From a virus: DNA of 64,000 bases. The notes beneath the pieces were generated by a model. The model saw nothing but the letters and a program-made list of their open reading frames with translations. It did not search any database and was not told the origin of the DNA. A program made the position numbers and the translations under genes. Below, piece after piece: positions 1-64,000 of this stretch; positions within the stretch are counted from its first letter, which is position 1, and each line of letters opens with the position of its first letter. Location: the IMG/VR virus record IMGVR_UViG_3300011253_000949, positions 1-64,000 of that record; one strand, given 5' to 3'.

Positions 1-621
1 GAGAACCTCTGGTACAGCTCTAAACGGATCCCCCAGGTGTTCAGCACACATCGCCGGCAAGGCATCCCTCCCAGCAAGTTGGCTCGTAATCCTGAGATGC
101 TGGCAAACATAGTTTACGGTGGTGAATGGGGTCGGGAAGTCCTGGGAAACACTGAGCCTAGGGATGGCTGGAGATTCCGCGGTACAGGTACAGGTCAGAT
201 CACCGGCCGATACAATTTTGGTAAGTGGGGCAAGAAGCTCAACCTGCCTTTGTTGGATCAACCAGAACTGCTGATGCAGCTCGATATCTCAACCAAAGCA
301 TTGGTTCGTCCCATGCTTGAAGGCTGGGCTACAGGCAAGAAACTCCCCTCTTATGTGAACACCAAAGAGCAGGATTATGTGAATGCCCGTCGTGTGTGGA
401 ACGGTGTATTTGATGCTGAGAAATATGCCAGCTGGGCCAAGACCTTTGAAGATGCTCTGAAGGCTGCTGAATACCGCAGCTCTATTGTACGAGAAGATGA
501 GTCAGCTCCCATCAAGCCTGACTGGATCGAGCCAGACAGCATGACGCCAGATCCTAAGACACCTTGGTGGATCTCGCTGATCAAAGCCCTCGCAAGCCTG
601 TTCGGAAAGGGCAAATCATGA
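1..621 (+). CDS. GH19 chitinase-like endolysin (5' end cut by window edge)
   Basis: Peptidoglycan hydrolase that releases progeny at the end of infection. The reading frame is open from base 1 (ENLWYSSKRIPQVF...), so the start lies outside the window and the GTG at 37 is only an internal codon. The stretch NIVYGG...DGWRFRGTGTGQITGRYNF is the conserved core of glycoside hydrolase family 19 endolysins (substrate-binding Q-x-TGR-x-N/Y region). The C-terminal tail is proline-rich and ends in a hydrophobic/basic segment. It overlaps the next gene by four bases (ATGA type) and heads a lysis cassette with holin-like and spanin genes. N4 itself uses a different muramidase, so this is a replacement within the family. 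Catalytic glutamates are partly outside the window. Confidence 0.8.
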   Translation, partial: ENLWYSSKRIPQVFSTHRRQGIPPSKLARNPEMLANIVYGGEWGREVLGNTEPRDGWRFRGTGTGQITGRYNFGKWGKKLNLPLLDQPELLMQLDISTKALVRPMLEGWATGKKLPSYVNTKEQDYVNARRVWNGVFDAEKYASWAKTFEDALKAAEYRSSIVREDESAPIKPDWIEPDSMTPDPKTPWWISLIKALASLFGKGKS

Positions 622-818
622 AGCTGATACCAGACTGGAAAGATTCATGGAGATGGTTCTCTGTATGGTGCATGACCATCTCAGGAGCCATCCCAGCTGC
701 ATGGCTCGCTGTACCTGATGACATGCGCTCAGCTGTACCCTCTGAGTGGATGGCCGTAGGGGCTGTGATCATTGCGGTACTGGGTATCATTGGCCGTCTT
801 GTGGATCAGAAACCATGA
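618..818 (+). CDS. holin-like small membrane protein
   Basis: Sixty-six residues, with an amphipathic N-terminus (DWKDSWRWFSVW) and two hydrophobic stretches separated by a short polar turn (PDDMRSAVPSEW), ending in a charged tail. Size, topology and position directly after the endolysin and before the spanins fit a holin that permeabilises the inner membrane. The start ATG at 618 overlaps the endolysin stop and is preceded by GGAAAGG. I recognise the general pattern of small phage holins of the DUF7940 kind, but the exact family was not verified. Confidence 0.65.
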   Translation: MKLIPDWKDSWRWFSVWCMTISGAIPAAWLAVPDDMRSAVPSEWMAVGAVIIAVLGIIGRLVDQKP

Positions 819-1078
819 TCGGGCGGGCAATCACTCCTTACCTTATTGGAGGTGCAGGCATAGGGCTTATGGCCCTATTGGGCGTCCTGTGGTTCTTGTG
901 GTCAGCAAATGGATCTCTGCGAACAGAGCGAGACACACTGAAGCTGAACCTACTGTCTTGTAATGCCCGAGTTGAAAACATCACAGAAGATAGGAAATCC
1001 GATGCGACTGTTACTGATCCCCGCACTTTCGATGTGCCTGATGGCTGGCTCATGCCTAACACCACCTTCCCCGACTGA
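815..1078 (+). CDS. inner-membrane spanin (Rz-like)
   Basis: Eighty-seven residues with one N-terminal transmembrane segment (YLIGGAGIGLMALLGVLWFLW) followed by a polar, partly coiled-coil periplasmic part, the layout of Rz-type i-spanins that fuse inner and outer membranes after holin and endolysin act. The start ATG overlaps the holin stop (ATGA). Its 3' part overlaps the next gene in another frame, the classical embedded Rz/Rz1 organisation. Assignment rests on topology and context, since spanins have little sequence conservation. Confidence 0.65.
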   Translation: MIGRAITPYLIGGAGIGLMALLGVLWFLWSANGSLRTERDTLKLNLLSCNARVENITEDRKSDATVTDPRTFDVPDGWLMPNTTFPD

Positions 1079-1220
1079 AGCGATCTTCTGCGATGTGGAA
1101 GAGAAACGTATTTTCAGTCAGGCCGAAATTGACTGGCGTGGTGTGAATGCACCATGGAATCTAACACGAGACTTCCGGACCAATCTGGCCTGGGAACGTG
1201 AGTGTGAAGAGCCAGTGTAA
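1002..1220 (+). CDS. outer-membrane spanin lipoprotein (Rz1-like)
   Basis: Seventy-two residues starting with a lipoprotein signal (MRLLLIPALSMCLMAGSC) whose lipobox LMAGSC predicts lipidation of the cysteine, followed by a proline-containing mature region. The first 77 bases lie inside the i-spanin gene in the +1 frame, as in lambda Rz/Rz1. Product would be anchored in the outer membrane and pair with the i-spanin in the periplasm. The upstream ATG at 963 is less likely because it would spoil the signal peptide. Confidence 0.65.
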   Translation: MRLLLIPALSMCLMAGSCLTPPSPTEAIFCDVEEKRIFSQAEIDWRGVNAPWNLTRDFRTNLAWERECEEPV

Positions 1221-1276
1221 AAGGCAGAACTGAAAACATCTGTCATTAGCTCCTCATGTTGTGGTACTGTTCCTCA

Positions 1277-1300
1277 ACACACCACCGCACACCACACCGC
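1277..1300 (+). promoter_or_regulatory. CA-rich leader repeat, copy 1
   Basis: A run built from CACACC/CCACACC units directly before the Shine-Dalgarno of the gene at 1318. Same motif, same orientation relative to the gene, occurs before six other genes in the window. Function unknown; could be an unstructured translation enhancer or a protein-binding site. Confidence 0.5.
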
Positions 1301-1317
1301 ATCTGATCGAGGTCGTT

Positions 1318-1992
1318 ATGAAACTAACAGCTCCAAATGCCCAACCAGAGCAGATTAACCCTGCTGTACAGCTTCTTATGGAACGCAGTCAGCAGCAGCT
1401 TAATTCGCCTTTGTTTGGTCAAATGGGTCAGCAGACCAAAGCCTCTGTAGATCCAACCAATCCAGAAAAACCTTCTGGGTATGGTATGGATGCTTGGGGA
1501 GCGCCTCAAGGCGAGGGGTACAACGACGATTGGAAAAATCAAGGATTTGGGGACAATGTACCAAGGTCATTGATTGGAACAGAAAGTGGCGGAAACTGGG
1601 GTGCCCAAAACAATATCGAAGGATCGGGTGGTAAGAACGGTCACTATGGTATTTTGCAATTTGGGCATGCACGTCTAGATGATGTTCGCCGTGCAGGAGT
1701 GATCCCTGCTGACATGACTGCTGAGCAGTTTAGAGCCAGTAAGCCAGCTCAAGTTGCTGCATCAAATTGGCACTTCAACGACATCGACGCCAATATCCGC
1801 AGGCGCGGATATGACCGTCTTGTAGGTCAGTCCATCAACGGTACTCCAGTCACCTGGGATGGCATGCGTTCCATGGCTCACCTGGGTGGGTTTGGTGGAT
1901 TATCTAAGTTCATTACATCTGGCGGAAAGTATAATCCGAGTGATGCATTTGGTACATCACTGGCCGCTTACGGTCGCACACATCAAGGTTAA
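1318..1992 (+). CDS. virion-associated lytic transglycosylase-like protein
   Basis: Two hundred and twenty-four residues. The C-terminal half has a lysozyme/SLT-like fold signature: an early acidic residue in IGTESGGNW, then GHYGILQFG, then an AYGR-type end. A Gln/Pro-rich N-terminal 70 residues could tether it to the virion. Likely a peptidoglycan-degrading virion enzyme that helps DNA entry, since it lies between lysis and portal genes. Start ATG at 1318 chosen because CGAGG precedes it; the upstream in-frame ATG at 1261 would read through the CA-rich leader. Role in lysis rather than entry is possible. Confidence 0.6.
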   Translation: MKLTAPNAQPEQINPAVQLLMERSQQQLNSPLFGQMGQQTKASVDPTNPEKPSGYGMDAWGAPQGEGYNDDWKNQGFGDNVPRSLIGTESGGNWGAQNNIEGSGGKNGHYGILQFGHARLDDVRRAGVIPADMTAEQFRASKPAQVAASNWHFNDIDANIRRRGYDRLVGQSINGTPVTWDGMRSMAHLGGFGGLSKFITSGGKYNPSDAFGTSLAAYGRTHQG

Positions 1993-2009
1993 AAGTAGGT
2001 AGGTACGGC

Positions 2010-4136
2010 ATGGATTACGAAGCGCAGATCGACAAAGACGACACCTCTGATGAGTCGATGTTGACGGAGTGGAAGAACGAACCAACGGTTAAAGCGTTGG
2101 GTGAGGACTTGCTTATGGCAACACCTGCACATGATGCACATGTCACCAAAGTAAAAGAATGGCTCGACCTTCGAAACATTGAAGGCAAGGCCAAACCGAA
2201 AACAAAAAAGAACCACAGCCAAGTTCAGCCCAAGCTGATCCGTCGTCAAGCTGAGTGGCGGTATTCTGCATTGTCAGAACCATTCCTGTCTGCGGATGAG
2301 ATGTGCAAAGTCTCCCCTAAAACCTTTGAAGACAAAGAAGCTGCTGAGCAGAATGCATTGGTTCTCAACTGGCAGTTCCGTACCAAACTGAACCGTGTGA
2401 AATTCATTGATGAATATGTCCGCACCGGTGTGGATGAAGGCACTGTTGCTGTTCGTGTAGGTTGGGATCGTGAGACTAAGAAGGTCAAGAAGACCGTACC
2501 CACATACGAGTTCTACCCTGTTCAAACGCAAGAGCAGATTGACATGCTTGAGCAAGGCATCCGGCTGAAGCAGCAGAACCCCAATGAATTTGCAAACCTG
2601 CCGGCCGAGCTGATGGAAGCTGTTGAGTATACCATCGAAACAAAGCAACCAGTGATTGCCATTCAAAATGGTGAGACAGAAGTTGAAGAAGAAGTTGTTG
2701 TTCGTAACCAACCAACACTGGATATCTTGCATTATGAAAATTTGTTTTTGGATCCATCTGCAGAAGGCAACATCGACAAGGCAAACTTTGCAGTTCTCTC
2801 TTTCGAAACCTCAAAAGCAGAGCTGATCAAAGACGGCCGCTACAAGAATCTCAAAAAGGTAAACTTCTCAACCAACACACCGCTGACAACCCCTGACCAC
2901 GCTTCTGAGCTAGATGCTTCACAGGAATTCAAAGACGAACTTCGTCGTCGTATTGTAGCCTATGAATACTGGGGCTGGTACGATGTGAATGGGGATGACA
3001 CATTGGTTCCTATTGTTGCTACCTGGATTGGCAACACGATGATCCGTATGGAAGCAAACCCCTTCCCTGATGAGAAGCTCCCAATTGTTATTGTCCCGTA
3101 TCTGCCATTGAAGCGATCAATCACCGGTGAACCAGATGCTGAGCTGCTGAGTGAGAACCAAGCAATCTTGGGTGCTGTCACACGCGGCATGATTGACTTA
3201 ATGGGTCGATCTGCAAACGGACAGACAGGCTATGCCAAGGGCATGCTCGATGTGGTCAACAAGCGTCGCTTTGAATCTGGTGCTGATTATGAATTCAATC
3301 CGAACATTTCACCAGCGATCGGTTTCTACAGTCACAAGTATCCGGAGATTCCCAACTCTGCTTTGCAGATGCTACAGATCCAGAACAGTGAAGCAGAAGC
3401 ACTGACAGGCGTTAAGGCCTTCTCAGGTGGTCTCTCTGGTGAAGCCTATGGGGAAGTAGCTGCTGGCATCAAAGGCATGCTGGACGCCTCTTCTAAGCGT
3501 GAGATGGCTATCCTGCGTCGATTGGCTCAAGGCATCTCTGAGATTGGTCAGAAGATTGTCTCGATGAACCAAGTCTTTTTGTCTGAAGAAGAAGTGGTTC
3601 GGATCACCAACAAAGAATTCAAGATTGTTCGTCGTGAAGACATCCAGGGTGAATTTGATCTTGAGGTAGACATTACCACAGCTGAGATCGACGAAGCACA
3701 GGCACAGGATCTGTCCTTCATGCTGCAAACCATGGGCTCTACTATGGAGCTGCCAATGGTACAGATGATCTTGTCTGAGATTGCCAAGCTCAAGCGTATG
3801 CCTGCACTGGCTCAAAAGATTCTCGACTTCCAGCCTACTCCTAACCCAGCAGCCGAAGAAGCGCAGCAACTTGAAAACGCTAAGCTCAAAGCAGAGATCC
3901 AAGAGATTGAGTCTAAGATCAACTGGAACAATGCACGTGCTCGTGCTGAAACATCTTCTGCAGATCAAGCAGATCTGGACTTTGTTGAACAAGAGACAGG
4001 GACCAAACATGCACGGGATATCGACAAGCAGAAAGCCCAGGCAGAAGGCAACTCTAAGCTGGAGATCATCAAGAGCTTGGTGGATACGGAATCCCCAGGA
4101 AACATAATTGACGCTATCAATTATGGATCTTCTTGA
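2010..4136 (+). CDS. portal protein (N4 gp59-like)
   Basis: Seven hundred and eight residues, near the size of the N4 portal. It forms the dodecameric ring at the unique capsid vertex through which DNA is packaged and ejected. The pattern EQNALVLNWQFRTKLNRVKF followed by DILHYENLFLDPSA and a long charged, coiled C-terminal region (residues about 560-690) is that of N4-like portals. It heads the head-gene cluster portal, small protein, acidic protein, capsid in the order known for N4. Start at 2010 follows GGTAGGTACGGC, a modest ribosome site. Confidence 0.85.
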   Translation: MDYEAQIDKDDTSDESMLTEWKNEPTVKALGEDLLMATPAHDAHVTKVKEWLDLRNIEGKAKPKTKKNHSQVQPKLIRRQAEWRYSALSEPFLSADEMCKVSPKTFEDKEAAEQNALVLNWQFRTKLNRVKFIDEYVRTGVDEGTVAVRVGWDRETKKVKKTVPTYEFYPVQTQEQIDMLEQGIRLKQQNPNEFANLPAELMEAVEYTIETKQPVIAIQNGETEVEEEVVVRNQPTLDILHYENLFLDPSAEGNIDKANFAVLSFETSKAELIKDGRYKNLKKVNFSTNTPLTTPDHASELDASQEFKDELRRRIVAYEYWGWYDVNGDDTLVPIVATWIGNTMIRMEANPFPDEKLPIVIVPYLPLKRSITGEPDAELLSENQAILGAVTRGMIDLMGRSANGQTGYAKGMLDVVNKRRFESGADYEFNPNISPAIGFYSHKYPEIPNSALQMLQIQNSEAEALTGVKAFSGGLSGEAYGEVAAGIKGMLDASSKREMAILRRLAQGISEIGQKIVSMNQVFLSEEEVVRITNKEFKIVRREDIQGEFDLEVDITTAEIDEAQAQDLSFMLQTMGSTMELPMVQMILSEIAKLKRMPALAQKILDFQPTPNPAAEEAQQLENAKLKAEIQEIESKINWNNARARAETSSADQADLDFVEQETGTKHARDIDKQKAQAEGNSKLEIIKSLVDTESPGNIIDAINYGSS

Positions 4137-4172
4137 AGGGAATTGACCTAAGCCACTGAGTTTTGTTACATA

Positions 4173-4198
4173 ACTACCACACCACACCACCCCAAACC
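4173..4198 (+). promoter_or_regulatory. CA-rich leader repeat, copy 2
   Basis: Block of ACCACACC units ending about 20 bases before the start at 4219, followed by a good ribosome site (TGAGGAT). Same arrangement as copies at 1277 and 11505. Confidence 0.5.
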
Positions 4199-4218
4199 AT
4201 ATCACTGAGGATATACAA

Positions 4219-4560
4219 ATGTCAGATGTAGAGCAGATCGAACTAAGTATGAGCCAAGCAAAGAAACTTATTGAGCGGAAAGACACCCTAAACCGTCTTT
4301 TTGAGCACAAAGATTTCAAAGCCCTGATTGTTGAAGAGTACTTCAACGATGAAGCCGTTCGTCTCGTACATATGATGAGTGATCAGTCCATGGCTGAATA
4401 CCGTGAGCAGATCATCAAAAACATGGATGGCATTTCCACGCTGCGTGAGTGGTTCCGTGTTGTGAAACAGATGGGTGAAGCTGCTGAGAACGAACTGGCC
4501 GAAGCTCAAGAAGAGTACATCGAAGCCCTTGCTGAAGAAAACATGGGTGAGGAGGTATAA
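4219..4560 (+). CDS. conserved head-cluster protein of unknown function (N4 gp58 position)
   Basis: One hundred and thirteen residues, acidic and largely predicted helical (many Glu, Met and Lys; LREWFRVVKQMGEAAENELAEAQEEY near the end). It lies between portal and the acidic scaffold-like gene, the position of N4 gene 58. Strong ribosome site GAGGAT. Function not recognised; a small head-assembly factor is a reasonable guess from position only. Confidence 0.65.
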   Translation: MSDVEQIELSMSQAKKLIERKDTLNRLFEHKDFKALIVEEYFNDEAVRLVHMMSDQSMAEYREQIIKNMDGISTLREWFRVVKQMGEAAENELAEAQEEYIEALAEENMGEEV

Positions 4561-4562
4561 CT

Positions 4563-5819
4563 ATGAGCGATCCAAAATATGACACCATGTCTGATGAAGA
4601 CATCGCAAACATGGAAGTGCCTTCTGACATCGACATTCCTTTTGATGAGGATGCCGCTGACTTTGAAACAGAGACAGCTGGAGAAGATGACGAGCCTACA
4701 TCTGTAGAGCAGGTCAATCCAGAAGATGATGATGTTACACCAGAAGGTGACGGCACACTCGAGTCTGTCATTGGTTCCCCCCTTCAAGCTGAGGAAACAG
4801 ATGATGATGAACCAGCTGCTGAGCCTGCTGTGGATGATGAATCTGAGTCCGAAGAGGCTGCAGCTCCAGAACCTGAGAAGGCTGGAAAAGAAAAAGCTGA
4901 AGAGGAAGCCTCTGAAGAAGATCCAGCCGAAGAGAAACCTGCCGAGGCAGAAGCAGCTCCAGACTACGAGGCTGCTTACAAAGAGATAATGAAACCGTTC
5001 AAAGCGAACGGCAAAATGTTCACGCCTAAAGATCCTCATGAAGCCATGCGGCTCATGCAGATGGGTGCGAACTACACAAAGCGTATGCAAGCACTCCAAC
5101 CAAGTATGAAGATCCTTCGTATGTTGGAGAACCAGGGCTTGATGGATCAAGAGAAGTTGAACTTCCTGATCGACATCAATGCAAAGAAACCTGAAGCCAT
5201 TGCCAAGCTTTTGAAGGATGGTGACATCGATCCAATGGATCTGGATGTCTCATCTGAGAGCAATTACCGACCCAGCAATCACAGTGTTAGTGATCAAGAG
5301 ATGACATTCCATTCCGTGTTGGAAGAGGTGCAAGCCACTTCACACGGACAAGAAGTCATCTCCGCTATCAACGATGACTGGGATCAAACAAGCAAAGAAG
5401 CCTTGTACAAAGAACCCCAAATTCTGCAGACCATCGCAACGCAGAAAGAGAATGGCATTTATGACATGATCTCTTCTGAAATTGCGCGTCAGCGAACCCT
5501 TGGTAATTTGACAAGCACATCATTCCTAGATGCTTACAAGCAAGTAGGAGACCACCTCCACTCACAGAATGCGTTCACGCCGGAAGCTATGGCTGCAGGA
5601 GCACAGGCCAGTGCACCTACTCCCCCTACTCAGGCATCTGAACTAGCACCTATGGCCCTGGAGAGTCGTCCTGCCAAAGCTAAGAAAGCTCCATCGAGTG
5701 ATGCACGTGCGAAAGCAGCTGGCCCTGCTAAATCGACACGTCCCGCGGCCTCACCCCCAATCGATGTCTTTTCCCTGACGGATGAGCAGATCGAAGCGAT
5801 GACTCAAATTCCCGTCTAG
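4563..5819 (+). CDS. acidic head-assembly protein, scaffold-like (N4 gp57 position)
   Basis: Four hundred and eighteen residues. The first 140 are extremely acidic (runs of Glu/Asp/Ala/Pro), followed by a mixed helical middle and a C-terminal part rich in Ala/Pro/Lys ending in [15 protein letters not shown]. Such an acidic N-terminus, position immediately upstream of the capsid gene, and a short conserved C-terminal helix are typical of scaffolding proteins, but this is inference from position and composition. Start follows GAGGAGGT, one of the strongest ribosome sites here, consistent with high expression. Confidence 0.65.
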
Positions 5820-5842
5820 GGGATCAAATAAGGATTGTAATC

Positions 5843-7030
5843 ATGCAAGTTTACAATGATCCAAACACCACGCCATCATCCATTGAAGGTGCTGGCTCCT
5901 CTCAAATGAATACCTTCTTCTGGTGGCGGAAGGCTCTGGTTGAAGCACGGAAAGAAATGTTCTTCATGCCGATGGCGTCTGTAAAAGACATGCCTAAGCA
6001 TATGGGCAAAGAGATCCGTGTGTATCACTACATCCCACTGCTCGATGACCGCAACGTCAACGATCAGGGTCTCGATGCTGCTGGTGCAGTACATGCTGAC
6101 GGTAACCTGTATGGTTCCTCGAAGGACATTGGCGTTATCTCTTCGCGTATCCCAACGCTGACTGAAAACGGTGGCCGCGTTAACCGCGTCGGTTTCACAC
6201 GTATTCAGCGTAAAGGTTCGATCACCAAGTTCGGCTTCTTCCATGAGTTCACACAAGAATCCATGGATTTTGACAGCGATGCAGAACTGTATAGTCACCT
6301 CTCCACTGAGATGGTTTCCGGTGCTGTTCAGCTGACTGAAGCTGTCCTGCAGAAAGAGCTGTTGGCTGGTGCTGGCGTGATCATCTACACAGGTGACTCC
6401 ACTACAGACATCACTGTTGATGGTGAATCTGCTGACCCAGCTGTGGTTGACTATGCAGACCTGATGCGTCTGTCACGTATCCTGTACGACAACCGCACTC
6501 CAAAGCAGACCAAGGTTATCGCTGGTTCCCGAATGATCGACACAAAAACGATCAATTCCGGCCGTGTGATCTACATTGGTTCTGAACTGGAATCCACTGT
6601 GCGTCAGATGGTTGACTCGTTTAGCGACAAGGCATTCATCTCTGTTGAGCAGTATGCAAATGCAGGCACAATCCTGAACGGCGAAATCGGTACGATCGAT
6701 CAGTTCCGTATCGTGGTTGTTCCTGAGATGCTGCACTGGGCAGGTGCCGGCGCTGCTGTAACCACTAACCCTGGTTACGAAGAAGATGGCGGCAACTACA
6801 ACATCTACCCGATGCTTGTTGTTGGTGCAGAGAGCTTCACCACAATTGGTTTCCAGTACTCTGGCAAATCAATGAAGTTCAAGATCACTACCAAGATGCC
6901 TGGCAAAGAGACTGCAGACCGCACTGACCCATACGGTGAGACCGGCTTCAGCTCGATCAAATGGTATCACGGTACAATGATCCTGCGCCCTGAGCGTCTG
7001 GCTGTCGTTAAGACCCTCGCAAAGGTCTAA
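5843..7030 (+). CDS. major capsid protein (N4 gp56-like)
   Basis: Three hundred and ninety-five residues, about the size of N4 gp56. Forms the icosahedral shell. Content such as [20 protein letters not shown] near the N-terminus, the basic [20 protein letters not shown] loop and a C-terminal [22 protein letters not shown] segment fit HK97-fold capsid proteins of this phage group. Position after the scaffold-like gene and before a double hairpin terminator supports the call. Confidence 0.85.
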
Positions 7031-7035
7031 GCCAT

Positions 7036-7107
7036 ATTGAGCCTGCTCCCCTGAGTGGGCTCAATTAGTCAGGGCAACGTTTCCTCCCGAATGTTGCCCT
7101 GATATTT
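7036..7107 (+). terminator. double hairpin after the capsid gene
   Basis: Two stems: ATTGAGCC (7036) pairing with GGCTCAAT (7058), and TCAGGGCAAC (7069) pairing with GTTGCCCTGA (7093), the second followed by TATTTTC. Probably a partial terminator or mRNA-stabilising element that separates abundant capsid mRNA from the downstream genes. Confidence 0.7.
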
Positions 7108-7132
7108 TCATCAAACACTGAGGATCACTCCC

Positions 7133-7750
7133 ATGAATGACCAAGCTGAAATGATCGAAGAGACCCAAGCAGACGAAACCCAGATCCAGGAGCCTACAGA
7201 CACTGAGATCTTGGATGCTTTGAAAGCCAAAGCAGACCTGATTGGTGTTTCGTACTCCCACAAAATTGGTACTGCTGCTCTGCGCAAAAAGATCAAAGAT
7301 CACATTGAAGGGGTTGAGGAAGATGAGGCAACTGCCACACCCGAACCCAAGACAATGAGCAAAGCAGAACGCTATGCATCCATCCGCCAAAAGCAGATGA
7401 AAGAGTGCATGGCTCTGGTGCGTGTACGCATCACAAATATGAACCCAGACAAAGCTGACCTTGGTGGTGAGATCTTTGCTGTTGGAACCAAGTACATTGG
7501 TACAGTGAAGAAATACATTCCCTACGGTGAAGCCACTGACAACGGGTATCACGTACCTAAGATCCTGTTGGATCAAATGAAGCAACGTGAGTTCTTGTCT
7601 GTGAAGTCTGTACAGAACCGCAAGACTGGTCAGATGGATATTACCCAACGCTGGGTACGTGAGTTCGCTATCGAAGAGCTCCCTCCCCTGACGGAAAAAG
7701 AGCTCAAGGATTTGGCAACTCAACAGGCTGCCAAAGTAGGTATGGACTGA
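7133..7750 (+). CDS. structural-region protein (N4 gp55 position)
   Basis: Two hundred and five residues. An acidic N-terminus (first 75 residues) is followed by a helix-turn LDALKAKADLIGVSYSHKIGTAALRKKI resembling a HeH/LEM-type small helical domain, then a beta-rich C-terminal part (VRVRITNMNPDKADLGGEIFAV...). It sits right after the capsid gene like N4 gene 55. Possibly a head decoration or completion protein; the exact role is unknown. Confidence 0.65.
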   Translation: MNDQAEMIEETQADETQIQEPTDTEILDALKAKADLIGVSYSHKIGTAALRKKIKDHIEGVEEDEATATPEPKTMSKAERYASIRQKQMKECMALVRVRITNMNPDKADLGGEIFAVGTKYIGTVKKYIPYGEATDNGYHVPKILLDQMKQREFLSVKSVQNRKTGQMDITQRWVREFAIEELPPLTEKELKDLATQQAAKVGMD

Positions 7751-7941
7751 TGGCTGTTACAAACCCTGGCTTCAATCCAAGCGGAAGCGTGCTTGTGGGT
7801 GAAATCAAAGCTGCAGCTCTTGTTCTGGAAAAGATTATTAAAACGATTGAACCAGGACGCAGACGTAATATCGCACTTACCCATCTGGAGACTGCCTCAA
7901 TGTGGGCAGTCAAATCAGCGGTGGTAGGTGATCAAGAATAA
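7750..7941 (+). CDS. small protein between capsid-region genes
   Basis: Sixty-three residues, start overlapping the previous stop (TGATG), so translationally coupled. Helical, mixed charge (ILEKIIKTIEPGRRRNIALTHLE...). No family recognised. A terminator pair follows immediately, so it ends the transcription segment begun after the capsid gene. Confidence 0.6.
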   Translation: MAVTNPGFNPSGSVLVGEIKAAALVLEKIIKTIEPGRRRNIALTHLETASMWAVKSAVVGDQE

Positions 7942-7944
7942 AGA

Positions 7945-8013
7945 GCAGGCTTGTTTTCAGGCCTGCACTTTTAAGAGATCCTTTGTGCTCCTCAGGCGGG
8001 GATCTCTTTTTAA
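7945..8013 (+). terminator. two consecutive intrinsic terminators
   Basis: First stem GCAGGC (7945)/GCCTGC (7961). Second stem AAGAGATC (7973)/GATCTCTT (8001) running into TTTTTAA, a standard Rho-independent terminator on the + strand. Confidence 0.75.
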
Positions 8014-8033
8014 CATGAGGCAAGGAGAGTGGC

Positions 8034-9164
8034 ATGTCAGATTGCAACAATGACGTAGAAGCAGAAGCTCTCTATGTTGCGTTAGGGGATGAGGCAGATT
8101 TTGCCATTCCCGCGGTAGATCTAAATGGAGCTGAGTTCACCATACCAGCTGAGCTAGACAATGATCTGTACACGTCACTCTCACGCCTCACTGAGGCTGA
8201 TCTAACCACTCGTAAGCTGGAAGGCACAGGCCTCTTTGATGGCCTCATGGAAGCCACCAACGCACAGCTACAAGAGCAGTATGACTCTGGGCGTATCACC
8301 GGCAGTGAATTTGCATCTGCGTATGTGAGCGGCCTCCAGTCTGCTATGGGCAATGCAGTTCAGTATCTGCTGAGCAGAGACACAACACATTGGCAGGCAG
8401 TTGTAGCCCAACAGCAAGCACGTGCAGCAGAGCTCGAAGTCGTCAAGACACGCCTTATGGTCGAAGAGTCCAAAGCTCGGATGCTGGCAGCTCAGCTCGA
8501 TGTGAAGACCAAGGCAGCTCAATTGGCTCTCGGTAAGATGCAGCTGGTCAGTGAAGATGTTCGTACATGTCTGCTTCGGGTTCAGAAGAGCCAAGCAGAA
8601 TACGAGCTGGCAAACATCTTGCCAATCGAACTGGCAAAAGCTCAGGCACAGATTGCAGCAACAGATGCTGGCACACTGCTGACAACTTCTCAGAAAGACA
8701 AAACGCTGTATGAAACAGCAAGTGTCCTTCCGGCACAGGTTGCGAAAATCAACTCGGAAAAAGAAGTCAGCGACTACACTTGGGAAACTGTCATGCCTGC
8801 ACAAGTTGCTGGGATCACGGCAGACACTGTGGGCAAAGTGTACAACAACGATTTCATCCTGCCTGAACAACGTGCCAGCATTCAGGAACAGACTGAAGCA
8901 CACAGAGCCAAGACCTCGGATACCCGCTCTGATGGGGTCACTCCAATTGCGGGTGCAATTGGCAAACAGAAGGATCTGCACACACAACAGGTCAAGAGCT
9001 ATCAGGATGACAGTCAGACCAAGCTTATCAAAATCCTCACAGATACATGGATCACTGGTAAATCAATGGATGAAGATTATGGTATTCCAACTGCCTTTGA
9101 GAAGTCGTTCGTTAACTCAGCCGTAGCTGCTCTGCGGGCAAACCTCGGACTGCCGGCTTCCTAA
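8034..9164 (+). CDS. head-tail/appendage structural protein (N4 gp54 position)
   Basis: Three hundred and seventy-six residues. The middle (about 115-230) is a long Ala/Gln/Leu-rich coiled coil with repeated LPAQVAKI / MPAQVAGI-like units (VLPAQVAKINSE, MPAQVAGITADT, ILPEQRASIQEQ), suggesting stacked helical repeats. C-terminus is globular (YGIPTAFEKSFVNSAVAALRANLGLP). Matches the place and character of N4 gp54, a virion protein. Start follows AAGGAGAG, a strong ribosome site after a double terminator. Confidence 0.65.
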   Translation: MSDCNNDVEAEALYVALGDEADFAIPAVDLNGAEFTIPAELDNDLYTSLSRLTEADLTTRKLEGTGLFDGLMEATNAQLQEQYDSGRITGSEFASAYVSGLQSAMGNAVQYLLSRDTTHWQAVVAQQQARAAELEVVKTRLMVEESKARMLAAQLDVKTKAAQLALGKMQLVSEDVRTCLLRVQKSQAEYELANILPIELAKAQAQIAATDAGTLLTTSQKDKTLYETASVLPAQVAKINSEKEVSDYTWETVMPAQVAGITADTVGKVYNNDFILPEQRASIQEQTEAHRAKTSDTRSDGVTPIAGAIGKQKDLHTQQVKSYQDDSQTKLIKILTDTWITGKSMDEDYGIPTAFEKSFVNSAVAALRANLGLPAS

Positions 9165-9166
9165 GC

Positions 9167-11497
9167 ATGGGAATTTTCTCATCTAGTATCAAAACATATG
9201 TGAGTTCGTCGGTGTATAATTTGGCTGGGGATGAAGATCTCCGGCCGAACTTTTTGAGCACCACTATTGTTGGTTCTGCTGTCATAAATGAAAATGCCAG
9301 TACAGGAAGTGCCATCATCTCTGCCATGTTTAAAGGCAACGGGATGAAGCAAAAACAGTTCTTTTTGTGGGCTAAGGCCAAGTATGGTCTGGGCATGCCG
9401 GTTGGTACGATCAGTGGTGACGCTGGCGTAGACACAGCCACGGTGAAGTCAGGCATTGCAGCTACTCTCACCCTGGCAGCCAATGAGACAGTCCGTGTGA
9501 CACGAGCACTGATTGATGATGCTGATCCAGATTACTTTGCAGAAGATTGGATCAGAAAGAACTACCCAACTGAGCTGAACAACGCATGGAGTGTGGAGTA
9601 CAACAGTTTTAATGGCATGCTCGAAATCAGCGGTGCATGGGGTGTAGCTTACGTTGCGCCTTCTGCAGATCTGGTTTGGGGATTGGACCGATCTAGCGAT
9701 CGTAAGTTGCTTTACGCGTTGTACTCGGTTTTGACCGAAGACACGACGACGGGTGAGATTTCTGAAAGCACACCTGAGTATTTTGTCTACCGAATGAACT
9801 CAGGCAACGTGGTCTTTGACACCCTCTATACTGAGCCAACGGTGATTGCTGAGTTCTTTCCGGCAATCCCACTCCGACTGAATAATGTGCCTATAGATGA
9901 CGCAAGTTTGGCAAGTACCTATGCAACCGTGAAGACCGCTTACAGGCGCTTGACCGGTAAACCGGTCAGCGACCTGCTCGCTACCATCGAAGACAATGAA
10001 CAGATAGACGATGTGGACTTTGCTTTCTTGGTTCAAGCTGTCTCACTGAATGTGAAAGAAGAAGACTGTAAGGCCTATCTTTATGAATTCTTCTTGTATC
10101 TGGCTGGTCTTCAACAAACCAACAAACAGACATTTATAGACTACGAAGCACAGCTTCAGCAGTACAAGCTTGATGCAAGCACATGGGACAGATGGGCTGG
10201 TGCACGCGAACGTGACCCATTCAATCCAGCGTACCAGGAAGATGCGCCTGTTGTAGCAGATCCAGCATTTACACCTCCTACAATCAATGAGCTGAAGGTG
10301 GTTGCAGAGAACCTGACTGAGTATGATTTCAGGCTGCGGTGGGCATTTATCAATGAGACCCAGCACATCGGTAATGCGGCTCGATATGATGGAAACAAAG
10401 AACGAGTACTTCTAAAGAAGGGTAAATATTGGTTCCATCTTGTTGAAGATTACACGGTCAAAACTCGGACGCTGAACACACAGGGTGGTGAAGCAGAGAA
10501 CGCTGGACAGTATGAGTATCTGGATGTCCCCTACTCACGGGTTTATCTGCTACATCAACACAAGCAACTTCAGTATCGAAAGCTGGAGCTGGTTGGTCTT
10601 GAGCACCGGAACTATGTGTACAACTCAAAGTCTGTGATCATCACAGGCAGAGAAGCACTGGAAGATGAGGAGGAGTCAGGATTCCTGATCCCCCTGCACT
10701 ACCCTACCCTCAAGAACTTGAGCTTGGTCAAAGCCACTCAGATGACAACGGCAAATACCTTCATTGTCTTCAACTCGTACCAAGAGGTGAAGGTAAAATG
10801 GTATCAGAAGAGCATCTTCAAGATCCTCGTGGTTCTGGCTTCAGTTGCCATCGCAGTCATATTCCCCCCAGCAGCAGGCCTAGGAAGCGCCACAGGCATC
10901 TTTGGGACCAATGCTGCGGTAGGTGCACTGGTTGCCGGCGCAGGAGCTTCTGTGGCTACAGCAGCCATTGTAGGGGCTGTGGTGAACGGTCTTGCAGGGA
11001 TGCTGATTGCGAACCTCATTCAGAAGTATTCAACCAAGATTTTTGGTGACAAACTTGGAGCTATCATTGGAACGCTGATTAGCTTTGTAGCATTCAACTA
11101 TGGTGCTGAGTTTTTTCAGACTGGAAGCTTTGACATCGACTGGACTGCCATGATGCGTGCAGACAATCTCAGGGCACTGACAGACTCTGTACAAAATGCA
11201 GCAAGCAACTGGATGGCAGCAGATACCGCAGAGATCTATGAAGAGATCGAAGGTCTGGATGCCAACTACAAAGATGAGATGGACAAGATCGCAGCACTGA
11301 CAGAAGAGATCATTGGACTGACTGGAGAGCCATTTGATCCTATGCTGCTGACAGATGTTCGCATGGAATATGGAGAACCAAGTGACGTATTCCTTGACCG
11401 TACCTTGCTCACTGGTTCAGACATTGCAGAACTCACACATAGCTTGATTGATAACTTTGCTGATCTTTCACTCGAACTTCCAAAGAAAATGGGCTAA
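9167..11497 (+). CDS. large virion protein with membrane-active segments (N4 gp53 position)
   Basis: Seven hundred and seventy-six residues. The N-terminal 530 are soluble and mixed; residues about 545-660 contain several hydrophobic Gly/Ala stretches (ILVVLASVAIAVIF, AAVGALVAGAGASVATAA, LGAIIGTLISFVAF) that could insert in membranes; the end is acidic. Starts three bases after the preceding stop. Position between gp54-like and gp52-like genes suggests a structural protein, possibly ejected with DNA or placed at the tail. The specific role is not established. Confidence 0.6.
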   Translation: MGIFSSSIKTYVSSSVYNLAGDEDLRPNFLSTTIVGSAVINENASTGSAIISAMFKGNGMKQKQFFLWAKAKYGLGMPVGTISGDAGVDTATVKSGIAATLTLAANETVRVTRALIDDADPDYFAEDWIRKNYPTELNNAWSVEYNSFNGMLEISGAWGVAYVAPSADLVWGLDRSSDRKLLYALYSVLTEDTTTGEISESTPEYFVYRMNSGNVVFDTLYTEPTVIAEFFPAIPLRLNNVPIDDASLASTYATVKTAYRRLTGKPVSDLLATIEDNEQIDDVDFAFLVQAVSLNVKEEDCKAYLYEFFLYLAGLQQTNKQTFIDYEAQLQQYKLDASTWDRWAGARERDPFNPAYQEDAPVVADPAFTPPTINELKVVAENLTEYDFRLRWAFINETQHIGNAARYDGNKERVLLKKGKYWFHLVEDYTVKTRTLNTQGGEAENAGQYEYLDVPYSRVYLLHQHKQLQYRKLELVGLEHRNYVYNSKSVIITGREALEDEEESGFLIPLHYPTLKNLSLVKATQMTTANTFIVFNSYQEVKVKWYQKSIFKILVVLASVAIAVIFPPAAGLGSATGIFGTNAAVGALVAGAGASVATAAIVGAVVNGLAGMLIANLIQKYSTKIFGDKLGAIIGTLISFVAFNYGAEFFQTGSFDIDWTAMMRADNLRALTDSVQNAASNWMAADTAEIYEEIEGLDANYKDEMDKIAALTEEIIGLTGEPFDPMLLTDVRMEYGEPSDVFLDRTLLTGSDIAELTHSLIDNFADLSLELPKKMG

Positions 11498-11504
11498 GGT
11501 AAGC

Positions 11505-11520
11505 AAACCACACCACACCG
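11505..11520 (+). promoter_or_regulatory. CA-rich leader repeat, copy 3
   Basis: AAACCACACCACACCG just before the gene at 11545, followed by the ribosome site GGAGAAC. Same motif and orientation as the copies at 1277 and 4173. Confidence 0.5.
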
Positions 11521-11544
11521 CGTCATACCGCATCGGAGAACAAA

Positions 11545-12171
11545 ATGGGACTAAGTATTGAACCAGTAAGAGTACCACTTCCTCTTTTGGGAAGCAGCCA
11601 ACCTTCTGGTGGGTATGATTGGAACAGCTCTACATTTGGAAACAAGCAGCCCATGAGTGTGTTTGGAACATCCCTTCCAGGCCCACAACTAGCAGGCCCA
11701 GCAGTACCTGTGGTTCAGCCTGTAGGTCCAGGTAATATGCGGCCGCGTGCACGTATGTCGACCAATGGTGGTGGCGGTGGAACAGATGTAGCTCCATTAG
11801 GCTTTGGTAGTCAGTACGACAACAACGTGTCTATTTATGGAGCACAGGCTGCACTGGATTGGCAGAACAAAGGTATGATGGGTAAGACGTTCACAACACC
11901 TGGAGGTGGACTGAACTTCGATAACATCAGCAGTGTCTTGAGCGGTGTCGGTGCAATTGGTGCTCTGTGGGGTGGTATCCAAGCGAACAAGATTGCAAAA
12001 GATTCACTGAACTTTCAGAAAGAATCTTACGCAACAAACCTGAACAACCAGATCTCCAGCTACAACACAGCTTTGGAAGATCGAGCATCATCAAGAGCCA
12101 ACTTTGCCGGCACTGCAGAAGCACAAGACAAAGCGCAAGCATACATCGCAAAACATAAGCTAGGAGATTAA
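11545..12171 (+). CDS. virion protein (N4 gp52 position)
   Basis: Two hundred and eight residues. A low-complexity Pro/Gly/Ser N-terminal half (to about 100) with a GGGGG run, then a hydrophobic segment (ISSVLSGVGAIGALWGGIQAN) followed by a helical, Asn/Gln/Ser-rich tail. This resembles internal (ejected) podovirus proteins that combine a hydrophobic helix with a helical tail. In N4 the genes next to the virion polymerase encode proteins ejected with it. Ribosome site GGAGAAC. Confidence 0.6.
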   Translation: MGLSIEPVRVPLPLLGSSQPSGGYDWNSSTFGNKQPMSVFGTSLPGPQLAGPAVPVVQPVGPGNMRPRARMSTNGGGGGTDVAPLGFGSQYDNNVSIYGAQAALDWQNKGMMGKTFTTPGGGLNFDNISSVLSGVGAIGALWGGIQANKIAKDSLNFQKESYATNLNNQISSYNTALEDRASSRANFAGTAEAQDKAQAYIAKHKLGD

Positions 12172-12173
12172 TC

Positions 12174-13910
12174 ATGGCAGTTGGTGGACGCCTCACATGG
12201 CAGAACGTTGCGGCTCCCAGCTTTCGGGATGCTCTGGTAGGTACTCAGATGGGTACAGGAATGATCACAAATGGCTTTGATAGCCTTGCTGGGATTGCTG
12301 GTGACATTCGTGCACGTCAGAAAGATGCAGCTTCAGCCACTGCCATTAGTGAAGCACTGAAGTTCAATGATGCAGGGCAGTTCGAAAAAGCCATGGCAAA
12401 TGGTGGATTGGCTGGTCTGGGCATTGATCCACGCAACCTGAATGAAGGTGCTCTGAAGTTCTTTGCAGATCGTGGCAGTGAGCTTCTGGATCAAGACAAC
12501 ACACAGCTTGGTATGCAGAACACACAGCAGCAGATGAGTATTGCTGCAGCTGAGGAACAGTCTCGTATTGCTGACGATGCTTTCAATATGCCTAAGCGTA
12601 TTCGTGATGAAGAAGAAGACAACCGCCTTTCCATTCTCACTGAGAATGCTCGTGTATTGGGTCTCAAAGCTCAGACTGATGTTGGCACCATGGCAAACAC
12701 AGCGCTGAACCGTGAAGAGGTACAGCAGCAGATCATTGACATGAAGCTCGATGAGACAACTGAGAAGGCATACCTTGATGCTCTTGTTAAGGTAGATGAA
12801 GCCAACTTTGCTGTGAAGGATTCTACACGTCGGGACTTCACGACAGGCAACACAGCATCTCGTGAAACCGTTTATGCTCTCGACACATTTGACGTAGCGA
12901 TTGACACATCTGTATCGACAAATCCTACACTGCGCGCATTGGATACAGCTACAAGACAGTATGATGGCATCGCTGATCCAGTTGCTAAAGCTATTGAGAA
13001 TCTTGGTGGTGTGTTGGGTGAAGATGGCCTCTTTACTCAAGGTGCTGGATCACTCCGTAAAGATGCAAATGACCGCGTAAGGATCTTCAATGTTGCTCCG
13101 GAGCTTGTTGCTGCATTAATGGAAACCAACCTTAAAAAAGGTGCTGCTATACGTCCTGGCGATCCCCAAAATGTCGACTGGGATGAAATTGATAAAGTAC
13201 TTGGGGAAATCAAAACCGGCGGTGGTTACGCTGCGGCTCAAGCTCAGATGACGGACGTGAAACGTCAACGTGATGAAGTACAGCGTTTGCGGGATGATTT
13301 CCAACGAGCAAATGAAAAAGCCATGCGCTTGCGTGATGTGGATCCTCAACGGTATGCGGCCGCTGATAAACAGCGTGATGCAGCTATGAAAGCCATCCAG
13401 CTGTATGCGGAAAAAAACACCAATAACGTTGGTGGCGGTGAAGTAGCAGACACACTTGGTGGTGGTGGCACAGGAAGCGCACAAACCGTACAAGCTGATG
13501 TACTAAGGGTAAATCCTGATGCACCTAGAGAAGAACGCCGTAACCAGATGAATGCTGAAGCTGACGCTTTGATGAATGCAGTGGTTCAACGTGGTGGTAT
13601 TCCAGGTCAGGTGTCTGCAGGTAGTCCTGCAGTGCTTGACAGCACTGATGCATACTCCCAAAAACGTACAACCCAAGATGAGACAAAAATCAAAGCTGCT
13701 GCAAATGCTGCACATGCTGAGTGGAAATCTATGAGTAAAGCTGAACGTGAAGAGCGTGGTTTGCCAACAAGTAAGTTAGCAGCGCAAAACTACTTTTCCC
13801 CAAACAAGTGGCTACAGCAGGACACAGCTGCAAGAAATGGGGCAGAACCAACTCAGATTATGAGAGATGCTTATCAAGCCTACGCTCGCAGAAACCAACT
13901 TGCTCGGTGA
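12174..13910 (+). CDS. internal virion protein (N4 gp51 position)
   Basis: Five hundred and seventy-eight residues, predicted mostly helical with long coiled-coil stretches (for example residues 350-420, rich in Lys/Arg/Asp/Gln/Met) and a Gly-rich linker near residue 425-445. Directly upstream of the virion RNA polymerase, like N4 gene 51. Probably packaged in the capsid and ejected with the polymerase. Start ATG follows TAGGAGA. No enzymatic motif seen. Confidence 0.6.
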   Translation: MAVGGRLTWQNVAAPSFRDALVGTQMGTGMITNGFDSLAGIAGDIRARQKDAASATAISEALKFNDAGQFEKAMANGGLAGLGIDPRNLNEGALKFFADRGSELLDQDNTQLGMQNTQQQMSIAAAEEQSRIADDAFNMPKRIRDEEEDNRLSILTENARVLGLKAQTDVGTMANTALNREEVQQQIIDMKLDETTEKAYLDALVKVDEANFAVKDSTRRDFTTGNTASRETVYALDTFDVAIDTSVSTNPTLRALDTATRQYDGIADPVAKAIENLGGVLGEDGLFTQGAGSLRKDANDRVRIFNVAPELVAALMETNLKKGAAIRPGDPQNVDWDEIDKVLGEIKTGGGYAAAQAQMTDVKRQRDEVQRLRDDFQRANEKAMRLRDVDPQRYAAADKQRDAAMKAIQLYAEKNTNNVGGGEVADTLGGGGTGSAQTVQADVLRVNPDAPREERRNQMNAEADALMNAVVQRGGIPGQVSAGSPAVLDSTDAYSQKRTTQDETKIKAAANAAHAEWKSMSKAEREERGLPTSKLAAQNYFSPNKWLQQDTAARNGAEPTQIMRDAYQAYARRNQLAR

Positions 13911-13963
13911 TATGCATGGCTCCCCTACCCTACTAAAATACCCTCCCCATAAGGTTACATAAA

Positions 13964-16900
13964 ATGTCTGAACTTGATCGCATCGACTCTGATTACTTCT
14001 CAGGGCGGTTGGACTTTGGTGATGGACGGGATGCACCGGTTCCCACTTCTCCTGTTCAGCAGAAGATGCAAACGATCAAAGACAAGACCTCTGCCAAGAA
14101 GATGCAGATGGCTGGGGATGATTACTTCAAAGCATTGGCTGTTGCAGATCAGCAAGGCAACGATCTGGGTGAAGATTCTGAGATGGTTCAGGACTTCAAC
14201 ACGCTCGACGATCTGACACTCATGTACAAGTACGGCGAGACAGCAATTCAGTCTCGTATGAACTTCCTCAATGCAGGACGTGAAGCAAACCGTGTCAGCA
14301 GCCTGGAACGTGACTGGGGTGAAGTTGCTGGTGACAGTGCCATTGGGGTAGCTCAGGGCGTTGTGGGCATGGGTACAGGCATTGTGCAAGGTGCCTTGGT
14401 AGCCAACGACGCTTTGAACACCGGTGTTGAATGGCTCACAGGAACTGAGTTTGCTGAACCAGTGGCTCCCCTATTTGCTGAGCTGACTGCCAAAGGTAAT
14501 GAATGGGCCAACAGCTTTAAGTCTGATCGGTATCAAGAGAAGAGCAAAGAGATGGCTTTGATCCAAAGTCTTGATGCTCAAGAGAACCAACGTCTGTACG
14601 ATGAGGATATTGCCAAAGGTGCATTGGGCGCAGGCTTTCGTAAGTTTGTCCGTGATGCTGGAGACACCATCGGAAACTATGCACAGAGCCCAACAATGGT
14701 TGGAGACATCGCTGCTCAAGGTGTTGGCTCTCTGGCTGGTTTTGGTGTGCTGGCAAAAGTCATGGGTAAAGCTGGAGCTGTCAAAGAACTTGTTGCCGGT
14801 GGCATGACCAAGAAGCAGGCTCTTTCCGTTGTGAACTCTGGAGCTGCAAAGGAGATTGTCCGTAAAAATACGATCGCTGCTGTACCCATTGTGAACGGTG
14901 CAGTCGAAGGTGGTAGTGCTGCCAGCTCTGCTCAGTTTGAGATCATGAGCAAGTCAGAAGAAGAGCTGACCGGCATCGAAGAATATGATGCAATGCGGGC
15001 AGATGGTCTGACACATCGACAAGCACAAAAAGAACTCGCCAACACAGCTGGTCAAGTCAGTGGTGTGATCGGTGGAGCTGCTGGCTTTGTGGTTGGTAAA
15101 GCATTGGATCCAGCCTTTGAAGCCAACCCCATGAAAGCTCTGAAAGGCAAAGGTGCAGGTAATGCACTGGCAGCCTCAGGCAAGACGATCGCAACAGAGA
15201 CCCTGGAAGAAGGCGTCACAGAGACTGCATCGACCATCGCCAGTAACGTAGGTCAGAATGTTGCAGGTCTGGACGTAGACCCTTTTGAAGGCGCTGGTGA
15301 GGCATTTGCCACAGGTGCCATTGGAGGTAAGGTAACGGCCGGCACAGTACAGGCACCTGGGCTTGCAAAAGCTGCTTTGGGAGCTGCAGGACAAGGTGCA
15401 GTCAAGGCTGTCGGTGCTGCTGTTGAAGCTGGTGCTGAGAGAGGCAATAAAGCCATCAAAGCTGGTGAAGACAAGAACCGGAATGAACTGGGAGTGGCTG
15501 CATCAGCTGCTGCTGAGACCATTCTGGACACCACCCCACAGGACACCGCACCAGATGGTGTGGAGTCAGCTCAAACCGTTCTCAGCAAGAAGATCACCGA
15601 TAACTACTATGTCTCCGATGAGGCAGATGCTCAGCTCATGAATGCAGAGATGTCTGGAGACGGATTTATCAAACTCAGAGAGCAGCGCAAAGCTGCAGGT
15701 CTGTCAGAGAAGTTTAGCCAACATGATGTTGTGAATGTCCTTGGTTCCACCTTGATGGACAAGAAAGCAACAGGCGTAAACAAGCAGCTTACTGCGGTCA
15801 GTCTCCTGAGTGCCTATGATGAAGTCCGTAAGATGACCTCAGATGAGGCCAAGGCTGCAATGGCTGAGCTGGGTAAAGACAACCCAACTGCACAGGACTT
15901 TGCCAAGATCCAGAAAGCCACAAATGAGCTGGAGAACACCGCGGCAATTCTTGAAGCCAAACTGCAGATGCAGACGATCACACAAGAAGATTTGAAAGCA
16001 TGGATCGGATACGATGTAGCTGGAACTGCAAAGCCTGATGATACCCAGGTTGAGTTTGTGGATCTGGTGACACGGTACAATCCAGGCATCCTGACAGTGA
16101 GCCAGTATGATCAGATTTTGGAGCAGCGCAAAAGTGGCTTGAACCCTAAGAGCTCCATTCTCATGAAGAGCCTGAAAAGCACACGTGAGATCGTAGCTGA
16201 CATCCAAGAAGCAACTCAGACCAAAGCAGCGATCAACGAAAGCACACAAGGCAAAGAGAGCAACTATAAGCCTGACTCGAAGATGGTCAGCATGGATGTG
16301 AATGTTGAAGGCAACCGGAACAACAGCGGTAAATCTATTCTGCAGCACCGTGCAGACATCATAGATGCTGTAGCCACCGGCCGTACAAAGGATGCGCGAA
16401 CAGCTTTGCGTGACATGTATGAGTTTACCAGAAGCCAGATCAACAAAATGATTGCGCTGAACACATCAGCACAGGCCTATGATCCAGAGACCAAAGCCTA
16501 CAAGAAGGTACGTTTCGATGCGTACAATCCTGACAAAGGCATCCGGTACAAGACAGACAAGAAGCAGTCTCCTTTCTCGGATCCAACCAATTCAGCATCC
16601 GTGGTTCAAGCCATGGATACAGCTGCAGACACAAAGCTCTTGGTGAACGCCTATAACAGCCTCCTAGAGACCTATGGTGAACAGCTGGGTAAGCTGCCTA
16701 AAGCCATGGCTGAGAAGCCTCTGGTGGCCCCTGCACTCGATTCATCCATGGCTCTCATTGCACTTCCAGCCCCGGCTACGGTTAGTGATGTTTTGGTTTT
16801 GGAAGACACAAACGAAGGAGCGAGTGCTGTGGCTTCAGCCACGAGCACTGCTTCTGAGAGCGTGACTGATAAAACGGAAACATCGGTAACCAATGACGAG

Positions 16901-19900
16901 GGCGGTAACGTTACATCTACCCTATCCCTCTCAGAAGCAAATGAAGCCCGTCGTGAGGCTAAGTTTGCCAAGGAGCAAGAAGCTGTAGAAAACACCACAC
17001 CAACCCAAGTCACAGCAGTACCTGAAGAAGCTACAGGCGAAACAGCTATGGCTGCTGCTTTGATTGCTGCAGGACTGGTGACAGAAGACACCACACCAGC
17101 TCAAACCAAACCAAAGAAGAAAAAGAAGAAAGCCAAGAAAGCTGAGCAGAAAAAGCTTATCGAGCAGGAAATTCAGGATGCCAAACCGGAAGAAGCTGAA
17201 AGTGCCGCGGAGACATTGGCTGATCTGATGCCTGATCTGGAAACAGACACAGACGGGAACAACTGGTTCCTGAAGTCTTTCCGTCGACTGAAGGACTCTA
17301 AGCTTCTGACACTGAGCAATCCTTTTGCCTGGATCAAAGAGAACTATGACGCCCTGGGTGTTGACCAGAAGGTTGAGTTTGATGACCAGCAAAAAGAAGT
17401 GCTGAGAGACTTCACAGAGAACCAAGCTCCCAAGATCATGCAGCTTGTGAATGGCTATGCAAATGATGCATTGAACGCCACACGTAAGACCAGAGACAAA
17501 AGCAAGATGGGGAATGACATCCCCGCTTCTGGTGTGAAGGTCATTCCTAAGAAGTGGCTGCAGGATCTTCAAAGCACCGGTGATGTGCTCACATACAACA
17601 ACGCTCTGCCCCTGAACTTGGGCAGCCGTGATGAGAAGGATGTCTTCTCACTGGATGAGCGTGTCGCTCAGGCAGCTGTCATGGCTACAACAGAGTGGAT
17701 GCTTCAGAACAGAAGTGTACCTTCTCCTTATCTGAATGATGAAGAGATCGCCAAGCGTCTGGGTATTCGTCAAAAGACTGTGACACAAGAGATGCGAGAT
17801 GCTGTGAATGGTGGCATGTTCATTCAGCGTGCAATCGACGAGATCTCCCGTAAGATCACAAACCTGATGGGCGTGAAAGCACTCAAAGGATCCAGCATTT
17901 CATACACACAAGGTATCCCAAGGGCTCTTGCTGTGAACATGTTGGCTGCTTTCGAAGAAGCTCAGTTCATCAACATCAGTCAGCCTCTGGAATATGTGGA
18001 CAGCAAAGGTGAAAAGGGCTCCTATGCATCAGTAAGCATCCGCAACACTCAGTACACAGAATGGATGGCAGACTCGTTTGTAGGCATGGAAGACATGTTC
18101 ACGTCTGCCTTCCTCCCAAGTAGCTTCAAGGCTCGGATCATTGGTTCTCCTCCAGATCCAGCCAGCGTTGCTCGGACACAGATGCGCAATCCCCTGGTCA
18201 AATTGTCGCCAGAAGAACGCAAGGCAATGGCACGTCTGGAAGCCACACCCTTCAGAGCAAATGCGCCTTTGTGGGCAATGGCTCAAGCACTCGGTAAAGA
18301 CCGGATGGCAAAGCTACGTGGGTTTGTAGAGGTCAACGAAAAGACCATGAACAAGGTGGATCGCAAGAGCATCGAAGGTAAAAATCGATCGATCCTGCGA
18401 GGCTTGAACGGTGTTGCCGGCTACATGGATGAAGCAGGTGGGACAGACAAACCGTTCTTCTTCAAGTGGGGTATGTCTTCCAACGGTCGTTTGTTCCAGC
18501 AAGGTCCGATTACACCACAGGCAGACAAGTATGCCCGTGAGATGATGACAGCCACAAATGCCGTGATCGATATGAATGATCCAACTTACGAGACAATGTT
18601 CTGGCTCACAGTGGCTCAATCGATCGATCAAAAAGTTCATAAGCAAGATGTAGAAGTAAGCGTGCACAATGCTATGGAAGCTATGAAAGATCCAGACGGG
18701 CTAAAGCCCGCCGTGGATCTCATGATGAAGTATCAAACTGAGGGTACGCTGACAGAAGAAGAGATGGACACAATGATGTCTGCCTTCTCAAACAAAGCAT
18801 CTCCTGAGTTCACTGACAAAGTGTTCCATGCTGTAAACGTGGTAGCACGTCTAAATAACGCCTCTGAGAGCGATAAGGCTGCATTCTCAACCTCCCTGTC
18901 CTTGGAAGCAGATGGCGTCACAGACGGCCCTGTGAACGCTGTGGTGCATATGTCCACAGGCGAATTCAAGGCACACCAGCTCAAGATTATGGCAATGGGT
19001 GGCTTGTTCTTCTCTGAAGATCGGATGAGCCTCAACGATTACTGGAAGATCAACAACGTCGATCTGTACACAGAAGCCACGAAAGAAACTGAAAATCAGC
19101 TGTCAGCTGAGATGACTGCTTTGCGTAACTCAGGCACACCTGATGAAGTGTCTCATGCTGAAAAGACAATGCGTGTACTGCATGCATTCCTTCCTGATTT
19201 CAACTTTGCTGAGAAAGCTGAAGACGACGCTGTCATCGACAATGAGAACCTTCCTTTCAAAGACGAAGTAGAAAGCGACGGGGAGTTCAAGCTGGGCAGA
19301 AGCAACAGCAAGAACCCTCTGACAGTGTTCATCTACGGTGCTGGTTTGTCAGGGATCTCCGATAAGATCACCTCCACAGTCACCGGTGAGATCTACAAGA
19401 GGATGTCTGAGATTGCTACACAGCTCGAAGATGGAACCATTACATCCTGGGACCAGCATGAGATCTTTGTGGATAATCCACAGCTGGTGAGCGATCTGAA
19501 CGATGTGTTCAGTGCCACAGTGGAAGAGGGTGACTGGGAAAAAGTAACCCGTTCAGATCTGCGACTGGGTGACATGTTCCGCAAACCTGTAGAGGCATTC
19601 TTCAGGACTGATTGGCTGGATAACCTCCAGTCATCTATCAGCCGTTTCTACACAACAGCTTTGATCACAGCGATCGATCGAGTGACTGGGGGACTGCAAG
19701 AGAACATGCAGATCATGCAGACCACAGCGTCTGTACAGGCCTATATGTTTGAGCAGACATTCAATGATCTGCTGGCTCAGAAGAACGAAGAGCGCAAAGC
19801 AAATACCGAGAAGGGCAGGGGCAACGTTCAACTGTCTGAAGAAGAGATCCAGGCTGTCTTTGAAGAGACTATGAAAGTGGCTCCCATCTACGAGACAGAT

Positions 19901-22900
19901 GCACAGAGCTACCACATTTCAGGTGGTACGCAGTACCAAAGCAAGACACGGATTGCGACCAACTTCAAAGGCAAGCTGTCTTCTGGGATGTCACATGTTG
20001 CACCCTCTGAGCCAAGCGTGAAGATCTCTCCATACCTGACCATTGGTACAGGGGATGGTCGTATGGTGGTGAACATCTACAACAAAGCAGATGGTTCTCT
20101 GGATACGTCATTGGCTGTCTTTGATGGTATCGAGCTGGCAGCTGACAACATCTACACCGGTTCAACACAAGTGAATGAGAGCGTCTATGACGCCTGGATG
20201 AACGGCAACAACTTCCAGACAATGCTGGAAGGCTATGACCGGTTCTTGATGAATGTCGATTATGACAAAATGGAGCCAATGCAAAAGAAGCTGAACAAAA
20301 GCTTTGGAAAGCAAAAAGGCGAAGTGGTTACAGAAGCAGACTTTGCAGCTCTGCGTGTCACGCTTCAAGCCAAGGCAGATGAAGTCCAGGCGCGTAAAAA
20401 CACCATGACAAAGTTCAAGATCTGGGTTGATCACATGGCTGGAGCCAACAGCCCATATGGTAAGGTCGATGAAGATCTGACCGGCATCACGCACGCAAAA
20501 GACTCATACGACACAAGTGCGCTTGAGGCGCAGATGAACGTAATCTTTGAAGAAGAGCTTGCGAAGATCACAGCAGACCGCACCACAGCATCCCAAACCG
20601 AACCAGTTCAGCCAGCCAACGAAGGGCTGCAAACGATGATCGAGCGTGTTGGTTCACCTCTGTATAAGCGGGAGGTACACGAGGTCTCCGGTAAGGTGAT
20701 GAAGAAGTTCTTCTACAAGTCGAAAGACCAAGGCTACAACAACGAGCAGAGCCAAGTGTTTTGGAAGGTGATGAACCGCCCAGAAAACAAGGATCTCGAT
20801 GATTGGCGGTTCTACTTTGGTTCTGCTGAAGAGCTCAACCGTCTGAAGGCTGACGTGTTCAAAGACCTGAACCAAAAAGGCATTGGGAATGGTCAGGCAT
20901 TTGCCGGCACAAAGGTAGCATTCATTGCCAATGCTTCACCTGAGACAATGCTGCACGAAGCCTTGCATGCCATGACGGCCGCACATCTACAGAACTACTA
21001 CACCGATTCAAGCAACACAGCTGATTATGTGAAAGATGCAATTGTACGTCTTGAGGATCTGTTGAAAGAGTTCCGCGGATTGGACCTACAGTTTGAGCCT
21101 ACAAATGTTCAAGTAGCTGCCAGAGAACTGATGGACAGCATCAACATTGCAGAAGCTGAGAGCTTGGATGCTCGTGCAGAAGTGATGGGTGAATTCCTGT
21201 CATGGACCTTGAGCAATCAAAAGCTGATTGGACTGACCAAGAAGGTCAAAGTCTATGGTCCATTGCACAAGTTGGCTTACAAAGTGCTGACAGCAATAAA
21301 AGAAATGTTTGGCATGTCGAAGTCCTTCAAAGGGACAGACATGTTCTCCAACATCAGGTTCAACACAGAGATCCTGACAGGTACGCCAGCACAGTTTGGT
21401 GCAGACATCGTACAGGAGCAGCGCTTCACAGCCTCAGAGCCAGTGGCTCATGTGGAGAGTGCCTATGTAGAGAAGCTCACTCAGACGCTCAAAGCCAACC
21501 TGCTAGACTCAGGCCTTGGTCCATTGGATGCAGCCAGGGAGAATACAGAACGTCAGCTGCAGCTGGAGAGAAATGCTACCAAGGCAGTGAACCAAGTAAA
21601 TGCACGTGGCGACTGGGGTATGAACCAGCGAGAAGCTCAGGCTTTTAAAGCTGTGCATGCAACAATGATGACCGGTTATGGTCTGAATGCTGCAGCAATG
21701 CGTGAAGCAAACAATGTGTATGTGCATGCGGTCAAGAACCTGAAGGTCGATGACTTCTTGATCGATCCGGATACAGCAACAGTTGCAGAGCGTAAGACTG
21801 CCAAGCGACAGCTTAAGACACTGACAGGTGGGACTGGTATCCGCAAAGATGCCAATAACCGATCTGATCTGTTGGCAACATTCGTGGCTTTGAGCCAAGT
21901 AAGTGAGCCAATGAAGCTGGCACTTGGTCGACTGACCATTCCATCAAAGACAAGCAAGATTGAAAAGAGTGTGGATGGGGTCATTGATGGCCTTGCAGAC
22001 ACGTTGACCAATTACCTGAGTGAGCTGCCGATGAGCAAGGGAAGCACACAGCAGAATGCTGCTCAGGCGATGAACATGCTGTCAGCCACACTGACCACCA
22101 TCAACAAAGAAAATGACATGCTGGCTAAGGTAGACGGCCAAGCTTGGATGATGCGTGCAAATGATCTGATTGTAGAGAAGGCAGGCAAGCTTACGAAAAA
22201 AGCATCTGAGGCTGTAAAGGCAAAGATTGCGGCATCAAGTACAGGACCAAAGAAGACAGGTTTGCAGGTAGCCAACTTGGTTCTCTCATTTGGGTCAGCC
22301 AAAGACAGTGATACAGCTCAGGAATTCTTGGTCTCTGCGCTGAACAACACACCACGCTTTGAGAGCCTGAAGAAGATCTACAGCGACCTGAGAGGCATGA
22401 CTCAAGAGAACGCGTCACTGATGCGTCTCATCAACCCTGTGAAGTCTGTCGTAGATGCAATGCGTCAGGAGTATCGTGAGCGTATCCCTGAAGAGTTTGC
22501 CAAGCAGTTCAGCCGCAAACTGAAGAAGGAAGAATGGGTGGGCATGTACCATGGCATTCTCAAGACAGATCTGACTGCTCTTGGTCGGAAAGAGACACTT
22601 GATCTGATCAAGGATCCAAGCTCGATCCAAGCACGTATTGCTGCTGAAGAGGGCAACCTTGGTTCAAAGAATGTGCAGCTCTACAAAGAGAAGTCTAAGG
22701 CCTTGGCACATTACATGGTCACCGGTGAAGTCACATCGACAAACCTGCTGCCAAATGCAGAAGCCATTGCCCGTCTGCTCAATGAGCGTAATGTCATTGG
22801 TTCCACAAACAGTGGTCTGGTGAGATCGATCGATCGATTGGTCAGCTTGTATGCTTTCGAGATGACAGACCAAGCTTCCAAAGACATGATGACAGAGCTG

Positions 22901-24784
22901 ATGAACTCAGATCCAAAAGACGAAAGAGCCATGGGCTTGATCGTTGGATATGCCAAAGCAAACAACAGCCTTGAGAACAACAAACGTCCAAGCGGCCGTG
23001 AAGGCAATGTTGCAAAGTACAACGGCTTGAAAGGCTATGCACCGGCAACAGCTGAGAGCGGTCAGAGCCTGATGGTTGTACCAGACAGCCAAGCAGCAGA
23101 CCTGATCAAAAAAGGCTACACACGGATCGGTGACTATGATGGTGACAGCTCTGAGAACTTCCGTGGACAGCGTGGGTATTACTACTCGTCGGTAGGTGGT
23201 CTGAACACATATCGCCAGGGCATTGCCCAGACAGTGCATGCAACCTGGAAAGGGGTTGATATGCGCAATGGTCAGTCCCGTGTAGGCAACACCGTTGGCA
23301 GTGCCATTGTTGGTTCCAAAGCCCGTCAGGTGAAAAGCACCATAGGACGGCCGCTGAATGGCCTAGCTGCTGGCGAGTACCTCATGCCCATCTTTGACGA
23401 TAAAGGCGCTGTAAGCGGATATCAGCGACCTCTGGCTGCAGATAAGATGGCATTGCTGAAGAAGGACGAGCACATCGGTCGGATGCTGGGGGTATGGACC
23501 GGACGGATTGTGGAGGAGAATGCCGCCGATGGGTTCAACATGGAGCTGCTGAATACCCTCAAAGAGATCCACACAAAGCATAAGCTGGCGGGTCGGGACA
23601 GTGAGTTTGTGAACCTTGCAGATCCTGAGCTGAAAGATCCCGTCTACAAGGATGCGTGGAACACGATGGGATGGAAGATGAAGGAAGATGCAGCGGAGGT
23701 ATTCGGACGGGCCGACTACTTCCCTGTCAGGCGTGACATGATTGATGACGCGTTGGGATACCGTGCTGCATCTATAACGGATCCATGGACAGGGATTACG
23801 CGTTGGAGTCCTAAAACACAGAAGCTTCTGCGGGATACTGCAACGGCGATTATGGGCGTGAACGCCTATAAATATATGAAGATGGCTGAGAATGGGATTG
23901 GGGGCGTTGTCTCTTATGCCAAGACCAACATCATCATTCGATCAGTTGTTGTGATGTATGAGAACATCGTCTCGAACGGACTGCATCTGCTGACACATGG
24001 CATTGGACCGGTGACAATGGCAAAGGCTATGAGAACCAAGTTCTTGGAGATCACCACCTATGTGAAGAACAAAGAAGAGATGCTGTCTCTCAACGTTCAG
24101 CTCTCTGCTGTGATCAACGATGCTTCTAAAGCCAACCCCATCAAGGCACGTTTGATTGCATTGGAAGATGCCAACAACCAGCTGAGCATCAAACCATTGA
24201 TTGACGCAGGGGAGTTCTCCACGATCTCGGAAAGCTTGACCGAAGAGGATCTGGCAGCACGAGATGGTAAGATTGCTGAGCTGGTCGAGAAGGCAGTAGA
24301 CAAGCTGCCAGGAGTGGCAAGAACCATTGGTAAGAATGCCATCATCAGCAAAGACACTGCCCTGTTCAGGGTGTTGAACCGGATGGTTCAGTATGGTGAC
24401 TTTGTAGGCAAAGCAGTCTTGTATGATCACCTGATCGAGAAGCGTGGCAAGACCAAGCAAGAAGCTATGGATACGATCTCAGAAGAGTTCGTGAACTATA
24501 ACCGGTTGCCTGGACGAACCAGAGACGCACTGGAGAGCAATGGTCTGCTGTGGTTCTTCAACTACAAGCTTCGTATCCAGAAGATTGCCATGAACGCTGT
24601 GAGAGAGCGTCCTGTGACAGCCTTGCTGTGGGCTGGAGGGGTAGGACCAGCCATGGACATAGACTCGGTGTTCTCAGGCTCTCTGGGAGGCTCCATTGTG
24701 GATGGTCGGATTGGGTATGCGATTGGACCTGAGATGGGATACAACGGATTGTTCCTGAACCCATGGCTCAACTTGGCAAATTGA
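13964..24784 (+). CDS. giant virion RNA polymerase (N4 gp50-like)
   Basis: 3606 residues; N4's is 3500. Packaged in the virion, injected with DNA, and transcribes early genes from hairpin promoters. Single-subunit T7-family motifs lie in the central third, as in N4: T/DxxGR-like SSNGR at 1505-1509, a motif A candidate EADGVTDGP at 1648-1656, motif B R1779...K1783...Y1791-G (SNSKNPLTVFIYG), and motif C AVFDG with Asp2054. The spacing matches N4 with an offset of about 90-115 residues. A Lys-rich low-complexity linker (KKKKKK, about residue 1050) separates the N-terminal region. A zincin-like HEALH lies at 2331-2335. Last gene of the late operon, facing a bidirectional terminator. Confidence 0.92.
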   Translation: MSELDRIDSDYFSGRLDFGDGRDAPVPTSPVQQKMQTIKDKTSAKKMQMAGDDYFKALAVADQQGNDLGEDSEMVQDFNTLDDLTLMYKYGETAIQSRMNFLNAGREANRVSSLERDWGEVAGDSAIGVAQGVVGMGTGIVQGALVANDALNTGVEWLTGTEFAEPVAPLFAELTAKGNEWANSFKSDRYQEKSKEMALIQSLDAQENQRLYDEDIAKGALGAGFRKFVRDAGDTIGNYAQSPTMVGDIAAQGVGSLAGFGVLAKVMGKAGAVKELVAGGMTKKQALSVVNSGAAKEIVRKNTIAAVPIVNGAVEGGSAASSAQFEIMSKSEEELTGIEEYDAMRADGLTHRQAQKELANTAGQVSGVIGGAAGFVVGKALDPAFEANPMKALKGKGAGNALAASGKTIATETLEEGVTETASTIASNVGQNVAGLDVDPFEGAGEAFATGAIGGKVTAGTVQAPGLAKAALGAAGQGAVKAVGAAVEAGAERGNKAIKAGEDKNRNELGVAASAAAETILDTTPQDTAPDGVESAQTVLSKKITDNYYVSDEADAQLMNAEMSGDGFIKLREQRKAAGLSEKFSQHDVVNVLGSTLMDKKATGVNKQLTAVSLLSAYDEVRKMTSDEAKAAMAELGKDNPTAQDFAKIQKATNELENTAAILEAKLQMQTITQEDLKAWIGYDVAGTAKPDDTQVEFVDLVTRYNPGILTVSQYDQILEQRKSGLNPKSSILMKSLKSTREIVADIQEATQTKAAINESTQGKESNYKPDSKMVSMDVNVEGNRNNSGKSILQHRADIIDAVATGRTKDARTALRDMYEFTRSQINKMIALNTSAQAYDPETKAYKKVRFDAYNPDKGIRYKTDKKQSPFSDPTNSASVVQAMDTAADTKLLVNAYNSLLETYGEQLGKLPKAMAEKPLVAPALDSSMALIALPAPATVSDVLVLEDTNEGASAVASATSTASESVTDKTETSVTNDEGGNVTSTLSLSEANEARREAKFAKEQEAVENTTPTQVTAVPEEATGETAMAAALIAAGLVTEDTTPAQTKPKKKKKKAKKAEQKKLIEQEIQDAKPEEAESAAETLADLMPDLETDTDGNNWFLKSFRRLKDSKLLTLSNPFAWIKENYDALGVDQKVEFDDQQKEVLRDFTENQAPKIMQLVNGYANDALNATRKTRDKSKMGNDIPASGVKVIPKKWLQDLQSTGDVLTYNNALPLNLGSRDEKDVFSLDERVAQAAVMATTEWMLQNRSVPSPYLNDEEIAKRLGIRQKTVTQEMRDAVNGGMFIQRAIDEISRKITNLMGVKALKGSSISYTQGIPRALAVNMLAAFEEAQFINISQPLEYVDSKGEKGSYASVSIRNTQYTEWMADSFVGMEDMFTSAFLPSSFKARIIGSPPDPASVARTQMRNPLVKLSPEERKAMARLEATPFRANAPLWAMAQALGKDRMAKLRGFVEVNEKTMNKVDRKSIEGKNRSILRGLNGVAGYMDEAGGTDKPFFFKWGMSSNGRLFQQGPITPQADKYAREMMTATNAVIDMNDPTYETMFWLTVAQSIDQKVHKQDVEVSVHNAMEAMKDPDGLKPAVDLMMKYQTEGTLTEEEMDTMMSAFSNKASPEFTDKVFHAVNVVARLNNASESDKAAFSTSLSLEADGVTDGPVNAVVHMSTGEFKAHQLKIMAMGGLFFSEDRMSLNDYWKINNVDLYTEATKETENQLSAEMTALRNSGTPDEVSHAEKTMRVLHAFLPDFNFAEKAEDDAVIDNENLPFKDEVESDGEFKLGRSNSKNPLTVFIYGAGLSGISDKITSTVTGEIYKRMSEIATQLEDGTITSWDQHEIFVDNPQLVSDLNDVFSATVEEGDWEKVTRSDLRLGDMFRKPVEAFFRTDWLDNLQSSISRFYTTALITAIDRVTGGLQENMQIMQTTASVQAYMFEQTFNDLLAQKNEERKANTEKGRGNVQLSEEEIQAVFEETMKVAPIYETDAQSYHISGGTQYQSKTRIATNFKGKLSSGMSHVAPSEPSVKISPYLTIGTGDGRMVVNIYNKADGSLDTSLAVFDGIELAADNIYTGSTQVNESVYDAWMNGNNFQTMLEGYDRFLMNVDYDKMEPMQKKLNKSFGKQKGEVVTEADFAALRVTLQAKADEVQARKNTMTKFKIWVDHMAGANSPYGKVDEDLTGITHAKDSYDTSALEAQMNVIFEEELAKITADRTTASQTEPVQPANEGLQTMIERVGSPLYKREVHEVSGKVMKKFFYKSKDQGYNNEQSQVFWKVMNRPENKDLDDWRFYFGSAEELNRLKADVFKDLNQKGIGNGQAFAGTKVAFIANASPETMLHEALHAMTAAHLQNYYTDSSNTADYVKDAIVRLEDLLKEFRGLDLQFEPTNVQVAARELMDSINIAEAESLDARAEVMGEFLSWTLSNQKLIGLTKKVKVYGPLHKLAYKVLTAIKEMFGMSKSFKGTDMFSNIRFNTEILTGTPAQFGADIVQEQRFTASEPVAHVESAYVEKLTQTLKANLLDSGLGPLDAARENTERQLQLERNATKAVNQVNARGDWGMNQREAQAFKAVHATMMTGYGLNAAAMREANNVYVHAVKNLKVDDFLIDPDTATVAERKTAKRQLKTLTGGTGIRKDANNRSDLLATFVALSQVSEPMKLALGRLTIPSKTSKIEKSVDGVIDGLADTLTNYLSELPMSKGSTQQNAAQAMNMLSATLTTINKENDMLAKVDGQAWMMRANDLIVEKAGKLTKKASEAVKAKIAASSTGPKKTGLQVANLVLSFGSAKDSDTAQEFLVSALNNTPRFESLKKIYSDLRGMTQENASLMRLINPVKSVVDAMRQEYRERIPEEFAKQFSRKLKKEEWVGMYHGILKTDLTALGRKETLDLIKDPSSIQARIAAEEGNLGSKNVQLYKEKSKALAHYMVTGEVTSTNLLPNAEAIARLLNERNVIGSTNSGLVRSIDRLVSLYAFEMTDQASKDMMTELMNSDPKDERAMGLIVGYAKANNSLENNKRPSGREGNVAKYNGLKGYAPATAESGQSLMVVPDSQAADLIKKGYTRIGDYDGDSSENFRGQRGYYYSSVGGLNTYRQGIAQTVHATWKGVDMRNGQSRVGNTVGSAIVGSKARQVKSTIGRPLNGLAAGEYLMPIFDDKGAVSGYQRPLAADKMALLKKDEHIGRMLGVWTGRIVEENAADGFNMELLNTLKEIHTKHKLAGRDSEFVNLADPELKDPVYKDAWNTMGWKMKEDAAEVFGRADYFPVRRDMIDDALGYRAASITDPWTGITRWSPKTQKLLRDTATAIMGVNAYKYMKMAENGIGGVVSYAKTNIIIRSVVVMYENIVSNGLHLLTHGIGPVTMAKAMRTKFLEITTYVKNKEEMLSLNVQLSAVINDASKANPIKARLIALEDANNQLSIKPLIDAGEFSTISESLTEEDLAARDGKIAELVEKAVDKLPGVARTIGKNAIISKDTALFRVLNRMVQYGDFVGKAVLYDHLIEKRGKTKQEAMDTISEEFVNYNRLPGRTRDALESNGLLWFFNYKLRIQKIAMNAVRERPVTALLWAGGVGPAMDIDSVFSGSLGGSIVDGRIGYAIGPEMGYNGLFLNPWLNLAN

Positions 24785-24823
24785 TAAATATCAGTTTCAC
24801 AAGAAAACCTCTATGAAGGGAAA

Positions 24824-24904
24824 ATGACTAGAGCTATCACGGTAGGTGACAAAGTGGTCCTCCCGTTTTCCCGACAGGTTTTACTTTGCAATGAGCCTCC
24901 CTAG
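24824..24904 (+). CDS. possible 26-residue peptide after vRNAP
   Basis: Short open frame MTRAITVGDKVVLPFSRQ... with a fair ribosome site (GAAGGGAAA) ending inside the convergent terminator. It has the look of a truncated KOW-like beginning. Could be chance; nothing else supports it. Confidence 0.25.
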   Translation: MTRAITVGDKVVLPFSRQVLLCNEPP

Positions 24905-24930
24905 TTACCCCTGGGGAGGCTCATTTTGTT
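24890..24930. terminator. bidirectional terminator between convergent operons
   Basis: Perfect 12-bp stem AATGAGCCTCCC (24890) / GGGAGGCTCATT (24914) with a 12-base loop, followed by TTGTTT on the + strand. It lies between the vRNAP end and the converging early/middle genes. A related half-copy (GGGGAGGCTCA) recurs at about 25132. Confidence 0.75.
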
Positions 24931-25087
24931 TACTCTGCATTGCAATATCAGCTTGAATGGCTTCCACCAGTTCGTCTGCAAGATCGCGGATGTCTTCCAA
25001 GTCGGCCAGCAATTCATCAAGGGAGACAGCCGTGTTGGCGTGAACTTCCCGGATTGCGTAGAATGCTATTTGTTTTTGAGTTGCCAT
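24905..25087 (-). CDS. small acidic helical protein
   Basis: Sixty residues, MATQKQIAFYAIREVHANTA..., then an acidic Leu-rich helix (LLADLEDIRDLADELVEAI). Start ATG has GAGAAGGG upstream; the stop lies inside the convergent terminator hairpin. Last gene of the leftward block. No family recognised. Confidence 0.55.
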   Translation of the reverse strand: MATQKQIAFYAIREVHANTAVSLDELLADLEDIRDLADELVEAIQADIAMQSKQNEPPQG

Positions 25088-25144
25088 AAATTGGCCCTTC
25101 TCATGTAAAAGGTGGCCCCCCTAGCTAAGGCTGGGGAGGCTCAC

Positions 25145-25324
25145 TCATTTATGCCTGTTGTTTCTTGCTGATGTGACAAGCCAAGACCAGATAAATACCC
25201 CAGCTAGAAGTAAAAGAGACAGTCCAAGCAAGCTCAACATGAATGCCCATGCAGCACTAAAGACAGCAGCCAAAGCAAAGAAAAACAGACATAGATATAC
25301 AACCATGCCTGTTAGCTTTGTCAT
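25145..25324 (-). CDS. small two-helix membrane protein
   Basis: Fifty-nine residues with two long hydrophobic segments (MVVYLCLFFFALAAVFSAAW and a Leu-rich second helix) and a basic C-terminal end (TSARNNRHK). Start codon is just past the stop of the gene upstream (TAATCATG), suggesting coupled translation. Below common length cut-offs, so easy to miss. Function unknown; an inner-membrane location is clear from sequence. Confidence 0.6.
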   Translation of the reverse strand: MTKLTGMVVYLCLFFFALAAVFSAAWAFMLSLLGLSLLLLAGVFIWSWLVTSARNNRHK

Positions 25325-25326
25325 GA

Positions 25327-25686
25327 TTATGAAGCTTTAGAGAAGATCGACTTGTTGCTCTTGGGCTTCTCATCAGGAGCTGAGTCTTCAGTCGTTGGCT
25401 CATCTGCTACTGTATCAGTCTCAGGTTCGTCAGCTTCTGCTTCCGGAGTTTTATCAGCCTCTACTTCTGTAGGCTTAGAAGGTGTGGCTGCACGTGTCAC
25501 CTTGGCAGGTTTGGCAGGTGCAGAGATGTCTTGAGCAGAGATGCTCAGTTCAGCAGAATAACCATTTTCGCCGCGGCCAGCTTTCATATCGATGTCGATC
25601 TTCTGATCATCTGAAATGGTAATCTGTTTGCGGACAAACGCGTCAAGTGCGCTCATGATTTCTGCCTGATTTAATGTGATTTGCAT
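25327..25686 (-). CDS. middle-region protein with acidic tail, unknown
   Basis: One hundred and nineteen residues. The first 65 form a possible small folded domain (MQITLNQAEIMSALDAFVRK, then a repeat of alternating charges and IDIDMKAGRGENGYSAELSI); the remainder is Pro/Glu/Asp/Thr-rich and disordered. Ribosome site TGAGGAA, preceded by a CA-rich leader. Preceded by the SSB/RuvC group, so perhaps part of the replication or late-switch operon; no function can be named. Confidence 0.6.
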   Translation of the reverse strand: MQITLNQAEIMSALDAFVRKQITISDDQKIDIDMKAGRGENGYSAELSISAQDISAPAKPAKVTRAATPSKPTEVEADKTPEAEADEPETDTVADEPTTEDSAPDEKPKSNKSIFSKAS

Positions 25687-25701
25687 AGTGTTTCCTCAAG
25701 G

Positions 25702-25724
25702 TTTGGAGTGGAGTGGAGTGGTGT
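25702..25724 (-). promoter_or_regulatory. CA-rich leader repeat, copy 4
   Basis: On the minus strand reads CACCACTCCACTCCACTCC, directly before the ribosome site of the gene starting at 25686. Orientation relative to the gene is the same as in the rightward copies. Confidence 0.5.
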
Positions 25725-25849
25725 ATTTAGCGAAGCATCACAGAGCTGAAAAGAGCCATTGATACTCTGCTGCTTCTGCTGTGGTTAGAGCCGGAATAAT
25801 AAAGGCTCAGCTCGGCACTCACAGCTTACCGCCAACGTAAAGCTGTTGG

Positions 25850-26059
25850 TCAAGCTGTGGGAAAGAAGGACATGGTTCGCGCAGATTCACGTTTGGTAGT
25901 GTAAACGTAGCTCTTGGCACGCAGATACACGGTAGCTTCTTGAACTGCCTGATAGGTCAGCTTGGTTCGAATAGCCAATTCTCTGATACTGATACCTGGA
26001 TGTTCCGTGATGGTATCTTGCACGAGATCTCTCGCCTGTTGGCCTTTGTTTTTATGCAC
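25850..26059 (-). CDS. winged-helix DNA-binding protein
   Basis: Sixty-nine residues beginning at a GTG with a strong ribosome site (AAGGAG, seven bases away) inside the end of the RuvC-like gene. The core GISIRELAIRTKLTYQAVQEATVYLRAKSYVYTT is a helix-turn-helix with a following wing. Likely a small transcription regulator or DNA-binding replication accessory. The longer frame from 26113 overlaps the upstream gene too much. Downstream 160 bases to the next gene hold no clear feature other than the CA leader. Confidence 0.65.
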   Translation of the reverse strand: MHKNKGQQARDLVQDTITEHPGISIRELAIRTKLTYQAVQEATVYLRAKSYVYTTKRESARTMSFFPTA

Positions 26060-26528
26060 GCTGTATCTCCTTAGCGTAGAGGGCAATAAGAGCAGCTTCA
26101 GCACGTCCATCATCCTTGACCCGCTTGAAGAGGTGGGCGTAGGCAGGGAAGCGCTGTGTGGCTAAACCACGGCTTGCTCCTTTGTCTCTCTGCAGACCGA
26201 AGTGCTTCTTCCATTTCTGGGGAGTCACATCGACTGTGGAGGTACGGTGAGCAAGCAGAGCCATCTGCAGGGCTCCGTATCCTTGTCCAAAGCGGAACGT
26301 GGATGAGAGACCCTGTTTAGGCATGGAGTGTACCTGCTCAAGGTATGCGATGACACGACGACCATCATCAGGTGGGGTAAGAGAGTCGAACAACGCAACG
26401 TGATCGATCTCTTTCTTACCTGACTTGGCAACGAGGATTGGCATGTCCAGTACAACCAGACCGCCAGTGTCCCCATCGTGACAAGCAATGGCCCCGGTGA
26501 ACCCGGGATCTATGCCTAAATATAGCAT
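26052..26528 (-). CDS. RuvC-like Holliday junction resolvase
   Basis: One hundred and fifty-eight residues. Begins LYLGIDPGFTGAIA (first catalytic Asp in the RNase H-fold beta strand), then YLEQVH (Glu), and near the end DDGRAEAALIALYA (the paired acidic residues), matching RuvC-type endonucleases. It would cut branched DNA before packaging. ATG overlaps the SSB stop (TGATG), so translated with SSB. Short phage members of this family are common. Confidence 0.8.
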   Translation of the reverse strand: MLYLGIDPGFTGAIACHDGDTGGLVVLDMPILVAKSGKKEIDHVALFDSLTPPDDGRRVIAYLEQVHSMPKQGLSSTFRFGQGYGALQMALLAHRTSTVDVTPQKWKKHFGLQRDKGASRGLATQRFPAYAHLFKRVKDDGRAEAALIALYAKEIQRA

Positions 26529-27250
26529 CAGCCAAAGAGCTTTTTCTTTGGAGATGCATCACCACCTGGTTTGCCGGAACCAGAACTTCCTGGACCAGAG
26601 TTACCTTTACCGGTGGTTTTGTCGCGGTCTTTGCCTTTGTTACGCTCAACCCAGCTTTCATGGAATTCAGCGTTCTCAACTTCCTGACGGTACTCGTTGA
26701 CTGTCTTGTTGGTCTCAGAGTGAAAGGCTTTGTTGATGGTGTTGGAAACACGCACTTCATCGGTGTCGTGGTAGTTCCCATCATCACCTTTTTTCTGCTT
26801 GAATTCTTTGACACGCAGAACAGCCAGATTGACAGGCTTGCCGATCATGTCGATCAGTACAGGCACTTCAGTAGGGAGCTCTTTTTTCTCATCAGAGTTC
26901 CAGACTTTGACCATCTTCATCTCGACATTTTGTTCAGACAAAGGAGACTCAGTTGTCAGAAGACAAATGTCATCAATGGTTGTGTACCCTGGGAGAGGGT
27001 TCTTCTTACCGTCTTTGGTGTAGAAGTTTTCACCTTTCTTGTTGGTAACATAGATCGTTTCACGGAACTCAGTGGCTCCAGCCTTGGCAATGATGGTGAC
27101 GTTCTGAGCACCGCTGGATGCTTCACCGGCATATGCCATGGTGACTGTAGCAGCATAGACATCTGAAGGTGCTGGGGCGAAACCACCAAGTGTGTCTTGA
27201 GTTTCTTCAAGACCTTCAGTGGTCATTTTGGCGAATGGATTAGAGGACAT
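26528..27250 (-). CDS. single-stranded DNA-binding protein (N4 gp45-like)
   Basis: Two hundred and forty residues. N-terminal beta-rich ssDNA-binding region, then a basic Gly/Ser/Pro-rich tail (KGKDRDKTTGKGNSGPGSSG) and a short KKKLFG end. In N4 this protein is needed for replication and recombination and also activates host sigma-70 polymerase at late promoters through its C-terminus. Here the C-terminal end is short and basic-then-hydrophobic, compatible with that activity. Expressed from a CA-rich leader with AAAGGAAAG. Confidence 0.8.
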   Translation of the reverse strand: MSSNPFAKMTTEGLEETQDTLGGFAPAPSDVYAATVTMAYAGEASSGAQNVTIIAKAGATEFRETIYVTNKKGENFYTKDGKKNPLPGYTTIDDICLLTTESPLSEQNVEMKMVKVWNSDEKKELPTEVPVLIDMIGKPVNLAVLRVKEFKQKKGDDGNYHDTDEVRVSNTINKAFHSETNKTVNEYRQEVENAEFHESWVERNKGKDRDKTTGKGNSGPGSSGSGKPGGDASPKKKLFG

Positions 27251-27271
27251 ACATCTTTCCTTTGATTGTGA

Positions 27272-27294
27272 TGTGGGGTGGGATGGTGTGGTGT
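27272..27294 (-). promoter_or_regulatory. CA-rich leader repeat, copy 5 (SSB leader)
   Basis: Minus strand reads ACACCACACCATCCCACCCC, just upstream of the SSB ribosome site. Same class as the other copies. Confidence 0.5.
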
Positions 27295-27308
27295 CTCAGG
27301 GAGTGAGA

Positions 27309-28049
27309 CTATGCGTAAAACGAACGCAGGTGGTCAAGTAGAAGCTGAGCATCATTGTCTGTGTAGGTCTCAGCAGCAGTGAACATGCCCATAGGAGAGC
27401 GGATACGTTCCCCTACAGTCTCTTTGGTCAAGCGTGTCTGAAAGACATACTTGAAGCCAAGTGCTTCATCTTCTTCAGTGATGTTCAGAAGCTTTGACTT
27501 ATACTTTTCGAGGGCTTTCAGAGACATTTTCTTCGAAGAAACAACTGTCGAGAAGTATGCCTCTAGGCCATTGTTTTTGAGAGCACCTTTGACAGGTACA
27601 GCAGTCTCCATGATCATCTTAGCTTCATTCAACTCTGAACGTGTATGAGCTGTAAAGATGACAGGAAGAGGGCAGGAAGCAACATACTCTTGCATGAGCT
27701 TTTTGAAGAATTGCTGATACTTTGACCAGCCTTTCATGGTGTCAGCAGAATCGATCACGTGGATCGATTCAAACATATCCATGAGGAAGGTGAGAGTATC
27801 AATGACAACCACATCAAACTCACCGGCACCATCACCATCGATATGCTCGAAAGCTTCATAGATCTGATAAGGATCGGTGACAGTCATGTTGGTAAAGTCA
27901 TTCCGGAAAGGCAGCTTTTTACCGGATTCACAGTTGAGATACATCACACGTGGTCCACCCATAAGGTGACGTAGACTTGCGGATTTACCTGTAGCGCTTT
28001 CACCCGAAATCAGGAAAAGCTGATCGTTCTGGGTAGGTACATCTGTCAT
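27309..28049 (-). CDS. RecA-fold/AAA ATPase of the replication block (N4 gp44 position)
   Basis: Two hundred and forty-six residues. Walker A SGESATGKSASLR near residues 14-25 and Walker B FDVVVIDTLTFL near 75-86, then LPVIFTAHTRSEL. This is the single RecA-like NTPase often found beside phage SSB and primase, and it resembles Sak4-type recombinases/annealing ATPases. Lies between the primase and SSB genes. Ribosome site TAGGAACC. ATPase is certain; recombination mediator role is inferred. Confidence 0.75.
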   Translation of the reverse strand: MTDVPTQNDQLFLISGESATGKSASLRHLMGGPRVMYLNCESGKKLPFRNDFTNMTVTDPYQIYEAFEHIDGDGAGEFDVVVIDTLTFLMDMFESIHVIDSADTMKGWSKYQQFFKKLMQEYVASCPLPVIFTAHTRSELNEAKMIMETAVPVKGALKNNGLEAYFSTVVSSKKMSLKALEKYKSKLLNITEEDEALGFKYVFQTRLTKETVGERIRSPMGMFTAAETYTDNDAQLLLDHLRSFYA

Positions 28050-28057
28050 ATTGGTTC

Positions 28058-28312
28058 CTAATTTTTGAGTCTGTTTACGCCTGAATCCATGATCCCTGCG
28101 AACTCTTCAGCATCAAGATTGAACATGACATGCTCAACTGCTGATTCATCTTCAGGTGGGTATGGACCCAAGTAGGTAAGCATGGAGTGGGATTCGTGAT
28201 CACGACGGATACGCACATAGAGGCCAACGTCATCACCAGCTTTGTCTTGGAGAATGACTTCAAACAAAATTTGATATCCATCTACGACCTCAAGACGGGC
28301 AAATTTACTCAT
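28058..28312 (-). CDS. small replication-block protein, unknown
   Basis: Eighty-four residues, MSKFARLEVVDGYQILFEVILQ..., mixed alpha/beta and acidic toward the end (PPEDESAVEHVMFNLDAEEF). Good ribosome site AAAAGGAAC. Located between the primase and the ATPase, with only eight bases to the next gene, so in the same operon. No family recognised. Confidence 0.6.
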   Translation of the reverse strand: MSKFARLEVVDGYQILFEVILQDKAGDDVGLYVRIRRDHESHSMLTYLGPYPPEDESAVEHVMFNLDAEEFAGIMDSGVNRLKN

Positions 28313-28330
28313 AGTGGTTCCTTTTGAGAT

Positions 28331-28361
28331 TGCTGCTCCCTGCCAAAGTAGGACAGGCAGG
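28331..28361 (-). other. intergenic hairpin
   Basis: Ten-base perfect stem GCTCCCTGCC / GGCAGGGAGC with an 11-base loop, between the primase stop and the next start. No T-run follows, so more likely an RNA processing or stability element than a strong terminator. Confidence 0.45.
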
Positions 28362-28407
28362 GAGCGTTACAGAGACGTTCGAGGTAGGGTAGGAGCCCTC
28401 CCACCTA

Positions 28408-30558
28408 CTACGGCAGTCCCTGCAACCTTTTTGCGACTGTCACGAGGACAGTTCTACGCAACTCACTTTCGTCAAGCCCTTCGGAAAGCTTGCGATTGAA
28501 GTTGAGCACGCTTTGCTCAACCTCATTGTAGGTCATACCATTGTCCACGAGAGCCAGGGCGAACTTGATCAATTGGTTGCTACGATTGCCACTGGCGATA
28601 CGCTCAGCGAACCAACGCTCAAGATTGTCCAGAGACTCCAGCTTCACAAATTCCTTTTGGAACTGTTCATTCTTTGCTGTTTTGGGAACAAAGGGCAGGA
28701 CATCAAGAAGCCGATCAGTCGTGTTGTAATAGACGATCGCTTTATCGTTAGACATCCATTTGCGGGAACGCTGGTTCGCGCTTTCATCAACGGCAAATGG
28801 GAGCCACTTCACGATATTTTCCATGAAGTCGCGGTAGTCATCACGATCAAGCGAAAGCTCATAACTGATCGGCAGCATGATACGGAAACGGTTTTCTGCA
28901 TCCGTATGACGCTTTGTCGTGTAGGTCATGAACGTGTACTCTTTGAGGAGTTCATGAACCATGTCGATACGAACGCCACCATCAACATCCAACACAACCA
29001 TGTTGAAGCCTTGGATCACATTCTCTTCTGCCCGATGCTCTTTGACAAAAGCGTGATTTGCCCAATGGTATCCAGGCTCTGTGACGAGATTATGAAGCTG
29101 GTCAAAGGGTACACGCTCATGCCCATAGTTGTAGGCAAAGTCCGTGGAGTAAGAGACATCAATCTGATCCAATGAAGTCTCTTTGAGAGTGTCACCGGTA
29201 AAGAACTCGATGCCATCTACAAAGGTCTTTTTGAGGATGATGTGCTGACGGATGCCAAAGGCTGTTGCCAGGGTCATCATCTCAGAGCGTGCTGATGCGC
29301 TTGCCTTGTAGAAAGGTAGAGCTTCGTGGAGATCAGCATGCGTGACTTCTTGACCGCAGTTGGCAACGTAATGTGCCAGCTTCATGTAAGGTTTTTCACG
29401 GGTGAGAAGCTTTTGAAATGCTGCACCGGATTCTTCCACCAGCTTGATGGCAGAGTGAAGGTGAGACATTTCAATGGAGAAGCTTTCATCAATGAAGGCC
29501 AATGCGCCGGCCAACTTCATTGCTTTGAAGTAGCGGTGTGACATTTCTGTTTTACGGATCTCATCATAGAGAGGCAGTTCCTTAGCTGCACGCTCACACA
29601 AGATACGATATTGCAGACACTCGATGCCAACATCATCAGCCACATCCAAAGACCAGTTGAACTTGTCTGGAGTTGCCAGTGAGGTCAGATGGCTGGCCCA
29701 CTTAGCAGCCATCATTTCATTGGCTGGATTGATCAATGATGCGTAGATTTCTGCTGCAGATGCATCATTTGCTGCTGGTTCAGGATGACCCATGGCAAAG
29801 ATACAACGTCGTCCGTAACCAGTTTCGAGGAAAGAGTAGAAAGCATCCTCTGTGGTTCCACCATCCAAGAGCTTTGAAGGTGTACCAAACAGGAGCATGT
29901 TTGAGGGGGTTTTACCCTCAATTTCCTCATGTCGTTTGTTGTCGGCCGTGTTCTTTGTCAGCTTAGGCTTGATCATGCCCTGATCGTAAAGCTCAAGGTA
30001 TGTGTTGAGGACTTCGGTAGATCCAATCAGGTTGGATCCAATTTCATCGATCTGAAGGTTGATTGCACCGGCACCAGCCAACAAAAGTTTTTGCCGTACC
30101 TGTTTGATGGCAGGAGCTGAGCCACTGTCGAAGCTGTATGGGTAGGCACCGGTATCGTTGTACTCTTTTTGCAGACCAGTGAACTCATCTTTTTCATCAG
30201 TTTGCTTACGCACAGCACGCTTTGTGGCGATAGACCACATGTTGTTTTGAGCGATATCTGGCAGAGTATTTTCAACAAAGTTCTGACGGAACCCGTGCAC
30301 GATCTCATTCTCGAGAATACCCAGGGAGAAACCTTTGCCTGTGCCAGATGGTGACAGGGCCAGAGTGTAGGTGTTGACCGGTATGTTACCACGGTCTTTG
30401 GTGTTGATGGTGGTACGCATGGAAGAGGCAATGACGCTCAGAGAGTAAGCGACAATTACACGGAAAAAGGCCTTGTCGTTGTTCTGGGTCTTTGTCGATA
30501 GGACTTGCGTGATCTCTTCAATGGCATGGTGATGGGGAACTTGTTCAAGATCAAGCAT
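28408..30558 (-). CDS. primase/ATPase (N4 gp43-like)
   Basis: Seven hundred and sixteen residues from the ATG at 30558, whose ribosome site AGAAGGA lies in the end of the exonuclease gene; the ATG at 30609 would overlap more. N-terminal half has a P-loop ATPase (LSPSGTGKGFS, roughly residue 70) with FDSGSAPAIKQVRQKLLLAG and IDEIGS (Walker B-like). The C-terminal half carries an archaeo-eukaryotic primase-like pattern: NMVVLDVDGG (paired Asp) then FMTYTTKRH...NRFRIMLPI. It would synthesise primers at the fork. N4 gp43 is the equivalent primase. Confidence 0.75.
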   Translation of the reverse strand: MLDLEQVPHHHAIEEITQVLSTKTQNNDKAFFRVIVAYSLSVIASSMRTTINTKDRGNIPVNTYTLALSPSGTGKGFSLGILENEIVHGFRQNFVENTLPDIAQNNMWSIATKRAVRKQTDEKDEFTGLQKEYNDTGAYPYSFDSGSAPAIKQVRQKLLLAGAGAINLQIDEIGSNLIGSTEVLNTYLELYDQGMIKPKLTKNTADNKRHEEIEGKTPSNMLLFGTPSKLLDGGTTEDAFYSFLETGYGRRCIFAMGHPEPAANDASAAEIYASLINPANEMMAAKWASHLTSLATPDKFNWSLDVADDVGIECLQYRILCERAAKELPLYDEIRKTEMSHRYFKAMKLAGALAFIDESFSIEMSHLHSAIKLVEESGAAFQKLLTREKPYMKLAHYVANCGQEVTHADLHEALPFYKASASARSEMMTLATAFGIRQHIILKKTFVDGIEFFTGDTLKETSLDQIDVSYSTDFAYNYGHERVPFDQLHNLVTEPGYHWANHAFVKEHRAEENVIQGFNMVVLDVDGGVRIDMVHELLKEYTFMTYTTKRHTDAENRFRIMLPISYELSLDRDDYRDFMENIVKWLPFAVDESANQRSRKWMSNDKAIVYYNTTDRLLDVLPFVPKTAKNEQFQKEFVKLESLDNLERWFAERIASGNRSNQLIKFALALVDNGMTYNEVEQSVLNFNRKLSEGLDESELRRTVLVTVAKRLQGLP

Positions 30559-31513
30559 GCTCGTATCTATCCTTCTGGCTACATATGGGGAAAGCTGGGC
30601 AGTATGCACATGCTTTCACTTTGCCGTTGACTGTGATGACAATGCCTTTGCCTTTTTCAGCACAAAAACGATTAGCCTCGTTGATGTCGTCAAAGTTCTT
30701 GGTGGCACGTCCTGAGATTTTGGATGGGTCAGAGAAGTATTTGTAGACAGGAGCACTGCGCCACAGTTCAGCATCGGTACACTCAGGCAGGGATTCCTCT
30801 GGGAGCTCTGCAGAGGCCTCTAGATGGCGAAGTCTGGTTTTGATCCAGGCTTCCGTCTCAGAGAGGGACATGAGCTCTACACGGTGCTCCAGGACTCTCT
30901 GTTGAGGGTAATTGGGGTTCTGCTTAGATTGTGCACGTGACCAGTCTGTGAAGATGAACTGAATGTTGATGTGATCTTCGGTAATCTTGTCTTGATGGAT
31001 CCACCGATAGATTGAACCCTGCAGACAGTAATCTTCGTCTTTGGATCCAAGCATCCAGCTGTATACGGATGTGGATTTGAAGTCCTGCAATGTGCCTTCA
31101 AGCACCATGTCGAACTTACCAGACAAAGTGTATCCCATAATTTGACGGGAACCACGTTGCTCCAGCCAAATGGGAATCTCACCTTCTACAAGGTCGGTTG
31201 GATTGATTTTGACCTTTTCGATCAGAGACTGTGGATAGCCGAGTTTGCGTAAAGAGCTGGCGTAGTCATGAATCCAAGCTTTCTCAATCCCATCGTGAAT
31301 GGTGTGACCAAGGCGGGATGCAATGAAGTCTGATACATCGGGGGTTTGACGTGCTTCAGGAGAGAGACGCTCTCGAAGCAAGATCTGACGCACTGGTTTG
31401 AGAAGAGCAGTGGCTGAGATAGACTTACCTTCGGGGAAGAAGTCATATCCGTCAGCAGCAAGCCAGACAGCCAAAGGCAAAGAAATTCCACTGATATTGG
31501 TAATCTGTGCCAT
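30551..31513 (-). CDS. PD-(D/E)XK exonuclease, RecB/Cas4-like (N4 gp42 position)
   Basis: Three hundred and twenty residues. Contains GKFDMVLEGTLQDFKSTS, the motif II-III pattern (D...DxK) of RecB-family nucleases, followed by CLQGSIYRWI (motif QxxxY-like) and a C-terminal Cys cluster CAYCPAFPIC that may hold an iron-sulfur or zinc site, as in Cas4/AddB-type enzymes. Likely host-DNA degradation or recombination. Stop overlaps the primase start (ATGCTTGA). Preceded by a CA-rich leader. Confidence 0.7.
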   Translation of the reverse strand: MAQITNISGISLPLAVWLAADGYDFFPEGKSISATALLKPVRQILLRERLSPEARQTPDVSDFIASRLGHTIHDGIEKAWIHDYASSLRKLGYPQSLIEKVKINPTDLVEGEIPIWLEQRGSRQIMGYTLSGKFDMVLEGTLQDFKSTSVYSWMLGSKDEDYCLQGSIYRWIHQDKITEDHINIQFIFTDWSRAQSKQNPNYPQQRVLEHRVELMSLSETEAWIKTRLRHLEASAELPEESLPECTDAELWRSAPVYKYFSDPSKISGRATKNFDDINEANRFCAEKGKGIVITVNGKVKACAYCPAFPICSQKDRYEHA

Positions 31514-31531
31514 GGTGTCTGGCTCCTGTTT

Positions 31532-31557
31532 TGGTGTGGTTTAGAGTGGTGTGGTTT
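31532..31557 (-). promoter_or_regulatory. CA-rich leader repeat, copy 6
   Basis: Minus strand reads AACCACACCACTCTAAACCA and then CACCAAAA, directly before the ribosome site AGGAGCC of the exonuclease gene. Confidence 0.5.
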
Positions 31558-31558
31558 A

Positions 31559-31861
31559 TTATACGCTGACGCAAACTGGCTCTTCATAGATGACTTGAGC
31601 TGACTCACCTGCCAAAGCGAAGTAGGCAGCACCATCAACATAATCATCCAAGTTGAGCATGCCCTGACGTGCACGAGACATCTTCAGGATAGCCATGAAC
31701 ATCCATCCTTGGGTCTCATTGAGGTATGTTCCGTTGAGCGCATTGAAAGCATCTACGGCCGCAGCCATAGAGCGTTCAGCTTTGCCTTCATCATCACGTT
31801 GAGAAGCGCGATCGGCAATGGCATCACGGGCAGTCTCCAAAATATCAGGAGCTTTTTGCAT
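31559..31861 (-). CDS. DUF6378-like phage protein
   Basis: One hundred residues. The pattern APDILETARDAIADRASQRDDEGKAERSM... then GWMFMAILKMSRARQG...LDDYVDGAAYFALAGE is that of a family often seen in tailed phages and believed to be all-helical, related to the MazG-like/all-alpha NTP-PPase fold (family recognised by eye). Function unverified. Starts within the end of the upstream gene, ribosome site CGGAGG. Confidence 0.6.
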   Translation of the reverse strand: MQKAPDILETARDAIADRASQRDDEGKAERSMAAAVDAFNALNGTYLNETQGWMFMAILKMSRARQGMLNLDDYVDGAAYFALAGESAQVIYEEPVCVSV

Positions 31862-32150
31862 GAAATGCCTCCGGCTTCATGTGACCCAGGTAAGGGAAGT
31901 TTTCAAAGACGGTGTCTTTCACATCTGTCTTGGGAATGCCTGTCTCTGTCTCAAGACGAGAGAGAGCAGCATTGTGGGTATCACGAAGAACCTGTTGGGT
32001 AATTTCAGGCGTCTCCAACTCAAGCAAAACGTTCAGGGTACGTTCTTTGAGAACCTCATCTTTTGTGTAGATGACCTTAACGGCTGCCAAAAAGAAATGA
32101 GATTTGGAAGAGCCTTTACGGGGCTTTGGGTTACGGTGGTCGTCAAGCAT
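31845..32150 (-). CDS. unknown protein of the replication operon
   Basis: One hundred and one residues, charged and helical (LKERTLNVLLELETPEITQQ). Overlaps the next gene by 17 bases; ribosome site AAGGAACC. Downstream of the polymerase C-terminal gene and an RyR-domain gene. No family recognised. Confidence 0.55.
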   Translation of the reverse strand: MLDDHRNPKPRKGSSKSHFFLAAVKVIYTKDEVLKERTLNVLLELETPEITQQVLRDTHNAALSRLETETGIPKTDVKDTVFENFPYLGHMKPEAFHAKSS

Positions 32151-32161
32151 ATGCTGGTTCC

Positions 32162-32518
32162 TTATTTAATGACAGCATGAACGATGCAGCGAAACAATGC
32201 ATCTTTGGTTTGCTGGATTTTTGGCAACTGATCGAATGGAACGATGCAGGGGTGTGTAGGTGGCATAGCTTCAGGATTTTTCTCTTTACCATACACCCAA
32301 CCCTCTGAAATCTTCTGGGCCATCCAGTTATTATGTGATGCACTGTCGTCAGCGTCTGGGTTGTCAATGTGAAACTGAACACCATTCAAGGCGCTAATCT
32401 GTTGCCAAACAGGAGCTTCCTCCCATGTTGGTTGGTTCATATCACCGTTTGCAGCGCACCATGCACGATTTGCCTCATGAGCAACCATGGCTGCGTAAAG
32501 ATGGTTTTTGGGAGTCAT
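32162..32518 (-). CDS. RyR-domain protein
   Basis: One hundred and eighteen residues from ATG 32518 (ribosome site AAGGAAAT). The segment HNNWMAQKISEGWVYGKEKN followed by PEAMPPTHPCIVPFDQLPKIQQTKDALF is the hallmark of the RyR domain (Pfam PF02026), found in ryanodine receptors and in many phage and bacterial proteins. It is thought to bind nucleotide-like ligands, but the role in phages is unknown. Lies directly after the polymerase C-terminal gene. Confidence 0.75.
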   Translation of the reverse strand: MTPKNHLYAAMVAHEANRAWCAANGDMNQPTWEEAPVWQQISALNGVQFHIDNPDADDSASHNNWMAQKISEGWVYGKEKNPEAMPPTHPCIVPFDQLPKIQQTKDALFRCIVHAVIK

Positions 32519-32534
32519 ATAAAATTTCCTTGTG

Positions 32535-33283
32535 CTATGCTGCTTCAGAGACAAGGTCTCGGATACTGTCTTCCGAAGCATGATTTGGCAACTCAATTTC
32601 TTGAGCCCAGGTGGGGTAGAAGATGCTCAAGTTACCGCCAAGCTTGACAGTATCATGTGCAATATCAGGGTGTTCTTGCCACTGAACAGCCTTGACCAGA
32701 TGTTTATTCACATACTGCAAGATCTCAATATCATCAGGGATCAGATAATATTGCGCATCATGGATGTGAGCGATCGGTCGGATCTGTAGTCTGTGTTTGC
32801 CTGCACGGACTGTCTTCATGAATTCAGAAGCAGCTCGTGTGTTGAGCAAGCACCAAGATTGACCCAAAGCATTACCGGCAGTACGGCCTTCGGCCTCTGC
32901 CTCATAGGGTGTTGCAGAATTACCGCGGATAACTTGGTGGAGCAATGGTGTGCGAACACGCAAACCAAAGGCAGCACTAACATAGCCTGTACGTGAGGCT
33001 TCATCGAGCTTGGTTGCTACCCACTCATCACTCACTTTGTAGAGCTCGTGATATTTGTGCTCGATCTGCTGAGCGACAACTTTAGAGAAGCCACCTTTTG
33101 CCATCAGGGTGATGTAGGTTCCTTGGTAAGTTCATTTCTCTCATCCCCCCCCTAGTTTACTAGGGGGGGTCAGAGAGTGAGAGCGAAGGTTGGCATCTTG
33201 CTCTCTTGGCGCTCCTCTGAATACAATGTTTTAGTTGAATTAACCCGTTCTTTGTCATGACGTAAAACAGAAATTTCAGTCAC
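32535..33283 (-). CDS. DNA polymerase C-terminal part with 47-nt bypass gap
   Basis: Coding sequence is the join of 33283..33176 and 33128..32535 on the minus strand (233 residues). The first part reads VTEISVLRHDKERVNST...SEERQESKMPTFALT and the second YQGTYITLMAKGG...; together they restore family-A motif B (R-Q-x-x-K-x-P-T-F-A-L-T-Y-Q-G). Motif C is IHDAQYY. The zero frame hits TGA one codon after the ACT at 33178, and the downstream frame has TGA immediately before the ACT at 33131, so ordinary frameshifting cannot join them. Proposed start is GTG 33283, four bases after the HNH stop (termination-reinitiation). Starting at ATG 33104 instead would lose motif B and so polymerase activity. 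Confidence 0.8.
33129..33178 (-). other. putative translational bypass (byp-like) element in DNA polymerase
   Basis: A 47-nt out-of-frame insertion (33129-33175) follows the ACT codon at 33178-33176 and ends with a second ACT (33131-33129). In between are CTC, TGA, then a 10-bp hairpin with seven C:G pairs, TAG/CTA and a TAAA loop (33169-33146), then a GAGAG stretch resembling the internal Shine-Dalgarno that guides landing in T4 gene 60. Removing exactly 47 nt gives a seamless motif B. Matched take-off and landing codons, nearby stop, hairpin and size all parallel the 50-nt T4 gene 60 gap. Confidence 0.75.
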
Positions 33284-33284
33284 T

Positions 33285-33884
33285 TCACTTATGGTTTGGT
33301 TGATTTTTAGCACCATTTATCCTCGCTCTTTGTACGCGTTGAAAACGTAGGGACTCATTTAAATCTCCTTCAATGCCTAGCTCTTTTGCCATGCGTCTAA
33401 GTTTTACAGACAGGTAAGGAACTTTATACGGAACACGTTGTGAAAGTGACCAATACGATTCTCCATTAATGACAGATTGCAAGCAGTCAAAGAATTCATC
33501 TTTGGTCATTCGATTGGTGTATGTCCGTAGTCCAGTATCGGCAGCATGTTGGCTGTTACCTGAAGAGTTTACCCACTCAAGATTGTGTGTTGAGTTATCA
33601 AAACGGTTCCCATTTTTATGGTTAACTTCAGACAATCCTAGAGAATTTGGGATGTGGGCTTCAGCCACTAAACGATGGACGTAGTGTGATGTGCCTTTCC
33701 CATATTTCCACAAACTGACCTGAAGATATTCAACTTGTTTATTTGAAGAAGGACGCAAAATTTTGCCTTTAAAGGGATAGATGGATCCATCACGTCCTAA
33801 TGTTGACCGATCTACTGAACGTACCGTACCAAGCGTAGAGACTTCGTACAGCCCTTCATAATTAACTACCGGTAAGTAGCTCAT
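33285..33884 (-). CDS. NUMOD4-HNH homing endonuclease splitting the DNA polymerase gene
   Basis: One hundred and ninety-nine residues. An N-terminal NUMOD4 pattern (YLPVVNYEGLYEVSTLGTVRS) is followed by the HNH core VHRLVAEAHIPN...EVNHKNGNRFDNSTHNLEWV and a C-terminal DNA-binding region. The ATG lies inside the last codons of the polymerase N-terminal gene (overlap 23 bases) and the TGA lies four bases before the proposed start of the C-terminal part, so the ORF fills the insertion and leaves no room for an intron core. Insertion boundaries share AGT. Analogous to T4 MobE, which split a topoisomerase gene. Confidence 0.85.
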   Translation of the reverse strand: MSYLPVVNYEGLYEVSTLGTVRSVDRSTLGRDGSIYPFKGKILRPSSNKQVEYLQVSLWKYGKGTSHYVHRLVAEAHIPNSLGLSEVNHKNGNRFDNSTHNLEWVNSSGNSQHAADTGLRTYTNRMTKDEFFDCLQSVINGESYWSLSQRVPYKVPYLSVKLRRMAKELGIEGDLNESLRFQRVQRARINGAKNQPNHK

Positions 33885-35874
33885 ACAGTTCTGCTCCTTT
33901 CATTGATTTGCCCAGATACTCTACATCCTCGTCAGAGTGGAAGTAAATGTTGGTGTTACCTACTTTCGCTTTATAGCAAGTTGCATTTTCAGGGGCTATT
34001 TCGATATCAGGCATACGCTCAGCAAAGTAAGACTGAGCTCTCAGACAGTGTCCGTCAAACCCATCCAAGTAGACTTTTAGCTTGTTAGGATCTTTGGTCG
34101 TGAGAGCGGAGATCATGTCTTCGAGAGAGTTGAAATCCAATCCAATCATGAGCCAACCGTCAGGAGCAGTGAAGCAGCTCTTGATCAGCTTGGCATACTT
34201 GGTTCCTGTGGCAGGAATGGTTTGAAGGTTTGGATTTGAAGAGCTCAGTCGACAGGAAACCGTACCACCCAGGTTGAAGTTACCGAAGAGGTAATGGCAT
34301 CCATCTGGACCTTCTACAGCACTCTCCAACGCAGGGATGAAGGTGGTGTAGATTTTGTCCACTGATTTGTAATCCAACAGAGCATTGATGAGATCAATGA
34401 TGTGAGAATCTTCAGTGTAGGCTTTGAGCTTTTCAAGCACTTCAGCTTTGGTGGCTGGTTGTTTGGTTTTGGTTCTTTCAATGACCGGTAGACCAAGATG
34501 TTCATGCAGAAGGTTCTGCAGCTGATCTGGACTGTTGGGATTGAATTTGTCGGGGTAGTCAGCCAGAACAACACGCTTGATTTTAAGCTCATTGTTCCGC
34601 TTCTCTACCCACTTTTCAGCAAGCATGTAGGTGAAATCTTGGATGTGCTGTTCTTGATAGATACGCTCAAGTGCACTGTCTCGATCCACCTCCAAAAGAA
34701 CCTTGGCCTGAGCCACTTGGTTCATATCGATAGACATACCTGTCAGCTGCATTTGGATGATGTCGATGATTGCTGGCTTGAAGATCTCTTCGTAGAGTTC
34801 CAGCTGATCATCTGCCACCATCTTATCCCACCACTTATGGTACACGTACCACGTGGAGCATGCGTCGATGAGATTGTACTCAAGCAACTCTGGCAAAGGT
34901 ATCTTGGTGATGTCCTTGATCTCTTCAACGGCATAGTTGCCGGCAAACTCTTGAGCCTGATCTTTGAGACCCAGCTTGTTACCGGCACAAGTGTTGGTGG
35001 CGAGATAGGAGATGAGCTTGGTATCATGCCAATTTGAGAGCATGATCTCGAGACCATTGAGCAGACCTTTGGTATCTATCAAATGCTCCATGAAGAGCTG
35101 GTAGATTAAGACTGTGGCATCGTAGCTGATGTTGTGAAACAGGAGAGGTTGCTCAAACTCACAAAAGAATTTGACGAGGAGTTTGCGTACAGCCTCACCA
35201 TGAATTCCCATGTCGATGGCAAAGGCAATGCCTTCATGTTGGTTCCAAGCAAAGCTGATGGTGCCAAGACCTGCACTGTAGTGCTTGAGAGAAAAGGCCT
35301 CAATATCACAGGCCAAAGGACATTGCATGTCCATAAGCTTCTGGAGCCATACAGCGATGTCAGCAGGGGTGTGAGGGTACTCAGCAGTCTTGAGGATGTC
35401 ATGCCCTGGTTCTTGGTAGGTGCCTTTCATATGGCTCCACAGAGCGTCTAATGCAGAGGCAATACGTACCCGGGTAGGTGTCGGGTTGTAGAAGACCTGA
35501 CGGTAGTTTGGCACAAAGATGACATTGAACTGACCAGCCATGCTGGCAGGGAACTTGTTTGGAAGGACGTAGCCAAGATAGGGATCTACCTTAGCCACGC
35601 CTACCAGAGTCTTGAAGTAATCGCTGTCAGTGACAAGGATGTACTTGGTGTCGATCTCACTGAGCAATTCGAGCATGTCAGTGAGAAAGACTTTCTGATC
35701 AACTACCTTGGTTTTCTTGCCAGTTGTGTAGAGCTGGTAAGCAATGACATCTTCAGGATCGATGAGAGAAGGGTCGAGGTACTCTTTGGTCATACCTGCA
35801 CTATCAAGCTTGGGAGCCAAAATGCAGATGGGGTAGGTTGAGTTCTCGTGATCTGTAAATGTCTGGAAGTCCAT
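33862..35874 (-). CDS. DNA polymerase N-terminal part, family A (N4 gp39-like)
   Basis: Six hundred and seventy residues. Proofreading exonuclease motifs: ACDIEAFS (Exo I, about residue 190), FHNISYDATVLI (Exo II), YNLIDACSTWYVY (Exo III). Then TVSCRLSSSNPNLQTIP and polymerase motif A LDFNSLEDMI (about 580). It ends artificially at ELLTGS by running into the HNH insertion; the natural protein continues as SEVTEISVLRHD... in the next ORF. With the C-terminal part the total is about 900 residues, close to N4 gp39. Start overlaps the preceding stop (TAATG). Confidence 0.88.
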   Translation of the reverse strand: MDFQTFTDHENSTYPICILAPKLDSAGMTKEYLDPSLIDPEDVIAYQLYTTGKKTKVVDQKVFLTDMLELLSEIDTKYILVTDSDYFKTLVGVAKVDPYLGYVLPNKFPASMAGQFNVIFVPNYRQVFYNPTPTRVRIASALDALWSHMKGTYQEPGHDILKTAEYPHTPADIAVWLQKLMDMQCPLACDIEAFSLKHYSAGLGTISFAWNQHEGIAFAIDMGIHGEAVRKLLVKFFCEFEQPLLFHNISYDATVLIYQLFMEHLIDTKGLLNGLEIMLSNWHDTKLISYLATNTCAGNKLGLKDQAQEFAGNYAVEEIKDITKIPLPELLEYNLIDACSTWYVYHKWWDKMVADDQLELYEEIFKPAIIDIIQMQLTGMSIDMNQVAQAKVLLEVDRDSALERIYQEQHIQDFTYMLAEKWVEKRNNELKIKRVVLADYPDKFNPNSPDQLQNLLHEHLGLPVIERTKTKQPATKAEVLEKLKAYTEDSHIIDLINALLDYKSVDKIYTTFIPALESAVEGPDGCHYLFGNFNLGGTVSCRLSSSNPNLQTIPATGTKYAKLIKSCFTAPDGWLMIGLDFNSLEDMISALTTKDPNKLKVYLDGFDGHCLRAQSYFAERMPDIEIAPENATCYKAKVGNTNIYFHSDEDVEYLGKSMKGAELYELLTGS

Positions 35875-36365
35875 TAGAAGAGCATCCTGCTTGCTAGGTA
35901 ATGATCAATGACCCGAAGCGTTGTTGACTCATAGCTATGAAGTTTCATAGGCATGTCGATCAACGTGTACGCTTCAGGTCGGGTGCGTGGAAAGTCAGCG
36001 ATGACAGGGAGAAACTGCATGACTGTATCAGGAAGTGCATCACGCAAATCTTGATAACCTGTGCAGGGAGCCAACAGAGTTTTCAGGCCTTGTTTTAGGA
36101 TGAGTTCATCCCGCTCTAAAGCAAGCTTTTCTGTATGTGCATCAAACGCATCTTGGAAGATGGAAGGATGTGCTGGCACCTTACGAGCAAGAGCCCGCGA
36201 TACACCTGTGAGTTGGCTATAAAACCTACCAGATACCAGAAAATCGGTGTTTCCTGTCAAAGCGTGCTGTTTGTCATGGAGCTTATCAATCTCATCATCA
36301 CTCCTGGAGACGGATCTTCGCATCAGCTTTTCGATAAGATCAGTGATAAATTCTGAGACAGTCAT
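35874..36365 (-). CDS. replication-block protein (N4 gp38 position)
   Basis: One hundred and sixty-three residues between helicase and polymerase genes, with four-base overlaps on both sides, so part of one translation chain. Mostly helical, no recognised motif. Position equals N4 gene 38, whose role is unknown. Confidence 0.6.
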   Translation of the reverse strand: MTVSEFITDLIEKLMRRSVSRSDDEIDKLHDKQHALTGNTDFLVSGRFYSQLTGVSRALARKVPAHPSIFQDAFDAHTEKLALERDELILKQGLKTLLAPCTGYQDLRDALPDTVMQFLPVIADFPRTRPEAYTLIDMPMKLHSYESTTLRVIDHYLASRMLF

Positions 36366-37687
36366 GCCGCTACCTTTCCTTGATATTTGGCAGGTAAGTT
36401 TCCGTAGAAAAATACCCGTGTGGTTGCTCTAGACACCCCCACAAAAAGCATTCGAGCGACTTGCTCAGGATCGCGGGCAGTGCCTATGTTTCCCAAGTCA
36501 ATGAACACAGTATCATATGTACTGCCTTGGGATTTGTAGACTGTGCAGGCATACTTATCTCGCAGATCCAGGAACTGATTTTTGAGCTGGAAAAATTCAG
36601 GCCAGCGTTTCTTACGCTTGAGAGCCTGTAGAACACACCGGAGCTGAGCAGGATCATCCACAACATCACATGTCAGAGATGAGACACCAAGAGAGCCTGG
36701 AGGAGAGATATGAAACTTCTTGTAGGTGAGGTCTTTACTGTCTCCAGTCAGCTCAGCATAGCGAGCATTGTATGTGTCTGGTTCAATCTCTGTAATGAGA
36801 ATTTCACGTTCGACATTCAGAGCAAATTTTCCAGACATGTATGACTGAGCTACAACAAGCTCATCTCCAGCTGTGAACTCTGGTGGGAGTCCACGAACCT
36901 CGCGGATGAATGCATTGTAATCTTGCACACGTGAGTTGGTGTAGCAGAGGATCCGGACAGCTGGATTGGGCAGCTTGAAGTAATGCTCCAATGCAGTCTG
37001 CATGTCTTCCGGTCCAAGATAGTCAATGACTCCTGGGACTTCGACCATGGGATGAAACTCGCCTGCCTCAACTGTGTTTCTCAGCTGGGTACATAGATCC
37101 ATCAAAGCAGGTTGATCCGCGTTACGGACAGGCTTCGATAGGAAGGCAAAGTTTGACTTATCAACATTCAGATAGACCGGTGAAATTTCTTCACCTACGG
37201 GAGACATCTGAGCATGATCACCCACAAAAACTATCTTACTGTCTTTGAATGCATCCATAATGAAATCATACATCTGTGTGTCGATCATGGATGATTCATC
37301 AATGAAGAGGATGTGATTGTGACGAACACGATATTGACGTGTTGGTTCAAGAAAGGTCTTACCTGTTTTTTGGTTCTCTTTGACAGTGACACCTAAGAAT
37401 GAGTGCACTGTTGAAACAGGCTTGTTGAGGGTTTTTTCGAGGACTTCAGCAGCTTTGTTGGTGGTCGCTGTGAAAGAGACTTCATGGTACTCAGGCTTGA
37501 TATTCATCAAGGTACAGGCATCATGGTAGGTCTGCATCACGTTGTTGGAGATGTACTGCATCAGTGTTGTCTTACCAACACCTGCACCACCTGAGAGAAC
37601 AAAGGTAGGTGCATCGCTCATGAGAAATTGGAAGAACTGATCCGCAACTGCCTGTTGATCTGGGGTAGGTACAAACGTGGTAGTCAT
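36362..37687 (-). CDS. SF1 DNA helicase (N4 gp37-like, Dda/RecD2 type)
   Basis: Four hundred and forty-one residues. Motifs in order: Walker A SGGAGVGKTTLM (about 33-44), Walker B LFIDESSMIDTQMY, motif III VFVGDHAQMSPVG, motif V CTVYKSQGSTYDTVFIDL and motif VI FVGVSRATTRVFF. This is a Dda/RecD2-like superfamily 1 helicase that unwinds DNA at the fork. Ribosome site GGAGG. In N4 gp37 is essential for replication. Confidence 0.85.
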   Translation of the reverse strand: MTTTFVPTPDQQAVADQFFQFLMSDAPTFVLSGGAGVGKTTLMQYISNNVMQTYHDACTLMNIKPEYHEVSFTATTNKAAEVLEKTLNKPVSTVHSFLGVTVKENQKTGKTFLEPTRQYRVRHNHILFIDESSMIDTQMYDFIMDAFKDSKIVFVGDHAQMSPVGEEISPVYLNVDKSNFAFLSKPVRNADQPALMDLCTQLRNTVEAGEFHPMVEVPGVIDYLGPEDMQTALEHYFKLPNPAVRILCYTNSRVQDYNAFIREVRGLPPEFTAGDELVVAQSYMSGKFALNVEREILITEIEPDTYNARYAELTGDSKDLTYKKFHISPPGSLGVSSLTCDVVDDPAQLRCVLQALKRKKRWPEFFQLKNQFLDLRDKYACTVYKSQGSTYDTVFIDLGNIGTARDPEQVARMLFVGVSRATTRVFFYGNLPAKYQGKVAA

Positions 37688-37690
37688 GAC

Positions 37691-37984
37691 TTATGCCTCC
37701 AGCATCAGGCGTGCTTTGAGATCATCATCAAGCAGCTCTGCTTTGGGAATTACCTTGGTTCCAAGACGATTGAACAAGCCACGGTAGAGCGGCACGTCTG
37801 TCTCGATATGGATGAGGAAGGTGTTGGGTTTGGATGTGGATCCATCTGACTTGAGCAGGATGAATGAGTTGTTTGAGAGACCGGCAAACAGATACCCGTT
37901 ACGTTCGTACAGGTTAACCTGCTTCTGGACTCCACCGGTTGAGATGATCGCTTGATCTCCATCACGGAGTTTGAAGAGAGACAT
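37691..37984 (-). CDS. small beta-rich protein upstream of helicase
   Basis: Ninety-seven residues (MSLFKLRDGDQAIISTGGVQ...), predicted beta-barrel-like, with several Gly turns. First gene of the leftward replication block and three bases from the helicase gene. Ribosome site AAAGGACC, preceded by a long leader with a CA-rich repeat. Function unknown. Confidence 0.6.
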   Translation of the reverse strand: MSLFKLRDGDQAIISTGGVQKQVNLYERNGYLFAGLSNNSFILLKSDGSTSKPNTFLIHIETDVPLYRGLFNRLGTKVIPKAELLDDDLKARLMLEA

Positions 37985-38050
37985 ATTTGGTCCTTTCTAG
38001 AGGCTGAAACCGAAAAAAGTATCTAACGATATGAGGTGGTTCGACACGAT

Positions 38051-38066
38051 TTGGTGTGGTGTGGTA
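38051..38066 (-). promoter_or_regulatory. CA-rich leader repeat, copy 7, in a divergent promoter gap
   Basis: Minus strand reads ACCACACCACACCAAA about 65 bases upstream of the gene at 37984. The gap 37985-38129 is the divergent control region between the helicase block and the parA operon. Confidence 0.5.
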
Positions 38067-38129
38067 TTATTTAGGTGACATTTAGGTAAAACTGTGAATG
38101 AATACAGATGGGAAAACAGGAGAACTTAG

Positions 38130-38825
38130 ATGCCAGTCATCACATTTGCGTCTTCGAAAGGAGGCGCAGGAAAAACCACATCTGCAATCATCCTCGCAAC
38201 CACATTGGCTCAGGCCCAACGTGTATGCTTGATTGATGCTGACCCTGCACAGCGGCTTATGTCGTGGGCCAATAAAGGTCAGTTACCAGACAATCTCAAG
38301 GTATTTTCTTCCGAAGGGGAGAGGTACATCCATGATGAGATCGATCGAGGTAAGGCAGAATACGCCTACACCATTGTAGATCTTGAAGGGGCAGCAACCA
38401 GATTGAATGCTTTCGCCATGGGCGAGAGTGATCTGGTGATCATCCCAATGTCAGACGAACAGCCCGATGCAGAGGGAGCCATCGAGACACTCTCTCAGCT
38501 GCTCTTAGAAGCCAAGGCCATGCGTAGGGAGATACCGGTAAGGATCCTCTTTGCACGTACCCAGGCGGCTGTAAAATCACGGTTAGAACGCTCTCTGAAC
38601 GATCAGGTCCGACAAAAGATAGGCAGCTTCACAACTGAGCTGCACAGACGGACTGCATATTCATCTCTGCACAGCATTGGTGGCACGCTCTACGACATGG
38701 AACAGAGCGAAGTCACTGGGGTAGCCAAAGCCATCCACAACGCTGAGCTCTTTGTTGAGGAGCTGCACAGAGCAATGGAATGGATCCAAGAGATCACCAA
38801 GAGGGAGACCAACAATGTCGCATAA
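38130..38825 (+). CDS. parA: ParA-family partition ATPase
   Basis: Two hundred and thirty-one residues. Deviant Walker A SSKGGAGKTTSA at residues about 8-19, switch I DADPAQRLMSW near 35-45, Walker B YTIVDLEGAA near 75-85. This is a type Ib/ParF-size ParA that positions plasmids on the nucleoid. It is rightward, opposite to the surrounding genes, with its own AGGAG ribosome site. Overlaps a small ribbon-helix-helix gene, the standard ParA-ParG pairing, and lies beside a plasmid Rep gene, so it is likely a real partition system. Confidence 0.85.
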   Translation: MPVITFASSKGGAGKTTSAIILATTLAQAQRVCLIDADPAQRLMSWANKGQLPDNLKVFSSEGERYIHDEIDRGKAEYAYTIVDLEGAATRLNAFAMGESDLVIIPMSDEQPDAEGAIETLSQLLLEAKAMRREIPVRILFARTQAAVKSRLERSLNDQVRQKIGSFTTELHRRTAYSSLHSIGGTLYDMEQSEVTGVAKAIHNAELFVEELHRAMEWIQEITKRETNNVA

Positions 38826-39048
38826 ACCTTTGAACTTCACACCGCTTGATACTGCCACTGCCGAACCAACAAAACGCTGGAAGAGTAGGGAAGCACCAAA
38901 GACGATGCAGACCTCACTAAGAATGCGGCCGGAGACCTATGATGAGTTTAGGATGATGTGTCTGCACGAGAGACGTACCAATGGTGAAATGCTTGAAGTG
39001 TTGATGAACCACTACAAGAAGACCGGTACACCAGACATCCAAAGGTGA
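38815..39048 (+). CDS. ribbon-helix-helix partition partner (ParG/CopG-like)
   Basis: Seventy-seven residues. Disordered basic N-terminus, then TSLRMRPETYDEFRMMCLHERRTNGEMLEVLMNHY, a ribbon-helix-helix fold. Such proteins bind the centromere, repress the par operon and stimulate the ATPase through the N-terminal tail. Start ATG lies inside the end of parA. Its stop lies within an iteron-like sequence (39041). Confidence 0.75.
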   Translation: MSHKPLNFTPLDTATAEPTKRWKSREAPKTMQTSLRMRPETYDEFRMMCLHERRTNGEMLEVLMNHYKKTGTPDIQR

Positions 39049-39061
39049 AGAATATGGGGAG
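39041..39061 (+). repeat. outlying iteron copy (direct)
   Basis: AAAGGTGAAGAATATGGGGA matches the iterons at 39394-39478 and overlaps the stop of the partition gene. An inverted near-identical copy lies at 40405. Confidence 0.6.
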
Positions 39062-39075
39062 CCTTAGTTGGCTCC
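39058..39075 (+). terminator. hairpin after the par operon
   Basis: Stem GGAGCC / GGCTCC with a six-base loop directly after the partition gene, followed by TCTATCC. A weak terminator between convergent genes. Confidence 0.4.
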
Positions 39076-39076
39076 T

Positions 39077-39319
39077 CTATCCTGCTTTCGTATTTACGTA
39101 AGACAAAAGTGTCTTTGGAAGATCAGAAAGTATGACAGGCAGAAGGGGAAGTTGGAATCGGCCGGCAGCTTCATGATGTGCATGCGCTACAGCTTTCTGA
39201 GCCTCTTCTGAGGTGAAGAGCTTAGCGTCACTGATGTGAACAGTGTAGGATGTTGGCAAGGTACGAACCCAGGCATTCATGGGGATAGACCACAGCAAGT
39301 AGGTTTTCATATCTGACAT
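39077..39319 (-). CDS. small unknown protein beside the replicon
   Basis: Eighty residues from ATG 39319 (AGAGAAC upstream): MSDMKTYLLWSIPMNAWVRT..., then SEEAQKAVAHAHHEAAG. Located between the par operon and the iterons, leftward. Alternative upstream starts exist. No family recognised. Confidence 0.5.
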   Translation of the reverse strand: MSDMKTYLLWSIPMNAWVRTLPTSYTVHISDAKLFTSEEAQKAVAHAHHEAAGRFQLPLLPVILSDLPKTLLSYVNTKAG

Positions 39320-39393
39320 ATGCGTTCTCTTTTGTTCATGGTTCATAGATTCAGTGCTTGAATCCACAAAATAAATCAGTGGGTTAACCTCTC

Positions 39394-39478
39394 AAATGTG
39401 AGAGACATGGGGAGTCTGGTGAGGAATATGGGGGGAAAGGTGAGAGATATGGGGAACAAAGGTGAGGTATCTGGGGAG
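39394..39478 (+). repeat. four iterons: probable plasmid-type replication origin
   Basis: Four direct copies of a GGTGAGRGATATGGGGA-like unit; the GTGAG steps start at 39398, 39419, 39440 and 39462, so the period is 21-22 bp, two helical turns. They adjoin the 3' end of the Rep_3 initiator gene, with an AT-rich patch and an ATCCACA (partial DnaA-box) just to the left (39360-39390). This is the organisation of iteron-controlled plasmid origins. Confidence 0.8.
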
Positions 39479-39479
39479 A

Positions 39480-40346
39480 TTACTTCAGCTGTTTGAGTCC
39501 ATTTCTTGTCACTCTGTTGAGGCTTGGTGATGGTTCCAACACCAAAGAAACCTGATCAGATATGCGTGCTCTTCGACCAACCTTAGATCGTTGAAGCTCT
39601 TGCCATGCAGCTTTCACTTCATCTTTGTCTTTGAGCCACCAGCCAATACGTAGATGGGTGACTTTGTTGCCTGTCTTGATGGGCAAGACACTGATGTTGA
39701 ACTGAGCCAAAGCATTAAGCTCTTGGGAGATTGGTTTGATGACATGCTTGTTGAGATCGGAGAACCTGGGATACTTGGATCCCTCTACGCCAAGCATGGC
39801 ACGCATCTCTTCGAGCGTAAGTACCTGTGAGGTTTTGTTTGTAAGGCCTGCCCATTGAGAGACATGCTCATAGAAGCTGATGCTGTACTTTGATGAGAGT
39901 GCCACCAAGACAGGAAGTGAAATCTTTCCCCAGATGGTAGAGTTTCTGAGGATGTTCACGAGACGCTTATCAAAGCTGTAAGTGAGGACACCGGCAGGAC
40001 GGGTAGGGGAATCCATGTCATTGCCACCCAGGAATTGAACACGGGTAGTTGATCCATCTGGATGCTTGACCGTTATCAGCGCCTGCATGAGGGCAACCAC
40101 AGCTTCCTCTACCACATCATAGCCTTTGTGGTTCGAAGCAATGAGATCGTCTATTTCGATGGTGTAATCACGTCCTTCTTCAATGCCTTGTTGATGGGCA
40201 TTGTGCCAAAGCAATGTGATCGATCGACGGGCATTCAAGCTGAGTGCTTGATGTCCTGTGATCTGGATCAACTCAGAAGGTTTGGTGGCATGATCAGCTC
40301 TGGGAGTGAGATCAATCACCAACAAAGGTTCGTTCTTTTTGGTCAT
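39480..40346 (-). CDS. Rep_3-family plasmid replication initiator (RepA/RepB type)
   Basis: Two hundred and eighty-eight residues with two winged-helix domains. WH1: PLLVIDLTPRADHATKPSEL then LSLNARRSITLLWHNA. WH2: KYSISFYEHVSQWAG, then LTLEEMRAMLGVEGSKYPRFSDLNKHVIKPISQELNA, the signature of Rep_3 initiators that bind iterons and melt the origin. It is an unexpected gene for an N4-type phage. Tandem iterons lie immediately downstream and an inverted iteron-like operator lies upstream at 40405, suggesting autorepression. Rep may also act as a repressor of the phage operon. A terminator separates it from ThyX, so it has its own promoter. Confidence 0.85.
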   Translation of the reverse strand: MTKKNEPLLVIDLTPRADHATKPSELIQITGHQALSLNARRSITLLWHNAHQQGIEEGRDYTIEIDDLIASNHKGYDVVEEAVVALMQALITVKHPDGSTTRVQFLGGNDMDSPTRPAGVLTYSFDKRLVNILRNSTIWGKISLPVLVALSSKYSISFYEHVSQWAGLTNKTSQVLTLEEMRAMLGVEGSKYPRFSDLNKHVIKPISQELNALAQFNISVLPIKTGNKVTHLRIGWWLKDKDEVKAAWQELQRSKVGRRARISDQVSLVLEPSPSLNRVTRNGLKQLK

Positions 40347-40404
40347 TAGGAGAAGATAAAGTGAGTCTGAGGAAAGTGAAAGTAGCTAATGCTGTTGGTT
40401 CACT

Positions 40405-40425
40405 TTCCCCAAATTCTTCACCTTT
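40405..40425 (-). promoter_or_regulatory. inverted iteron-like operator upstream of rep
   Basis: On the minus strand reads AAAGGTGAAGAATTTGGGGA, one base different from the 39041 copy. It lies about 60 bases upstream of the rep start, the usual place for Rep autoregulation. Confidence 0.55.
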
Positions 40426-40433
40426 AGAAAAAA

Positions 40434-40481
40434 GATCTCTCCCCTAGTAGGTATCGGGGTTAGCGATGAAGGGGAGAGATC
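40434..40481 (-). terminator. terminator after thyX
   Basis: Perfect 11-bp stem GATCTCTCCCC / GGGGAGAGATC with a 26-base loop, followed on the minus strand by TTTTTTC. It isolates the rep transcription unit from the ThyX operon. A second stem GTGCCT/AGGCAC lies at 40484-40513. Confidence 0.7.
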
Positions 40482-40523
40482 AGGTGCCTGTGCTGGGAGG
40501 GGTAATTAGGCACAGGTAGGGAG

Positions 40524-42491
40524 TTAAGTTACGTGATTTTCATTTGGTACAGTCTTACGGAATTGAACCCATCCTGAGAGGTTGCCGTGAAGATGCTCAT
40601 TTTCCCAAGCTTCTCCTCCATACAAACGATCAGGTGTAGCTTGATGCTCCAGTGGAGAGGCATGCACACGGTCAGAGCTGACCAGCATGTCATACCGCTC
40701 AAGCTCGCGCTCATAGGATGCATCACCGTCAAAAGGCTTGTAGGAGATACGTGCACAACGAGCAGCTGAGATCTTCTGAAGAACGGGCATAACTTGGAAA
40801 GTATTAGCCCGAACTCCTGGAGCTAGTTTTACCATTGATGCAGCTCCATACCAGTCATCTTGAGTGATGTAAGGCAAGTGCCATTCCCCTGGCTCCAGGA
40901 TCTGTACTTCAGCATCGTCGATGGCTTGTTTCACCAGACGTGCCAGATCCTGAAGGTGTGGTTCAGCGTCAGCATGATCACGGAGCCACAGGAAGTTATC
41001 CCATTCACATGAAGTGATCAGTGTGTCGATCCAAGAGAAGGGCTCCAGCAGACGGTTGGGGATCTGCTTGTGATAGCCAGCTTCCATGTAGGCTTCAGCA
41101 ACTTCCACTGCTGTATTACGGGCTACGAGCCATGCTTCTTTTTGAGTGTAAAAACATTCAGCTGGATCCATGGAAGGATCAGGAAGATAGATTTCTTCAT
41201 CACAATCTTCAGACGCTTGCATGCCCTTCTGGTTCTTGCCCCAGTGCCAAGGGATGAACGGCATGGAGGTGCATTCCAGCAGCATGGTCTTGACCGGTAC
41301 AGCACGTGAGCTGCGAGCATTGCGTGAGTTGTGAACAACTACACCATCGGCAAAGAAGTTCGGAAACTCTCCAGCGATTTCGAGATCATAAGTATCGCAT
41401 TCGCCTTCGCTTAAAATGCTATCGACCAGCGTGCCGACTGATCCAAGGGGAACTCCAATCTGCCAGCCCTGCGTCTCATGCAGATCCTTATGCGCGTCGG
41501 GATTGACGGCGATCACATTATCCAGGTCGAAGGCCAGGTCAGGACGCTCATGCCGTGGTTTGACGTGATGCAGATGGAATGACCGTTCCAGCAATTCTCC
41601 AGTAATGGCGCATTTGTGATACTGTCGCTGCGCAATAGTGCTGCGGTTCTGACGTGTCCAGGTCTGAACCCATTGACCGTCAATCTTATTGTGTCTGTTG
41701 GGGTCAGCATTTTCCCCTGCGCCGTAACGATAAGTGATGATCTGATCCTGACCTGGAACAATATCTTCAATACGCTTCCAGCCAGAGTCAGTGAAGACGC
41801 GGTGATCTTTTGAGCCACAGACAGAGAATGACCCTGCCGAGACGCGAAAAACCTCTTTCTTTCCTGAGACAATCACGTCCTTGACAGTAGACGTTTGCAC
41901 TTCTCCAGTGCGTTCGTTGATCTGCCTGATTTGCATTTTGGACAAACGAGACTTCAATGAAAAGCTACGATTTCCGGTGCTTTCACGCCAGTCCATCCAG
42001 TAGCGCCCATAAGCGCACCACTTTCCTCCCCGCTTGTGAGCGCCGTAAATTTTACCTTTGCGACACAGCGCGTTGAGATTACTCGTAACGCTCATACCAA
42101 GTTCAGTCGCAATCTCTTTGGCCGTGTAAGTCTTGGCGGCATCAAGATGATCAAGAGTCTTACCATTGTGACGAGAAGTTGCGCCCTTTGCGGCACCGTT
42201 GATCCATTTGTCAGCGAACTCACGTAGGCTCATGGAATGAACACGCCGGGTATTTTTGCCGTGCTGACCACCGGGAAGATCAAAGTCGAGCATGGCATCA
42301 CCTGCGAGACAGAACACCCGATGGGTCATGACTTCACCATGAATGATCCGCGGATAGCGCATACGGATGGTGTAGAGGGGTGGTCCTTGGTCATCGCCAT
42401 CTACATTGACAGCACGTGAGGCCAGGATCACTTCGACCTGCATCTGAGGCTGGCCTGAATGCGTGAAGGTCTTGTAGGTCATCATATTCAT
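40524..42491 (-). CDS. thyX: flavin-dependent thymidylate synthase ThyX with intein
   Basis: Six hundred and fifty-five residues as translated; removal of a 328-residue intein leaves a 327-residue ThyX. The signature RHRxxSxNxxSxR appears after splicing as THRVF + SRNARSSRA. The rest (ITSCEWDNFLWLR, ISAARCARISY, DRVHASPLEHQATP) is ThyX. It makes dTMP from dUMP using FADH2 and methylene-tetrahydrofolate, supplying DNA precursors in concert with the neighbouring dCTP deaminase. ATG has GAGGAA upstream; first bases overlap the winged-helix gene stop (ATGA). Confidence 0.9.
   Translation of the reverse strand: MNMMTYKTFTHSGQPQMQVEVILASRAVNVDGDDQGPPLYTIRMRYPRIIHGEVMTHRVFCLAGDAMLDFDLPGGQHGKNTRRVHSMSLREFADKWINGAAKGATSRHNGKTLDHLDAAKTYTAKEIATELGMSVTSNLNALCRKGKIYGAHKRGGKWCAYGRYWMDWRESTGNRSFSLKSRLSKMQIRQINERTGEVQTSTVKDVIVSGKKEVFRVSAGSFSVCGSKDHRVFTDSGWKRIEDIVPGQDQIITYRYGAGENADPNRHNKIDGQWVQTWTRQNRSTIAQRQYHKCAITGELLERSFHLHHVKPRHERPDLAFDLDNVIAVNPDAHKDLHETQGWQIGVPLGSVGTLVDSILSEGECDTYDLEIAGEFPNFFADGVVVHNSRNARSSRAVPVKTMLLECTSMPFIPWHWGKNQKGMQASEDCDEEIYLPDPSMDPAECFYTQKEAWLVARNTAVEVAEAYMEAGYHKQIPNRLLEPFSWIDTLITSCEWDNFLWLRDHADAEPHLQDLARLVKQAIDDAEVQILEPGEWHLPYITQDDWYGAASMVKLAPGVRANTFQVMPVLQKISAARCARISYKPFDGDASYERELERYDMLVSSDRVHASPLEHQATPDRLYGGEAWENEHLHGNLSGWVQFRKTVPNENHVT
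41328..42311 (-). mobile_element. HNH-containing intein in ThyX
   Basis: Residues Cys61 to Asn388 of the precursor. Block A starts CLAGDAMLDF; block B is SFSVCGSKDHRVFT; the C-terminal end is DLEIAGEFPNFFADGVVVHN followed by Ser+1. A helix-turn-helix-like insert (TYTAKEIATELGMS) and an HNH nuclease core (CAITGELLERSFHLHHVKPR...DNVIAVNPDAHKDLHE) lie inside. Bases here are visibly richer in CpG than the flanking extein, consistent with recent transfer. Confidence 0.9.
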
Positions 42492-42778
42492 TCTGCTGGT
42501 TCCTCAGAATATTTGTAAAATTGCAAAACCGCATCATAATCTCCCATCTTAGGGGAGAGTTGCCAGATGGGTATGTTGAGTGAATCATCCCGCACTAGGA
42601 TACCTTGCTCAGCCATCATGTTGAGTGCTTCACCGGTGCTGGAACGCAGGCTTGGGGAGGTACGCTCAAGGCGCATACAGATATCTGTTGTGGTTCTCGC
42701 TCTGGTGTCTTTCATCACATCAAGGATACGGCTTTTGAGATGGGACGGACGACCACGTTCATTAATAAGATTTTGCAT
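42488..42778 (-). CDS. winged-helix DNA-binding protein before thyX
   Basis: Ninety-six residues: a basic start (NLINERGRPSHLKSRILDVM) and a helix-turn-helix (TTTDICMRLERTSPSLRSSTGEALNMMAEQGIL), likely a wHTH regulator. Stop overlaps the ThyX start. Promoter side (42779-42859) has nothing conspicuous. Confidence 0.6.
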   Translation of the reverse strand: MQNLINERGRPSHLKSRILDVMKDTRARTTTDICMRLERTSPSLRSSTGEALNMMAEQGILVRDDSLNIPIWQLSPKMGDYDAVLQFYKYSEEPAE

Positions 42779-42859
42779 ATGTTTTCCCGACGTAGAATTT
42801 GAAAAAATTCCCCAAGCGGAGATGTGATTGATCTCACGCTTGAGGTAGTTGGGCAGATT

Positions 42860-43372
42860 CTATGGTTTGAGGGGAGATGCTTCGAAGACTGACTCTACAG
42901 GCTCATCAGATTGGTTCTGATACTTTCCATCATAGGCAGCAGTTTCGATGACTTCGTGAAAAAGGATCTGGGCAATACCACAGCCAGCAGGCAGGTTCAG
43001 AGGCTCTCTACCGTGGTACACAAGCTCAAGCGTGAGGTAGCCTTCCCACCCTGGCTCGATGACTGTGTTGAACACTGAGAGGCCTTGTCTGGCCCATGTG
43101 GACTTGTCGTGAACCACACCAAGAAGATGGCTGGGCATATGAAATTTCTCCATGGCAGATGCGATGGTGAAATTCTTCTTCTCATGAGTTGCATGATCAA
43201 CGCTGACACAGATGGCCTGATCGTAGTTGGGGAAGAACCGAACGTTCTGTTTGAGCCGGATGTCATATCCTGCTTCCGCTAGACCATGGCTGACGCCATG
43301 CTCTCGCTCTTTGGTGTGAAGCATGTCTTGAATGGGGGCTGCTTTGAGCAACCTCTGACCGTTGATAATCAT
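42860..43372 (-). CDS. dcd: dCTP deaminase (dUTPase-like fold)
   Basis: One hundred and seventy residues from ATG 43372; the longer frame from 43426 reads through the CA repeat and lacks a ribosome site. The active-site pattern HDKSTWARQGLSVFNTVIEPGWEGYLTLEL is the dCTP deaminase/dUTPase signature, and AGCGIAQILFHEV follows. It converts dCTP to dUTP (dUMP in bifunctional forms), feeding ThyX for dTMP supply. Confidence 0.85.
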   Translation of the reverse strand: MIINGQRLLKAAPIQDMLHTKEREHGVSHGLAEAGYDIRLKQNVRFFPNYDQAICVSVDHATHEKKNFTIASAMEKFHMPSHLLGVVHDKSTWARQGLSVFNTVIEPGWEGYLTLELVYHGREPLNLPAGCGIAQILFHEVIETAAYDGKYQNQSDEPVESVFEASPLKP

Positions 43373-43404
43373 ATGAGTTCCCGAAAATATGTTTGCCTGT
43401 GTTG

Positions 43405-43429
43405 ACACCAAACCACACCACCACACACC
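43405..43429 (+). repeat. CA-rich repeat, reversed copy
   Basis: ACACCAAACCACACCACCAC on the + strand, just upstream of the leftward dCTP deaminase gene, so opposite in orientation to all other copies relative to its gene. Confidence 0.45.
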
Positions 43430-43466
43430 GGATCAAGGTTTAATTGATCCAGTGTGTAGGGGAGAT

Positions 43467-43775
43467 TTAGTAGAGCATCAGACCAAGATCGGGCTGAGTA
43501 CTCCATTCTGTATTGTAGGTAGGTAAGCCCTGTAGGGGCTCAGCTTCGTTGTCTAGGTAGATCCAAGTACAGCCTTGATCTCGAGCCATTGCGACCAACA
43601 AAAGAAGGTCTTTGTGGATGATCTTGGATGTATCTGTTTTGGGATCTGGAGGGACTGCAATCCAGCATCCAAAGCAACTGGCATAGCTGGATACACCAAT
43701 CATATCTTCTTCAATTTTTACCATAGTGAGGGGTGTAATGTTTAGAAGAGAACCATGTAAAAATTGTTCAATCAT
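43467..43775 (-). CDS. small unknown protein after the VWA gene
   Basis: One hundred and two residues from ATG 43775, just past the VWA stop, so probably coupled. Contains VSSYASCFGCWIAVPPDPK and MARDQGCTWIYLDNEA; a second possible start is 43724. No family recognised. Cys-containing central part. Confidence 0.5.
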   Translation of the reverse strand: MIEQFLHGSLLNITPLTMVKIEEDMIGVSSYASCFGCWIAVPPDPKTDTSKIIHKDLLLLVAMARDQGCTWIYLDNEAEPLQGLPTYNTEWSTQPDLGLMLY

Positions 43776-43782
43776 AAAAAGG

Positions 43783-44937
43783 TTACTCGTTACTGATGTG
43801 GATCTGTTTACCAAATGAGGTTTGTGCTGATGGGTTACCAACAACAACCCACAAAACAGGAACACGGGGGTTTTTCTCCATTGGAGAACACCAAAGATCT
43901 GAGAAGATGACAGCTGCAGTTGGCTTACGCTTAACAATCTCAGCGTAGACATCTTCAAGGCAGGTGCCTCCTCGACCTTCTACAACAATCTCTGAAAACT
44001 TGTCGTCTTGAGCAAACTCATAGATGTCACGGATGCTTGTATCAAACGTCATGATGGTGAGCTGTTTGGGACGCAAGGTTTTGTGGATATGTTTGACTTC
44101 GGAGTTGAAGCGTACAATGTCTGCATCCGAAACTGATCCAGATACATCGAAGAAGTAGAGGAGATGTTCGAGACCATTCTCTCCCATAAGGGAAGGGAGA
44201 TACATGTCTTCGTAGCGACGTGATGGACGCTTCCATGAGTAGTCATCATTGCTCAGATCAGTGAAGTACCGGTTCAGCAAAACTTCCCATTTGAGGACAG
44301 GATTGAGGAATGAGGAAACCGAAAGAGTGACTTCTCCAGGCAATGTGCCGGCATCTTTAGTAGCTTTAGAAGACTGAATGGCTTGGATCACTTTGGTGAT
44401 GATCTCGTAGCCTTTCCCTTTTTCAGGTTCTAGCAAATCAGGCCCCCATTCAGAAGGTGCAGGCTTTCTGTGTGGTTCTTTTTGGAGTAGTTCGTAGATC
44501 TGCTCAGTCGACATGTGATCCAAAGAGTGATCAATGTAGCCTTGAACAGGGATACCACTGAAGTCAAAGCCGTTGTTTTCCATGTCGTTATTGATGACAT
44601 AGTCACAGGCGATGTTCCAATCTTCTAGTTCATGATAACCCATGCGGCCGAAGTGATCTCGGCCTGTATGCCAAAGCTCATGTGCCAAGAGAGTGACACG
44701 GCCGGAAGGTGTACAGTCCAGATAGAAGTTTGGATTGAAAGTGATTGTGGAACCATTGTTCTGGGCAGTTTTTACTGTGTGATCCCATTTGTACGTATGG
44801 CTACAAACAAGAGAACCAAGGAAACCAGCTTGGTGTTTGAAGAAGAGCTGGCCCTTGGTTTTGGAGAGCATCATATCAAGCGATGCACGTTCTTGAGAGG
44901 TAATGCGATCAGGCCGCGAGAGCTGCGTTATCATCAT
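43783..44937 (-). CDS. VWA-domain metallopeptidase-like protein (N4 gp25-like)
   Basis: Three hundred and eighty-four residues from ATG 44937 (CGAGG upstream). N-terminal putative metallopeptidase part with LLAHELWHTGRDHFGRMG (HExxH-type), then a VWA domain beginning LEHLLYFFDVSGSVSDADIVRFNSE (MIDAS DxSxS) and TIMTFDTSI. Pairs with the MoxR ATPase, whose gene it overlaps by about 29 bases. In N4 the pair gp24/gp25 has this order; its role is unknown but MoxR/VWA pairs act as chaperone/metal-insertion or activation systems. Confidence 0.8.
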   Translation of the reverse strand: MMITQLSRPDRITSQERASLDMMLSKTKGQLFFKHQAGFLGSLVCSHTYKWDHTVKTAQNNGSTITFNPNFYLDCTPSGRVTLLAHELWHTGRDHFGRMGYHELEDWNIACDYVINNDMENNGFDFSGIPVQGYIDHSLDHMSTEQIYELLQKEPHRKPAPSEWGPDLLEPEKGKGYEIITKVIQAIQSSKATKDAGTLPGEVTLSVSSFLNPVLKWEVLLNRYFTDLSNDDYSWKRPSRRYEDMYLPSLMGENGLEHLLYFFDVSGSVSDADIVRFNSEVKHIHKTLRPKQLTIMTFDTSIRDIYEFAQDDKFSEIVVEGRGGTCLEDVYAEIVKRKPTAAVIFSDLWCSPMEKNPRVPVLWVVVGNPSAQTSFGKQIHISNE

Positions 44938-45952
44938 TGAGGAACCTCGTGAGGTGTTGAATATGTGTGGCATATTCAGGGTTACGAGCCATGGTTTTAT
45001 CGCGGGAAGCGATGCCACGGAAAAAGACAACTTGGAAGTCAGCTGAGAACCGTTTCATGTAGGTTGCCAGTTCGTTGAAGTTGTCTTTAGTGAAGTACTC
45101 CAGCAGCATGGATGCTGTGGCATACTGTGTACTGGTGCGATCGGGGACAGGTGCAGACTGAGGATTTGCAATGATCTCTTCGATCTTAGGCAGGTACTCA
45201 TACTCTTTCAGAAATGCATGGAAAGAGACTGCTGCACCTTCAGAGATTGTGCCAGCAAGCAAAGGAAGATTGATCTGCTCAAAAGACTTTCCTTTGATGA
45301 GCTTTGAAGCAAACTCCCAGGTCCGAGGACAGGCAAAGGTTTTGTCAGTATGATCTGGATCAAACTCGTGCAGTTTTCCTGGTTGGCTCTCCAGATAACC
45401 AATCACACGATAATCAAACAGCTTCTCGTTGGCATGCTTGATGAACTCAGGAAAGGATGGTTCGATTTGGATGTGAACCAAGCGAGACTGCATGGCTGTA
45501 CCCATGTCAGTGACGATGGCTCCATCTGTGGATTTGTTGCCTGCACAGACGATAAACACGTCATCATGAAGGTGCTCTTGTCCTGCCATGCGGTCTAGGA
45601 CCACTTTGTAAGCAGCAGCCTGTACGGCCTTTGTAGCGGACGTGAACTCATCCAAGAATAGGATCCAACCTTTGTAGCCTTTGGGGATTGGATCTCCGCG
45701 GAGAGGGAACATGGCAAAGGGAGAGAAGACTGACTTCTTACCTTCACGAGATGGCAGGCCCATGAAGTCTTCTGGCACACACATGCTCAAGCGCAGGTCG
45801 ATAACGCAAAGCTGAAAGTCAGCTGCAATTTGGTGAATGAGAGAAGACTTTCCGACTCCTGGAGATGATTCAAGAGAAGGCACAAGGCCAGCCTCAAAGC
45901 ACTCGATGACAGAAGCCCTGGCTTCGCTAGGGGTCATGATAAAAAGTGACAT
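44909..45952 (-). CDS. MoxR-type AAA+ ATPase (N4 gp24-like)
   Basis: Three hundred and forty-seven residues. Walker A SSPGVGKSSL (about 27-36), Walker B GWILFLDEFTSA (about 92-103), and sensor 1 IVCAGN. Forms a ring that remodels partners together with the VWA protein encoded next. First clear gene after the mini-gene block. Confidence 0.8.
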   Translation of the reverse strand: MSLFIMTPSEARASVIECFEAGLVPSLESSPGVGKSSLIHQIAADFQLCVIDLRLSMCVPEDFMGLPSREGKKSVFSPFAMFPLRGDPIPKGYKGWILFLDEFTSATKAVQAAAYKVVLDRMAGQEHLHDDVFIVCAGNKSTDGAIVTDMGTAMQSRLVHIQIEPSFPEFIKHANEKLFDYRVIGYLESQPGKLHEFDPDHTDKTFACPRTWEFASKLIKGKSFEQINLPLLAGTISEGAAVSFHAFLKEYEYLPKIEEIIANPQSAPVPDRTSTQYATASMLLEYFTKDNFNELATYMKRFSADFQVVFFRGIASRDKTMARNPEYATHIQHLTRFLNDDNAALAA

Positions 45953-45969
45953 GTGGGGGTATTCCTATT

Positions 45970-46071
45970 CTAGAGCTCGATGCTTTTCATGAGCTGACGT
46001 TGGCCTTCAACAGAAGGGGTCATCCACCGCTCTTGGGGAATGCCTTTGAGCCAGTCATGGGGTGAATGCAC
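45970..46071 (-). CDS. short ORF, probable 3' remnant of a gene cut by the mini-gene cassette
   Basis: Thirty-three codons from a GTG: VHSPHDWLKGIPQERWMTPS... ending MKSIEL. The residue composition looks like the end of a folded protein rather than chance, and the frame closes right at the boundary of the mini-gene cassette (46085). No ribosome site is visible. Could also be a genuine small peptide. Confidence 0.35.
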   Translation of the reverse strand: MHSPHDWLKGIPQERWMTPSVEGQRQLMKSIEL

Positions 46072-46084
46072 TTGATGTCAGCCA

Positions 46085-46279
46085 TCATTCAGGCCCCTTT
46101 TGAGCTATGATATTCGTGCCTTTATCGGTCGCAAACCACCCGTATTTTCCCTGTCGCGTCTCGATATAACCCAAGCGCGCCAATCGCCGCTCCTTGCGAC
46201 CATCCAAGCACCATGAGCCGCCATCAGCTATGTGCTCAATTTCCCTCATGTCTTCCGCTGTGATTGTCTCAATCTGCAT
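46085..46279 (-). CDS. mini-gene cassette ORF 1: small HTH-like protein
   Basis: Sixty-four residues from ATG 46279 with AAAAGGAG upstream: MQIETITAEDMREIEHIADGG... then RLARLGYIETRQGKYGWFATDKG, which looks like a small winged-helix wing. Last gene of a chain of tightly packed small ORFs. Unknown function. Confidence 0.6.
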   Translation of the reverse strand: MQIETITAEDMREIEHIADGGSWCLDGRKERRLARLGYIETRQGKYGWFATDKGTNIIAQKGPE

Positions 46280-46472
46280 CTGACTGCTCCTTTTGTGCAT
46301 CGTCAATCATGCGCTTGGCCTCGGCCTTAGCCTTGCCGCGTGTTTCGTGTCGCCCCCCGTGCGGCAACCGCTTTGGCCTGCCATACTCACAAGTGACGGC
46401 AGGGTAATACCATTCCGCGCCTTGCTCTTTGCTGGCAGTCGGCTTACCCGCAACCGCTGCGAATTTACCCAT
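46269..46472 (-). CDS. mini-gene cassette ORF 2
   Basis: Sixty-seven residues, basic (MGKFAAVAGKPTASKEQGAEW, then GRPKRLPHGGRHETRGKAKAEAKR). AAAGGAGCC upstream. Overlaps ORF 1 by 11 bases. Unknown function. Confidence 0.55.
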   Translation of the reverse strand: MGKFAAVAGKPTASKEQGAEWYYPAVTCEYGRPKRLPHGGRHETRGKAKAEAKRMIDDAQKEQSDAD

Positions 46473-46678
46473 TATTCCGGCTCCTTTAATGCTGCAAACG
46501 CGGGCTTCAATTCATAGCGGCGCATCCTCAATTCCATATCCCCCAGCGCCTCGGCTTCATTGTAGTTACTCGCCCACTCCATAGGTTCACCCATGACAAT
46601 TTCGTAAGCGTCTGAAAAAGCCCGTTCCAGACGATCACGGTTGCTAATTTCTTGCATTAAAGCGCGCCCATCATCCAC
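46472..46678 (-). CDS. mini-gene cassette ORF 3
   Basis: Sixty-eight residues from GTG 46678, chosen because AGAAGGAG lies seven bases upstream; the frame is open to ATG 46696. Charged, helical (SNRDRLERAFSDAYEIV). Overlaps the ORF 4 end. Unknown function. Confidence 0.5.
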   Translation of the reverse strand: MDDGRALMQEISNRDRLERAFSDAYEIVMGEPMEWASNYNEAEALGDMELRMRRYELKPAFAALKEPE

Positions 46679-46850
46679 GGCCAGTCTCCTTCTCATTGGT
46701 CAATATTGGGGCCACCATAAGTGTTACCCACTCCTCCTCTAGGTCTAAATACAGCCTGTCTGCGCGTCTGATTTCAGCAGCGCATTCCTCACAAGGTTCA
46801 GGTGCGGAAGATGTTAGGCGTCGGCAATTCGGACAGGGTTCTCGCATCAT
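46671..46850 (-). CDS. mini-gene cassette ORF 4: zinc-finger-like
   Basis: Fifty-nine residues (or 58 from 46847): MMREPCPNCRRLTSSAPEPCEECAA..., two CxxC pairs forming a probable zinc site, followed by acidic LDLEEEW. AAAAGGAG upstream. Confidence 0.55.
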   Translation of the reverse strand: MMREPCPNCRRLTSSAPEPCEECAAEIRRADRLYLDLEEEWVTLMVAPILTNEKETGRG

Positions 46851-46866
46851 TCACTCTCCTTTTGTG

Positions 46867-47025
46867 CTACGATGTTGCGTGAATGGTGAAGCGGCCATTC
46901 TGCGATATCAGGGTAAAATCCGTCAGAACCTGCTCTGCGTCCAAGCCGGGAATAGGAATAGTGACTTCGACCTCAACATCACCATCAAAGTCTCGCAGTT
47001 CATCAATCAATTCCTGAACAGTCAT
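46867..47025 (-). CDS. mini-gene cassette ORF 5
   Basis: Fifty-two residues, acidic: MTVQELIDELRDFDGDVEVEV..., a helix followed by beta strands, a pattern common in small phage proteins. Starts inside the end of ORF 6. Unknown function. Confidence 0.55.
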   Translation of the reverse strand: MTVQELIDELRDFDGDVEVEVTIPIPGLDAEQVLTDFTLISQNGRFTIHATS

Positions 47026-47252
47026 TCTTCACTCTCCCTTAATGCTGCGACCAGAGCGTCACCATTAGCATTGAAAAACCAAGCCGTGTCACCTTCTTCG
47101 AGCGTGTCAGACGGCTGTTCAACCACGCCCCGATCCATAAGGCCGTTTGTCTCTAGTAATTCCAAATCCGTAATATCGCATCGGTCGCACCCCTCAGCAA
47201 AGATAGTCGAAACCCGCTTTGTCGCGGCGATAACTGGCAGTGAATAGTTCAT
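47022..47252 (-). CDS. mini-gene cassette ORF 6
   Basis: Seventy-six residues from ATG 47252 (AAAAGGAGCC upstream): MNYSLPVIAATKRVSTIFAE... with CDRCD. The frame continues upstream as an open frame, but ORF 7 occupies that space. Unknown function. Confidence 0.55.
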   Translation of the reverse strand: MNYSLPVIAATKRVSTIFAEGCDRCDITDLELLETNGLMDRGVVEQPSDTLEEGDTAWFFNANGDALVAALRESEE

Positions 47253-47425
47253 GCTTTCGGCTCCTTTTGTGCTTTGCTGTCGCTGACTTTCACACGACCT
47301 CTTGGCGCAAGGCAGACATGCTTTCCACACCTGTCGCATTTTAGGTATTGCCACGTCCGACCAGTTAAGCCACCGCTTGATGTTGCCCACCTAACCATTC
47401 GGTGCCCTAATAGCCAACAAATCAC
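47249..47425 (-). CDS. mini-gene cassette ORF 7: DUF1660-like zinc-ribbon protein
   Basis: Fifty-eight residues from GTG 47425 that overlaps the ORF 8 stop (GTGA). ICWLLGHRMVRW...YLKCDRCGKHVC recalls the DUF1660 type (LxGH, CxRCGK) of small phage zinc ribbons. Similarity judged by eye. Confidence 0.5.
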   Translation of the reverse strand: MICWLLGHRMVRWATSSGGLTGRTWQYLKCDRCGKHVCLAPRGRVKVSDSKAQKEPKA

Positions 47426-47718
47426 TTTGACTGCCCCTTTGCTGCTATCTTGATTTCCGCATTAGCGGCCCTGAACGCTTCTAGCGCGCGGCGGCGGCAC
47501 CATTTAAGTTCCTTCTTAGGCTTGTCTGGCCACTCTGGTTCACCGTCACCGATGTCACCCAACGCTCCAGCTGCAGCTTTCAGCGCGCCCCGCAGGCGCT
47601 CAATTTCGTCGGACATATCACTGATAAGCGTCACGCCTGCGTCCATTTCGTCTGAGCCATCCATGGGTCGCAGCCCTTGAGTAACGGTTTCAATTCTGGC
47701 CTGTGAAAAATCAGCCAT
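47422..47718 (-). CDS. mini-gene cassette ORF 8
   Basis: Ninety-eight residues from ATG 47718 (AGGAG upstream): MADFSQARIETVTQGLRPMDG, then a coiled helix DEIERLRGALKAAAGALGDI and KWCRRRALEAFRAANAE. Such Gln/Ala/Leu coiled small proteins are frequent in phage accessory regions. Unknown function. Confidence 0.6.
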   Translation of the reverse strand: MADFSQARIETVTQGLRPMDGSDEMDAGVTLISDMSDEIERLRGALKAAAGALGDIGDGEPEWPDKPKKELKWCRRRALEAFRAANAEIKIAAKGQSK

Positions 47719-47887
47719 TAGTTTGCTCCTGTAATATTTCATGCTTGGCAATATCCAGAACACCAATGGCAGTGGCTAAGGGGATACAGCCCGCGAACGA
47801 ATATATCGTTTTCTTGGTCTCTTGGCACATTTGATCCGCAGCAACCTCCGCCCTCACGCCACCTGAAAAAACCTTGATATTACTCAT
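47711..47887 (-). CDS. mini-gene cassette ORF 9
   Basis: Fifty-eight residues from ATG 47887 (AAAGGAGCC upstream): MSNIKVFSGGVRAEVAADQM..., hydrophobic middle, overlapping ORF 8. Unknown function. Confidence 0.5.
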   Translation of the reverse strand: MSNIKVFSGGVRAEVAADQMCQETKKTIYSFAGCIPLATAIGVLDIAKHEILQEQTNG

Positions 47888-48159
47888 GCTTCTGGCTCCT
47901 TTGATTCAATGTCAGCAAGCCGGGCTGCCAGGGCTTCAACCTGCGCACAGGCATCAAGATACGCGTCAGCCCGAACGTATATGATTGCAGGTTCGTTGGC
48001 CTGCTTGTCGTCTTCATGCAGTCCGATCCTGCCATCTCCGATATCGTAATCAGCGTCAGCAAAAATCAAAGAGGGGGCCAAACTGTCTGCGCCGTCTTGG
48101 TGACTGACACTCGCCCGCAACCGATATCCAAAAGCCTTCCTAATGCGCGGGTCATTCAT
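47884..48159 (-). CDS. mini-gene cassette ORF 10
   Basis: Ninety-one residues: MNDPRIRKAFGYRLRASVSH..., then LIFADADYDIGDGRIGLH and a helical tail VEALAARLADIESKEPEA. Overlaps both neighbours by short ATGA-type overlaps. Unknown function. Confidence 0.6.
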   Translation of the reverse strand: MNDPRIRKAFGYRLRASVSHQDGADSLAPSLIFADADYDIGDGRIGLHEDDKQANEPAIIYVRADAYLDACAQVEALAARLADIESKEPEA

Positions 48160-48343
48160 CTGCCAGGCCCTCCTTTGCTGCTACGGGAACCCAATCGTTG
48201 TGGATGGACAGCGGCCCGATGTTCAGCGCTTTGTAGATCACACCATCAAACTGCATTGTATGCCAGCCGAACGTGGACCAGTCCCAAGGGAACCAGTCCC
48301 ATGTGACGTGCCATTTTTCCTCGCAATAAATCACGCGCTTCAT
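48152..48343 (-). CDS. mini-gene cassette ORF 11
   Basis: Sixty-three residues with an unusual aromatic content (EEKWHVTWDWFPWDWSTFGW). Coupled to both neighbours. Unknown function. Confidence 0.55.
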   Translation of the reverse strand: MKRVIYCEEKWHVTWDWFPWDWSTFGWHTMQFDGVIYKALNIGPLSIHNDWVPVAAKEGLADE

Positions 48344-48453
48344 TCCGGCTTCTTGGATTCAATTTCAGCACACGTAACCACCCGCACAAAATCTAGCGCA
48401 CCGTCTGAAATCTTATCAAGTAGGGACAGGATCGCCTGAATTTCCTCAATCAT
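48340..48453 (-). CDS. mini-gene cassette ORF 12
   Basis: Thirty-seven residues: MIEEIQAILSLLDKISDGAL..., helical, coupled to ORF 11 by a four-base overlap and overlapping the end of the gene at 48450. First gene of the cassette. Unknown function. Confidence 0.5.
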   Translation of the reverse strand: MIEEIQAILSLLDKISDGALDFVRVVTCAEIESKKPE

Positions 48454-48692
48454 GTCTTATATCCTTTTTGTCTGCGCTCGGCTTTCCAAGCAATTTGACG
48501 CAACCTGTCAGCTGCTTTTTCCAGTGCTTTGTAATCAATGTCTTCATGTCTATCTCGCATGATCATGTGATCCACATAGATGTTCAGCACAGCTGGGAGA
48601 CCCAACATCATGAGCTTCTCTGTGGCTGTACGGGTGAGGGCAGGGGGCAAGGCTGAGCTGATCTTCTTGGCTCTTCTCCAAAACATACTCAT
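48450..48692 (-). CDS. small basic protein
   Basis: Eighty residues (MSMFWRRAKKISSALPPALT...), basic, helical, ending RQIAWKAERRQKGYKT. Composition is more like the phage backbone than the cassette to its left. Overlaps the next gene upstream by four bases. Unknown function. Confidence 0.55.
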   Translation of the reverse strand: MSMFWRRAKKISSALPPALTRTATEKLMMLGLPAVLNIYVDHMIMRDRHEDIDYKALEKAADRLRQIAWKAERRQKGYKT

Positions 48693-48928
48693 GATTTGAG
48701 ACTTTCTCTGTAACCTTCTCTTGCCATCCGCATATGGGAGTTGTTGTGAGTTTCACGGAACCATATGTCGGCAAGGTATGAGATAGATGTATTGGTGATG
48801 ACCTTACCTTCGGCACTGTGGCTCTGAAGTTGGGTCAGCTGGTCGAGACACCATTCCTGATCTTTGTTGTAACGAACACAACACCGGTAAATGACCGCGA
48901 CCCTCCAGACGGGATCAGGGTGTGACAT
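48689..48928 (-). CDS. small unknown protein
   Basis: Seventy-nine residues (MSHPDPVWRVAVIYRCCVRY..., ...MRMAREGYRESLKS). First gene after the RNAP2 terminator on the leftward strand. Unknown function. Confidence 0.55.
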   Translation of the reverse strand: MSHPDPVWRVAVIYRCCVRYNKDQEWCLDQLTQLQSHSAEGKVITNTSISYLADIWFRETHNNSHMRMAREGYRESLKS

Positions 48929-48953
48929 AAAATTAATCCTTTTCAGTTTTCAA

Positions 48954-49216
48954 ATGCTGGGCAGCCCGTGACTACCCAGCTGATGAAAAGTGACGAGGTT
49001 ACATGGAGACCTCCTTTGGTTTCTTGCTGCTGGTTCTCTTCTGAGAACACCAACCAAAAAAAGGGATGAAAGTACGTTTGCGGGTTGCCGAATCCCGTAA
49101 GCTCCGTAAACTCAGGATACTTCCCTGATACAATCCAGATACTATCTAGAGGTTTTTCTAGAGATCATTGTAGGTCAGGGAAAAAATAATAGCCCCTCCC
49201 CGTGAGGGAAGAGGCT
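48954..49216 (-). terminator. terminator and hairpins downstream of RNAP2
   Basis: The main terminator is at 49191-49216: an 11-bp stem (with two G-U pairs) and TCAC loop, followed on the minus strand by a TATTATTTTTT tract, right after the RNAP2 stop. A second hairpin GCTGGG/CCCAGC lies at 48955-48980. No gene was seen in 48929-49221. Confidence 0.7.
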
Positions 49217-49221
49217 GTTGT

Positions 49222-52200
49222 TTAGCTGAGTGCATAATCGGCATTAACGATCTGCTGAGAGATGTCACCAAACTTAGTGACCACCGTGTCCTCACCCACA
49301 ATCTGACTTACGATAGACTGAAGCAGGTTGCTCTGTGCGAGTTCACTGAGGATCGTGTTGTATTGCTTACGCAGGTCATTCCCGTAGTTGGGATGAACGC
49401 GGAAACCATTTGTTAAACGAGACGTTACTCTCGCCCTTCAGATTCCATGATTGTAGTGGAATCCATACTTAGCTTCAGCAGCTTGGCGAGCTGCTTTTGC
49501 ATCATCTATGTTGTCATATGAGCCGAGAGCGATTTGCTTACGGTTCACCATGATGTAGGCGTGATACTTCCCAGAGGGAAGGACACGAACACCAGTGACA
49601 CCAGACGTGTTGCTTTTCTTTTGGCTCATGTTGAGTTGGTTTAGCCTGCTAGATACTTCTCGCAGATTGCTCCAGCGGTTATTGGATCGATCGTGGTCAA
49701 GATGATCCACTTGATCAGGCCAAACACCTATTTGCATAAGCCAGATGATACGATGTGCCAGATAGTCTTTTCCGCCTATAGAAACAGATAAGTAACCTTG
49801 ACTGTGTAGATAAGTCGCAAGGTCTCCTTTGGCTCCTTTAATCGTATCAAGTTTGTGACACAGCTCACCAGAGGCAGGGGTATACTCATAAAGGTTGAGT
49901 AGGCTTGTCTGGGTGAACTCACGAAGATTGACGATACGGTGCGTACATTTTTTACATAGATGTCCGATCCGGCTTTTCTTCGCATCATATAAACCAACCT
50001 CAAAGTCAGAATGGCATTGAGCACATTCACACAAAACTTTGAATTTTGTTAGTTTCATCTTGATCTGCCACGTTTGCAACATTGTATGTACCTTGATTAA
50101 GCCATGCACGTTGTTTTTGTGCTTAGCCTAACCTTGGCAAGAAGTCCACGGCTTTCACTGTGGTATCGGACTATATCATCACCCTTCTGCAGAGCAGTTA
50201 GGGGCGAGGCGCTTCGGAGGGGACTTCCCTCTCCTACTCCCTTGCGGGATAGTCTCTGAACCTTCAATGCAGTTTGGACCTGCAAAGCTTGGCTGCTGAT
50301 TGGCATAGGATTTCTCCCTTAGCTTTCCAGCAATTCACCTCGTTCTTCGACAGGGATTTCTCCCTGAAGGACCGTTAATTCAGTCATGGATGGAGAGAAC
50401 AGGGAAGGGGTGCTTTGGCATGTTGTCGAGCAAGTCAAAGAGTTCTTCCAAGGGAGCATAGTGGATTGAATCTTCGTCGATGTAGTCCACGATCCGAGCA
50501 GAAAGGAAGCCTGTCTCGTGGAAGTTCTTTGCCAGGGTCCGAACCATTGAGATGTTTGGGCTGATCTTATCTGCAGGACGTGAGCTGTGAGACAGAGCAA
50601 TAGCTGCAAAGCACAAACCCATAGCCTTTACCATTTGGCTCCGATCATAGGTACAGCGCCGTGAGACTTCACGAACGATCATACCATCAATGGAGTGGGT
50701 GATGTTGGCCGGCAGTGACTTGCCGGTTTCAGTGGGTGTGTTGATCTTGGTGACAACATCGTAGGGACGTTCCAAGAAGTGAACTGTCTCATGTTGAAAA
50801 TCCATGACTTTGGTTTTGACATGGAAGTTGTCAGGAAGAGTCCACTCATAGACCAGAGCTTCAGGATTCCACAGAGCCAAGAGAGCTTCGTTGAGTTGCC
50901 AGATGCCAGGGGCTTCTTCGTTCATGACTTGCAAGAACATGTCGAGCATTTCCCCTTCACCAAATACCTCTTTAGGGACAGCCTTAGAGCCATACAATGC
51001 GTTTTGTTCAACAAGGGTTCGTTACTCCCTTGCCCGTCCACTTGCTCATGTGTGGACCGCTACATGTTACCATGCAGACCAGACTATATCTTCACCCTCT
51101 TACGAGGGGTTCTGCGCTTCGAGCCACTTGGCTCTACTCCCTCACGGGATAGTCGTTGCACGTTCCGATACTTCAACCACTCTACGACACATCTCAATAA
51201 AATCGAGAGTTGTCATATCACCCTTGGCTCTGTTTGCGGCCCAAGATAGCCACTGTATGTTGCCTTTTACATATCCCAATTCAGGATATATTTTGTCCAA
51301 TGAAGGACAAAGAGGATGTTTCTTCTCAATCACAAATGGGCAACCTGTGGCAGCACATTTGAGGTCTTGAAGATTGATTAGCTCGTAGAGATAGTCCTCA
51401 TCAATATCAGGGGTCACCTGATTGTATTTGCTGGCTCTGCTTTTGGCTTCAGTGATCCTCCCTCGTATGAGAGACATCAGCTTTCTATCCTCTGGCGGAA
51501 CCTTCTTAAGTTTACCTGTCCCTCGATACCCTTGACCATGTTTCTCACTGTAGGCTTTTCTATATGCACGAGCTTTTGCTGCGTTACATGGCTTACAGTA
51601 CGAATGGTAACTTTGGGACGTCGGGTGTTTGAAGTTGTCAGACTTCTTCCAATTTTCATTTAATTTGGCTTTGGTAAACTCTTGAAGAGGTTTCGTCTCA
51701 CCGCATTCTTTGCAGCTACGAGTGGTTGATTGATCCATAGAAGCATTCCTTAATTGCTTATACGGATTTGTATTGGCTTCGCTCAGGATTGTCCACAGCT
51801 TGACCTGTTGGGAGGTTCCCTGAATTCACAGAATTGCGTATCACCAGTTACCCGGTGAGTGACCCCTTTATGTTAAGGTCATGATAGCTTGCTTCACATC
51901 TGCTCGATCGATCTTAGACACGGTTCCTAGGCGTGCACACATGATCTCATAGATGTTGGTGTAGAGATCCTCCCGATCACCTGTGCTGATGACATTGCAC
52001 AGAGAGGCTGACTTGCTGCATCCAACCAGGATAGCCAGAATTTGAGCCCCAGAGGCTGTGGCATCAAGGCTGATGGGGTAGGAGATAGGCTTGCCCTGTG
52101 AGGCTGTTCTGTAGGCCTGTACGCCAGCGTAGTAGAGGGCTGGTTCTTCTGCTTGATCAATGAGATTTTTAAGCAGTGGTTCATTGGTCTGGAACCATGA

Positions 52201-52287
52201 GATACGATCAGTCCAGCTTTCTTTGTCGAGACCAAAGTTACCAGCAATGTCGATCATCAGATATTCTGTAGGTGTGAAAGTTTGCAT
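49222..52287 (-). CDS. middle RNA polymerase subunit RNAP2 (N4 gp16-like), interrupted by two group I introns
   Basis: Join on the minus strand of 52287..51876, 50999..50382 and 49406..49222 gives 1215 nt and 404 residues, the size of N4 gp16. It supplies the catalytic motifs of the two-subunit polymerase: motif A SLDATASG (Asp75), motif B R128-x3-K132...SLYGSK with Tyr140, and motif C SIHDCF with Asp343. Intron 1 cuts inside motif B after Thr137; intron 2 cuts right after the catalytic Asp343. Both junctions obey the group I rule (exon ends in U, intron ends in G) and restore the frame exactly. Ribosome site TAGGAGCC. Confidence 0.9.
49407..50381 (-). ncRNA. group I intron 2 in RNAP2 (at motif C)
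   Basis: 975 nt. Core elements on the minus strand include GAGACTATCCC...GGGAGTAGG and GATATAGTCC (P3/P7 partners) about 150-220 bases from the 5' end, as in the T4 td family. Exon ends CATGACT, intron ends AAATG, restoring HDCF. Carries an HNH gene in its 3' part. Confidence 0.85.
49438..50082 (-). CDS. HNH homing endonuclease with AP2 domain (intron 2)
   Basis: About 214 residues from ATG 50082 (AAGG upstream; ATG 50109 is an alternative). N-terminal CxxC pairs (CECAQC, CKKC), an HNH core [37 protein letters not shown] and a C-terminal AP2-like DNA-binding region ([18 protein letters not shown]...). It would cut intron-less RNAP2 alleles and spread the intron. Confidence 0.85.
   Translation of the reverse strand: MLQTWQIKMKLTKFKVLCECAQCHSDFEVGLYDAKKSRIGHLCKKCTHRIVNLREFTQTSLLNLYEYTPASGELCHKLDTIKGAKGDLATYLHSQGYLSVSIGGKDYLAHRIIWLMQIGVWPDQVDHLDHDRSNNRWSNLREVSSRLNQLNMSQKKSNTSGVTGVRVLPSGKYHAYIMVNRKQIALGSYDNIDDAKAARQAAEAKYGFHYNHGI
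51000..51875 (-). ncRNA. group I intron 1 in RNAP2 (at motif B)
   Basis: 876 nt. The 3' part has a td-like core: CAACGACTATCCC, GGGAGTAGAGCC and GGTGAAGATATAGTCTGG. The upstream exon ends in T after ATGACC and the intron ends AACG, giving MT-SLYGSK. It carries an endonuclease ORF whose end runs into the core. Confidence 0.85.
51142..51738 (-). CDS. zinc-binding homing endonuclease (intron 1)
   Basis: One hundred and ninety-eight residues. CxxC motif [13 protein letters not shown], then YHSYCKPCN, and a C-terminal CAATGCPF...[32 protein letters not shown], the conserved part of a His-Me-finger (HNH-type) endonuclease family with SLDRI...GY..GN. Its stop codon lies inside the intron core, near the P7 sequence. 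Confidence 0.75.
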   Translation of the reverse strand: MDQSTTRSCKECGETKPLQEFTKAKLNENWKKSDNFKHPTSQSYHSYCKPCNAAKARAYRKAYSEKHGQGYRGTGKLKKVPPEDRKLMSLIRGRITEAKSRASKYNQVTPDIDEDYLYELINLQDLKCAATGCPFVIEKKHPLCPSLDKIYPELGYVKGNIQWLSWAANRAKGDMTTLDFIEMCRRVVEVSERATTIP

Positions 52288-52298
52288 AAGATGGGCTC

Positions 52299-52640
52299 CT
52301 AAAGATGGGTTTTACAGTAGAAAATTGTCACGTCTGGGTTGTTTGTAAGAAGTCTTTCGATTGTTTTTTTGGCAGTGTTAACGGTTTTAGGATAGCCAGC
52401 AGGGCCACTATGTACTCGAAAGCTAAATAGCCAGCATTCATGTAGCCAAGCGTTTACAAGGACACTGCCCAACAGCAGTTCATAAGCTTCTGTGAGCATG
52501 TGACGGGGAACAATCCAGTGATACGCAGTAGCAGAGTTCAGATAAGCTTTACTGGTATTATCTCGGATGAAATATGTGAGCAGTGGATTACGGATAGTGA
52601 CTTCTGTGATTTGAGCATGTTGAGGATTAGGTAGATATCC
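52299..52640 (-). CDS. unknown protein before RNAP2
   Basis: One hundred and thirteen residues from GTG 52640, chosen because AGGAG lies seven bases upstream. Contains PNPQHAQITEVTIRNPLLTY and a C-terminal AKKTIERLLTNNPDVTIFYC. Eleven bases separate it from RNAP2, so it belongs to the same operon. No family recognised. Confidence 0.55.
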   Translation of the reverse strand, partial: GYLPNPQHAQITEVTIRNPLLTYFIRDNTSKAYLNSATAYHWIVPRHMLTEAYELLLGSVLVNAWLHECWLFSFRVHSGPAGYPKTVNTAKKTIERLLTNNPDVTIFYCKTHL

Positions 52641-52857
52641 CACTGTACTTCTCCTGCCTACGTTTGGCTGCACTCACTGCTGCAGACATATCTTTGTACT
52701 GATGGCTCGAGACAAAGCCTGAGCAGTTACGATCAAACTGGACACGGACATGGAATGTCTGAACCAGTTTATATATCGGCTTATGATCAAGCATACTCCG
52801 AAGTGTTGTTGGACGGCGCTGTGTTTGGGAAACAGCCTTGAACTGTGGATATGTCAT
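52627..52857 (-). CDS. small unknown protein
   Basis: Seventy-six residues, basic (MTYPQFKAVSQTQRRPTTLRSM...), overlapping the next gene. Its ATG follows a GAGGAGAA-type ribosome site. No family recognised. Confidence 0.55.
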   Translation of the reverse strand: MTYPQFKAVSQTQRRPTTLRSMLDHKPIYKLVQTFHVRVQFDRNCSGFVSSHQYKDMSAAVSAAKRRQEKYSGIST

Positions 52858-52866
52858 TGGTTCTCC

Positions 52867-53379
52867 TCACGCTTGTCCAAGACGTTTGATGCATTGTTTC
52901 CAGTCAGCAATGGCTCTGGATGTGCCACGTAGACTGAAAGAAGGGTCATAAGCTTTACCGTTGGGATCAAGAAAGTAGAGTCTTTGACCGGAAGACATTT
53001 CTTTGAGCAAGTTGCCCCAAACAGGCGAAGAAGAAGCATGTGAGAACAGGATGTAGCTTCCATAGTTTCTAGCGCTATTCAGCTTGAATGGGGATTCTCT
53101 ATCAATCTGAAAACGTAGATTTACCTGTGAAGGTACTGGCTCTAGTTCGTTATTAAACAGATGGAGAACCAGAGACACGCTGTCGTCATCCCAGAATTCT
53201 ATGTTCAACTGAACATTGTTTACTTTGGTGACGAGATCACAGGATGCTGATTTTTCTCCCATGTAGAGTTTGACCTTCCAATCCCCATGAGAGGAGATGT
53301 CGAAGTCTTCTGCTTGAGCAGCTGTACCCATGACAAAGAGAGTCATGATTGCTGCAATGAAATGTGTAAGTATCTTCAT
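52867..53379 (-). CDS. secreted (periplasmic) early protein
   Basis: One hundred and seventy residues starting MKILTHFIAAIMTLFVMGTA with a Sec-type cleavage site AQA/ED. The mature part is beta-rich (DWKVKLYMGEKSASCDLVTK...LNIEFWDDDSVSLVLHLF) with two Cys residues, resembling IalB-like or host-periplasm proteins (similarity only by pattern). Unusual in an early operon; it may alter the host envelope or block superinfection. Ribosome site AAGGTG. Confidence 0.6.
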   Translation of the reverse strand: MKILTHFIAAIMTLFVMGTAAQAEDFDISSHGDWKVKLYMGEKSASCDLVTKVNNVQLNIEFWDDDSVSLVLHLFNNELEPVPSQVNLRFQIDRESPFKLNSARNYGSYILFSHASSSPVWGNLLKEMSSGQRLYFLDPNGKAYDPSFSLRGTSRAIADWKQCIKRLGQA

Positions 53380-53405
53380 TTGGTTCACCTTTTGTTCTAG
53401 GGTTG

Positions 53406-53561
53406 TTATTTGCCACACCAGCAGCATGGTTCTTCCTCTTCACCATTGCACCAAGCGCAAGGATGATCTTCAACAGTTGGTTCTGGTTCATCATGTGCTG
53501 CGTCGATGAGCAGCATCTGTTTGAATTCCCAGTCACGTTCTTCCTTTTCAGTTTCAGTCAT
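53406..53561 (-). CDS. small acidic zinc-ribbon-like peptide
   Basis: Fifty-one residues, MTETEKEERDWEFKQMLLID..., then HPCAWCNGEEEEPCCWCGK, a CxxC...CxxC zinc site. Overlaps the next gene upstream by four bases. Confidence 0.5.
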   Translation of the reverse strand: MTETEKEERDWEFKQMLLIDAAHDEPEPTVEDHPCAWCNGEEEEPCCWCGK

Positions 53562-53818
53562 CTCGTCATCCTTTCAATGCGACGTTGCTCCATGTTGATC
53601 ATAAGAGTGATGAGCTTCTGGAGTGCGGATCGAACTGTAGATTCAGGAAGCTCACTTCGCAGTGTGATTAGCTCATCCAAGGTTGGAGTGGTGAGGTCTG
53701 AAGGCTGAGTCCGGATTGTGTGCTCCCTCAAGATGAAGCAGGCGTCACAATATGGAGAGCTTCCAAGAGGGTCGATGATCATTTGACAGCTTGGACATCG
53801 TGGTTTTGAATCAGTCAT
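53558..53818 (-). CDS. zinc-ribbon protein
   Basis: Eighty-six residues: KPRCPSCQMIID...SPYCDACF (two CxxC), then a helical tail with a leucine-rich LITLRSELPESTVRSALQKL. Likely a small nucleic-acid or protein-binding zinc ribbon. Follows the RNAP1-tail duplicate. Confidence 0.6.
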   Translation of the reverse strand: MTDSKPRCPSCQMIIDPLGSSPYCDACFILREHTIRTQPSDLTTPTLDELITLRSELPESTVRSALQKLITLMINMEQRRIERMTR

Positions 53819-53824
53819 ATTGGT

Positions 53825-53875
53825 TCACTCCTTGTTCAATGTTTCTTCTTCAGCAAACTGGATACAGGCTTTGTT
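53825..53875 (-). pseudogene. duplicate 3' end of the RNAP1 gene
   Basis: Seventeen codons read NKACIQFAEEETLNKE then TGA, matching the true end of RNAP1 (NKACVEFADAEPLNKE, stop TAA at 54405). It lies directly after the HNH stop (overlap of two bases) with no start of its own. So the HNH gene sits between two versions of the RNAP1 tail. Confidence 0.85.
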
Positions 53876-54368
53876 ATCTTCCGTGGTTGGGATGGTAGTC
53901 ATAGAGTTGCTCCATTTCTTTCCGGGCTTCACAGGCTAGGCGAAACGCTTCTTCTTCTCCGTATTTGGAGATCGAGAAAGTTTTGATTTTCTGCTTGCCG
54001 TCTTTGTCATGGCATGTGGCGCGCCACATACTAATTTTTTGATTGCCTCGGCGTGTGGTTTCCCAGTGACTTACGCCTTGGACCCCAGAGGCATTATCCT
54101 GACGTTTGGCGGCATTTCTTCTTTGTCCCTTGAGAGGAATACAACGAAGGTTTTCAAAACGGTTATCTGTTCGGATACCATTAATGTGATCGATCTGATG
54201 TCCCTTTGGAATGGGGCCATATTTCTGTTCCCATAGCCATCTATGCAGGTACATCACGCGGTTATTCCGTGAGATACGTATGTACCCGTTTTTACCGTTT
54301 GCAGCGGATTCTGGATAATGCTGGGCAAGCTCTTCAGCAGAGCCTGCCCATTTGTTTTTGTCAGTCAT
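53874..54368 (-). CDS. free-standing HNH/AP2 endonuclease at the RNAP1 end
   Basis: One hundred and sixty-four residues. YLHRWLWEQKYGPIPKGHQIDHINGIRTDNRFENLRCI is the HNH core; SGVQGVSHWETTRRGNQKI... is an AP2-type domain. Ribosome site AAGGAGATC. Flanked by two versions of the RNAP1 3' end, so its insertion brought a substitute gene end. Confidence 0.85.
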   Translation of the reverse strand: MTDKNKWAGSAEELAQHYPESAANGKNGYIRISRNNRVMYLHRWLWEQKYGPIPKGHQIDHINGIRTDNRFENLRCIPLKGQRRNAAKRQDNASGVQGVSHWETTRRGNQKISMWRATCHDKDGKQKIKTFSISKYGEEEAFRLACEARKEMEQLYDYHPNHGR

Positions 54369-54404
54369 ACCTTGATCTCCTTACATGATAACCATATAGG
54401 GAGG

Positions 54405-55229
54405 TTATTCTTTGTTCAATGGCTCTGCATCAGCAAATTCCACACATGCTTTATTCCAGTCTGATCCCTGATACGAAATGTGATAGCCTTGGCTGTATGT
54501 CCGGCCGCGTTTGTCGTATTTGTGTGTGAGCCAGAAGCGATCGCCTTGAGCCAGCAATGCTTTGATCACACCACGAGAGGATTTGTCGTACTTCTCAAAT
54601 GCTTTGACACGTTTGCGGAAGTCTTCTTTGCTTTCACCATCTTTGGGTTTGTCGAGGTTCTTCCATTGGTGTTGTACAAACGAAACCACATCTGTGTTCA
54701 GGCTTAGAGGAATACGATTCATCCGGTTGATGTGATCCAGACAGACATCTTCAGCATGGTGATTGTCTTTGAGGATGATCGAACCTGAGATGGTTTGATA
54801 TCCCGTCTGCAGGTTGTTTCGTACCGGTACTGGTTCTTCGATCATAGGCAGTGGGTACTGAAGCATTGCCATACGTGTTTTGACATCTTGGGTGATGTCA
54901 TAGGTCATCACGATGGTTTGGGTCATTTCATCCCAATCTACGAAGTCTTTCTCCGCGGCGATCAGGATCATGTCTGCGCATGCCTGTGCAGGGTTCTCTT
55001 CCAACTCGAAGTGTTTCTTCAAGATGGCTACGAGGACAGGGATGCCGGCACGTTTGTGCAGCACGAGTTGGACAAGGAGATCCAATCCAAAGGAGATGGG
55101 GATCTCTGCTTCGATGAGAGCATCAGAGAAGTTAGCCTGGATGAACTCATATTTGATGAGGGACATTGCTTGGTGCTTTGAGAACAGCTGTTCCATTGCA
55201 ATCTGTGAAGTGAATTCGAGATCAGTCAT
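54405..55229 (-). CDS. middle RNA polymerase subunit RNAP1 (N4 gp15-like)
   Basis: Two hundred and seventy-four residues, close to N4 gp15. Holds the T/DxxGR motif as DKRGR (239-243) in HKYDKRGRTYSQGYHISYQG, while the catalytic motifs A, B and C are in RNAP2; the two together equal one T7-type polymerase. It transcribes middle (replication) genes. Overlaps the SLOG gene stop (ATGA). Its last 16 codons were probably replaced by an HNH-linked copy. Confidence 0.88.
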   Translation of the reverse strand: MTDLEFTSQIAMEQLFSKHQAMSLIKYEFIQANFSDALIEAEIPISFGLDLLVQLVLHKRAGIPVLVAILKKHFELEENPAQACADMILIAAEKDFVDWDEMTQTIVMTYDITQDVKTRMAMLQYPLPMIEEPVPVRNNLQTGYQTISGSIILKDNHHAEDVCLDHINRMNRIPLSLNTDVVSFVQHQWKNLDKPKDGESKEDFRKRVKAFEKYDKSSRGVIKALLAQGDRFWLTHKYDKRGRTYSQGYHISYQGSDWNKACVEFADAEPLNKE

Positions 55230-55735
55230 ACGAGCTCCATGATTTGTGCTTGGGCATTCTCGAGCGTGAGTGCTCCAAGGTTGATGACGGGGATGTTGTT
55301 GGCGAGAGCAATGTTGATTGCCAGTGCTGTGCCTCCCACAAGCTTTCCGTTAGGTGTCCAACACACGACAAAGTTGGTGGGTGACTGGAGTGAGACTCCC
55401 AGGATCTGATGCACATTGCGTGCCATCAGCTTTCGGCCGGCCGTGTAGAGCTTGGGCCAGTTAGGATGGAATGATTCAGCAATCGCATAAGCTTCTTGCT
55501 TTGGTTCAAGCTTGCTGTGGTGACCATTGAAAGAGGGCCAAGGAAGGTAGATCTCACGCCGTCCATTGTACTCTGTGGCTCCCCTCTCAAAGGCTGCGTC
55601 AGCGCCCTCTGCAGCGCCTGAGCGTAGGGTGAAGTCCTGTTGAGCCATGAAGCCTGCAAGGGCTTCCATAGCCTCTAAAATGACGGGTGGAGTCTTTCGA
55701 GATCCAATACCTGTGTAGGCACGATATTCATACAT
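55226..55735 (-). CDS. SLOG/DprA-like nucleotide-binding protein
   Basis: One hundred and sixty-nine residues: YTGIGSRKTP...LRSGAAEGADAAFERGA...GRREIYLPWP, then VCWTPNGKLVGGTALAINIA. This is the SLOG Rossmann superfamily (DprA, LOG, YspA), which binds nucleotides or derivatives. Role in phages is unproven; sensing or DNA-handling are options. First gene downstream of a probable vRNAP promoter (55834). Confidence 0.75.
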   Translation of the reverse strand: MYEYRAYTGIGSRKTPPVILEAMEALAGFMAQQDFTLRSGAAEGADAAFERGATEYNGRREIYLPWPSFNGHHSKLEPKQEAYAIAESFHPNWPKLYTAGRKLMARNVHQILGVSLQSPTNFVVCWTPNGKLVGGTALAINIALANNIPVINLGALTLENAQAQIMELV

Positions 55736-55789
55736 AGCAGCTCCATGGCTTTAGGGTGTGTCCAGTGAAAACAGGGGTTTTTTGGGGAG

Positions 55790-55899
55790 TTAGGTTATAG
55801 GTAATAAAGTTCGGTCAAATTTGACCAATCTACGGGGCTGGAAGCCCCTGAATACCTAAAGACACCTAATAACCTAGAGTAACTACTGAGTAGGTTACT
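55790..55899 (-). promoter_or_regulatory. early control region: vRNAP-type hairpin promoter, palindrome and inverted repeats
   Basis: Hairpin GGGGCT-GGA-AGCCCC at 55834-55848 has the three-base GGA loop of N4 vRNAP promoters with + strand as template, so it would fire leftward. Beside it: the 14-bp palindrome GGTCAAATTTGACC (55814-55827), an inverted pair built on AGGTTAT...ATAACCT (about 55792 and 55868), and stem GAGTAAC/GTTACTC (55875-55898). Confidence 0.65.
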
Positions 55900-55924
55900 C
55901 ATACTATCTAAGTAGAAATGTAGT

Positions 55925-55952
55925 AGCCCACCCGGATCACTCCGGGCAGGCT
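55925..55952 (-). terminator. terminator-like hairpin downstream of the 55959 gene
   Basis: Stem of 12 positions with two mismatches and TCAC loop (AGCC..CCCGGA / TCCGGG..GGCT), just 3' of the stop. No long T-run, so perhaps partial. Confidence 0.6.
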
Positions 55953-55958
55953 CTTGGT

Positions 55959-56372
55959 TTACGCTGACTTCTTGGCGAATCCGAGGCTGTTCAACGTGTG
56001 CATGTGAGGATTATCCCCAGGTGCACCAGCTGCTACAGCATCAGCGACACGGCGCATCTGGATTTGTAGGTCATTGATGATGAACTCCTCGCCTGGAGCC
56101 ATCTCACCAGCAGCGTCTTGCAGCTGCTTCAACAGTGCATTCTTGGCCTGCACCAGCTGATTGTACTCGACATTGCTGCCACGTACTTTGGCTTCCAGCA
56201 TCGTATCAATGCCGAGACCCAGTGGCAGAGAGACAAACATCTCTTCGCCGGTATGTGGATCAGTAGAAGTGAAACCAACGTTCATCCATACAACAGGCTG
56301 TGCCTTGCTGTTGGCTGCTGTCTCTTCAACAGGTGACTTTGGTGCGGTGATGATGTTGCGTTCGATTGCCAT
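55959..56372 (-). CDS. early protein, unknown
   Basis: One hundred and thirty-seven residues: MAIERNIITAPKSPVEETAA..., beta part WMNVGFTSTDPHTGEEMFVSLPLGLGID, helix KNALLKQLQDAAGEM, and IINDLQIQMRRVADAV. Ribosome site AGGAGCC. Expressed from the small-gene early region; no family recognised. Confidence 0.6.
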   Translation of the reverse strand: MAIERNIITAPKSPVEETAANSKAQPVVWMNVGFTSTDPHTGEEMFVSLPLGLGIDTMLEAKVRGSNVEYNQLVQAKNALLKQLQDAAGEMAPGEEFIINDLQIQMRRVADAVAAGAPGDNPHMHTLNSLGFAKKSA

Positions 56373-56542
56373 TGTTTTGGGCTCCTATAACAATGATTAT
56401 TGGTTCGCTACACAGGATGCATAGCGAGTCCGTTTGGGTCGTAAGTTGTAGAGTGATTGTCGATCAGGGCAGATAATCTACCCCAAAGAAACAACTGTTG
56501 GTACGCTAACACAGTTTGTTAGATATGCTACCATCAGTAGTA

Positions 56543-56662
56543 TTATTTTTGCTGAGTGAGGGTCAGCAACAGGTCAGAGTAATCTGCCGGTTTGATGGGT
56601 TTGAGGCCCATCTGAGGATCACTGAGCTTACGCTTCAGATAGATGTAAGGATAAGTTTTCAT
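56543..56662 (-). CDS. small early protein
   Basis: Thirty-nine residues: MKTYPYIYLKRKLSDPQMGL... ending LLLTLTQQK. AAAGG eight bases upstream. Too short for most gene finders. Unknown function; small early proteins of this kind often target host enzymes. Confidence 0.55.
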   Translation of the reverse strand: MKTYPYIYLKRKLSDPQMGLKPIKPADYSDLLLTLTQQK

Positions 56663-56673
56663 TGGTTTACCTT

Positions 56674-56790
56674 TCAGGTGAGGGACACTGCGATGAACGC
56701 AGTGCAGATGGTTGCCACAACAGTAAAGATCAGGAGATCTTCTTTATCCGCGGCAAGATGTTTGCACAGAAATGCAATGAATAAGGCCAT
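56674..56790 (-). CDS. small early membrane peptide
   Basis: Thirty-eight residues: MALFIAFLCKHLAADKEDLL then FTVVATICTAFIAVSLT, one clear transmembrane helix. Perfect ribosome site AAAGGAGGT. First gene after the promoter at 56935. Confidence 0.55.
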   Translation of the reverse strand: MALFIAFLCKHLAADKEDLLIFTVVATICTAFIAVSLT

Positions 56791-56934
56791 GGAGACCTCC
56801 TTTCTGACTGATGTGAGGGGTGTGAAGCCCAGCTACAGATGATTCTGTAACTGAGCTGTGACCGGTACAACGAGCATCACCGGTTGAAGCCTTGTGCGTT
56901 TAGCTCACAAGGAGAGCTGGACTGTTTGGCAACA

Positions 56935-56956
56935 ATCCACAGGCTGCGGAGCAGCC
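56935..56956 (-). promoter_or_regulatory. vRNAP-type early promoter hairpin
   Basis: On the + strand ATCC + four bases + GGCTGC-GGA-GCAGCC (56942-56956). Same loop and same ATCC-to-hairpin spacing as the N4 P2 promoter template strand, so leftward transcription into the 56790 gene. Confidence 0.8.
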
Positions 56957-57025
56957 CTTAGTTATTACCAAAACAGTAGTTTCAGTCAGTCACGTAGGTA
57001 TCCTCTGGATGTAGAGTCAGATGGA

Positions 57026-57214
57026 TCATGATGGTTCTCCTTGGCACCAGATGTGTCGATCAAGATCGGCTTGATGCTCCTCTATCCATTCAAGGGCCTG
57101 ATCGCACTCACCCATCGAGCCGTAGAGGCTCAACGGGAAAGCACGTGTTTCGACATCAATGTCAGAAGCTGTAGGAGCTACCAACATGAAGATAATGACT
57201 GCGATACCGTTCAT
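57026..57214 (-). CDS. small secreted or membrane early protein
   Basis: Sixty-two residues beginning MNGIAVIIFMLVAPTASDID, a signal-like start, then charged part with Cys (GECDQALEWIEEHQ...HIWCQGEPS). GGAGAAC upstream. Could be exported; function unknown. Coupled to the gene above (ATGA). Confidence 0.55.
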   Translation of the reverse strand: MNGIAVIIFMLVAPTASDIDVETRAFPLSLYGSMGECDQALEWIEEHQADLDRHIWCQGEPS

Positions 57215-57447
57215 GATTTGTTCTCCATGTTGGTTTTGATACGTTGAACAGTCTCACGCTGAACAGTTGTCAGCTTTGTAGGACCGTTGTTGTCCATCAG
57301 TGAGTAGATGATCTCACATAGGTCATTGCCACGTTCGATCTCCTGACGGATCATCTGCTCCTGAAACAAGAGCAGGTTATCCATCTGGTCCTCTTTGGTT
57401 CGAGGATCCATGTTGGGCTTACGTGGTGCGGTGAATTTGAGAGTCAT
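57211..57447 (-). CDS. small early protein
   Basis: Seventy-eight residues from ATG 57447 (AAAGGA upstream): MTLKFTAPRKPNMDPRTKED..., then a helical LLLFQEQMIRQEIERG. No family recognised. Confidence 0.55.
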   Translation of the reverse strand: MTLKFTAPRKPNMDPRTKEDQMDNLLLFQEQMIRQEIERGNDLCEIIYSLMDNNGPTKLTTVQRETVQRIKTNMENKS

Positions 57448-57481
57448 GATGATTATCCTTTCAGGAGTTTGAGATTTGGGG

Positions 57482-57721
57482 TTAGGTGCGAACACCACCA
57501 GTAGAAGCAGATAGTTTTGCTGCTATACTGGCGACACGTTCCATACGGAGCTCAAGCTCAAGGTGACGGTCCATCATAGCTTCGGACAGCTCCTCGTCGT
57601 GTTCTCTGAGAGCCTCTGTACCAACCTCGGCACAATTGATCATTTGCTCAAAGAGACGTGTCTCTATGACGTCGATACGGTTCCAGTTCGGGTTGCGATA
57701 GTTCATTTGTGAGTAGGCCAT
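57482..57721 (-). CDS. small helical early protein
   Basis: Seventy-nine residues from ATG 57721 (AAAGGAG upstream): MAYSQMNYRNPNWNRIDVIE..., helical with MMDRHLELELRMERVASIAA. It is the first gene after the promoter at 57784. Unknown function. Confidence 0.6.
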   Translation of the reverse strand: MAYSQMNYRNPNWNRIDVIETRLFEQMINCAEVGTEALREHDEELSEAMMDRHLELELRMERVASIAAKLSASTGGVRT

Positions 57722-57783
57722 GTTGGTTCTCCTTTGAGAGGGTGAAATGAGTTTTGCTTTTGAAGAGTGATTTCTCCACAAGC

Positions 57784-57805
57784 ATCCAACGGCTACGGAG
57801 TAGCC
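57784..57805 (-). promoter_or_regulatory. vRNAP-type early promoter hairpin
   Basis: ATCC, four bases, then GGCTAC-GGA-GTAGCC (57791-57805) on the + strand, firing leftward toward the gene at 57721. Confidence 0.8.
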
Positions 57806-57958
57806 CTCACGTTGGAGAACAGGGATTTGCAGCACCCACTACCTAAATGGTGGAGTAGGGGCTGTATGGAGCTGTTTTGAGGGTGTGTGAGGATGCTGAA
57901 AGGGTTCAGGATGTGTTGTGGGATGAGGGAGTGAAGTGACAGGATTTGGGGAAACAGC

Positions 57959-58006
57959 AGTTAACAGAGATAAACCGTAGTTAAAACAGTAGTTAACCGT
58001 AGTTAA
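57959..58006. repeat. cluster of AGTTAA repeats
   Basis: AGTTAA occurs at 57959, 57979, 57991 and 58001, the last three as GTAGTTAA, at 20, 12 and 10 base steps (about helical turns). It lies in the 420-base gene-free stretch 57722-58143, between a promoter and a terminator. Possibly a protein-binding site array. Confidence 0.5.
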
Positions 58007-58100
58007 CAGCGTGACATCCAGTAATTTGATCAACATCCCTCATGAGTGATAGATTTTGTTTATACCCCTCCTGCACCTCTATCGGAGATAGTGTCGTTGT

Positions 58101-58137
58101 GTAAAAAAGAAGAGCCACACTCCCGAAGGAGTGCAGC
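58101..58137 (-). terminator. intrinsic terminator after the 58144 gene
   Basis: On the minus strand: GCTGCACTCC-TTCG-GGAGTGTGGC (nearly perfect 10-bp stem, TTCG tetraloop), followed by TCTTCTTTTTT. Confidence 0.85.
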
Positions 58138-58143
58138 ATTGAT

Positions 58144-58470
58144 TTAGAGTTCAGCAAGAGCGGCTTGGTACTCAGCCATGATGGCATCGTAGCGCTGCTT
58201 GAGAGGGGCATTGGACTCGAGCTCTGCGTCGAGCTTGAGCATTGCGCGTGAACGCTCTGCTACACGCTCTGAGAGCTTAGAGGAGATACGCTCCTTGGCG
58301 TCGAGCTTGTTGGTGATCTTGGACTCGGTAGCCCAAGTCTTGAGGTTGTCCTCCATGACATCGACAGCAATGGATGCTGAGCCGATTGTTCTGCTGATGA
58401 CGTTAGCAGTGGTGGAGATGACTGACAGTGAGTCAGATGCAGTGGTGCGTACGTTGACGAGGATAGACAT
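58144..58470 (-). CDS. early protein, coiled-coil
   Basis: One hundred and eight residues: MSILVNVRTTASDSLSVIST..., then long helical region SKITNKLDAKERISSKLSERVAERSRAM... typical of a coiled coil. AGGAGC upstream; the promoter at 58504 lies 42 bases upstream. Followed by a strong terminator, so a one-gene early unit. Confidence 0.65.
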   Translation of the reverse strand: MSILVNVRTTASDSLSVISTTANVISRTIGSASIAVDVMEDNLKTWATESKITNKLDAKERISSKLSERVAERSRAMLKLDAELESNAPLKQRYDAIMAEYQAALAEL

Positions 58471-58503
58471 GATGAGCTCCTAGCTAGGGATGGACCGTGA
58501 TTG

Positions 58504-58524
58504 ATCCAAAGAGTGCGGAGCACT
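58504..58524 (-). promoter_or_regulatory. vRNAP-type early promoter hairpin (best match)
   Basis: ATCC AAAG then AGTGC-GGA-GCACT (58512-58524) on the + strand. N4 P2 template has ATCC AAAA then GAAGC-GGA-GCTTC; the geometry is identical. Leftward, toward the gene at 58470. Confidence 0.85.
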
Positions 58525-58669
58525 GGTGAAGGGGGTAGGTACATCTAGGGTGAGAAATGAAGGTGGGGGGGGGTATTCTTTCTGTGTGTATCCACAGTGT
58601 AAGAGAGAGGCTTCAGACACCTCTAGGGTACTTTTCTGAGACCCTACCACACAAAAAATTCTAAAAATA

Positions 58670-58945
58670 TTATGAGGGATTTTTGACCCATGAAACTATC
58701 AGACAAACGTCGATCCTACGGCCATCTTGTGTGGTGACAGGGGTGATGATGTGCTGTGTGTCTGCGGTATCTTCCCTGGCTTTGAATCCTTGGCTCCAGA
58801 CCAGTTCTCCTAGGGAATAAGGCTCATCTATCCAGTCACCTGAGTCTATGCTCGCGCGTGTGGCATATAGAGGTAACAGTCTGTTTTGTTTAATATCTCT
58901 AAGTACTCTTCCTTTAGAGAAGCTTAGTATATTAGAACCTTTCAT
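58670..58945 (-). CDS. first leftward early protein
   Basis: Ninety-one residues: MKGSNILSFSKGRVLRDIKQ..., basic N-terminal half, then mixed. It is the gene nearest the divergent gap and probably the earliest in the leftward set. Followed by tandem stem-loops (58600-58650) and a G9 tract (58565). No GGA-loop promoter seen before it. No family recognised. Confidence 0.55.
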   Translation of the reverse strand: MKGSNILSFSKGRVLRDIKQNRLLPLYATRASIDSGDWIDEPYSLGELVWSQGFKAREDTADTQHIITPVTTQDGRRIDVCLIVSWVKNPS

Positions 58946-58974
58946 ACCTACATCTCCTATACATATATTTGATG

Positions 58975-59023
58975 TAATATCCCGACTAGGAAGTACGTAG
59001 TACTTCCGTAGGAAGGGATATTA
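58975..59023. repeat. nested palindrome at the divergence point
   Basis: Outer arms TAATATCCC (58975) and GGGATATTA (59015); inner perfect stem GGAAGTAC-GTA-GTACTTCC (58989-59007). It lies between the divergent early and late units, where N4-like genomes have their ends. Could be an operator, a promoter hairpin with an altered loop, or an end/processing site. Confidence 0.6.
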
Positions 59024-59094
59024 CTTATACAAGATAAACTAGATAGTACAAGAAAACCTATTGACTACCTAAAGCTTGTAAACATATCTAAGGG

Positions 59095-59100
59095 TATAAT
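59095..59100 (+). promoter_or_regulatory. -10 element of a likely late promoter
   Basis: TATAAT, 30 bases before the first late gene, with no well-spaced -35 (TTGACT is 28 bases away). Weak -35 is what N4 late promoters, driven by host sigma-70 polymerase plus SSB, look like. Confidence 0.45.
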
Positions 59101-59130
59101 CTCTTAATATTTCATAAGGTTAGATGATAT

Positions 59131-59997
59131 ATGCTTACTGTACCTGAGCTTAAAGAATGTTTACCTAAGCATCTTAGAACAGCAGCTACGCAAGAGTTTG
59201 CGGACAAGATCAACACGATCGCTTCTGAACCAGAGACAGCTGAGTATATCAGGGATAACTTTGTCTCGTACATCAAGGTGCTTGAAGAGGGTAAGTTCAA
59301 GACTGAGGATTACCTCAATGCGGTGTCCTATGTCAGTTATAAGCTGATGGGTCGAACCAACCAGGATGCGTACAAGGCAGCGTTTCCGGAGCGGTATAAG
59401 GCACTGGTGGCGAGGGGAGCCACGGATAAGGATATCTCGGCTTACGTGTCGGCGTATAACAAGAATAAGCTGGTGAACCTGATCCTACATCAATCCATGG
59501 TTCCCTCTTGGGTGTTGAACCAAGATCACTTCCAGAGAGCGATTAATACTCAGGCCGATCTTATGATCAACGCCAACAGTGAGAAGGTGAGAACGGACGC
59601 GGCTAACTCTTTGCTGACACATTTGAAGCCACCTGAGACCAAGCAGATGAAGGTCGATATTGGGATCCGTGAGTCAGAGGGTATGAGTGAGCTTAAGACC
59701 ATGCTGAATGCCATGGCTACGCGACAGCAGGAGCTTATTGGACAGGGTGTGACGACACGGGAGATTGCTCATCAGAAGCTTGGTTCTCCTTTGCCTGCTT
59801 TGGTAAACCACACCACTCCACACCAACATGATATGATTGAGGCAACTGCAAAAGATGTGACGCCCAAAGAAGATAAGTTGAAGTCAATTTTTCAGCCAGA
59901 GCCGTCTTCGGCATCCGTGCCGGATGCCACGACAGGCTCACATGAACCTGGGACCGTGAGTAAAGCCAATCCTTTGACATCGTTTCGGCCGGAGTAA
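59131..59997 (+). CDS. first late protein (N4 gp69 position, probable small terminase)
   Basis: Two hundred and eighty-eight residues. N-terminal region LKECLPKHLRTAATQEFADKI then NQDAYKAAFPERYKALVARGATDKDISAYV (helical, terminase-small-like arrangement), and a long Pro/Glu/Ser tail after residue 220. Immediately before a zinc-ribbon gene and the large terminase. Holds a CA-rich repeat copy in its coding sequence (59805-59826). Small terminase role is inference from position. Confidence 0.6.
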   Translation: MLTVPELKECLPKHLRTAATQEFADKINTIASEPETAEYIRDNFVSYIKVLEEGKFKTEDYLNAVSYVSYKLMGRTNQDAYKAAFPERYKALVARGATDKDISAYVSAYNKNKLVNLILHQSMVPSWVLNQDHFQRAINTQADLMINANSEKVRTDAANSLLTHLKPPETKQMKVDIGIRESEGMSELKTMLNAMATRQQELIGQGVTTREIAHQKLGSPLPALVNHTTPHQHDMIEATAKDVTPKEDKLKSIFQPEPSSASVPDATTGSHEPGTVSKANPLTSFRPE

Positions 59998-60191
59998 TGA
60001 GCATGCCTAAGATTATCCAACAAGAGGTTAAGACCTACGTGATCAAAGTGATCTGCTGTGATGTTGAGATGTATCGGGCAAGCGTCGTAGAGGGCAGTAA
60101 TCCAATCAAGTTTGAGTACCGGTGCAGGGGATGTGGGATGTCTTTTGAGAGCACCTATTCCTATCCGACAACCAAGAAGATGGTGGTCTAG
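59997..60191 (+). CDS. zinc-ribbon protein before the terminase
   Basis: Sixty-four residues with CC near 19-20 and CRGCG near 43-47, likely a single zinc site. Start overlaps the previous stop (TAATGAGCATG region) and its stop abuts the terminase start. Accessory packaging or transcription role is a guess. Confidence 0.55.
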   Translation: MSMPKIIQQEVKTYVIKVICCDVEMYRASVVEGSNPIKFEYRCRGCGMSFESTYSYPTTKKMVV

Positions 60192-61862
60192 ATGCAGACA
60201 CTTGATCCAGCTCACTTGGAAGAGAGTCCGATTGACGAAGCAGCAGCGATCAGCGCGAAGCTTCTAAAGCGGGGACTGATCAAACAACCTGTTGATGATT
60301 GGCTCAATCAGGTCGATTACAAGAACATTAACACCGGCAACTATGTACCATCTACCTTTGCTCTGAACTTCATGAACTTCATCAAACTGGTGAATGGTGG
60401 GGAAGGGGAGCAGAACCTGACACCTGTTGTGCATCTGATGATGCTCGATGAGATTGCTGGAACCAAGAAGCGGATTGCGAACCTTTGTGCACGGGGCATG
60501 GCAAAGACCACGCTCATGTTTGAATACTTGGTTCTCTATGTGGCAGTCTTTGGCGAGATCGAAGGTTTCGGTGAGATCGATGGAATGATCTACGTGTCTG
60601 ACTCCATGGACAACGGTGTGAAGTCTGCACGCAAGAACATTGAGTTCCGGTACTACAACTCAGAATTCCTGATGGAATGGTTGCCTGAAGCCAAGTTCAC
60701 AGACAACTACCTCGAGTTCAAAAACAAAGAAGGTCACCAGCTGGGCTGCAAGATGTTTGGTGCCAAGACCGGTCTGCGTGGTACGAAGATCTTTGGTAAA
60801 CGTCCTGTGCTGGCTGTGCTCGATGATCTGGTCTCAGATGATGATGCCAAGTCTAAGGTGGCGATGGAAGCGATCAAGGACACGGTCTACAAAGGTGTGG
60901 ATTATGCGCTGCATCCTGGTCGTCGTAAGATCATCTTTAACGGAACCCCCTTTAACAAAAACGACATCCTCTACGAAGCCGTTGAATCGGGTGGGTGGCA
61001 CGTCAACGTGTATCCGATCTGCGAGAGGTTTCCTTGTTCAGAGGAGGATTTCTCAGGAGCCTGGGAAGACCGTTTCACCTATGAGTTCGTGCTCGAACAG
61101 TATGAGGTGGCAGCCGCCACAGGTAAGATGGCTGCCTTCATGCAGGAGCTTATGCTCAGGATCACCTCATCAGAAGAACGTCTGGTTCAGGATGAAGAGA
61201 TCAAATGGTACAAACGTTCGTCTGTGCTCAGCAACCGCGGCAAGTTCAACTTCTACATCACCACAGACTTTGCCACCAAAGCCAAACAATCTGCTGACTT
61301 CTCTGTCATCTCTGTCTGGGCCTACAGTGCCAATGGAGATTGGTTTTGGGTAGATGGCACCTGCGTCAAGCAGACCATGGACAAGAACATCAATGACCTG
61401 TTTCGCTTGGCTCAGACCTACAAGCCTCAGTCAGTGGGTGTTGAGATTGCCGGCCAACAAGGTGCGTTTATTGATTGGATCCAAGATCAGATGATCACCA
61501 GAAACATCTGGTTCAATCTGGCCCAAGGAAGAAATGGCAAAGCAGGTATCCAACCCGAAGGAGACAAGCTGGCACGTTTCAATCTCGTGGTTCCCCAGTT
61601 CAAAGCAGGCAAGATCTTCTTTCCTGTTGAGATGAAGACATCTCTGATCGTGGGAGAGTTCATCAACGAAATTAGCATGACCACTCTGACCGGCATCAAA
61701 TCAAAGAATGATGACTGCCTCGACACAGTGTCCATGTTGCCGTATCTTAACGCTTGGAAGCCAAGCGAAGCCTCACCCCTTGCACAGACCGAAAACGGAA
61801 TGTGGGAGATCGCGGATGAGTTCGATGACAGCCATTCTCCCATGTCTTCGTACATCGTCTAA
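60192..61862 (+). CDS. terminase large subunit (N4 gp68-like)
   Basis: Five hundred and fifty-six residues. ATPase with a variant Walker A RGMAKTT (101-107), Walker B PVLAVLDDLVSDDDAKS (about 208-222) and an adenine motif region; nuclease part with TDFATKAKQSADFSVI and DDCLDTVSMLPYL near the C-terminus. Packages DNA into the prohead through the portal. Confidence 0.9.
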   Translation: MQTLDPAHLEESPIDEAAAISAKLLKRGLIKQPVDDWLNQVDYKNINTGNYVPSTFALNFMNFIKLVNGGEGEQNLTPVVHLMMLDEIAGTKKRIANLCARGMAKTTLMFEYLVLYVAVFGEIEGFGEIDGMIYVSDSMDNGVKSARKNIEFRYYNSEFLMEWLPEAKFTDNYLEFKNKEGHQLGCKMFGAKTGLRGTKIFGKRPVLAVLDDLVSDDDAKSKVAMEAIKDTVYKGVDYALHPGRRKIIFNGTPFNKNDILYEAVESGGWHVNVYPICERFPCSEEDFSGAWEDRFTYEFVLEQYEVAAATGKMAAFMQELMLRITSSEERLVQDEEIKWYKRSSVLSNRGKFNFYITTDFATKAKQSADFSVISVWAYSANGDWFWVDGTCVKQTMDKNINDLFRLAQTYKPQSVGVEIAGQQGAFIDWIQDQMITRNIWFNLAQGRNGKAGIQPEGDKLARFNLVVPQFKAGKIFFPVEMKTSLIVGEFINEISMTTLTGIKSKNDDCLDTVSMLPYLNAWKPSEASPLAQTENGMWEIADEFDDSHSPMSSYIV

Positions 61863-61880
61863 CTACGCTTGGAGTTTCAC

Positions 61881-62612
61881 ATGACCCTTGAAGAATTTTA
61901 TGCAAAGCTATCGTTTGAACATCTGAGCAGTGTTGCTGCTGGTTCCAGTGGGGCAGGTGAGATCCACCCAGATCATCAGAACAAGGTACTTGGATTCACG
62001 AACAGTGGGCTTATCCAACTGTACAGCAGATTCGCACATAAAAAGCGTTATGTTACTCTTGTGCTCGATGAAGCCATCAAGACCTACTATCTGTCGACAG
62101 ACTATGCAGTCTCAAACACAGACATCACCAACACCAATCCGCGTTACTTGGCAGACACAGCCAATGATCCTTTCAAAGATGATCTGATCAAGATCCTTGG
62201 TGTGATCCAAGAACCGATGACTGATGATGAGACCCAGGTTGAGATTCCCATCAATGACAATGGTGACAGCGCTTCAGTGAAGACGCTGGAGTACAACACA
62301 CTCTATGTCAAAGAGCCGGAGCAAGGCCGTAACCTTTCAGTCGAGTATCAAGCCTATCACCCCAAGTTGCTCACTGATTGCAATGATGTGTTGGCTCAAA
62401 AGATCTACCTTTCTCCCATCCTGTCTGAACCGCTTGAGCTGTACGTTGCCAGCCGTGTGCTGATCGGTATGGGTGGTGAGGCTCATGTCAATCGCGGCAT
62501 GGCTCTGCAGCAGCTGTATGAGAGCCTCTGCATGCGCGTGGAAGCCAAAGACACGATGCAGGTCACAGAGACTGACAATCATGACAAGCTGACGGAGCGA
62601 GGGTTTATCTGA
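61881..62612 (+). CDS. structural protein (N4 gp67 position)
   Basis: Two hundred and forty-three residues from ATG 61881, preceded by TTGGAG. Begins MTLEEFYAKLSFEHLSSVAA; ends LQQLYESLCMRVEAKDTMQV. Between terminase and fibre genes as in N4. Likely a tail or connector component; function inferred from position. Confidence 0.6.
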   Translation: MTLEEFYAKLSFEHLSSVAAGSSGAGEIHPDHQNKVLGFTNSGLIQLYSRFAHKKRYVTLVLDEAIKTYYLSTDYAVSNTDITNTNPRYLADTANDPFKDDLIKILGVIQEPMTDDETQVEIPINDNGDSASVKTLEYNTLYVKEPEQGRNLSVEYQAYHPKLLTDCNDVLAQKIYLSPILSEPLELYVASRVLIGMGGEAHVNRGMALQQLYESLCMRVEAKDTMQVTETDNHDKLTERGFI

Positions 62613-64000
62613 TGGCTGTAGAACCAGACACGTTCATTGAAGTCGCAGCCGCTCTAGACCTAAACACGGTACGGACGGCTACAGCTCAAACATCAGCTGA
62701 CACAGCTCAGGGAACAGCATCTGATGCGCTGACCCGGGTGTATGGTGCTGAGCTTGGAGCCAAGACCTATACAGACGCTGAGATCCAGGAGATCCGAGAT
62801 TATATTGATGCAGAGCTGACATCTCGTATCAACATTCTTGCAGCTGCTCTTGGGATCGACATCACAGATTTGGTCAATGGAGCTTTGCCAAGTCTCGATG
62901 CAGCCATCCTACAGGCTCTTTCAGATTTGGGAGTCATTAAGTCAGCGGCTGAGACAGACCGAACTGCAGTCGAAGATGCCATTGCAAATTGGGTCAACAA
63001 CCTTATTCCGGATCTCGAGACATTATTGGATCAAACGGTTCTGGGCCTGAATGGTGTTGAAACCACATTGGGTGAGTTGACCAATGGACTTGAGTACACC
63101 GAAATTCGAGCAGCTGTAGACGATATACGGAGCCAGGGAGAGAAGGACTTGGTTCCCCTGGGTGTGAGTACCCTTCGTGTACCGGCAACGCTGTGGGGGC
63201 TTAATGTCGATCAGGCAAATGCCAATCTGGTGAAAGCAACGCTTGGCACCTATGGCTCGTTTGTGACCAGTGATGCAGACTTTGGAGAATGCTTTCATTT
63301 TGCGGCCGGAGATGAGCAAAACGTGGGAGCCGCCTACCCCATCGATTATGCAGATGGCAATCTGTACAAAATCACAGTGGAGTTGAAAGTACTTGATGAT
63401 GGTGCACCGGCATCAGGAGTGGAAGTCAAAGTTGGAGCAACGCTTCAGAACGGCACCTCGATACTGTCTGCAAACCAAGAACAGAAATTTGAACCACAGT
63501 ATGTGAAAGTGGTCGATGGTGTTGTAAAGCATCATATTTTTGTATCGTCTGACCAAGTAAAGTTGGACGATTATGGTACGATCGCAGATGAGCAGATCCT
63601 GCTTGGTTCCTTCCCTACCGCAAACAAGATTTACTTCCACGTCAGGCAAAACGCTGGAGGAAACACCAATGGTCAGCTTGCTTTGGGAACACTTCGTGTT
63701 GTCGATGTCACCGAGATAAGCGCACATGTTGATCGACGGTACGAGCAGCTGAAAGCAGAAACAGACACAAGCATCGCTACAATCATCACAGACTACATTA
63801 CGATTGCAGCATCAGAAGCAGCATTGGCATCTGCAACAACAACACTGCAGGCATCCATAGATGGACTTGATGGTGAGATTGATGCCATCAGCTCAGATCT
63901 GACTGTCAACTACGTGACCAACTCTTCACTTGATAACTCACTGGCATCTGCCAGCACAGTACTCAATTCGAGATTTGCAGTCGTACAAGGAGCTGCAGAT
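62612..64000 (+). CDS. tail appendage/fibre protein (3' end outside window)
   Basis: Open from ATG 62612 (overlapping the previous stop, TGATGG) to the window edge, at least 463 residues. Mostly beta-rich central part and Ala/Ser/Thr/Asp heptad-like stretches: IDGLDGEIDAISSDLTVNY, LDNSLASASTVLNSRF, TATAQTSADTAQGTA. Such repeats are typical of phage tail fibres/appendages (DUF1983-like coils). Candidate host-recognition protein, like N4 gp65/gp66. Confidence 0.7.
   Translation, partial: MAVEPDTFIEVAAALDLNTVRTATAQTSADTAQGTASDALTRVYGAELGAKTYTDAEIQEIRDYIDAELTSRINILAAALGIDITDLVNGALPSLDAAILQALSDLGVIKSAAETDRTAVEDAIANWVNNLIPDLETLLDQTVLGLNGVETTLGELTNGLEYTEIRAAVDDIRSQGEKDLVPLGVSTLRVPATLWGLNVDQANANLVKATLGTYGSFVTSDADFGECFHFAAGDEQNVGAAYPIDYADGNLYKITVELKVLDDGAPASGVEVKVGATLQNGTSILSANQEQKFEPQYVKVVDGVVKHHIFVSSDQVKLDDYGTIADEQILLGSFPTANKIYFHVRQNAGGNTNGQLALGTLRVVDVTEISAHVDRRYEQLKAETDTSIATIITDYITIAASEAALASATTTLQASIDGLDGEIDAISSDLTVNYVTNSSLDNSLASASTVLNSRFAVVQGAAD

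Follow-up and report, generated by a model that had tools for sequence, protein, structure and literature searches.

A putative ribosomal bypass element, carried with a homing endonuclease gene, in motif B of a phage DNA polymerase

How does a phage make its DNA polymerase when the reading frame is broken inside motif B, in the active site of the enzyme? The question is raised by a stretch of 64,000 nucleotides of viral DNA, hereafter called the window, which belongs to an N4-like (Schitoviridae-type) phage, since all its best relatives in INPHARED are of that type. The polymerase is also split further upstream by an HNH gene, and therefore lies in pieces, the segment between the two interruptions (ORF1) constituting a short gene of its own. 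The features of the locus, all on the minus strand, are the following.

33862 to 35874, minus strand: N-terminal gene of a family A DNA polymerase, 670 aa, which contains motif A and an exonuclease domain (PF00476, E 6e-32; PF01612, E 4e-7; PHROG 17, E 1.7e-116)
33132 to 34000, minus strand: cassette of about 869 bp, comprising the tail of the N-terminal gene, the HNH gene, ORF1 and the gap (blastn of the window against contig L004)
33285 to 33884, minus strand: NUMOD4 and HNH homing endonuclease gene, 199 aa (PF07463, E 5e-11; PF13392, E 7e-8)
33176 to 33316, minus strand: ORF1 of the C-terminal gene, ending at the take-off codon ACT 33178-33176; 47 codons from ATG 33316 or 46 from GTG 33313
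33179 to 33205, minus strand: 5' stem-loop GAGAGC...GCTCTC, adjoining the take-off codon (uninterrupted helix of 6 bp)
33129 to 33175, minus strand: 47-nt gap, with CTC, TGA 33172-33170, the hairpin, a GAG-rich stretch, TGA 33134-33132 and the landing ACT (from the sequence)
33146 to 33169, minus strand: gap hairpin (fold z -5.8; compensatory changes in four other phages)
33138 to 33142, minus strand: Shine-Dalgarno-like GAGAG, 6 nt 5' of the landing codon (from the sequence)
32535 to 33131, minus strand: ORF2, 198 aa with the landing Thr counted, covering the remainder of motif B (TYQGT...), motif C (HIHDA) and the C terminus (PF00476, partial; PHROG 2573, E 7e-34)

The start of the HNH gene overlaps the end of the N-terminal polymerase gene. 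ORF1 ends in ...RQESKMPTFALT, its last codon being ACT 33178-33176, after which come CTC and the stop TGA 33172-33170. The continuation of the polymerase, TYQGTYITLMAKGG..., begins 47 nt later in a different reading frame at ACT 33131-33129, from which it reads TYQGTYITLM... and runs for 198 aa to its stop, while the codon immediately 5' of this ACT is again a TGA (33134-33132). Within the gap lies the hairpin CCCCCCCTAG-TAAA-CTAGGGGGGG (33169-33146), and the 47 nt have a minimum free energy of -26.6 kcal/mol, with a z of -5.8 against dinucleotide shuffles, none of 500 of which was as low. When the 47 nt are taken out, the sequence becomes motif B as found in intact relatives. That the element is an assembly artefact of a single record is ruled out by contig L003/L085, which differs from the window by 2 mismatches in 12 kb and carries an identical copy. 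An earlier note on this locus, made from the sequence alone, had described the end of the open reading frame at MPTFALT-CTC-TGA, the 47-nt gap, the change of frame and the TGA before the landing codon; all of these held, coordinates included, on inspection of the sequence. Its claims that removal of the 47 nt restores family A motif B, and that the gap contains a hairpin and a GAG-rich stretch (GAGAG, 33142-33138), held equally, the former by comparison with intact relatives and the latter with the fold z given above.

The origin of the arrangement can be traced by comparison with the relatives L004 to L006, which are 96% identical to the window and have no cassette, but about 85 bp in its place. 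The blastn alignment of the window with L004 shows 96.4% identity ending at 34001 and 96.0% identity from 33131 on, so that homology resumes exactly where the landing codon begins. Since the HNH gene, the head of ORF1 and the gap are jointly missing from these relatives, the cassette entered as a unit. Downstream it stops where the putative bypass insert ends, as would be expected if the endonuclease cut lies there. Purifying selection is evident from a pairwise dN/dS of 0.07 and from the codon changes accumulated on the window branch since the split from L004: 24 synonymous and 2 non-synonymous before the gap, 12 synonymous and 0 non-synonymous after it. The sequence beyond the gap is thus likely to be under strong purifying selection, an inference weakened by the fact that the cassette may have entered late on the window branch.

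Further loci with an altered motif B were found by a polymerase search, an HNH-profile search and gapped pattern scans. Most relatives have motif B intact. Four divergent phages, together with the window called here the hop phages, carry different hairpin inserts of 40-48 nt at the same codon boundary, with Thr codons on both sides and, in three of them, the same HNH gene just upstream, as listed below.

L051: take-off ACG, 45 nt, landing ACC; HNH gene directly upstream
L116: take-off ACC, 48 nt, landing ACT; HNH gene directly upstream
L118: take-off ACT, 40 nt, landing ACA; HNH gene directly upstream
L221: take-off ACC, 48 nt, landing ACC; no adjacent HNH gene, the C-terminal gene being preceded by an unrelated gene

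In every hop phage, joining the two parts at the Thr codon gives a protein with intact motif B. Take-off and landing codons are the same in the window and L221, and synonymous but different in the other three. A stop follows one codon past the take-off codon in the window, L051 and L116, and 6-7 codons past it in L221 and L118; in none of the five does it follow directly. The HNH protein of the window is 55-62% identical to those of L051 (62%) and of the cultivated Acinetobacter phage nACB1; for the related HNH of nACB1 the identities are 50-55%. The polymerase tree does not unite the hop phages in one clade (AU p 0.0055) and requires five changes for the five phages; this patchy distribution indicates either sideways spread or repeated gain. 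All of them are uncultivated contigs. The same insert was not seen in the cultivated phages inspected in INPHARED, which did not cover all 463 polymerase records; HNH searches of that collection returned nACB1, with an intron, and phages of E. coli or Klebsiella, the inspected E. coli ones having intact motif B, and the search of genome contigs gave three polymerases, all intact.

Two of these genomes show arrangements of their own. L221 (reverse strand, 2497-2700) has kept the hop element without a neighbouring endonuclease, and its ORF1 has its own ATG and exactly 46 codons, matching T4 gene 60. In the L051 phage (L113:2186 to L051:446) the N-terminal gene and the HNH and C-terminal genes lie at opposite contig ends, so that, should the genome be circular, small genes would separate the N-terminal gene from the HNH gene. 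An intron in cis around the HNH gene is unlikely here.

Comparison of the inserts at the RNA level shows that their hairpins keep their pairing through compensatory changes. The five inserts have fold z values against shuffles of -3.0, -3.9, -5.3, -5.8 and -7.0; in the apical stem 49 of 49 cells are paired across the hop phages, with changes on both sides in pairs 2, 6, 8, 9 and 10, while the control combining arms from different phages reaches 75% pairing, falling to 55% in the inner half. These statistics need to be qualified: owing to partly shared descent of the cassettes, they are not fully independent. An uninterrupted helix of 6-10 bp adjoins the take-off codon in six insert-bearing phages, namely the five hop phages and L115 (described below), whereas at the same position 59 of 66 unmodified genes have a helix of 3-5 bp (P = 5e-5, or 0.0025 when based on energy; samples are small and kinship is uncorrected). 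The stem-loop 3' of the landing codon does not exceed in strength that of unmodified genes (P = 0.10-0.43). Purine runs resembling the GAGAG of the window can be read by eye at 5-7 nt in L051, L116 and L221.

The reading frames are equally constraining. In the landing frame the distance from the nearest preceding stop to the landing codon is 0, 3, 7, 0 and 0 codons in the window, L051, L116, L118 and L221, respectively, the landing codon thus following a stop directly in three of the five, and in all five the interval from the last stop to the landing codon is free of start codons. The first landing-frame start comes 9, 15, 104, 6 and 32 codons past the landing codon, in the same order, and independent initiation would therefore lose motif B. 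No KKYK-like nascent-peptide motif is present in the five ORF1 sequences, although other peptide signals are not excluded. Phage tRNAs able to read both Thr codons are lacking in the window, and the only phage tRNA of L118 is tRNA-Arg(CCU).

The reading that we favour is that ribosomes bypass the 47 nt within motif B, a likely interpretation to which we assign a probability of about 0.85. It is inferred from sequence comparison, resting on recurrence at the same site, compensatory changes, closed landing frames without starts, purifying selection, the absence of a second polymerase and the absence of any group I intron match; there is no protein, ribosome-profiling or cDNA evidence. Under this interpretation the mobile cassette would combine an HNH homing endonuclease with a ribosomal bypass element. 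The endonuclease probably cuts phage polymerase genes at motif B, and the hairpin insert at the cut site would remove the target and so protect its carrier; that alleles without the insert are cut and those with it are not remains an inference, its sole support being that unrelated lesions cluster at the site. Ribosomes would read ORF1 to ACT 33178-33176 and stall there, the hairpin then occupying the A site or lying close to it; after take-off they would slide over 47 nt, with the 5' stem-loop refolding behind them, until the peptidyl-tRNA-Thr re-pairs at ACT 33131-33129 and translation goes on with TYQGT... The predicted products are an N-terminal chain and a C-terminal chain with intact motif B, which would have to associate as T4 gp39 and gp60 do.

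Several observations stand against this interpretation. The codon pairs are not identical in three of five cases (ACG/ACC, ACC/ACT and ACT/ACA), the hardest for simple re-pairing being the ACG/ACC of L051, which no standard single tRNA fits well. Moreover, there is no KKYK-like motif and no significant 3' stem-loop, and in L118 and L221 the codon after take-off and the next one are not stops.

Among the alternatives, excision of 40-48 nt from the mRNA, as a tiny intron or otherwise, would yield the same protein, and the group I intron of nACB1 lies within about 5 nt, so that the inserts could be its remnants. It is nonetheless very unlikely. No Rfam match to group I or other introns was obtained in the window or the hop loci, even though the window was searched at loose thresholds (E 0.05 to 1) and the nACB1 intron was detected in the same run. 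The insert starts of the five members share no sequence (CTCTGA, CTCTGA, TGCTAG, GGATTA and CGATGG), and there is no terminal G in either register, so that the U...G borders of group I introns are not met; to our knowledge, no self-splicing intron of 40-48 nt exists. We consider it similarly improbable that the polymerase is dead or decaying and that another one replicates the phage, as might be thought from a frame that, as annotated, is broken by stops. The record shows no other family A polymerase and no family B match, the open reading frames are intact on both sides of the gap in five divergent phages, and the selection ratios reported above (12:0 and 24:2) speak against decay, with the caveat that the cassette could be late. 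Little can be said, too, for a polymerase of three chains with ORF2 started by re-initiation: two-chain split polymerases have a precedent in 43A/43B of an Aeromonas phage (PMC2988022), but in all five hop phages no landing-frame start precedes the landing codon, no start is conserved and the Tyr of motif B would be lost. Finally, frameshifting instead of bypass is ruled out for the hairpin members, as the stop 0-7 codons before landing closes the frame.

Ribosomal bypass is thus retained as the preferred reading, and every available sequence test favours it, as proposed in the earlier note, over the alternatives; it remains an inference. Other claims of that note need adjustment. ACT/ACT holds as the re-pairing pair in the window, but identity is not required elsewhere; a stop near take-off also holds in the window, yet it is not constant, since in L118 and L221 neither of the two codons that follow take-off is a stop. 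T4 gene 60 is a better parallel than had been claimed, the likeness extending to the 46-codon ORF1, the 5' stem-loop, the take-off hairpin and the splitting endonuclease. Close relatives without the 47 nt, which the note had wished to see, were found in L004 to L006, where the whole cassette is absent; use of a different polymerase, which would have refuted the idea, has no support in the record. The note had missed the upstream HNH split, the 5' stem-loop, the same-site inserts of other phages and the cassette-free relatives.

Motif B and its surroundings carry other lesions as well. In L117 (6640-6660), L049 (950-975) and L212 (3996-4017) one extra base produces TTT_C_GCA (UUU_CGC) at motif B, and an HNH gene splits the polymerase, being of the E. 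coli-phage type in L049 and L212. UUU_CGU is the shift site of influenza PA-X. These three divergent phages are possible cases of programmed +1 frameshifting, inferred from sequence, in which the frame would be restored by tRNA-Phe moving +1 from UUU to UUC; they have a strong hairpin 3-6 nt upstream of UUU (P = 0.0035, in a small sample and ignoring shared descent). L115 (6690-6725) has an HNH-split polymerase with a 5-nt insert (ACC TAGCT TAT) and the strongest adjoining 5' stem (10 bp); this may be a very short hop, with landing on GCT, but the gene could also be broken or the assembly collapsed. In nACB1 (L106:3349-4200) a group I intron with a related HNH gene (Rfam RF00028, E 9e-9) interrupts the Leu codon of motif B, about 5 nt from the hop site, and the polymerase appears in GenBank as separate CDSs. 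A different HNH gene at a different split point occurs in Pollock, AlfredRasser, SP5M, PD205 and Pylas (L107-L110 and L249), annotated as an intron or a joined CDS. The HNH of Pollock has been described as intron-encoded (PMC4319500); no Rfam group I intron was found in Pollock or AlfredRasser, the two tested, and the Pollock-type split is therefore probably a gene in pieces. The DNA polymerase of V. cholerae phage JA-1 is also split by an HNH gene (PMC3670811), within an insertion at motif A (L242:11700-12560) that by sequence appears intron-like, motif B being intact downstream.

The hop, 5-nt, +1 and intron lesions of motif B all fall within about 10 bp. On balance, and by a narrow margin, we incline to a bolder reading: motif B of the Schitoviridae polymerase may be a hot spot for homing endonucleases, where inserts that destroy the target have evolved repeatedly and are tolerated via recoding (hops of 40-48 nt, a hop of 5 nt and +1 shifts at UUU_CGC) besides a self-splicing intron.

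The closest known system is gene 60 of phage T4, in which ORF1 has 46 codons and the gap 50 nt (PMC5009743, PMC11194080). Bypass there involves a stem-loop on the 5' side, another one in the A site, and sliding that is processive over up to 56 nt (PMC11194080); the gap is thought to have served as protection from the splitting endonuclease (PMC5009743). The likeness to T4 gene 60 and mobA (split genes 39/60) is extensive: a homing endonuclease splits the gene, the C-terminal gene opens with a 46-codon ORF1, the gap is 40-48 nt compared with 50 nt, and a take-off hairpin, a 5' stem-loop and a Shine-Dalgarno-like purine run near the landing site are present, while the insert is likewise proposed to protect from the endonuclease. 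The UUCG hairpin loop is common to T4 and L051, and the split parts of the L051 phage would be separated as in genes 39/60 if its genome is circular. Unlike T4, the site is motif B of a DNA polymerase, in another phage family and with a NUMOD4/HNH endonuclease, which in the window has no significant similarity to the 37-aa MobA remnant of T4; the putative bypass would use a Thr and not a Gly tRNA, codon pairs are not always identical, no stop directly follows take-off, KKYK is lacking and several divergent versions exist. The 5' stem-loop adjoins the take-off codon here, whereas it ends 10 nt before it in T4.

The byp elements of yeast mitochondria (Magnusiomyces capitatus) are likewise short inserts bypassed by ribosomes, for which non-identical codon pairs are allowed (PMC5009743). 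However, byp elements are mitochondrial, occur in tens of copies per genome and are reportedly context-independent, whereas the inserts described here occupy one site per phage and are linked to an endonuclease. The E. coli Schitoviridae (Pollock, AlfredRasser and SP5M) have the same polymerase split by an HNH gene, but their HNH proteins are only 31-33% identical, their split point is another one, motif B is intact and there is no bypass element; nACB1 shares the motif B site and has a related HNH, but its insert is removed by splicing. What would be new, if the inference is correct, is bypass in the active site of a phage DNA polymerase, with several divergent versions, bypass of the T4 gene 60 type being already known; no account of a phage DNA polymerase with bypass was found in the open-licence literature searched.

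For efficient programmed bypass in phages and bacteria, T4 gene 60 is almost the only example. Several divergent natural versions, located in the active site of an essential enzyme, would sort out its general features, such as the 5' stem-loop, the take-off hairpin, a gap shorter than about 56 nt and the 46-codon ORF1, from those particular to T4, such as the stop after take-off, identical codons and the KKYK peptide. They would also make directly testable the notion that bypass elements are shields against homing endonucleases. If the bolder reading is true, motif B would be a hot spot at which an arms race between selfish DNA and a host gene produces programmed recoding.

Follow-up and report, generated by a model that had tools for sequence, protein, structure and literature searches.

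Among phages, long-distance bypassing has so far rested on one gene, gene 60 of T4, and a 2010 review described it as apparently unique to that gene (PMC3014915). In T4 an essential replication gene, encoding a topoisomerase, is split by an HNH gene into the arrangement gene 39 - mobA - gene 60, and the downstream piece carries a 50-nt element (NC_000866; PMC3014915; PMC5009743). According to the T4 record, the gap follows codon 46 and reads GGA TAG ... GAG ATTATT GGA, and mobA overlaps the upstream gene by 23 bp (PMC2988022). The gap has been proposed to be a degenerate intron that shields against the homing endonuclease (PMC5009743), an idea that was previously without means of comparative testing. 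Several other systems are close in one respect or another. NUMOD4 HNH enzymes, such as I-HmuI, are encoded in group I introns of phage DNA polymerase genes. Free-standing enzymes of collaborative homing cut at intron sites, and mobE, found with nrdA/nrdB and in the split nrdA of Aeh1, is associated there with a ribonucleotide reductase gene in pieces that must assemble after HNH insertion (PMC2988022). In the mitochondria of Magnusiomyces capitatus, 81 short inserts over many genes are tolerated by bypassing, with imperfect codon matches (PMC5009743).

Here, we describe a locus in an N4-like phage from an uncultured source, assigned to Schitoviridae by its polymerase and neighbouring genes. 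The window, that is, the whole stretch of 64,000 nt analysed, belongs to an IMG/VR record of 66,613 bases, in which only one family-A DNA polymerase (PolA) is present, on the minus strand. This gene is interrupted both by an HNH gene and by a 47-nt hairpin gap within catalytic motif B. We consider it probable that the two form a mobile cassette, in which the gap would destroy the nuclease's own target and would itself be bypassed by ribosomes. The locus looks like a second, unrelated case of the T4 'ribosome hop', and, if this is true, a replicative DNA polymerase has its active-site motif translated across a 47-nt hop. A literature search found no paper on bypassing in Schitoviridae polymerases. 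With a whole family of gaps in an unrelated gene, an ortholog of the enzyme encoded in an intron at the same site, and empty alleles that are nearly identical, both the evolutionary model and the minimal rules of bypassing would become testable. The features of the locus are as follows.

33862..35874, minus strand: N-terminal DNA polymerase ORF, family A, with the exonuclease and polymerase motif A (670 aa)
33862..34001, minus strand: foreign 'tail' (IEIAPENATCYKAKVGNTNIYFHSDEDVEYLGKSMKGAELYELLTGS), a conserved split-junction module; homology to uninterrupted relatives ends at 34001
33285..33884, minus strand: HNH homing endonuclease ORF, NUMOD4 + HNH_3 (199 aa); match to I-HmuI (1u3e), E=1.9e-14
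33131..34001, minus strand: donor-derived tract of tail, HNH, head, 23 polymerase codons and gap; 96% identity to L007-L009 on either side
33176..33316, minus strand: start of the C-terminal polymerase ORF, 'head' + RQESKMPTFALT; 47 codons if counted from ATG and 46 if counted from the conserved GTG
33176..33178, minus strand: proposed take-off codon, Thr ACT; CTC TGA comes next
33129..33175, minus strand: 47-nt hairpin gap; analogues in L055, L168 and L170, absent in L007-L012
33129..33131, minus strand: proposed landing codon ACT; translation would resume at TAC (motif B Tyr)
32535..33128, minus strand: remaining polymerase (YQGT..., motif C HIHDA), 197 aa, under purifying selection

A first-pass annotation of this DNA had proposed that an HNH ORF interrupts the polymerase, leaving an N-terminal ORF of 670 aa, and that the insertion has no intron core. 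The interruption is borne out on the minus strand (35874-33862), and an intron core was not detected in the window. However, the N-terminal ORF is not polymerase throughout, since its last ~47 residues (after MPDI) are foreign to uninterrupted polymerases. The C-terminal part had been thought to start at a GTG just past the HNH stop, which is unlikely; it most likely starts at ATG 33316 or GTG 33313, inside the 3' end of the HNH gene, because the 'head' encoded there is conserved in relatives. If the gap is bypassed, the C-terminal ORF would be 47 + 197 = 244 aa long.

The gap begins 110 nt past the HNH stop, which corrects the distance of about 100 nt given for the bypass element in the first-pass annotation. 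It is placed between the Thr and the Tyr of motif B (K..PTFALT^YQG) and reads ACT (CTC TGA CCCCCCCTAG TAAA CTAGGGGGGG GATGAGAGAAATGA ACT) TAC, with a TGA two codons into the gap and stops in all three frames. The hairpin has an upper stem (33169-33160 / 33155-33146) and a lower stem (33177-33173 / 33142-33138), and a Shine-Dalgarno-like GAG (33140-33138) occurs six nt ahead of the landing codon (GAG AAATGA ACT). This pattern is expected 0.00 times in shuffled sequence and is not due to chance; the fold z-score is -7.3 against single-base (mononucleotide) shuffles. A second contig, L006, carries the same arrangement with 2 base differences from the window in 10.6 kb. When 2.9 million viral contigs were searched with the exact and the gapped pattern, the only hairpin copies among polymerases were those in the window's relative and in L055. 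No gap element was found by DNA search of GenBank phages, where 471 of the 485 records have motif B covered to at least 80%. An intrinsic terminator was considered and rejected, a T run being absent after the hairpin on both strands.

As in T4, an HNH gene splits an essential replication gene, the HNH ORF overlaps the upstream ORF by 23 nt, and the downstream piece has a hairpin gap following its first 46 codons (counted here from the conserved GTG), with GAG six nt before the landing. The take-off and landing codons are also matched, here in the window only. The shared GAG spacing and codon-46 position may be chance coincidences, because the position is shared by descent within the window's family. 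On the other hand, the gene is a family-A polymerase here and a topoisomerase in T4, the codons are Thr ACN here and Gly GGA in T4, the stop comes one codon later in the window, and the hairpin is GC-rich and has no sequence similarity to that of T4; here, moreover, there is a family of diverged elements together with an intron-encoded HNH ortholog. By analogy, the window cassette would work like mobA/gene 60, with the sequence relationship undetected. It should be noted that the T4 counterpart is indeed mobA/gene 60 (NC_000866; PMC3014915, PMC2988022) and not mobE, as had been stated in the first-pass annotation. The KKYK motif, a nascent peptide signal, was not seen in the 46 residues before the gap in the window, and an upstream 5' stem-loop like that of T4 is possible but has similar energy in carriers and non-carriers.

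The HNH protein of the window has domain matches to PF07463 (5.3e-11) and PF13392 (7.2e-8), and I-HmuI is its only structural match; it thus shows the NUMOD4 + HNH architecture and the homology to a proven enzyme that are looked for in a homing enzyme. A profile search for this HNH clade recovered L167-L170, full length, and L055 (L166), and GenBank added Acinetobacter phage nACB1, whose HNH protein is 50% identical to that of the window over 98%; no full-length ortholog was found in cellular genomes. In all seven carriers (the window and these six) the HNH lies inside an N4-like polymerase, and the seven proteins form one side of a fully supported branch that separates them from the HNH enzymes found where the polymerase is split at a second site. 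They have in common a C-terminal region rich in invariant residues (GESY.SL..RVPYKVP.LS.K.R), which is likely the DNA-reading part. Because the HNH of L167 stands at 61% identity against 41-46% for its polymerase, the comparison indicates that the HNH moves more than its polymerase gene. The enzyme resembles I-HmuI in being a NUMOD4 HNH protein with a probable target in the polymerase active site, whereas it is free-standing, has no intron and would be protected against by the gap element. It resembles the collaborative homing enzymes in being free-standing and in having a target interrupted by another element, but the interrupter here is a putative bypass hairpin rather than a self-splicing intron, save in nACB1.

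Alignment to uninterrupted polymerases, which the first-pass annotation had suggested, is most informative for L007-L009. These sequences are ~96% identical to the window on both flanks and have a continuous polymerase (MPDIDPTSVESINSIKTLYKAERQESKMPTFALTYQGTY), with 87 nt where the window has ~870 nt. The identity stops sharply at 34001 and returns at 33131, in the last codon of the gap. Between the HNH gene and the gap, 25 of the 69 coding bases mismatch L007, against ~4% in the flanks (P about 8e-18). The diverged exon and the abrupt boundaries therefore indicate that exon, HNH gene and gap came from one more distant donor, and this comparison of alleles shows that the HNH gene and the gap travelled together in one donor tract (34001-33131). 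Such a tract, with an empty allele at 96% flank identity and a co-converted flank, is the co-conversion expected of homing, and it appears to us the strongest direct evidence for joint travel.

The states of motif B in the relatives point in the same direction. Hairpin gaps are present in L055 (45 nt, ACG...ACC, with a UUCG loop), L168 (48 nt, ACC TGC TAG ... ACT) and L170 (40 nt, ACT ... ACA). L167 has a 5-nt insert with a stop and no hairpin (TAGCT, in ACC TAGCT TAT; L167:6600-6760), which may reflect a palindrome that has collapsed, a short hop or a mistake in the sequence, and L169 has a single C inserted after TTT, again with no hairpin; the inserts of L167 (5 nt) and L169 (1 nt) could both be sequence errors. 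In nACB1 the HNH is encoded by a group I intron, whose exons join as GCG T^TA ACA TAT, 2-5 nt from the gap position; its Rfam score of 41 bits is under the gathering score of 50, the matches flank the HNH ORF on both sides, and by eye the 5' splice site can be given a U.G pair. Motif B is thus intact in 0/7 sequences with the HNH clade, compared with 77/78 distinct sequences without it (Fisher p = 1.6e-9, a value that overstates independence as the sequences are related; yet physically the seven disruptions fall into four kinds). The sole disrupted motif B without the clade is that of L052, with the same single-C insertion as L169. Relatives with the HNH gene and an intact motif B, as well as elements with no HNH gene nearby, had been named in the first-pass annotation as cases that would speak against a cassette; both were looked for, with 0/7 clade carriers of the former kind, and every hairpin element has an HNH gene just upstream.

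It could be argued that the gap is an independent insertion, that the HNH enzyme targets another place, e.g., its own insertion point, and that the proximity of the two is a coincidence or hitch-hiking, given the 110 nt between them and the recurrence of the split junction without a gap. However, the association of 7/7 against 1/78, the divergence of the hairpins, which are not one inherited copy, and the location of the intron-encoded ortholog in motif B rather than at the split make this explanation unlikely.

The four hairpins are located at the same point and are diverged, with fold z-scores from -4.2 to -7.3 (mononucleotide shuffles). At positions 6, 8, 9 and 10 both strands of the upper stem have changed and the pairing is preserved, and there is no shared sequence need beyond C5/G5. 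A hairpin at the take-off site, as looked for in bypassing, is therefore indicated by both the fold scores and the compensatory pairs. A stop right after take-off is not seen, the stop being the second codon in the window, L055 and L168 and absent in L170. In all four elements, one Thr codon stands before the gap and another forms its end, with TAY directly after it; the take-off/landing pair is ACT/ACT in the window (the only exact match), ACG/ACC in L055, ACC/ACT in L168 and ACT/ACA in L170. The unequal codons, the displaced or missing stop and the hairpin-free inserts of L167 and L169 speak against the proposed reading. Since the target has one Thr codon there, the second would be maintained by the element, and we infer that it is what peptidyl-tRNA re-pairing would require. 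The gap lengths of 47, 45, 48 and 40 nt correspond to phases 2, 0, 0 and 1, so that only a frame-blind mechanism, bypassing or RNA removal, would restore the same protein in all of them. Stop readthrough or frameshifting was rejected on account of the stops in all frames and the gap lengths in three phases. The noncoding gap has stops and lies inside a polymerase ORF that is conserved downstream, which would be consistent with a product continuous across it. The short mitochondrial inserts of M. capitatus are bypassed with imperfect codon matches as well, but they have no tie to a nearby homing-enzyme target.

Removal of the gap from the mRNA, as a mini-intron of some kind or by processing, would account equally well for the same protein across all three phases, and a true group I intron does sit in the same motif in nACB1. 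Nevertheless, the elements are hairpins of 40-48 nt without an intron core, and the flanking Thr codons and the Shine-Dalgarno-like GAG fit tRNA re-pairing better, so we regard removal as quite unlikely. No Rfam match to the group I intron core (RF00028) was found in the insertions of the window, L055, L168 and L170, and a group I intron in the window was rejected on this basis. We know of no bacterial splicing of 40-48 nt hairpins of such kind.

Downstream of the gap, the polymerase part has accumulated 12 synonymous changes and 1 nonsynonymous change on the window branch since the split from L007, a count for which part of the elapsed time may predate the insertion. Judging from these substitutions, purifying selection acts on the codons downstream of the gap. 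A first pass of dN/dS with L055 in the ungapped register gave meaningless values, apparently from a codon indel, and was ignored. The in-frame stop codons and an in-frame ATG at 33104 might be taken to mean that the polymerase is dead, or that translation of its C-terminal piece is separate, with motif B left discontinuous, and that the phage is replicated by another enzyme. This is very unlikely, considering the single PolA in the record, the 12 synonymous changes against 1 nonsynonymous change, the break in the O-helix that a cut separating the conserved Thr from the conserved Tyr in motif B would cause, and the lack of a nearby ATG in L055 and L168. An assembly or sequencing artefact at a palindrome is hardly credible, for although the contigs are metagenomic and L167 and L169 might be errors, two contigs two bases apart agree exactly, four different hairpins occur at one place with covariation, and intact copies assemble normally.

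We therefore return to the mobile cassette that is bypassed by ribosomes, for which the following mechanism is proposed. Intron-encoded HNH enzymes such as I-HmuI act near the insertion point of their intron. Because the intron of the nACB1 ortholog lies 2-5 nt from the gap position, this points to motif B as the target of the HNH enzyme. The I-HmuI-like protein would recognise DNA at motif B and presumably cleave it, and the gene conversion started by this cleavage would transfer the tract, which reaches from the split junction as far as the gap, to phages without it. The hairpin gap, sitting in the target, would abolish recognition and render the carrier immune, as suggested both by the ortholog encoded in the nACB1 intron and by the disruption of motif B in all seven carriers. 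If the motif were intact, the enzyme would cut the DNA of its own carrier; no such carrier was found. Ribosomes would leave the mRNA at Thr ACN, cross the hairpin and re-pair at the second ACN before the motif B Tyr codon, which may be compared to T4 gene 60 with GGA, and the polymerase would thus be kept working. The N- and C-terminal pieces would be separate proteins, assembling probably via the conserved tail and head.

The expectation in the first-pass annotation that the cassette logic extends to an unrelated gene finds support in the tract transfer, the 7/7 association and the intron-encoded ortholog. A broader proposal, to which we would give slightly less than an even chance, is that recoding elements are a general alternative to introns for the self-immunity of homing endonucleases, and that bypassing arose as a by-product of protecting the target and is commoner in phages than the single T4 case suggests. 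For the one target of this HNH clade, protection would then come from a group I intron in nACB1, from bypass hairpins, of which there are at least four diverged ones, and, in L169, from one extra base at a UUU_C +1 shift site; either the RNA or the ribosome would accommodate each of them.

The split junction seems to be a separate layer. The N-terminal ORF ends in ~45 foreign residues, the tail, and the C-terminal ORF opens with a head of ~25 residues; similar tails and heads occur in split polymerases without HNH or gap (L019, L022, L023, L047, L074, L077, L079, L081 and L084). The HNH gene does sit at the split, as had been claimed, but it need not have caused the split, because a split at the same place exists without any HNH gene. 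The tail is homologous to that at the second split site (LKVY^GYDGHS; hhalign E = 7.9e-9), which has its own HNH clade (L027, L039-L043, L052, Pylas and PMBT57). From these comparisons, the split junction appears to be a module that can move independently and that probably serves the assembly of two chains, and the HNH gene at the split may come and go. Like the nrdA of Aeh1, the gene is in pieces that must assemble after HNH insertion, but no gap element is described there, and here the tail module occurs at two split sites, also without HNH.

The following observations were also made. The tail module of ~45 residues (34001-33862 in the window; also L079, L081, L084, L027 and L111) persists at the two split sites without HNH genes, and other ORFs (100-150 aa) are sometimes found between the two polymerase halves. 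The tail opens with C-Y-K, as intein block A does, and N-S stands at the end of the head; a split intein was rejected, the tail Cys not being conserved (T and A in L079 and L084) and N-S being native to uninterrupted polymerases. In the annotation of Klebsiella phage Pylas (L111:1577-4857), the polymerase consists of two exons joined across an HNH 'intron', but no core reached the Rfam threshold there, and the gene looks like a split gene rather than an intron-bearing one. Conversely, the intron with HNH in nACB1 (L109:2866-6333) is unannotated, and the polymerase is listed as separate genes. L169 (6648 region) and L052 (950 region) are distinct polymerases with the same inserted C (TTT C GCACTTACCTATCAGGG), an insertion that would call for a +1 frameshift at UUU_C; only L169 has the motif B HNH clade. 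Finally, in the polymerase of Escherichia phage Bp4 (NC_024142.2), motif B was matched in two pieces over 146 of the expected 147 bases, which suggests a 1-nt frameshift or a sequencing error.

Follow-up and report, generated by a model that had tools for sequence, protein, structure and literature searches.

The locus examined here raises the question of how a phage RNA polymerase gene that is broken at two catalytic motifs could give rise to a single enzyme. The DNA studied, hereafter the window, comprises 64,000 nucleotides (positions 1 to 64,000) of virus record IMGVR_UViG_3300011253_000949, whose full length is 66,613 bases. Its gene set is N4-like, as evident by an RNAP2 that, once spliced, matches phrog_2051 (E 7.9e-152), an RNAP1 (54405-55229) that matches phrog_2166, and a family A DNA polymerase. 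An open reading frame of 3606 codons (13964-24784) is, from its size and position, presumably the virion RNA polymerase. The RNAP2 coding sequence lies in three segments:

51876..52287, minus strand: RNAP2 exon 1, 412 nt, codons 1-137 and the first base of codon 138
50382..50999, minus strand: RNAP2 exon 2, 618 nt
49222..49406, minus strand: RNAP2 exon 3, 185 nt, running to the stop codon

These segments join in frame to encode 404 amino acids and a stop codon, and the product contains both VKQAIMTSLYGSK and SIHDCFRVHP. A preliminary description of this DNA had proposed that removal of 51875-51000 and 50381-49407 restores a 404-residue RNAP2, and these boundaries are exact to the base. The predicted junctions in the spliced RNA are CAUGACCU^CAUUGUAUGG and CAUGACU^GUUUCCGCG. 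N4 RNAP2, for which structures have been solved (6dt7, 6dt8 and 6dta), likewise has 404 residues, and the spliced product aligns with it (PDB 6dt7 chain B) from residue 1 through 404 (E 4.7e-128). This full-length match, with motifs B and C included, identifies the product as an N4-type RNAP2 (Schitoviridae). We consider it very probable that the gene is interrupted by two mobile self-splicing group I introns that are excised to yield one 404-codon message.

The inserts and their principal features are as follows:

51000..51875, minus strand: intron 1, 876 nt, group I, in motif B (MT/SLYGSK), site B2
51733..51767, minus strand: predicted hairpin whose stem includes the endonuclease start codon of intron 1
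51142..51738, minus strand: intron 1 homing-endonuclease gene, 198 aa, matching phrog_1035 'endonuclease VII' (E 3.1e-34)
51058..51166, minus strand: 3′ half of the intron 1 core (P7, P7.2, P3′, P8, P9)
49407..50381, minus strand: intron 2, 975 nt, group I, in motif C (IHD C/FRVHP)
49438..50109, minus strand: intron 2 HNH homing-endonuclease gene, 223 aa, GTG start, the longest open reading frame, downstream of the core

Both introns are inserted in phase 1, with codon 138 broken by intron 1 and codon 344 by intron 2, each after its first base, and these positions agree with the proposed location of the introns in motifs B and C. In both cases the upstream exon ends in U and the intron in G (51000 for intron 1, 49407 for intron 2), as the U...G boundary rule invoked in the preliminary description demands. 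The P1 helix of intron 1 has six base-pairs and ends in U.G, and that of intron 2, which also appears in the Rfam alignment, pairs GACU with GGUC by eye.

The check suggested in the preliminary description, a covariance-model search with the Rfam group I family, succeeded for intron 2 and fell short for intron 1. Intron 2 matches the full RF00028 model at 76.1 bits (50391-50146; cut-off 50). Intron 1 scores 38.1 bits (E 5.7e-8), which is below the cut-off because the endonuclease gene sits within the core. P6 and P7 of the core are separated by this gene, whose 3′ end is overlapped by the 3′ half of the core, and the 5′ half is misaligned by Rfam into the endonuclease gene.

An alignment of 13 cores from the motif B introns of relatives, with the endonuclease genes removed, provided a measure of covariation. 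Pairing is observed in 91.6% of 477 cells, against 30-44% (maximum 43.7%) in slid structures, a contrast that is helped by the naming of helices P3, P4, P7, P7.2, P8 and P9 and a terminal helix on the window's own sequence. Double changes occur at 25 of 38 pairs, and none of 500 shuffles reaches any of the five measures. P7 is invariant in this alignment, and P8 and the terminal helix are paired in 66.7% and 62.8% of cells, respectively.

We also built a covariance model, R1, of the 3′ half of the core from 11 relatives, leaving out the window and its closest relative, L064. Over the 64 kb, R1 finds intron 1 at 89.4 bits (E 1.8e-19) and intron 2 at 52.2 bits (E 1.2e-10), and returns no other match at E<0.1 (the third-best has E 0.17). 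In 20 other loci R1 has 11 matches, ten of which fall at annotated or mapped intron-like inserts; the exception (L015, 4825-4942) lies beside the ATPase gene of phage ZC08, an interrupted gene treated in passages of PMC5418858. The five of these 20 loci that served as intron-free RNAP2 controls (L006, L022-L025) yield no R1 match. The RF00028 match of intron 2, the R1 matches of both inserts and the covariation in the 13 cores together confirm the earlier assignment of both inserts to group I. Related group I cores were also observed in two DNA polymerase genes, at L204 3548-3653 (Acinetobacter phage nACB1, motif B region) and at L019 3486-3604 (phage Bas89).

The complete cores and their covariation also bear on a different reading of the locus, in which endonuclease genes were inserted without splicing and three polypeptides form RNAP2, as in some split phage enzymes. 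Exons 1 and 2 do have separate open reading frames, and endonuclease insertion is discussed in passages of PMC5418858 as a path to split RNA polymerases. However, exon 3 has no listed open reading frame of at least 50 aa, and the breaks fall inside codons 138 and 344 rather than between codons, so that a gene expressed in pieces strikes us as very improbable beside two self-splicing introns.

The shortfall of intron 1 in the Rfam search is common to its kind, as evident by the fact that the motif B RNA polymerase introns at none of 12 loci (L004, L007-L011, L018, L020, L027, L033, L059, L064) reach the RF00028 gathering score. The best of them, the endonuclease-free intron of L059, scores 49.8 bits. 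Because these introns miss the gathering score, routine annotation calls the genes split. A protein family of 149 positions, phrog_20599, matches RNAP2 residues 1-135 only, and it may be a family of N-terminal RNAP2 pieces cut by introns.

Each intron carries an intact homing-endonuclease gene, which marks both of them as probable homing introns. The intron 2 enzyme matches PF13392 HNH_3 (E 1.8e-16) and phrog_99 (E 6.8e-59), and an alternative internal ATG start is possible for its gene. A Pfam search of the intron 1 enzyme gives no match and no HNH domain. Comparison with L064, whose endonuclease gene differs from that of intron 1 by dN 0.103 and dS 1.361 (dN/dS ~0.08), points to purifying selection on the intron 1 endonuclease, as for a protein in use.

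The same comparison separates the history of the intron from that of its host gene. Intron 1 and the L064 intron are 81.5% identical over 874 aligned bases, whereas exon 1 is 69.2% identical and exons 2 and 3 are 60.5% identical. Among the best 80 loci ranked by similarity of RNAP2 exon 2, L064 is listed 44th. Intron likeness therefore does not track host likeness, and the spread of the intron has not followed the kinship of the hosts. An intron of the same kind that lacks an endonuclease gene, 325 nt in length, is found in L059.

That one or both introns are splicing-dead, the allele defective or the assembly chimeric seems less credible still: although the sequence is metagenomic only, a second contig (IMGVR_UViG_3300011254_000585), which may not be an independent sample, carries the same 5001 bp at 100% identity, helices P1, P3, P4, P7 and P9 of intron 1 are intact, and the first endonuclease appears to be maintained by selection. 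The identical contig, together with the same architecture in relatives, led us to rule out an assembly artefact.

In intron 1, the endonuclease start codon is predicted to pair with upstream bases with a probability of 1.0. Start codons are paired in this manner, in an upstream hairpin, in 10 of the 12 introns examined, intron 1 included; JWAlpha is one of the two misses, and there a downstream ATG had been chosen. This arrangement recalls the control of intron endonucleases in phage T4.

Mapping of the interruptions in relatives shows that RNAP2 is a target in at least four regions, namely after G80 and in motif B, HSIDG and motif C, with sub-sites 8 nt apart in motif B and 3 nt apart in motif C. 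Site B2 (codon 138, phase 1) is used by the window, L064 and XC38, and Vibrio phage 1.261.O is interrupted within 1 nt of it. Site B1 (codon 135, phase 2), which is 8 nt upstream of B2, is used by JWAlpha, HN02, L033 and L059, and less firmly by L027, phi 1 and pVco-5, for which there are competing junction solutions. Related introns also lie in the B1 region of two T7-type RNA polymerases, those of Drael01 and LLY, with the LLY boundary uncertain by 1-2 nt. Codon 344, phase 1, is occupied in the window, Moonfish, ZQ2 and ZC08, and MIF8 is interrupted 3 nt downstream. The RNAP2 of FBPa1 is interrupted after G80, and that of pYD6-A at about codon 237 (HSIDG) and in the motif C region. The active-site codons of phage RNA polymerases, of both N4 type and T7 type, are thus shown to be repeated intron targets.

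Column entropy over 79 related loci identifies residues 342-348, in motif C, as the most conserved 7-residue window of RNAP2. Among its 404 residues, C344 ranks 46th, T137 119th and codon 138 169th. The preliminary description went too far in stating that the two most conserved codons of the polymerase had been hit. Its broader reasoning, that homing elements prefer invariant sites, is supported, and group I introns are reported in passages of PMC2814812 to favour conserved sites statistically.

We propose the following mechanism, which has been read from the sequence and its relatives. The two introns would be of different lineages, each equipped with its own homing endonuclease. Each enzyme most likely targets an active-site motif, cutting the intron-free RNAP2 gene of an N4-like phage that infects the same cell, and the intron would be copied in during repair templated by the intron-bearing phage. 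After transcription, each intron would fold, P1 would form between the internal guide and the end of the exon, and self-excision would join 412, 618 and 185 nt into the 404-codon message. The start-codon hairpin probably limits translation of the intron 1 endonuclease.

RNAP1 and RNAP2 act in N4 middle transcription (according to passages of PMC3915230), and middle transcription, with replication after it, would for this reason wait on splicing. It is plausible that two splicing events delay middle transcription, and slow or regulated splicing would act as a gate on it.

Introns of this kind are already known; the novelty lies in their joint presence at motifs B and C of a single gene, in the recurrence of insertion sites mapped here for two types of polymerase, and in the blind spot of Rfam. 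The nearest precedents for intron 1 are the Achromobacter phages JWAlpha and JWDelta (NC_023556; PMC3915230), whose RNAP2 is split in motif B by an insert that encodes a homologue of the intron 1 endonuclease (46.7% identity). JWAlpha has a group I core related to that of intron 1. These phages differ from the window in that their interruption, the only intron seen, falls in codon 135 (phase 2), 8 nt farther upstream. The word intron is absent from the accessible text of PMC3915230, in which the authors asked in 2014 whether the interrupted RNAP2 is still functional. The answer, in outline, is that RNAP2 is interrupted by group I introns. Acinetobacter phage XC38, Vibrio phage 1.261.O (within 1 nt) and L064 (IMGVR 3300038701_001167) share the motif B site of the window, and no motif C intron was found in their examined stretches.

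For intron 2, Pseudomonas phage ZC08, Shigella phage Moonfish and Escherichia phage ZQ2 have a group I intron at codon 344, phase 1 (RF00028, 88.9-91.8 bits), with an HNH endonuclease 44.7-51.6% identical to its homologue in intron 2, but are interrupted in motif C alone in the stretches examined. The ZC08 insertion was published as an endonuclease insertion, as passages of PMC5418858 record. The RNAP2 gene of Pseudoalteromonas phage pYD6-A contains a pair of group I introns (74.1 and 81.7 bits), one of them in the motif C region, but the other lies near codon 237 and not in motif B. Drael01 and LLY share a related core and endonuclease in motif B, but in a single-subunit, T7-type polymerase and at the site of JWAlpha rather than that of the window. 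More distant is PhiPA3 gp210, an HNH endonuclease of a putative group I intron in a phage RNA polymerase gene, directly after the conserved aspartates. PhiPA3 differs in being a jumbo phage with a multi-subunit (beta) polymerase, and passages of PMC11620839 report experiments in which the endonuclease is active and attacks a co-infecting phage. A thymidylate synthase gene with a group I intron in an N4-like phage (PMC5746245) and other N4-like genes suspected of introns (PMC3670811) are likewise mentioned in passages of those sources.

A scan of IMG/VR gave 218 RNAP2 relatives, and among the best 80 motif B is interrupted in seven (L021, L027, L033, L036, L046, L059 and L064); L021 comes from the window's own virus, and L033 and L036 appear to be duplicates of a single virus. 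Motif C is interrupted in one of the same 80 (L021), uninterrupted in 77 and unjudgeable in L049 and L070. We also considered the 60 listed of 524 phage records with an RNAP2, in some of which the RNAP2 stretch was examined, together with 40 listed of 59 records related to the intron 1 endonuclease and 40 listed of 2985 related to that of intron 2. Among the endonuclease relatives listed, we found none besides this virus whose RNAP2 is interrupted by introns at motif B and motif C alike. XC38 is a listed relative for both enzymes, and its examined relative of the second endonuclease lies between other genes. A viral contig search with the intron 2 endonuclease returned only the same virus. Among the stretches examined, the pair occurs in this virus only, and the open-access literature yielded no description of such a pair, nor of RNAP2, intron and Schitoviridae together.

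The family A DNA polymerase gene of the window is also interrupted:

33862-35874, minus strand: first DNA polymerase piece
33884-33285, minus strand: NUMOD4/HNH endonuclease gene splitting the DNA polymerase
33175-33132 (within 33178-33129), minus strand: stop-containing hairpin gap of 44 nt in DNA polymerase motif B

The second open reading frame of the polymerase starts at 33316 and runs for 47 codons up to ...PTFALT. The gap that follows consists of CTC, TGA and a hairpin of ten perfect pairs, after which ACT TAC CAA GGA (TYQG) continues in another frame, whereas N4 DNA polymerase reads FALTYQGTYITLM continuously, without the gap. ACT flanks the gap on both sides. An in-frame TGA directly precedes the ACT at which reading would resume, and no in-frame start codon is present before it. 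Loci L123-L125, at 96% DNA identity, have neither the endonuclease insert nor the gap.

A second phage (IMGVR_UViG_3300048833_000100; L168/L203) has the same layout and a homologous endonuclease with 63% identity. In this phage, 46 codons and ACG are followed by a 42-nt gap (CTC TGA, then a hairpin whose loop is UUCG) and then by ACC TAT CAG; the flanking codons match in their first two bases only, the frame is kept and the gap contains two stops. By eye, the hairpins of the two phages show paired changes at three of ten positions. Of 80 DNA polymerase loci, 71 are uninterrupted at both places. Among the other nine, the gap is present in L122 (the window's virus) and L168, motif B is uninterrupted where translations are shown in L141, L164, L193 and L133, and L142 and L175 could not be resolved. 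The ninth, L138, has in place of the gap a 6-nt in-frame insert with TAG, upstream of TFALTYQG. A pattern scan of IMG/VR for the gap returned the same two viruses only, and no phage record covers it.

The gap and its adjacent homing endonuclease closely resemble the layout of the translational bypass cassette of T4 gene 60, and we lean slightly towards ribosomal bypass, a hop over the gap, as the best reading of these sequences. A third group I intron at 33.1-33.9 kb was rejected, R1 giving no match there and Rfam only sub-threshold, chance-like ones. A complete intein was rejected as well, since its N part of 38 aa and C part of about 26 aa (by eye) are too small. The tail of the first polymerase piece and the head of the second (from 33316) recur in the N4-like contigs L133, L138, L141, L164 and L193, and may represent what is left of an intein or a domain for pairing; the tail of the N-terminal piece has no phage match.

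Whether both replication polymerases of this virus are broken at active-site motifs by endonuclease-linked elements, with RNAP2 mended by splicing and the DNA polymerase by hopping, appears to us about evenly balanced. If this is true, polymerase motif B would be a common battleground on which homing endonucleases force a gap that is then removed by RNA or by the ribosome.

Elsewhere in the window, an HNH/AP2 endonuclease gene (53874-54368, minus strand) sits between RNAP1 and RNAP2, and passages of PMC5418858 place an endonuclease gene likewise between these two genes in phage G7C.

Follow-up and report, generated by a model that had tools for sequence, protein, structure and literature searches.

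The best-studied polymerase to recognise a hairpin formed by extrusion from duplex DNA is that of phage N4. Hairpin promoters of the virion RNA polymerase (vRNAP) are established for N4, in which R904 contacts -8G and D901 contacts -9C/-10G (PMC4496689). Hairpins with a 3-nt loop have also been proposed as vRNAP promoters in the N4-like phages LIT1, LUZ7 and PEV2 (PMC3715699). The traits of the Schitoviridae are a giant (~3500 aa) vRNAP, a two-subunit RNAPII and an N4-type gene set and order (PMC7650795), along with podovirus morphology; promoters and hairpins are unmentioned in the family-wide accounts PMC7650795 and PMC10654107.

The DNA examined here (the window) is a stretch of 64,000 nucleotides from a linear IMG/VR virus record of 66,613 bases (IMGVR_UViG_3300011253_000949). 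A preliminary description of this DNA had proposed that four GGA-loop hairpins form the early promoter set of a giant polymerase. These hairpins are very likely to be early promoters of the N4 vRNAP type, a prediction supported by their register, position and strand, by the intact catalytic residues of the vRNAP, by conservation in three contigs and by a survey of the family.

GGA-loop hairpins of the early region

The sequence was scanned for every perfect hairpin whose loop has 3 nt, and the register was set with the loop centre at -11, as in N4. Both the scan and a direct reading of the sequence recovered each of the four hairpins of the preliminary description on the + strand, which is the template for leftward RNA. 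These are P1 (AGTGC-GGA-GCACT, 58512-58524), P2 (GGCTAC-GGA-GTAGCC, 57791-57805), P3 (GGCTGC-GGA-GCAGCC, 56942-56956) and a weaker hairpin, P4 (GGGGCT-GGA-AGCCCC, 55834-55848). Counted from +1, the corresponding minus-strand features span 58507..58524, 57787..57805, 56938..56956 and 55830..55848, respectively. With a slash placed after +1, the template (+) strand reads TGATTGATCC/AAAG AGTGC GGA GCACT at P1 (loop centre 58518), ACAAGCATCC/AACG GCTAC GGA GTAGC at P2 (loop centre 57798), GCAACAATCC/ACAG GCTGC GGA GCAGC at P3 (loop centre 56949) and TTGACCAATC/TACG GGGCT GGA AGCCC at P4 (loop centre 55841).

All four sites have an N4-type stem (5-7 bp) and a 3-nt G-R-A loop with the central purine at -11 on the template strand, and all four carry a template C at +1 in the N4 register. 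CC at +1/+2 and a C-G loop-closing pair (i.e. -9C) are present in P1, P2 and P3, with P4 having a T-A pair instead. The -8 base is G at P1 and P3, A at P2 and C at P4. The claim that three of the sites have ATCC, four bases and a 5-bp stem, as in N4 P2, was borne out by the same script, P1, P2 and P3 being in exactly this register. P4 reads AATC/TACG GGGCT GGA, such that with the N4 spacing kept, +1 is the C at 55830 and +2 is T for C. This site had been described as ATCT with one base less spacing: its sequence does differ, and the shorter spacing is one of two equivalent readings, the other being the N4 spacing with a changed +2. P1, P2 and P3 are graded as strong sites and P4 as a weaker member.

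Five GGA-loop hairpins with a stem of at least 5 bp, all on the + strand, are located in the region 55701-59100, as compared to a mean of 0.0975 and a maximum of 2 in dinucleotide shuffles of this region (n = 2000). ATCC in register was observed three times; it appeared in none of the 2000 shuffles of the region, and 200 shuffles of the whole record gave a mean of 0.005. The preliminary description had suggested a search of the complete genome for this signal and had regarded equal numbers within genes or on the other strand as evidence against it. No such balance was seen in the record. The opposite strand of the whole 66.6-kb record has no stem-5 GGA hairpin, and the two others on the + strand (26739 and 52747), both inside predicted ORFs, have neither C at +1 nor ATCC. 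Elsewhere in the record, no perfect 5-bp stem with a GRA loop has CC in register. As a positive control, the same script was applied to N4 and returned P1, P2 and P3, i.e. the hairpins at 96 (GAA loop), 565 (TTCATCC/AAAA GAAGC GGA GCTTC) and 4554 (TTACC/AAAA GCTGC GGA GCAGC), which precede gp1, gp2 and gp15, respectively. The fifth hairpin of the region (CTATC-GGA-GATAG, 58079-58091; span 58074..58091 on the minus strand) was absent from the preliminary description.

Early genes and the probable left end of the genome

Leftward of P1 lies the first early gene (58144..58470, minus strand; 108 aa, phrog_5020), with TAGGAG before an ATG that is 37 nt from the predicted start. This gene is followed by a terminator-like hairpin with a TTCG loop and a T-rich tail (58114..58137, minus strand), identified as a consensus match only. 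The first ORF downstream of P2 (57482..57718, minus strand; 78 aa) has AAGGAG before its ATG and was without a match in the family search. Downstream of P3, two small ORFs of 38 and 39 aa, whose ATGs lie at 56790 and 56662 and which have Shine-Dalgarno-like sequences, are followed by a phrog_4099 gene (55959..56372, minus strand; 137 aa). The first gene after P4 is DprA-like (55226..55735, minus strand; phrog_768, E 9e-54), and the next encodes the N4 gp15-type RNAPII subunit (54405..55229, minus strand; phrog_2166, E 1e-94), which is 44% identical to N4 gp15. Of the earlier statement that all four hairpins point leftward into small genes, the direction holds throughout, but P4 leads to the DprA-like gene and then the RNAPII subunit. 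The order of hairpins at the left end, then early genes, then the gp15 homologue is that of N4.

Rightward genes begin at 59131 with phrog_2109 followed by the large terminase, indicating that the contig probably crosses the joint of the genome's two ends. When left ends were placed side by side, a C7-C9 tract was found 3-36 bp from the end in most of the panel, including N4, KP8, LIT1, LUZ7, Ea9-2, Y38, Ebordelon, JWAlpha and EE36phi1. The window has a G9/C9 tract at 58565..58573 (C9 on the leftward strand, 58573-58565) that is kept in the related contigs L013, L014 and L015. TACCCC(A/C) occurs shortly before P1 in several of the panel genomes, and the window has TACCTACCCCC before P1. By analogy with the C tracts, the left end of the genome is probably near 58576-58608 (~58.6 kb), which would place the loop centre of P1 only ~60-90 bp from it, and this is probably the end that enters the cell first. 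A direct terminal repeat is also predicted there.

A scan of the early region for sigma-70-like sites gave none that face leftward. Host sigma-70 promoters were rejected as the driver of these genes, the three consensus matches all being on the other strand and fewer than in shuffles.

The virion RNA polymerase and its lineage

The giant vRNAP of the window (13964..24784, + strand) has 3606 aa and no cysteine. This protein is homologous to the solved N4 vRNAP, with an RNAP domain 29% identical to that of N4, and all five of the catalytic residues tested (R424, D559, K670, Y678 and D951 in mini-vRNAP numbering) are conserved. We infer from these residues and from the retained promoters that the polymerase would be functional; the preliminary description had taken the promoter set to show that it is likely functional. 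The residues with which N4 reads the stem, D901 and R904, are not conserved in the window vRNAP. Placement of the -11 recognition element varied between alignments, and K114, R119 and W129 carry no claim here.

A tree of 35 RNAP domains placed the window alone on a long branch, with no more than 29% identity to any row (closest ort11), and a search of viral contigs with the window vRNAP alone gave one relative (98%). The Schitoviridae gene set is present, i.e. vRNAP, gp15 and gp16 homologues, large terminase, DNA polymerase, primase and helicase. On these features the window, from an uncultivated virus, is assigned to a deep, unclassified Schitoviridae lineage.

Conservation in close relatives and across the family

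The early region is also present in three contigs, L013, L014 and L015. With 99.9% identity to the window, L013 may be the same virus; identities of L014 and L015 are 93% and 88%, respectively. P1 is kept in L013 and L015, and in L014 P1 is without the outermost pair only. P2 of L015 has GCTGC/GCAGC for GCTAC/GTAGC, a double change that preserves the stem, and has G at +2. In L014, homology to the window ends just past +1 of P2, with other small genes beyond, and the P2 hairpin is retained.

A family survey was based on an alignment of the gp15-type RNAPII subunit, which yielded 80 contigs with flanks; removal of near-duplicates and of the window's near-twin left 75. Sites were required to have a stem of at least 5 bp, CC at +2/+1 and either GGA or GAA as the loop; as the loop letters, the CC and the five pairs are selection criteria, they are not evidence. 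Upstream of RNAPII, 63 such hairpins were present on the template strand versus 1 on the other strand, and the same survey downstream of RNAPII gave 1 and 2 hairpins on the two strands (survey 549 and 667 kb). At least one strict site was found in 30 of the 75 contigs, and the remainder may have other spacings or imperfect stems or may be missing the region. Many template-strand GRA hairpins with CC or CCA further out were seen in JA-1, pYD6-A and Presley, and these may constitute another spacing class.

Positions not used for selection were also biased, with C in 98% of sites at -9, A in 81% at -1, A in 73% at -4 and G in 75% at -5; at -8 the frequencies were 79% for G, 16% for C, 5% for A and 0% for T. 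The survey thereby provides a consensus (template CC-N4-N3-S-C-GRA) for early promoters of uncultivated members. Against the family profile, P1 and P3 are typical, P2 departs at -8 (A, 5%) and P4 departs at +2 and -9. The 58079 hairpin was rejected as a fifth promoter: it departs at +2, having no CC, and at -8 (T, 0% in the family), and in L015 the stem is kept and the loop is changed to GAT. This hairpin is probably not a vRNAP promoter. The proposal that the hairpins define the early promoter set is supported as to promoter function, but the set stays a prediction, with P4 weaker. Points that weigh against the promoter reading are the loss of D901 and R904 in the window vRNAP, the departures of P4, the G at +2 in P2 of L015 and the restriction of strict sites to 30 of the 75 contigs.

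Status of P4 and other readings of the hairpins

It is possible, if on the doubtful side, that only P1, P2 and P3 are vRNAP promoters. The hairpin at 55834 would then be an unrelated G+C-rich structure, or an element for termination or processing of RNA, and RNAPII would be reached by read-through from P3. P4 lacks both +2C and the -9C closing pair found in 98% of family sites, and L014 and L015 offered no homologous stretch with which its conservation could be compared. However, P4 has the right loop, a 6-bp stem, C at +1, the right strand and an intergenic location, and it lies ahead of the genes for the DprA-like protein and RNAPII, a placement like that of N4 P3 before gp15. Moreover, no T tract follows this hairpin on the leftward strand, and the T at -9 is shared with one other surveyed site (L109).

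A role for all of the hairpins as terminators or RNA elements of leftward transcripts, to which their intergenic position and their capacity to fold in RNA would be suited, is very unlikely: no T run follows any of P1-P4 on the leftward strand, the terminator scan picks the hairpin after the first gene, and a CC at a fixed distance together with a fixed GRA loop on one strand is unexpected of terminators. Slightly less likely still is that the hairpins are shared boundaries at which small gene modules are exchanged, or sites bound by a host factor. The point in L014 at which homology to the window breaks off, directly past +1 of P2 and with other genes following, could suggest this, but such a reading would not account for the constant CC and spacer, the bias to one strand, the resemblance to mapped N4 promoters or the family-wide confinement to early regions.

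Position -8 and residue R904

Alignment of vRNAPs identified 15 genomes with R904, in which -8G was present in all 36 detected promoters, and 14 genomes without R904, in which -8G was present in 13 of 25 promoters (Fisher p 3e-6 versus the R904 group). The window vRNAP has S at the place of R904, and -8 is G, A and G in P1-P3. The survey frequencies at -8 (79% G, 16% C) indicate that -8G is not family-wide. The tree shows only three changes of R904, and an independent-pairs test had too few pairs to reach significance. Coevolution of R904 and -8G was therefore rejected as a proven relationship, since common descent can explain the pattern with three tree changes, and is kept as a suggestion. 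Quite possibly, if short of probably, the hairpin code has diversified, such that lineages without R904, including that of the window, read -8 differently or not at all and some polymerase-promoter pairs of the family have altered specificity. In the absence of R904, the variable -8 position offers a natural series for testing how the enzyme reads the hairpin.

Proposed course of early transcription

By extension from N4 biochemistry (PMC4496689), the genome would enter the cell by its left end near 58.6 kb and host gyrase would supercoil the DNA, leading the short GGA-loop hairpins to extrude on the template strand, where each would be bound by the co-injected 3606-aa vRNAP. RNA would start with 5'-GG at the template CC, 11 positions away from the loop centre as in N4, and run leftward, with predicted starts at 58507, 57787 and 56938 and, less surely, at 55830. 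The first transcript would reach the ATG 37 nt downstream after TAGGAG, and then the terminator-like hairpin past the gene. The three sites at 58512, 57791 and 56942 would drive small early genes, and transcription of the DprA-like gene and of the middle-phase RNA polymerase would probably start from the weaker site at 55834. Dependence of these promoters on SSB and their early timing would likewise follow from N4 biochemistry.

Comparison with known hairpin promoters

The window sites resemble N4 P1-P3 in having a 5-7-bp stem, a G-purine-A loop and a loop centre 11 positions from the template CC. As in N4, they all occupy the template strand close to the left genome end, ahead of the first genes and of RNAPII. 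The stem core of N4 P3 (GCTGC-GGA-GCAGC) is identical in window P3 (56942). In contrast, the three N4 promoters all carry G at -8 as compared to G, A and G in the window (C at 55834), and the N4 spacer is AAAA or ATAA as compared to AAAG, AACG, ACAG and TACG. The window also differs in having a fourth site and in the loss of both R904 and D901 from its vRNAP.

Klebsiella phage KP8 (NC_048700), whose record carries an 'early promoter' annotation, has four GGA hairpins. The KP8 hairpin at 1233 (CATCATCC/AAAG GCTGC GGA GCAGC CC) is almost identical to the window 56942 site and to P2 of L014. KP8 differs from the window in having G at -8 in all four hairpins and R904 in its vRNAP. Template-strand GGA-loop hairpins, like those of the window, were also found by our scan in both of the Pseudomonas phages LIT1 and LUZ7, but these hairpins (CGTAC-GGA-GTACG type) are without CC at +1/+2.

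The occurrence of the same signal, register and genome position beside a vRNAP that is 29% identical to that of N4 suggests an early origin of the hairpin mechanism within the Schitoviridae. The window sites represent a known mechanism in a deep, unclassified lineage, and the survey consensus is an extension of this mechanism rather than a new one.

Results

The gene for the gp16-type subunit of RNAPII, the N4-type middle-phase RNA polymerase, extends over 49225-52287 on the minus strand and is in three pieces (51877-52287, 50344-51000 and 49225-49404), with two inserts between them. Both inserts look like group I introns: Rfam Intron_gpI matches 50146-50391 with a score of 76 bits, which passes the cut-off, and 51060-51294 with 38 bits, which falls short of it. 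Each insert holds one endonuclease-like ORF, of the HNH type at 49438-50109 and endonuclease VII-like at 51142-51738. An interruption at the position of the first insert (N4 residue 141/142) is also found in JWAlpha and HN02. A further endonuclease gene with HNH and AP2 domains (53874-54368, minus strand) lies between the genes for the two RNAPII subunits.

Thymidylate synthase similarity in a 655-aa protein (40524-42491, minus strand) was confined to residues 387-652 and a weak HNH endonuclease match was obtained for residues 277-342, so the protein may contain an insert, such as an intein, or may be a fusion.

In L014, a related contig sharing the early region, different genes (L014:3600-4235) replace the small-gene module beyond the predicted early promoter P2. 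The breakpoint falls just past the +1 of P2, as if promoters were the boundaries of exchange. A perfect inverted repeat (58985-59012; GGAAGTAC-GTA-GTACTTCC) separates the early region from the rightward terminase genes.

Comparison with known phages

A C9 tract on the leftward strand (58565-58573) is the counterpart of a C7-C9 tract near the left end of many Schitoviridae and, by analogy, may mark the packaging end or the end of a terminal repeat. Numerous template-strand hairpins with GGA or GAA loops were present in JA-1, pYD6-A and Presley; these have CC or CCA at a greater distance from the stem than in N4, and possibly represent a further spacing class of vRNAP promoter.
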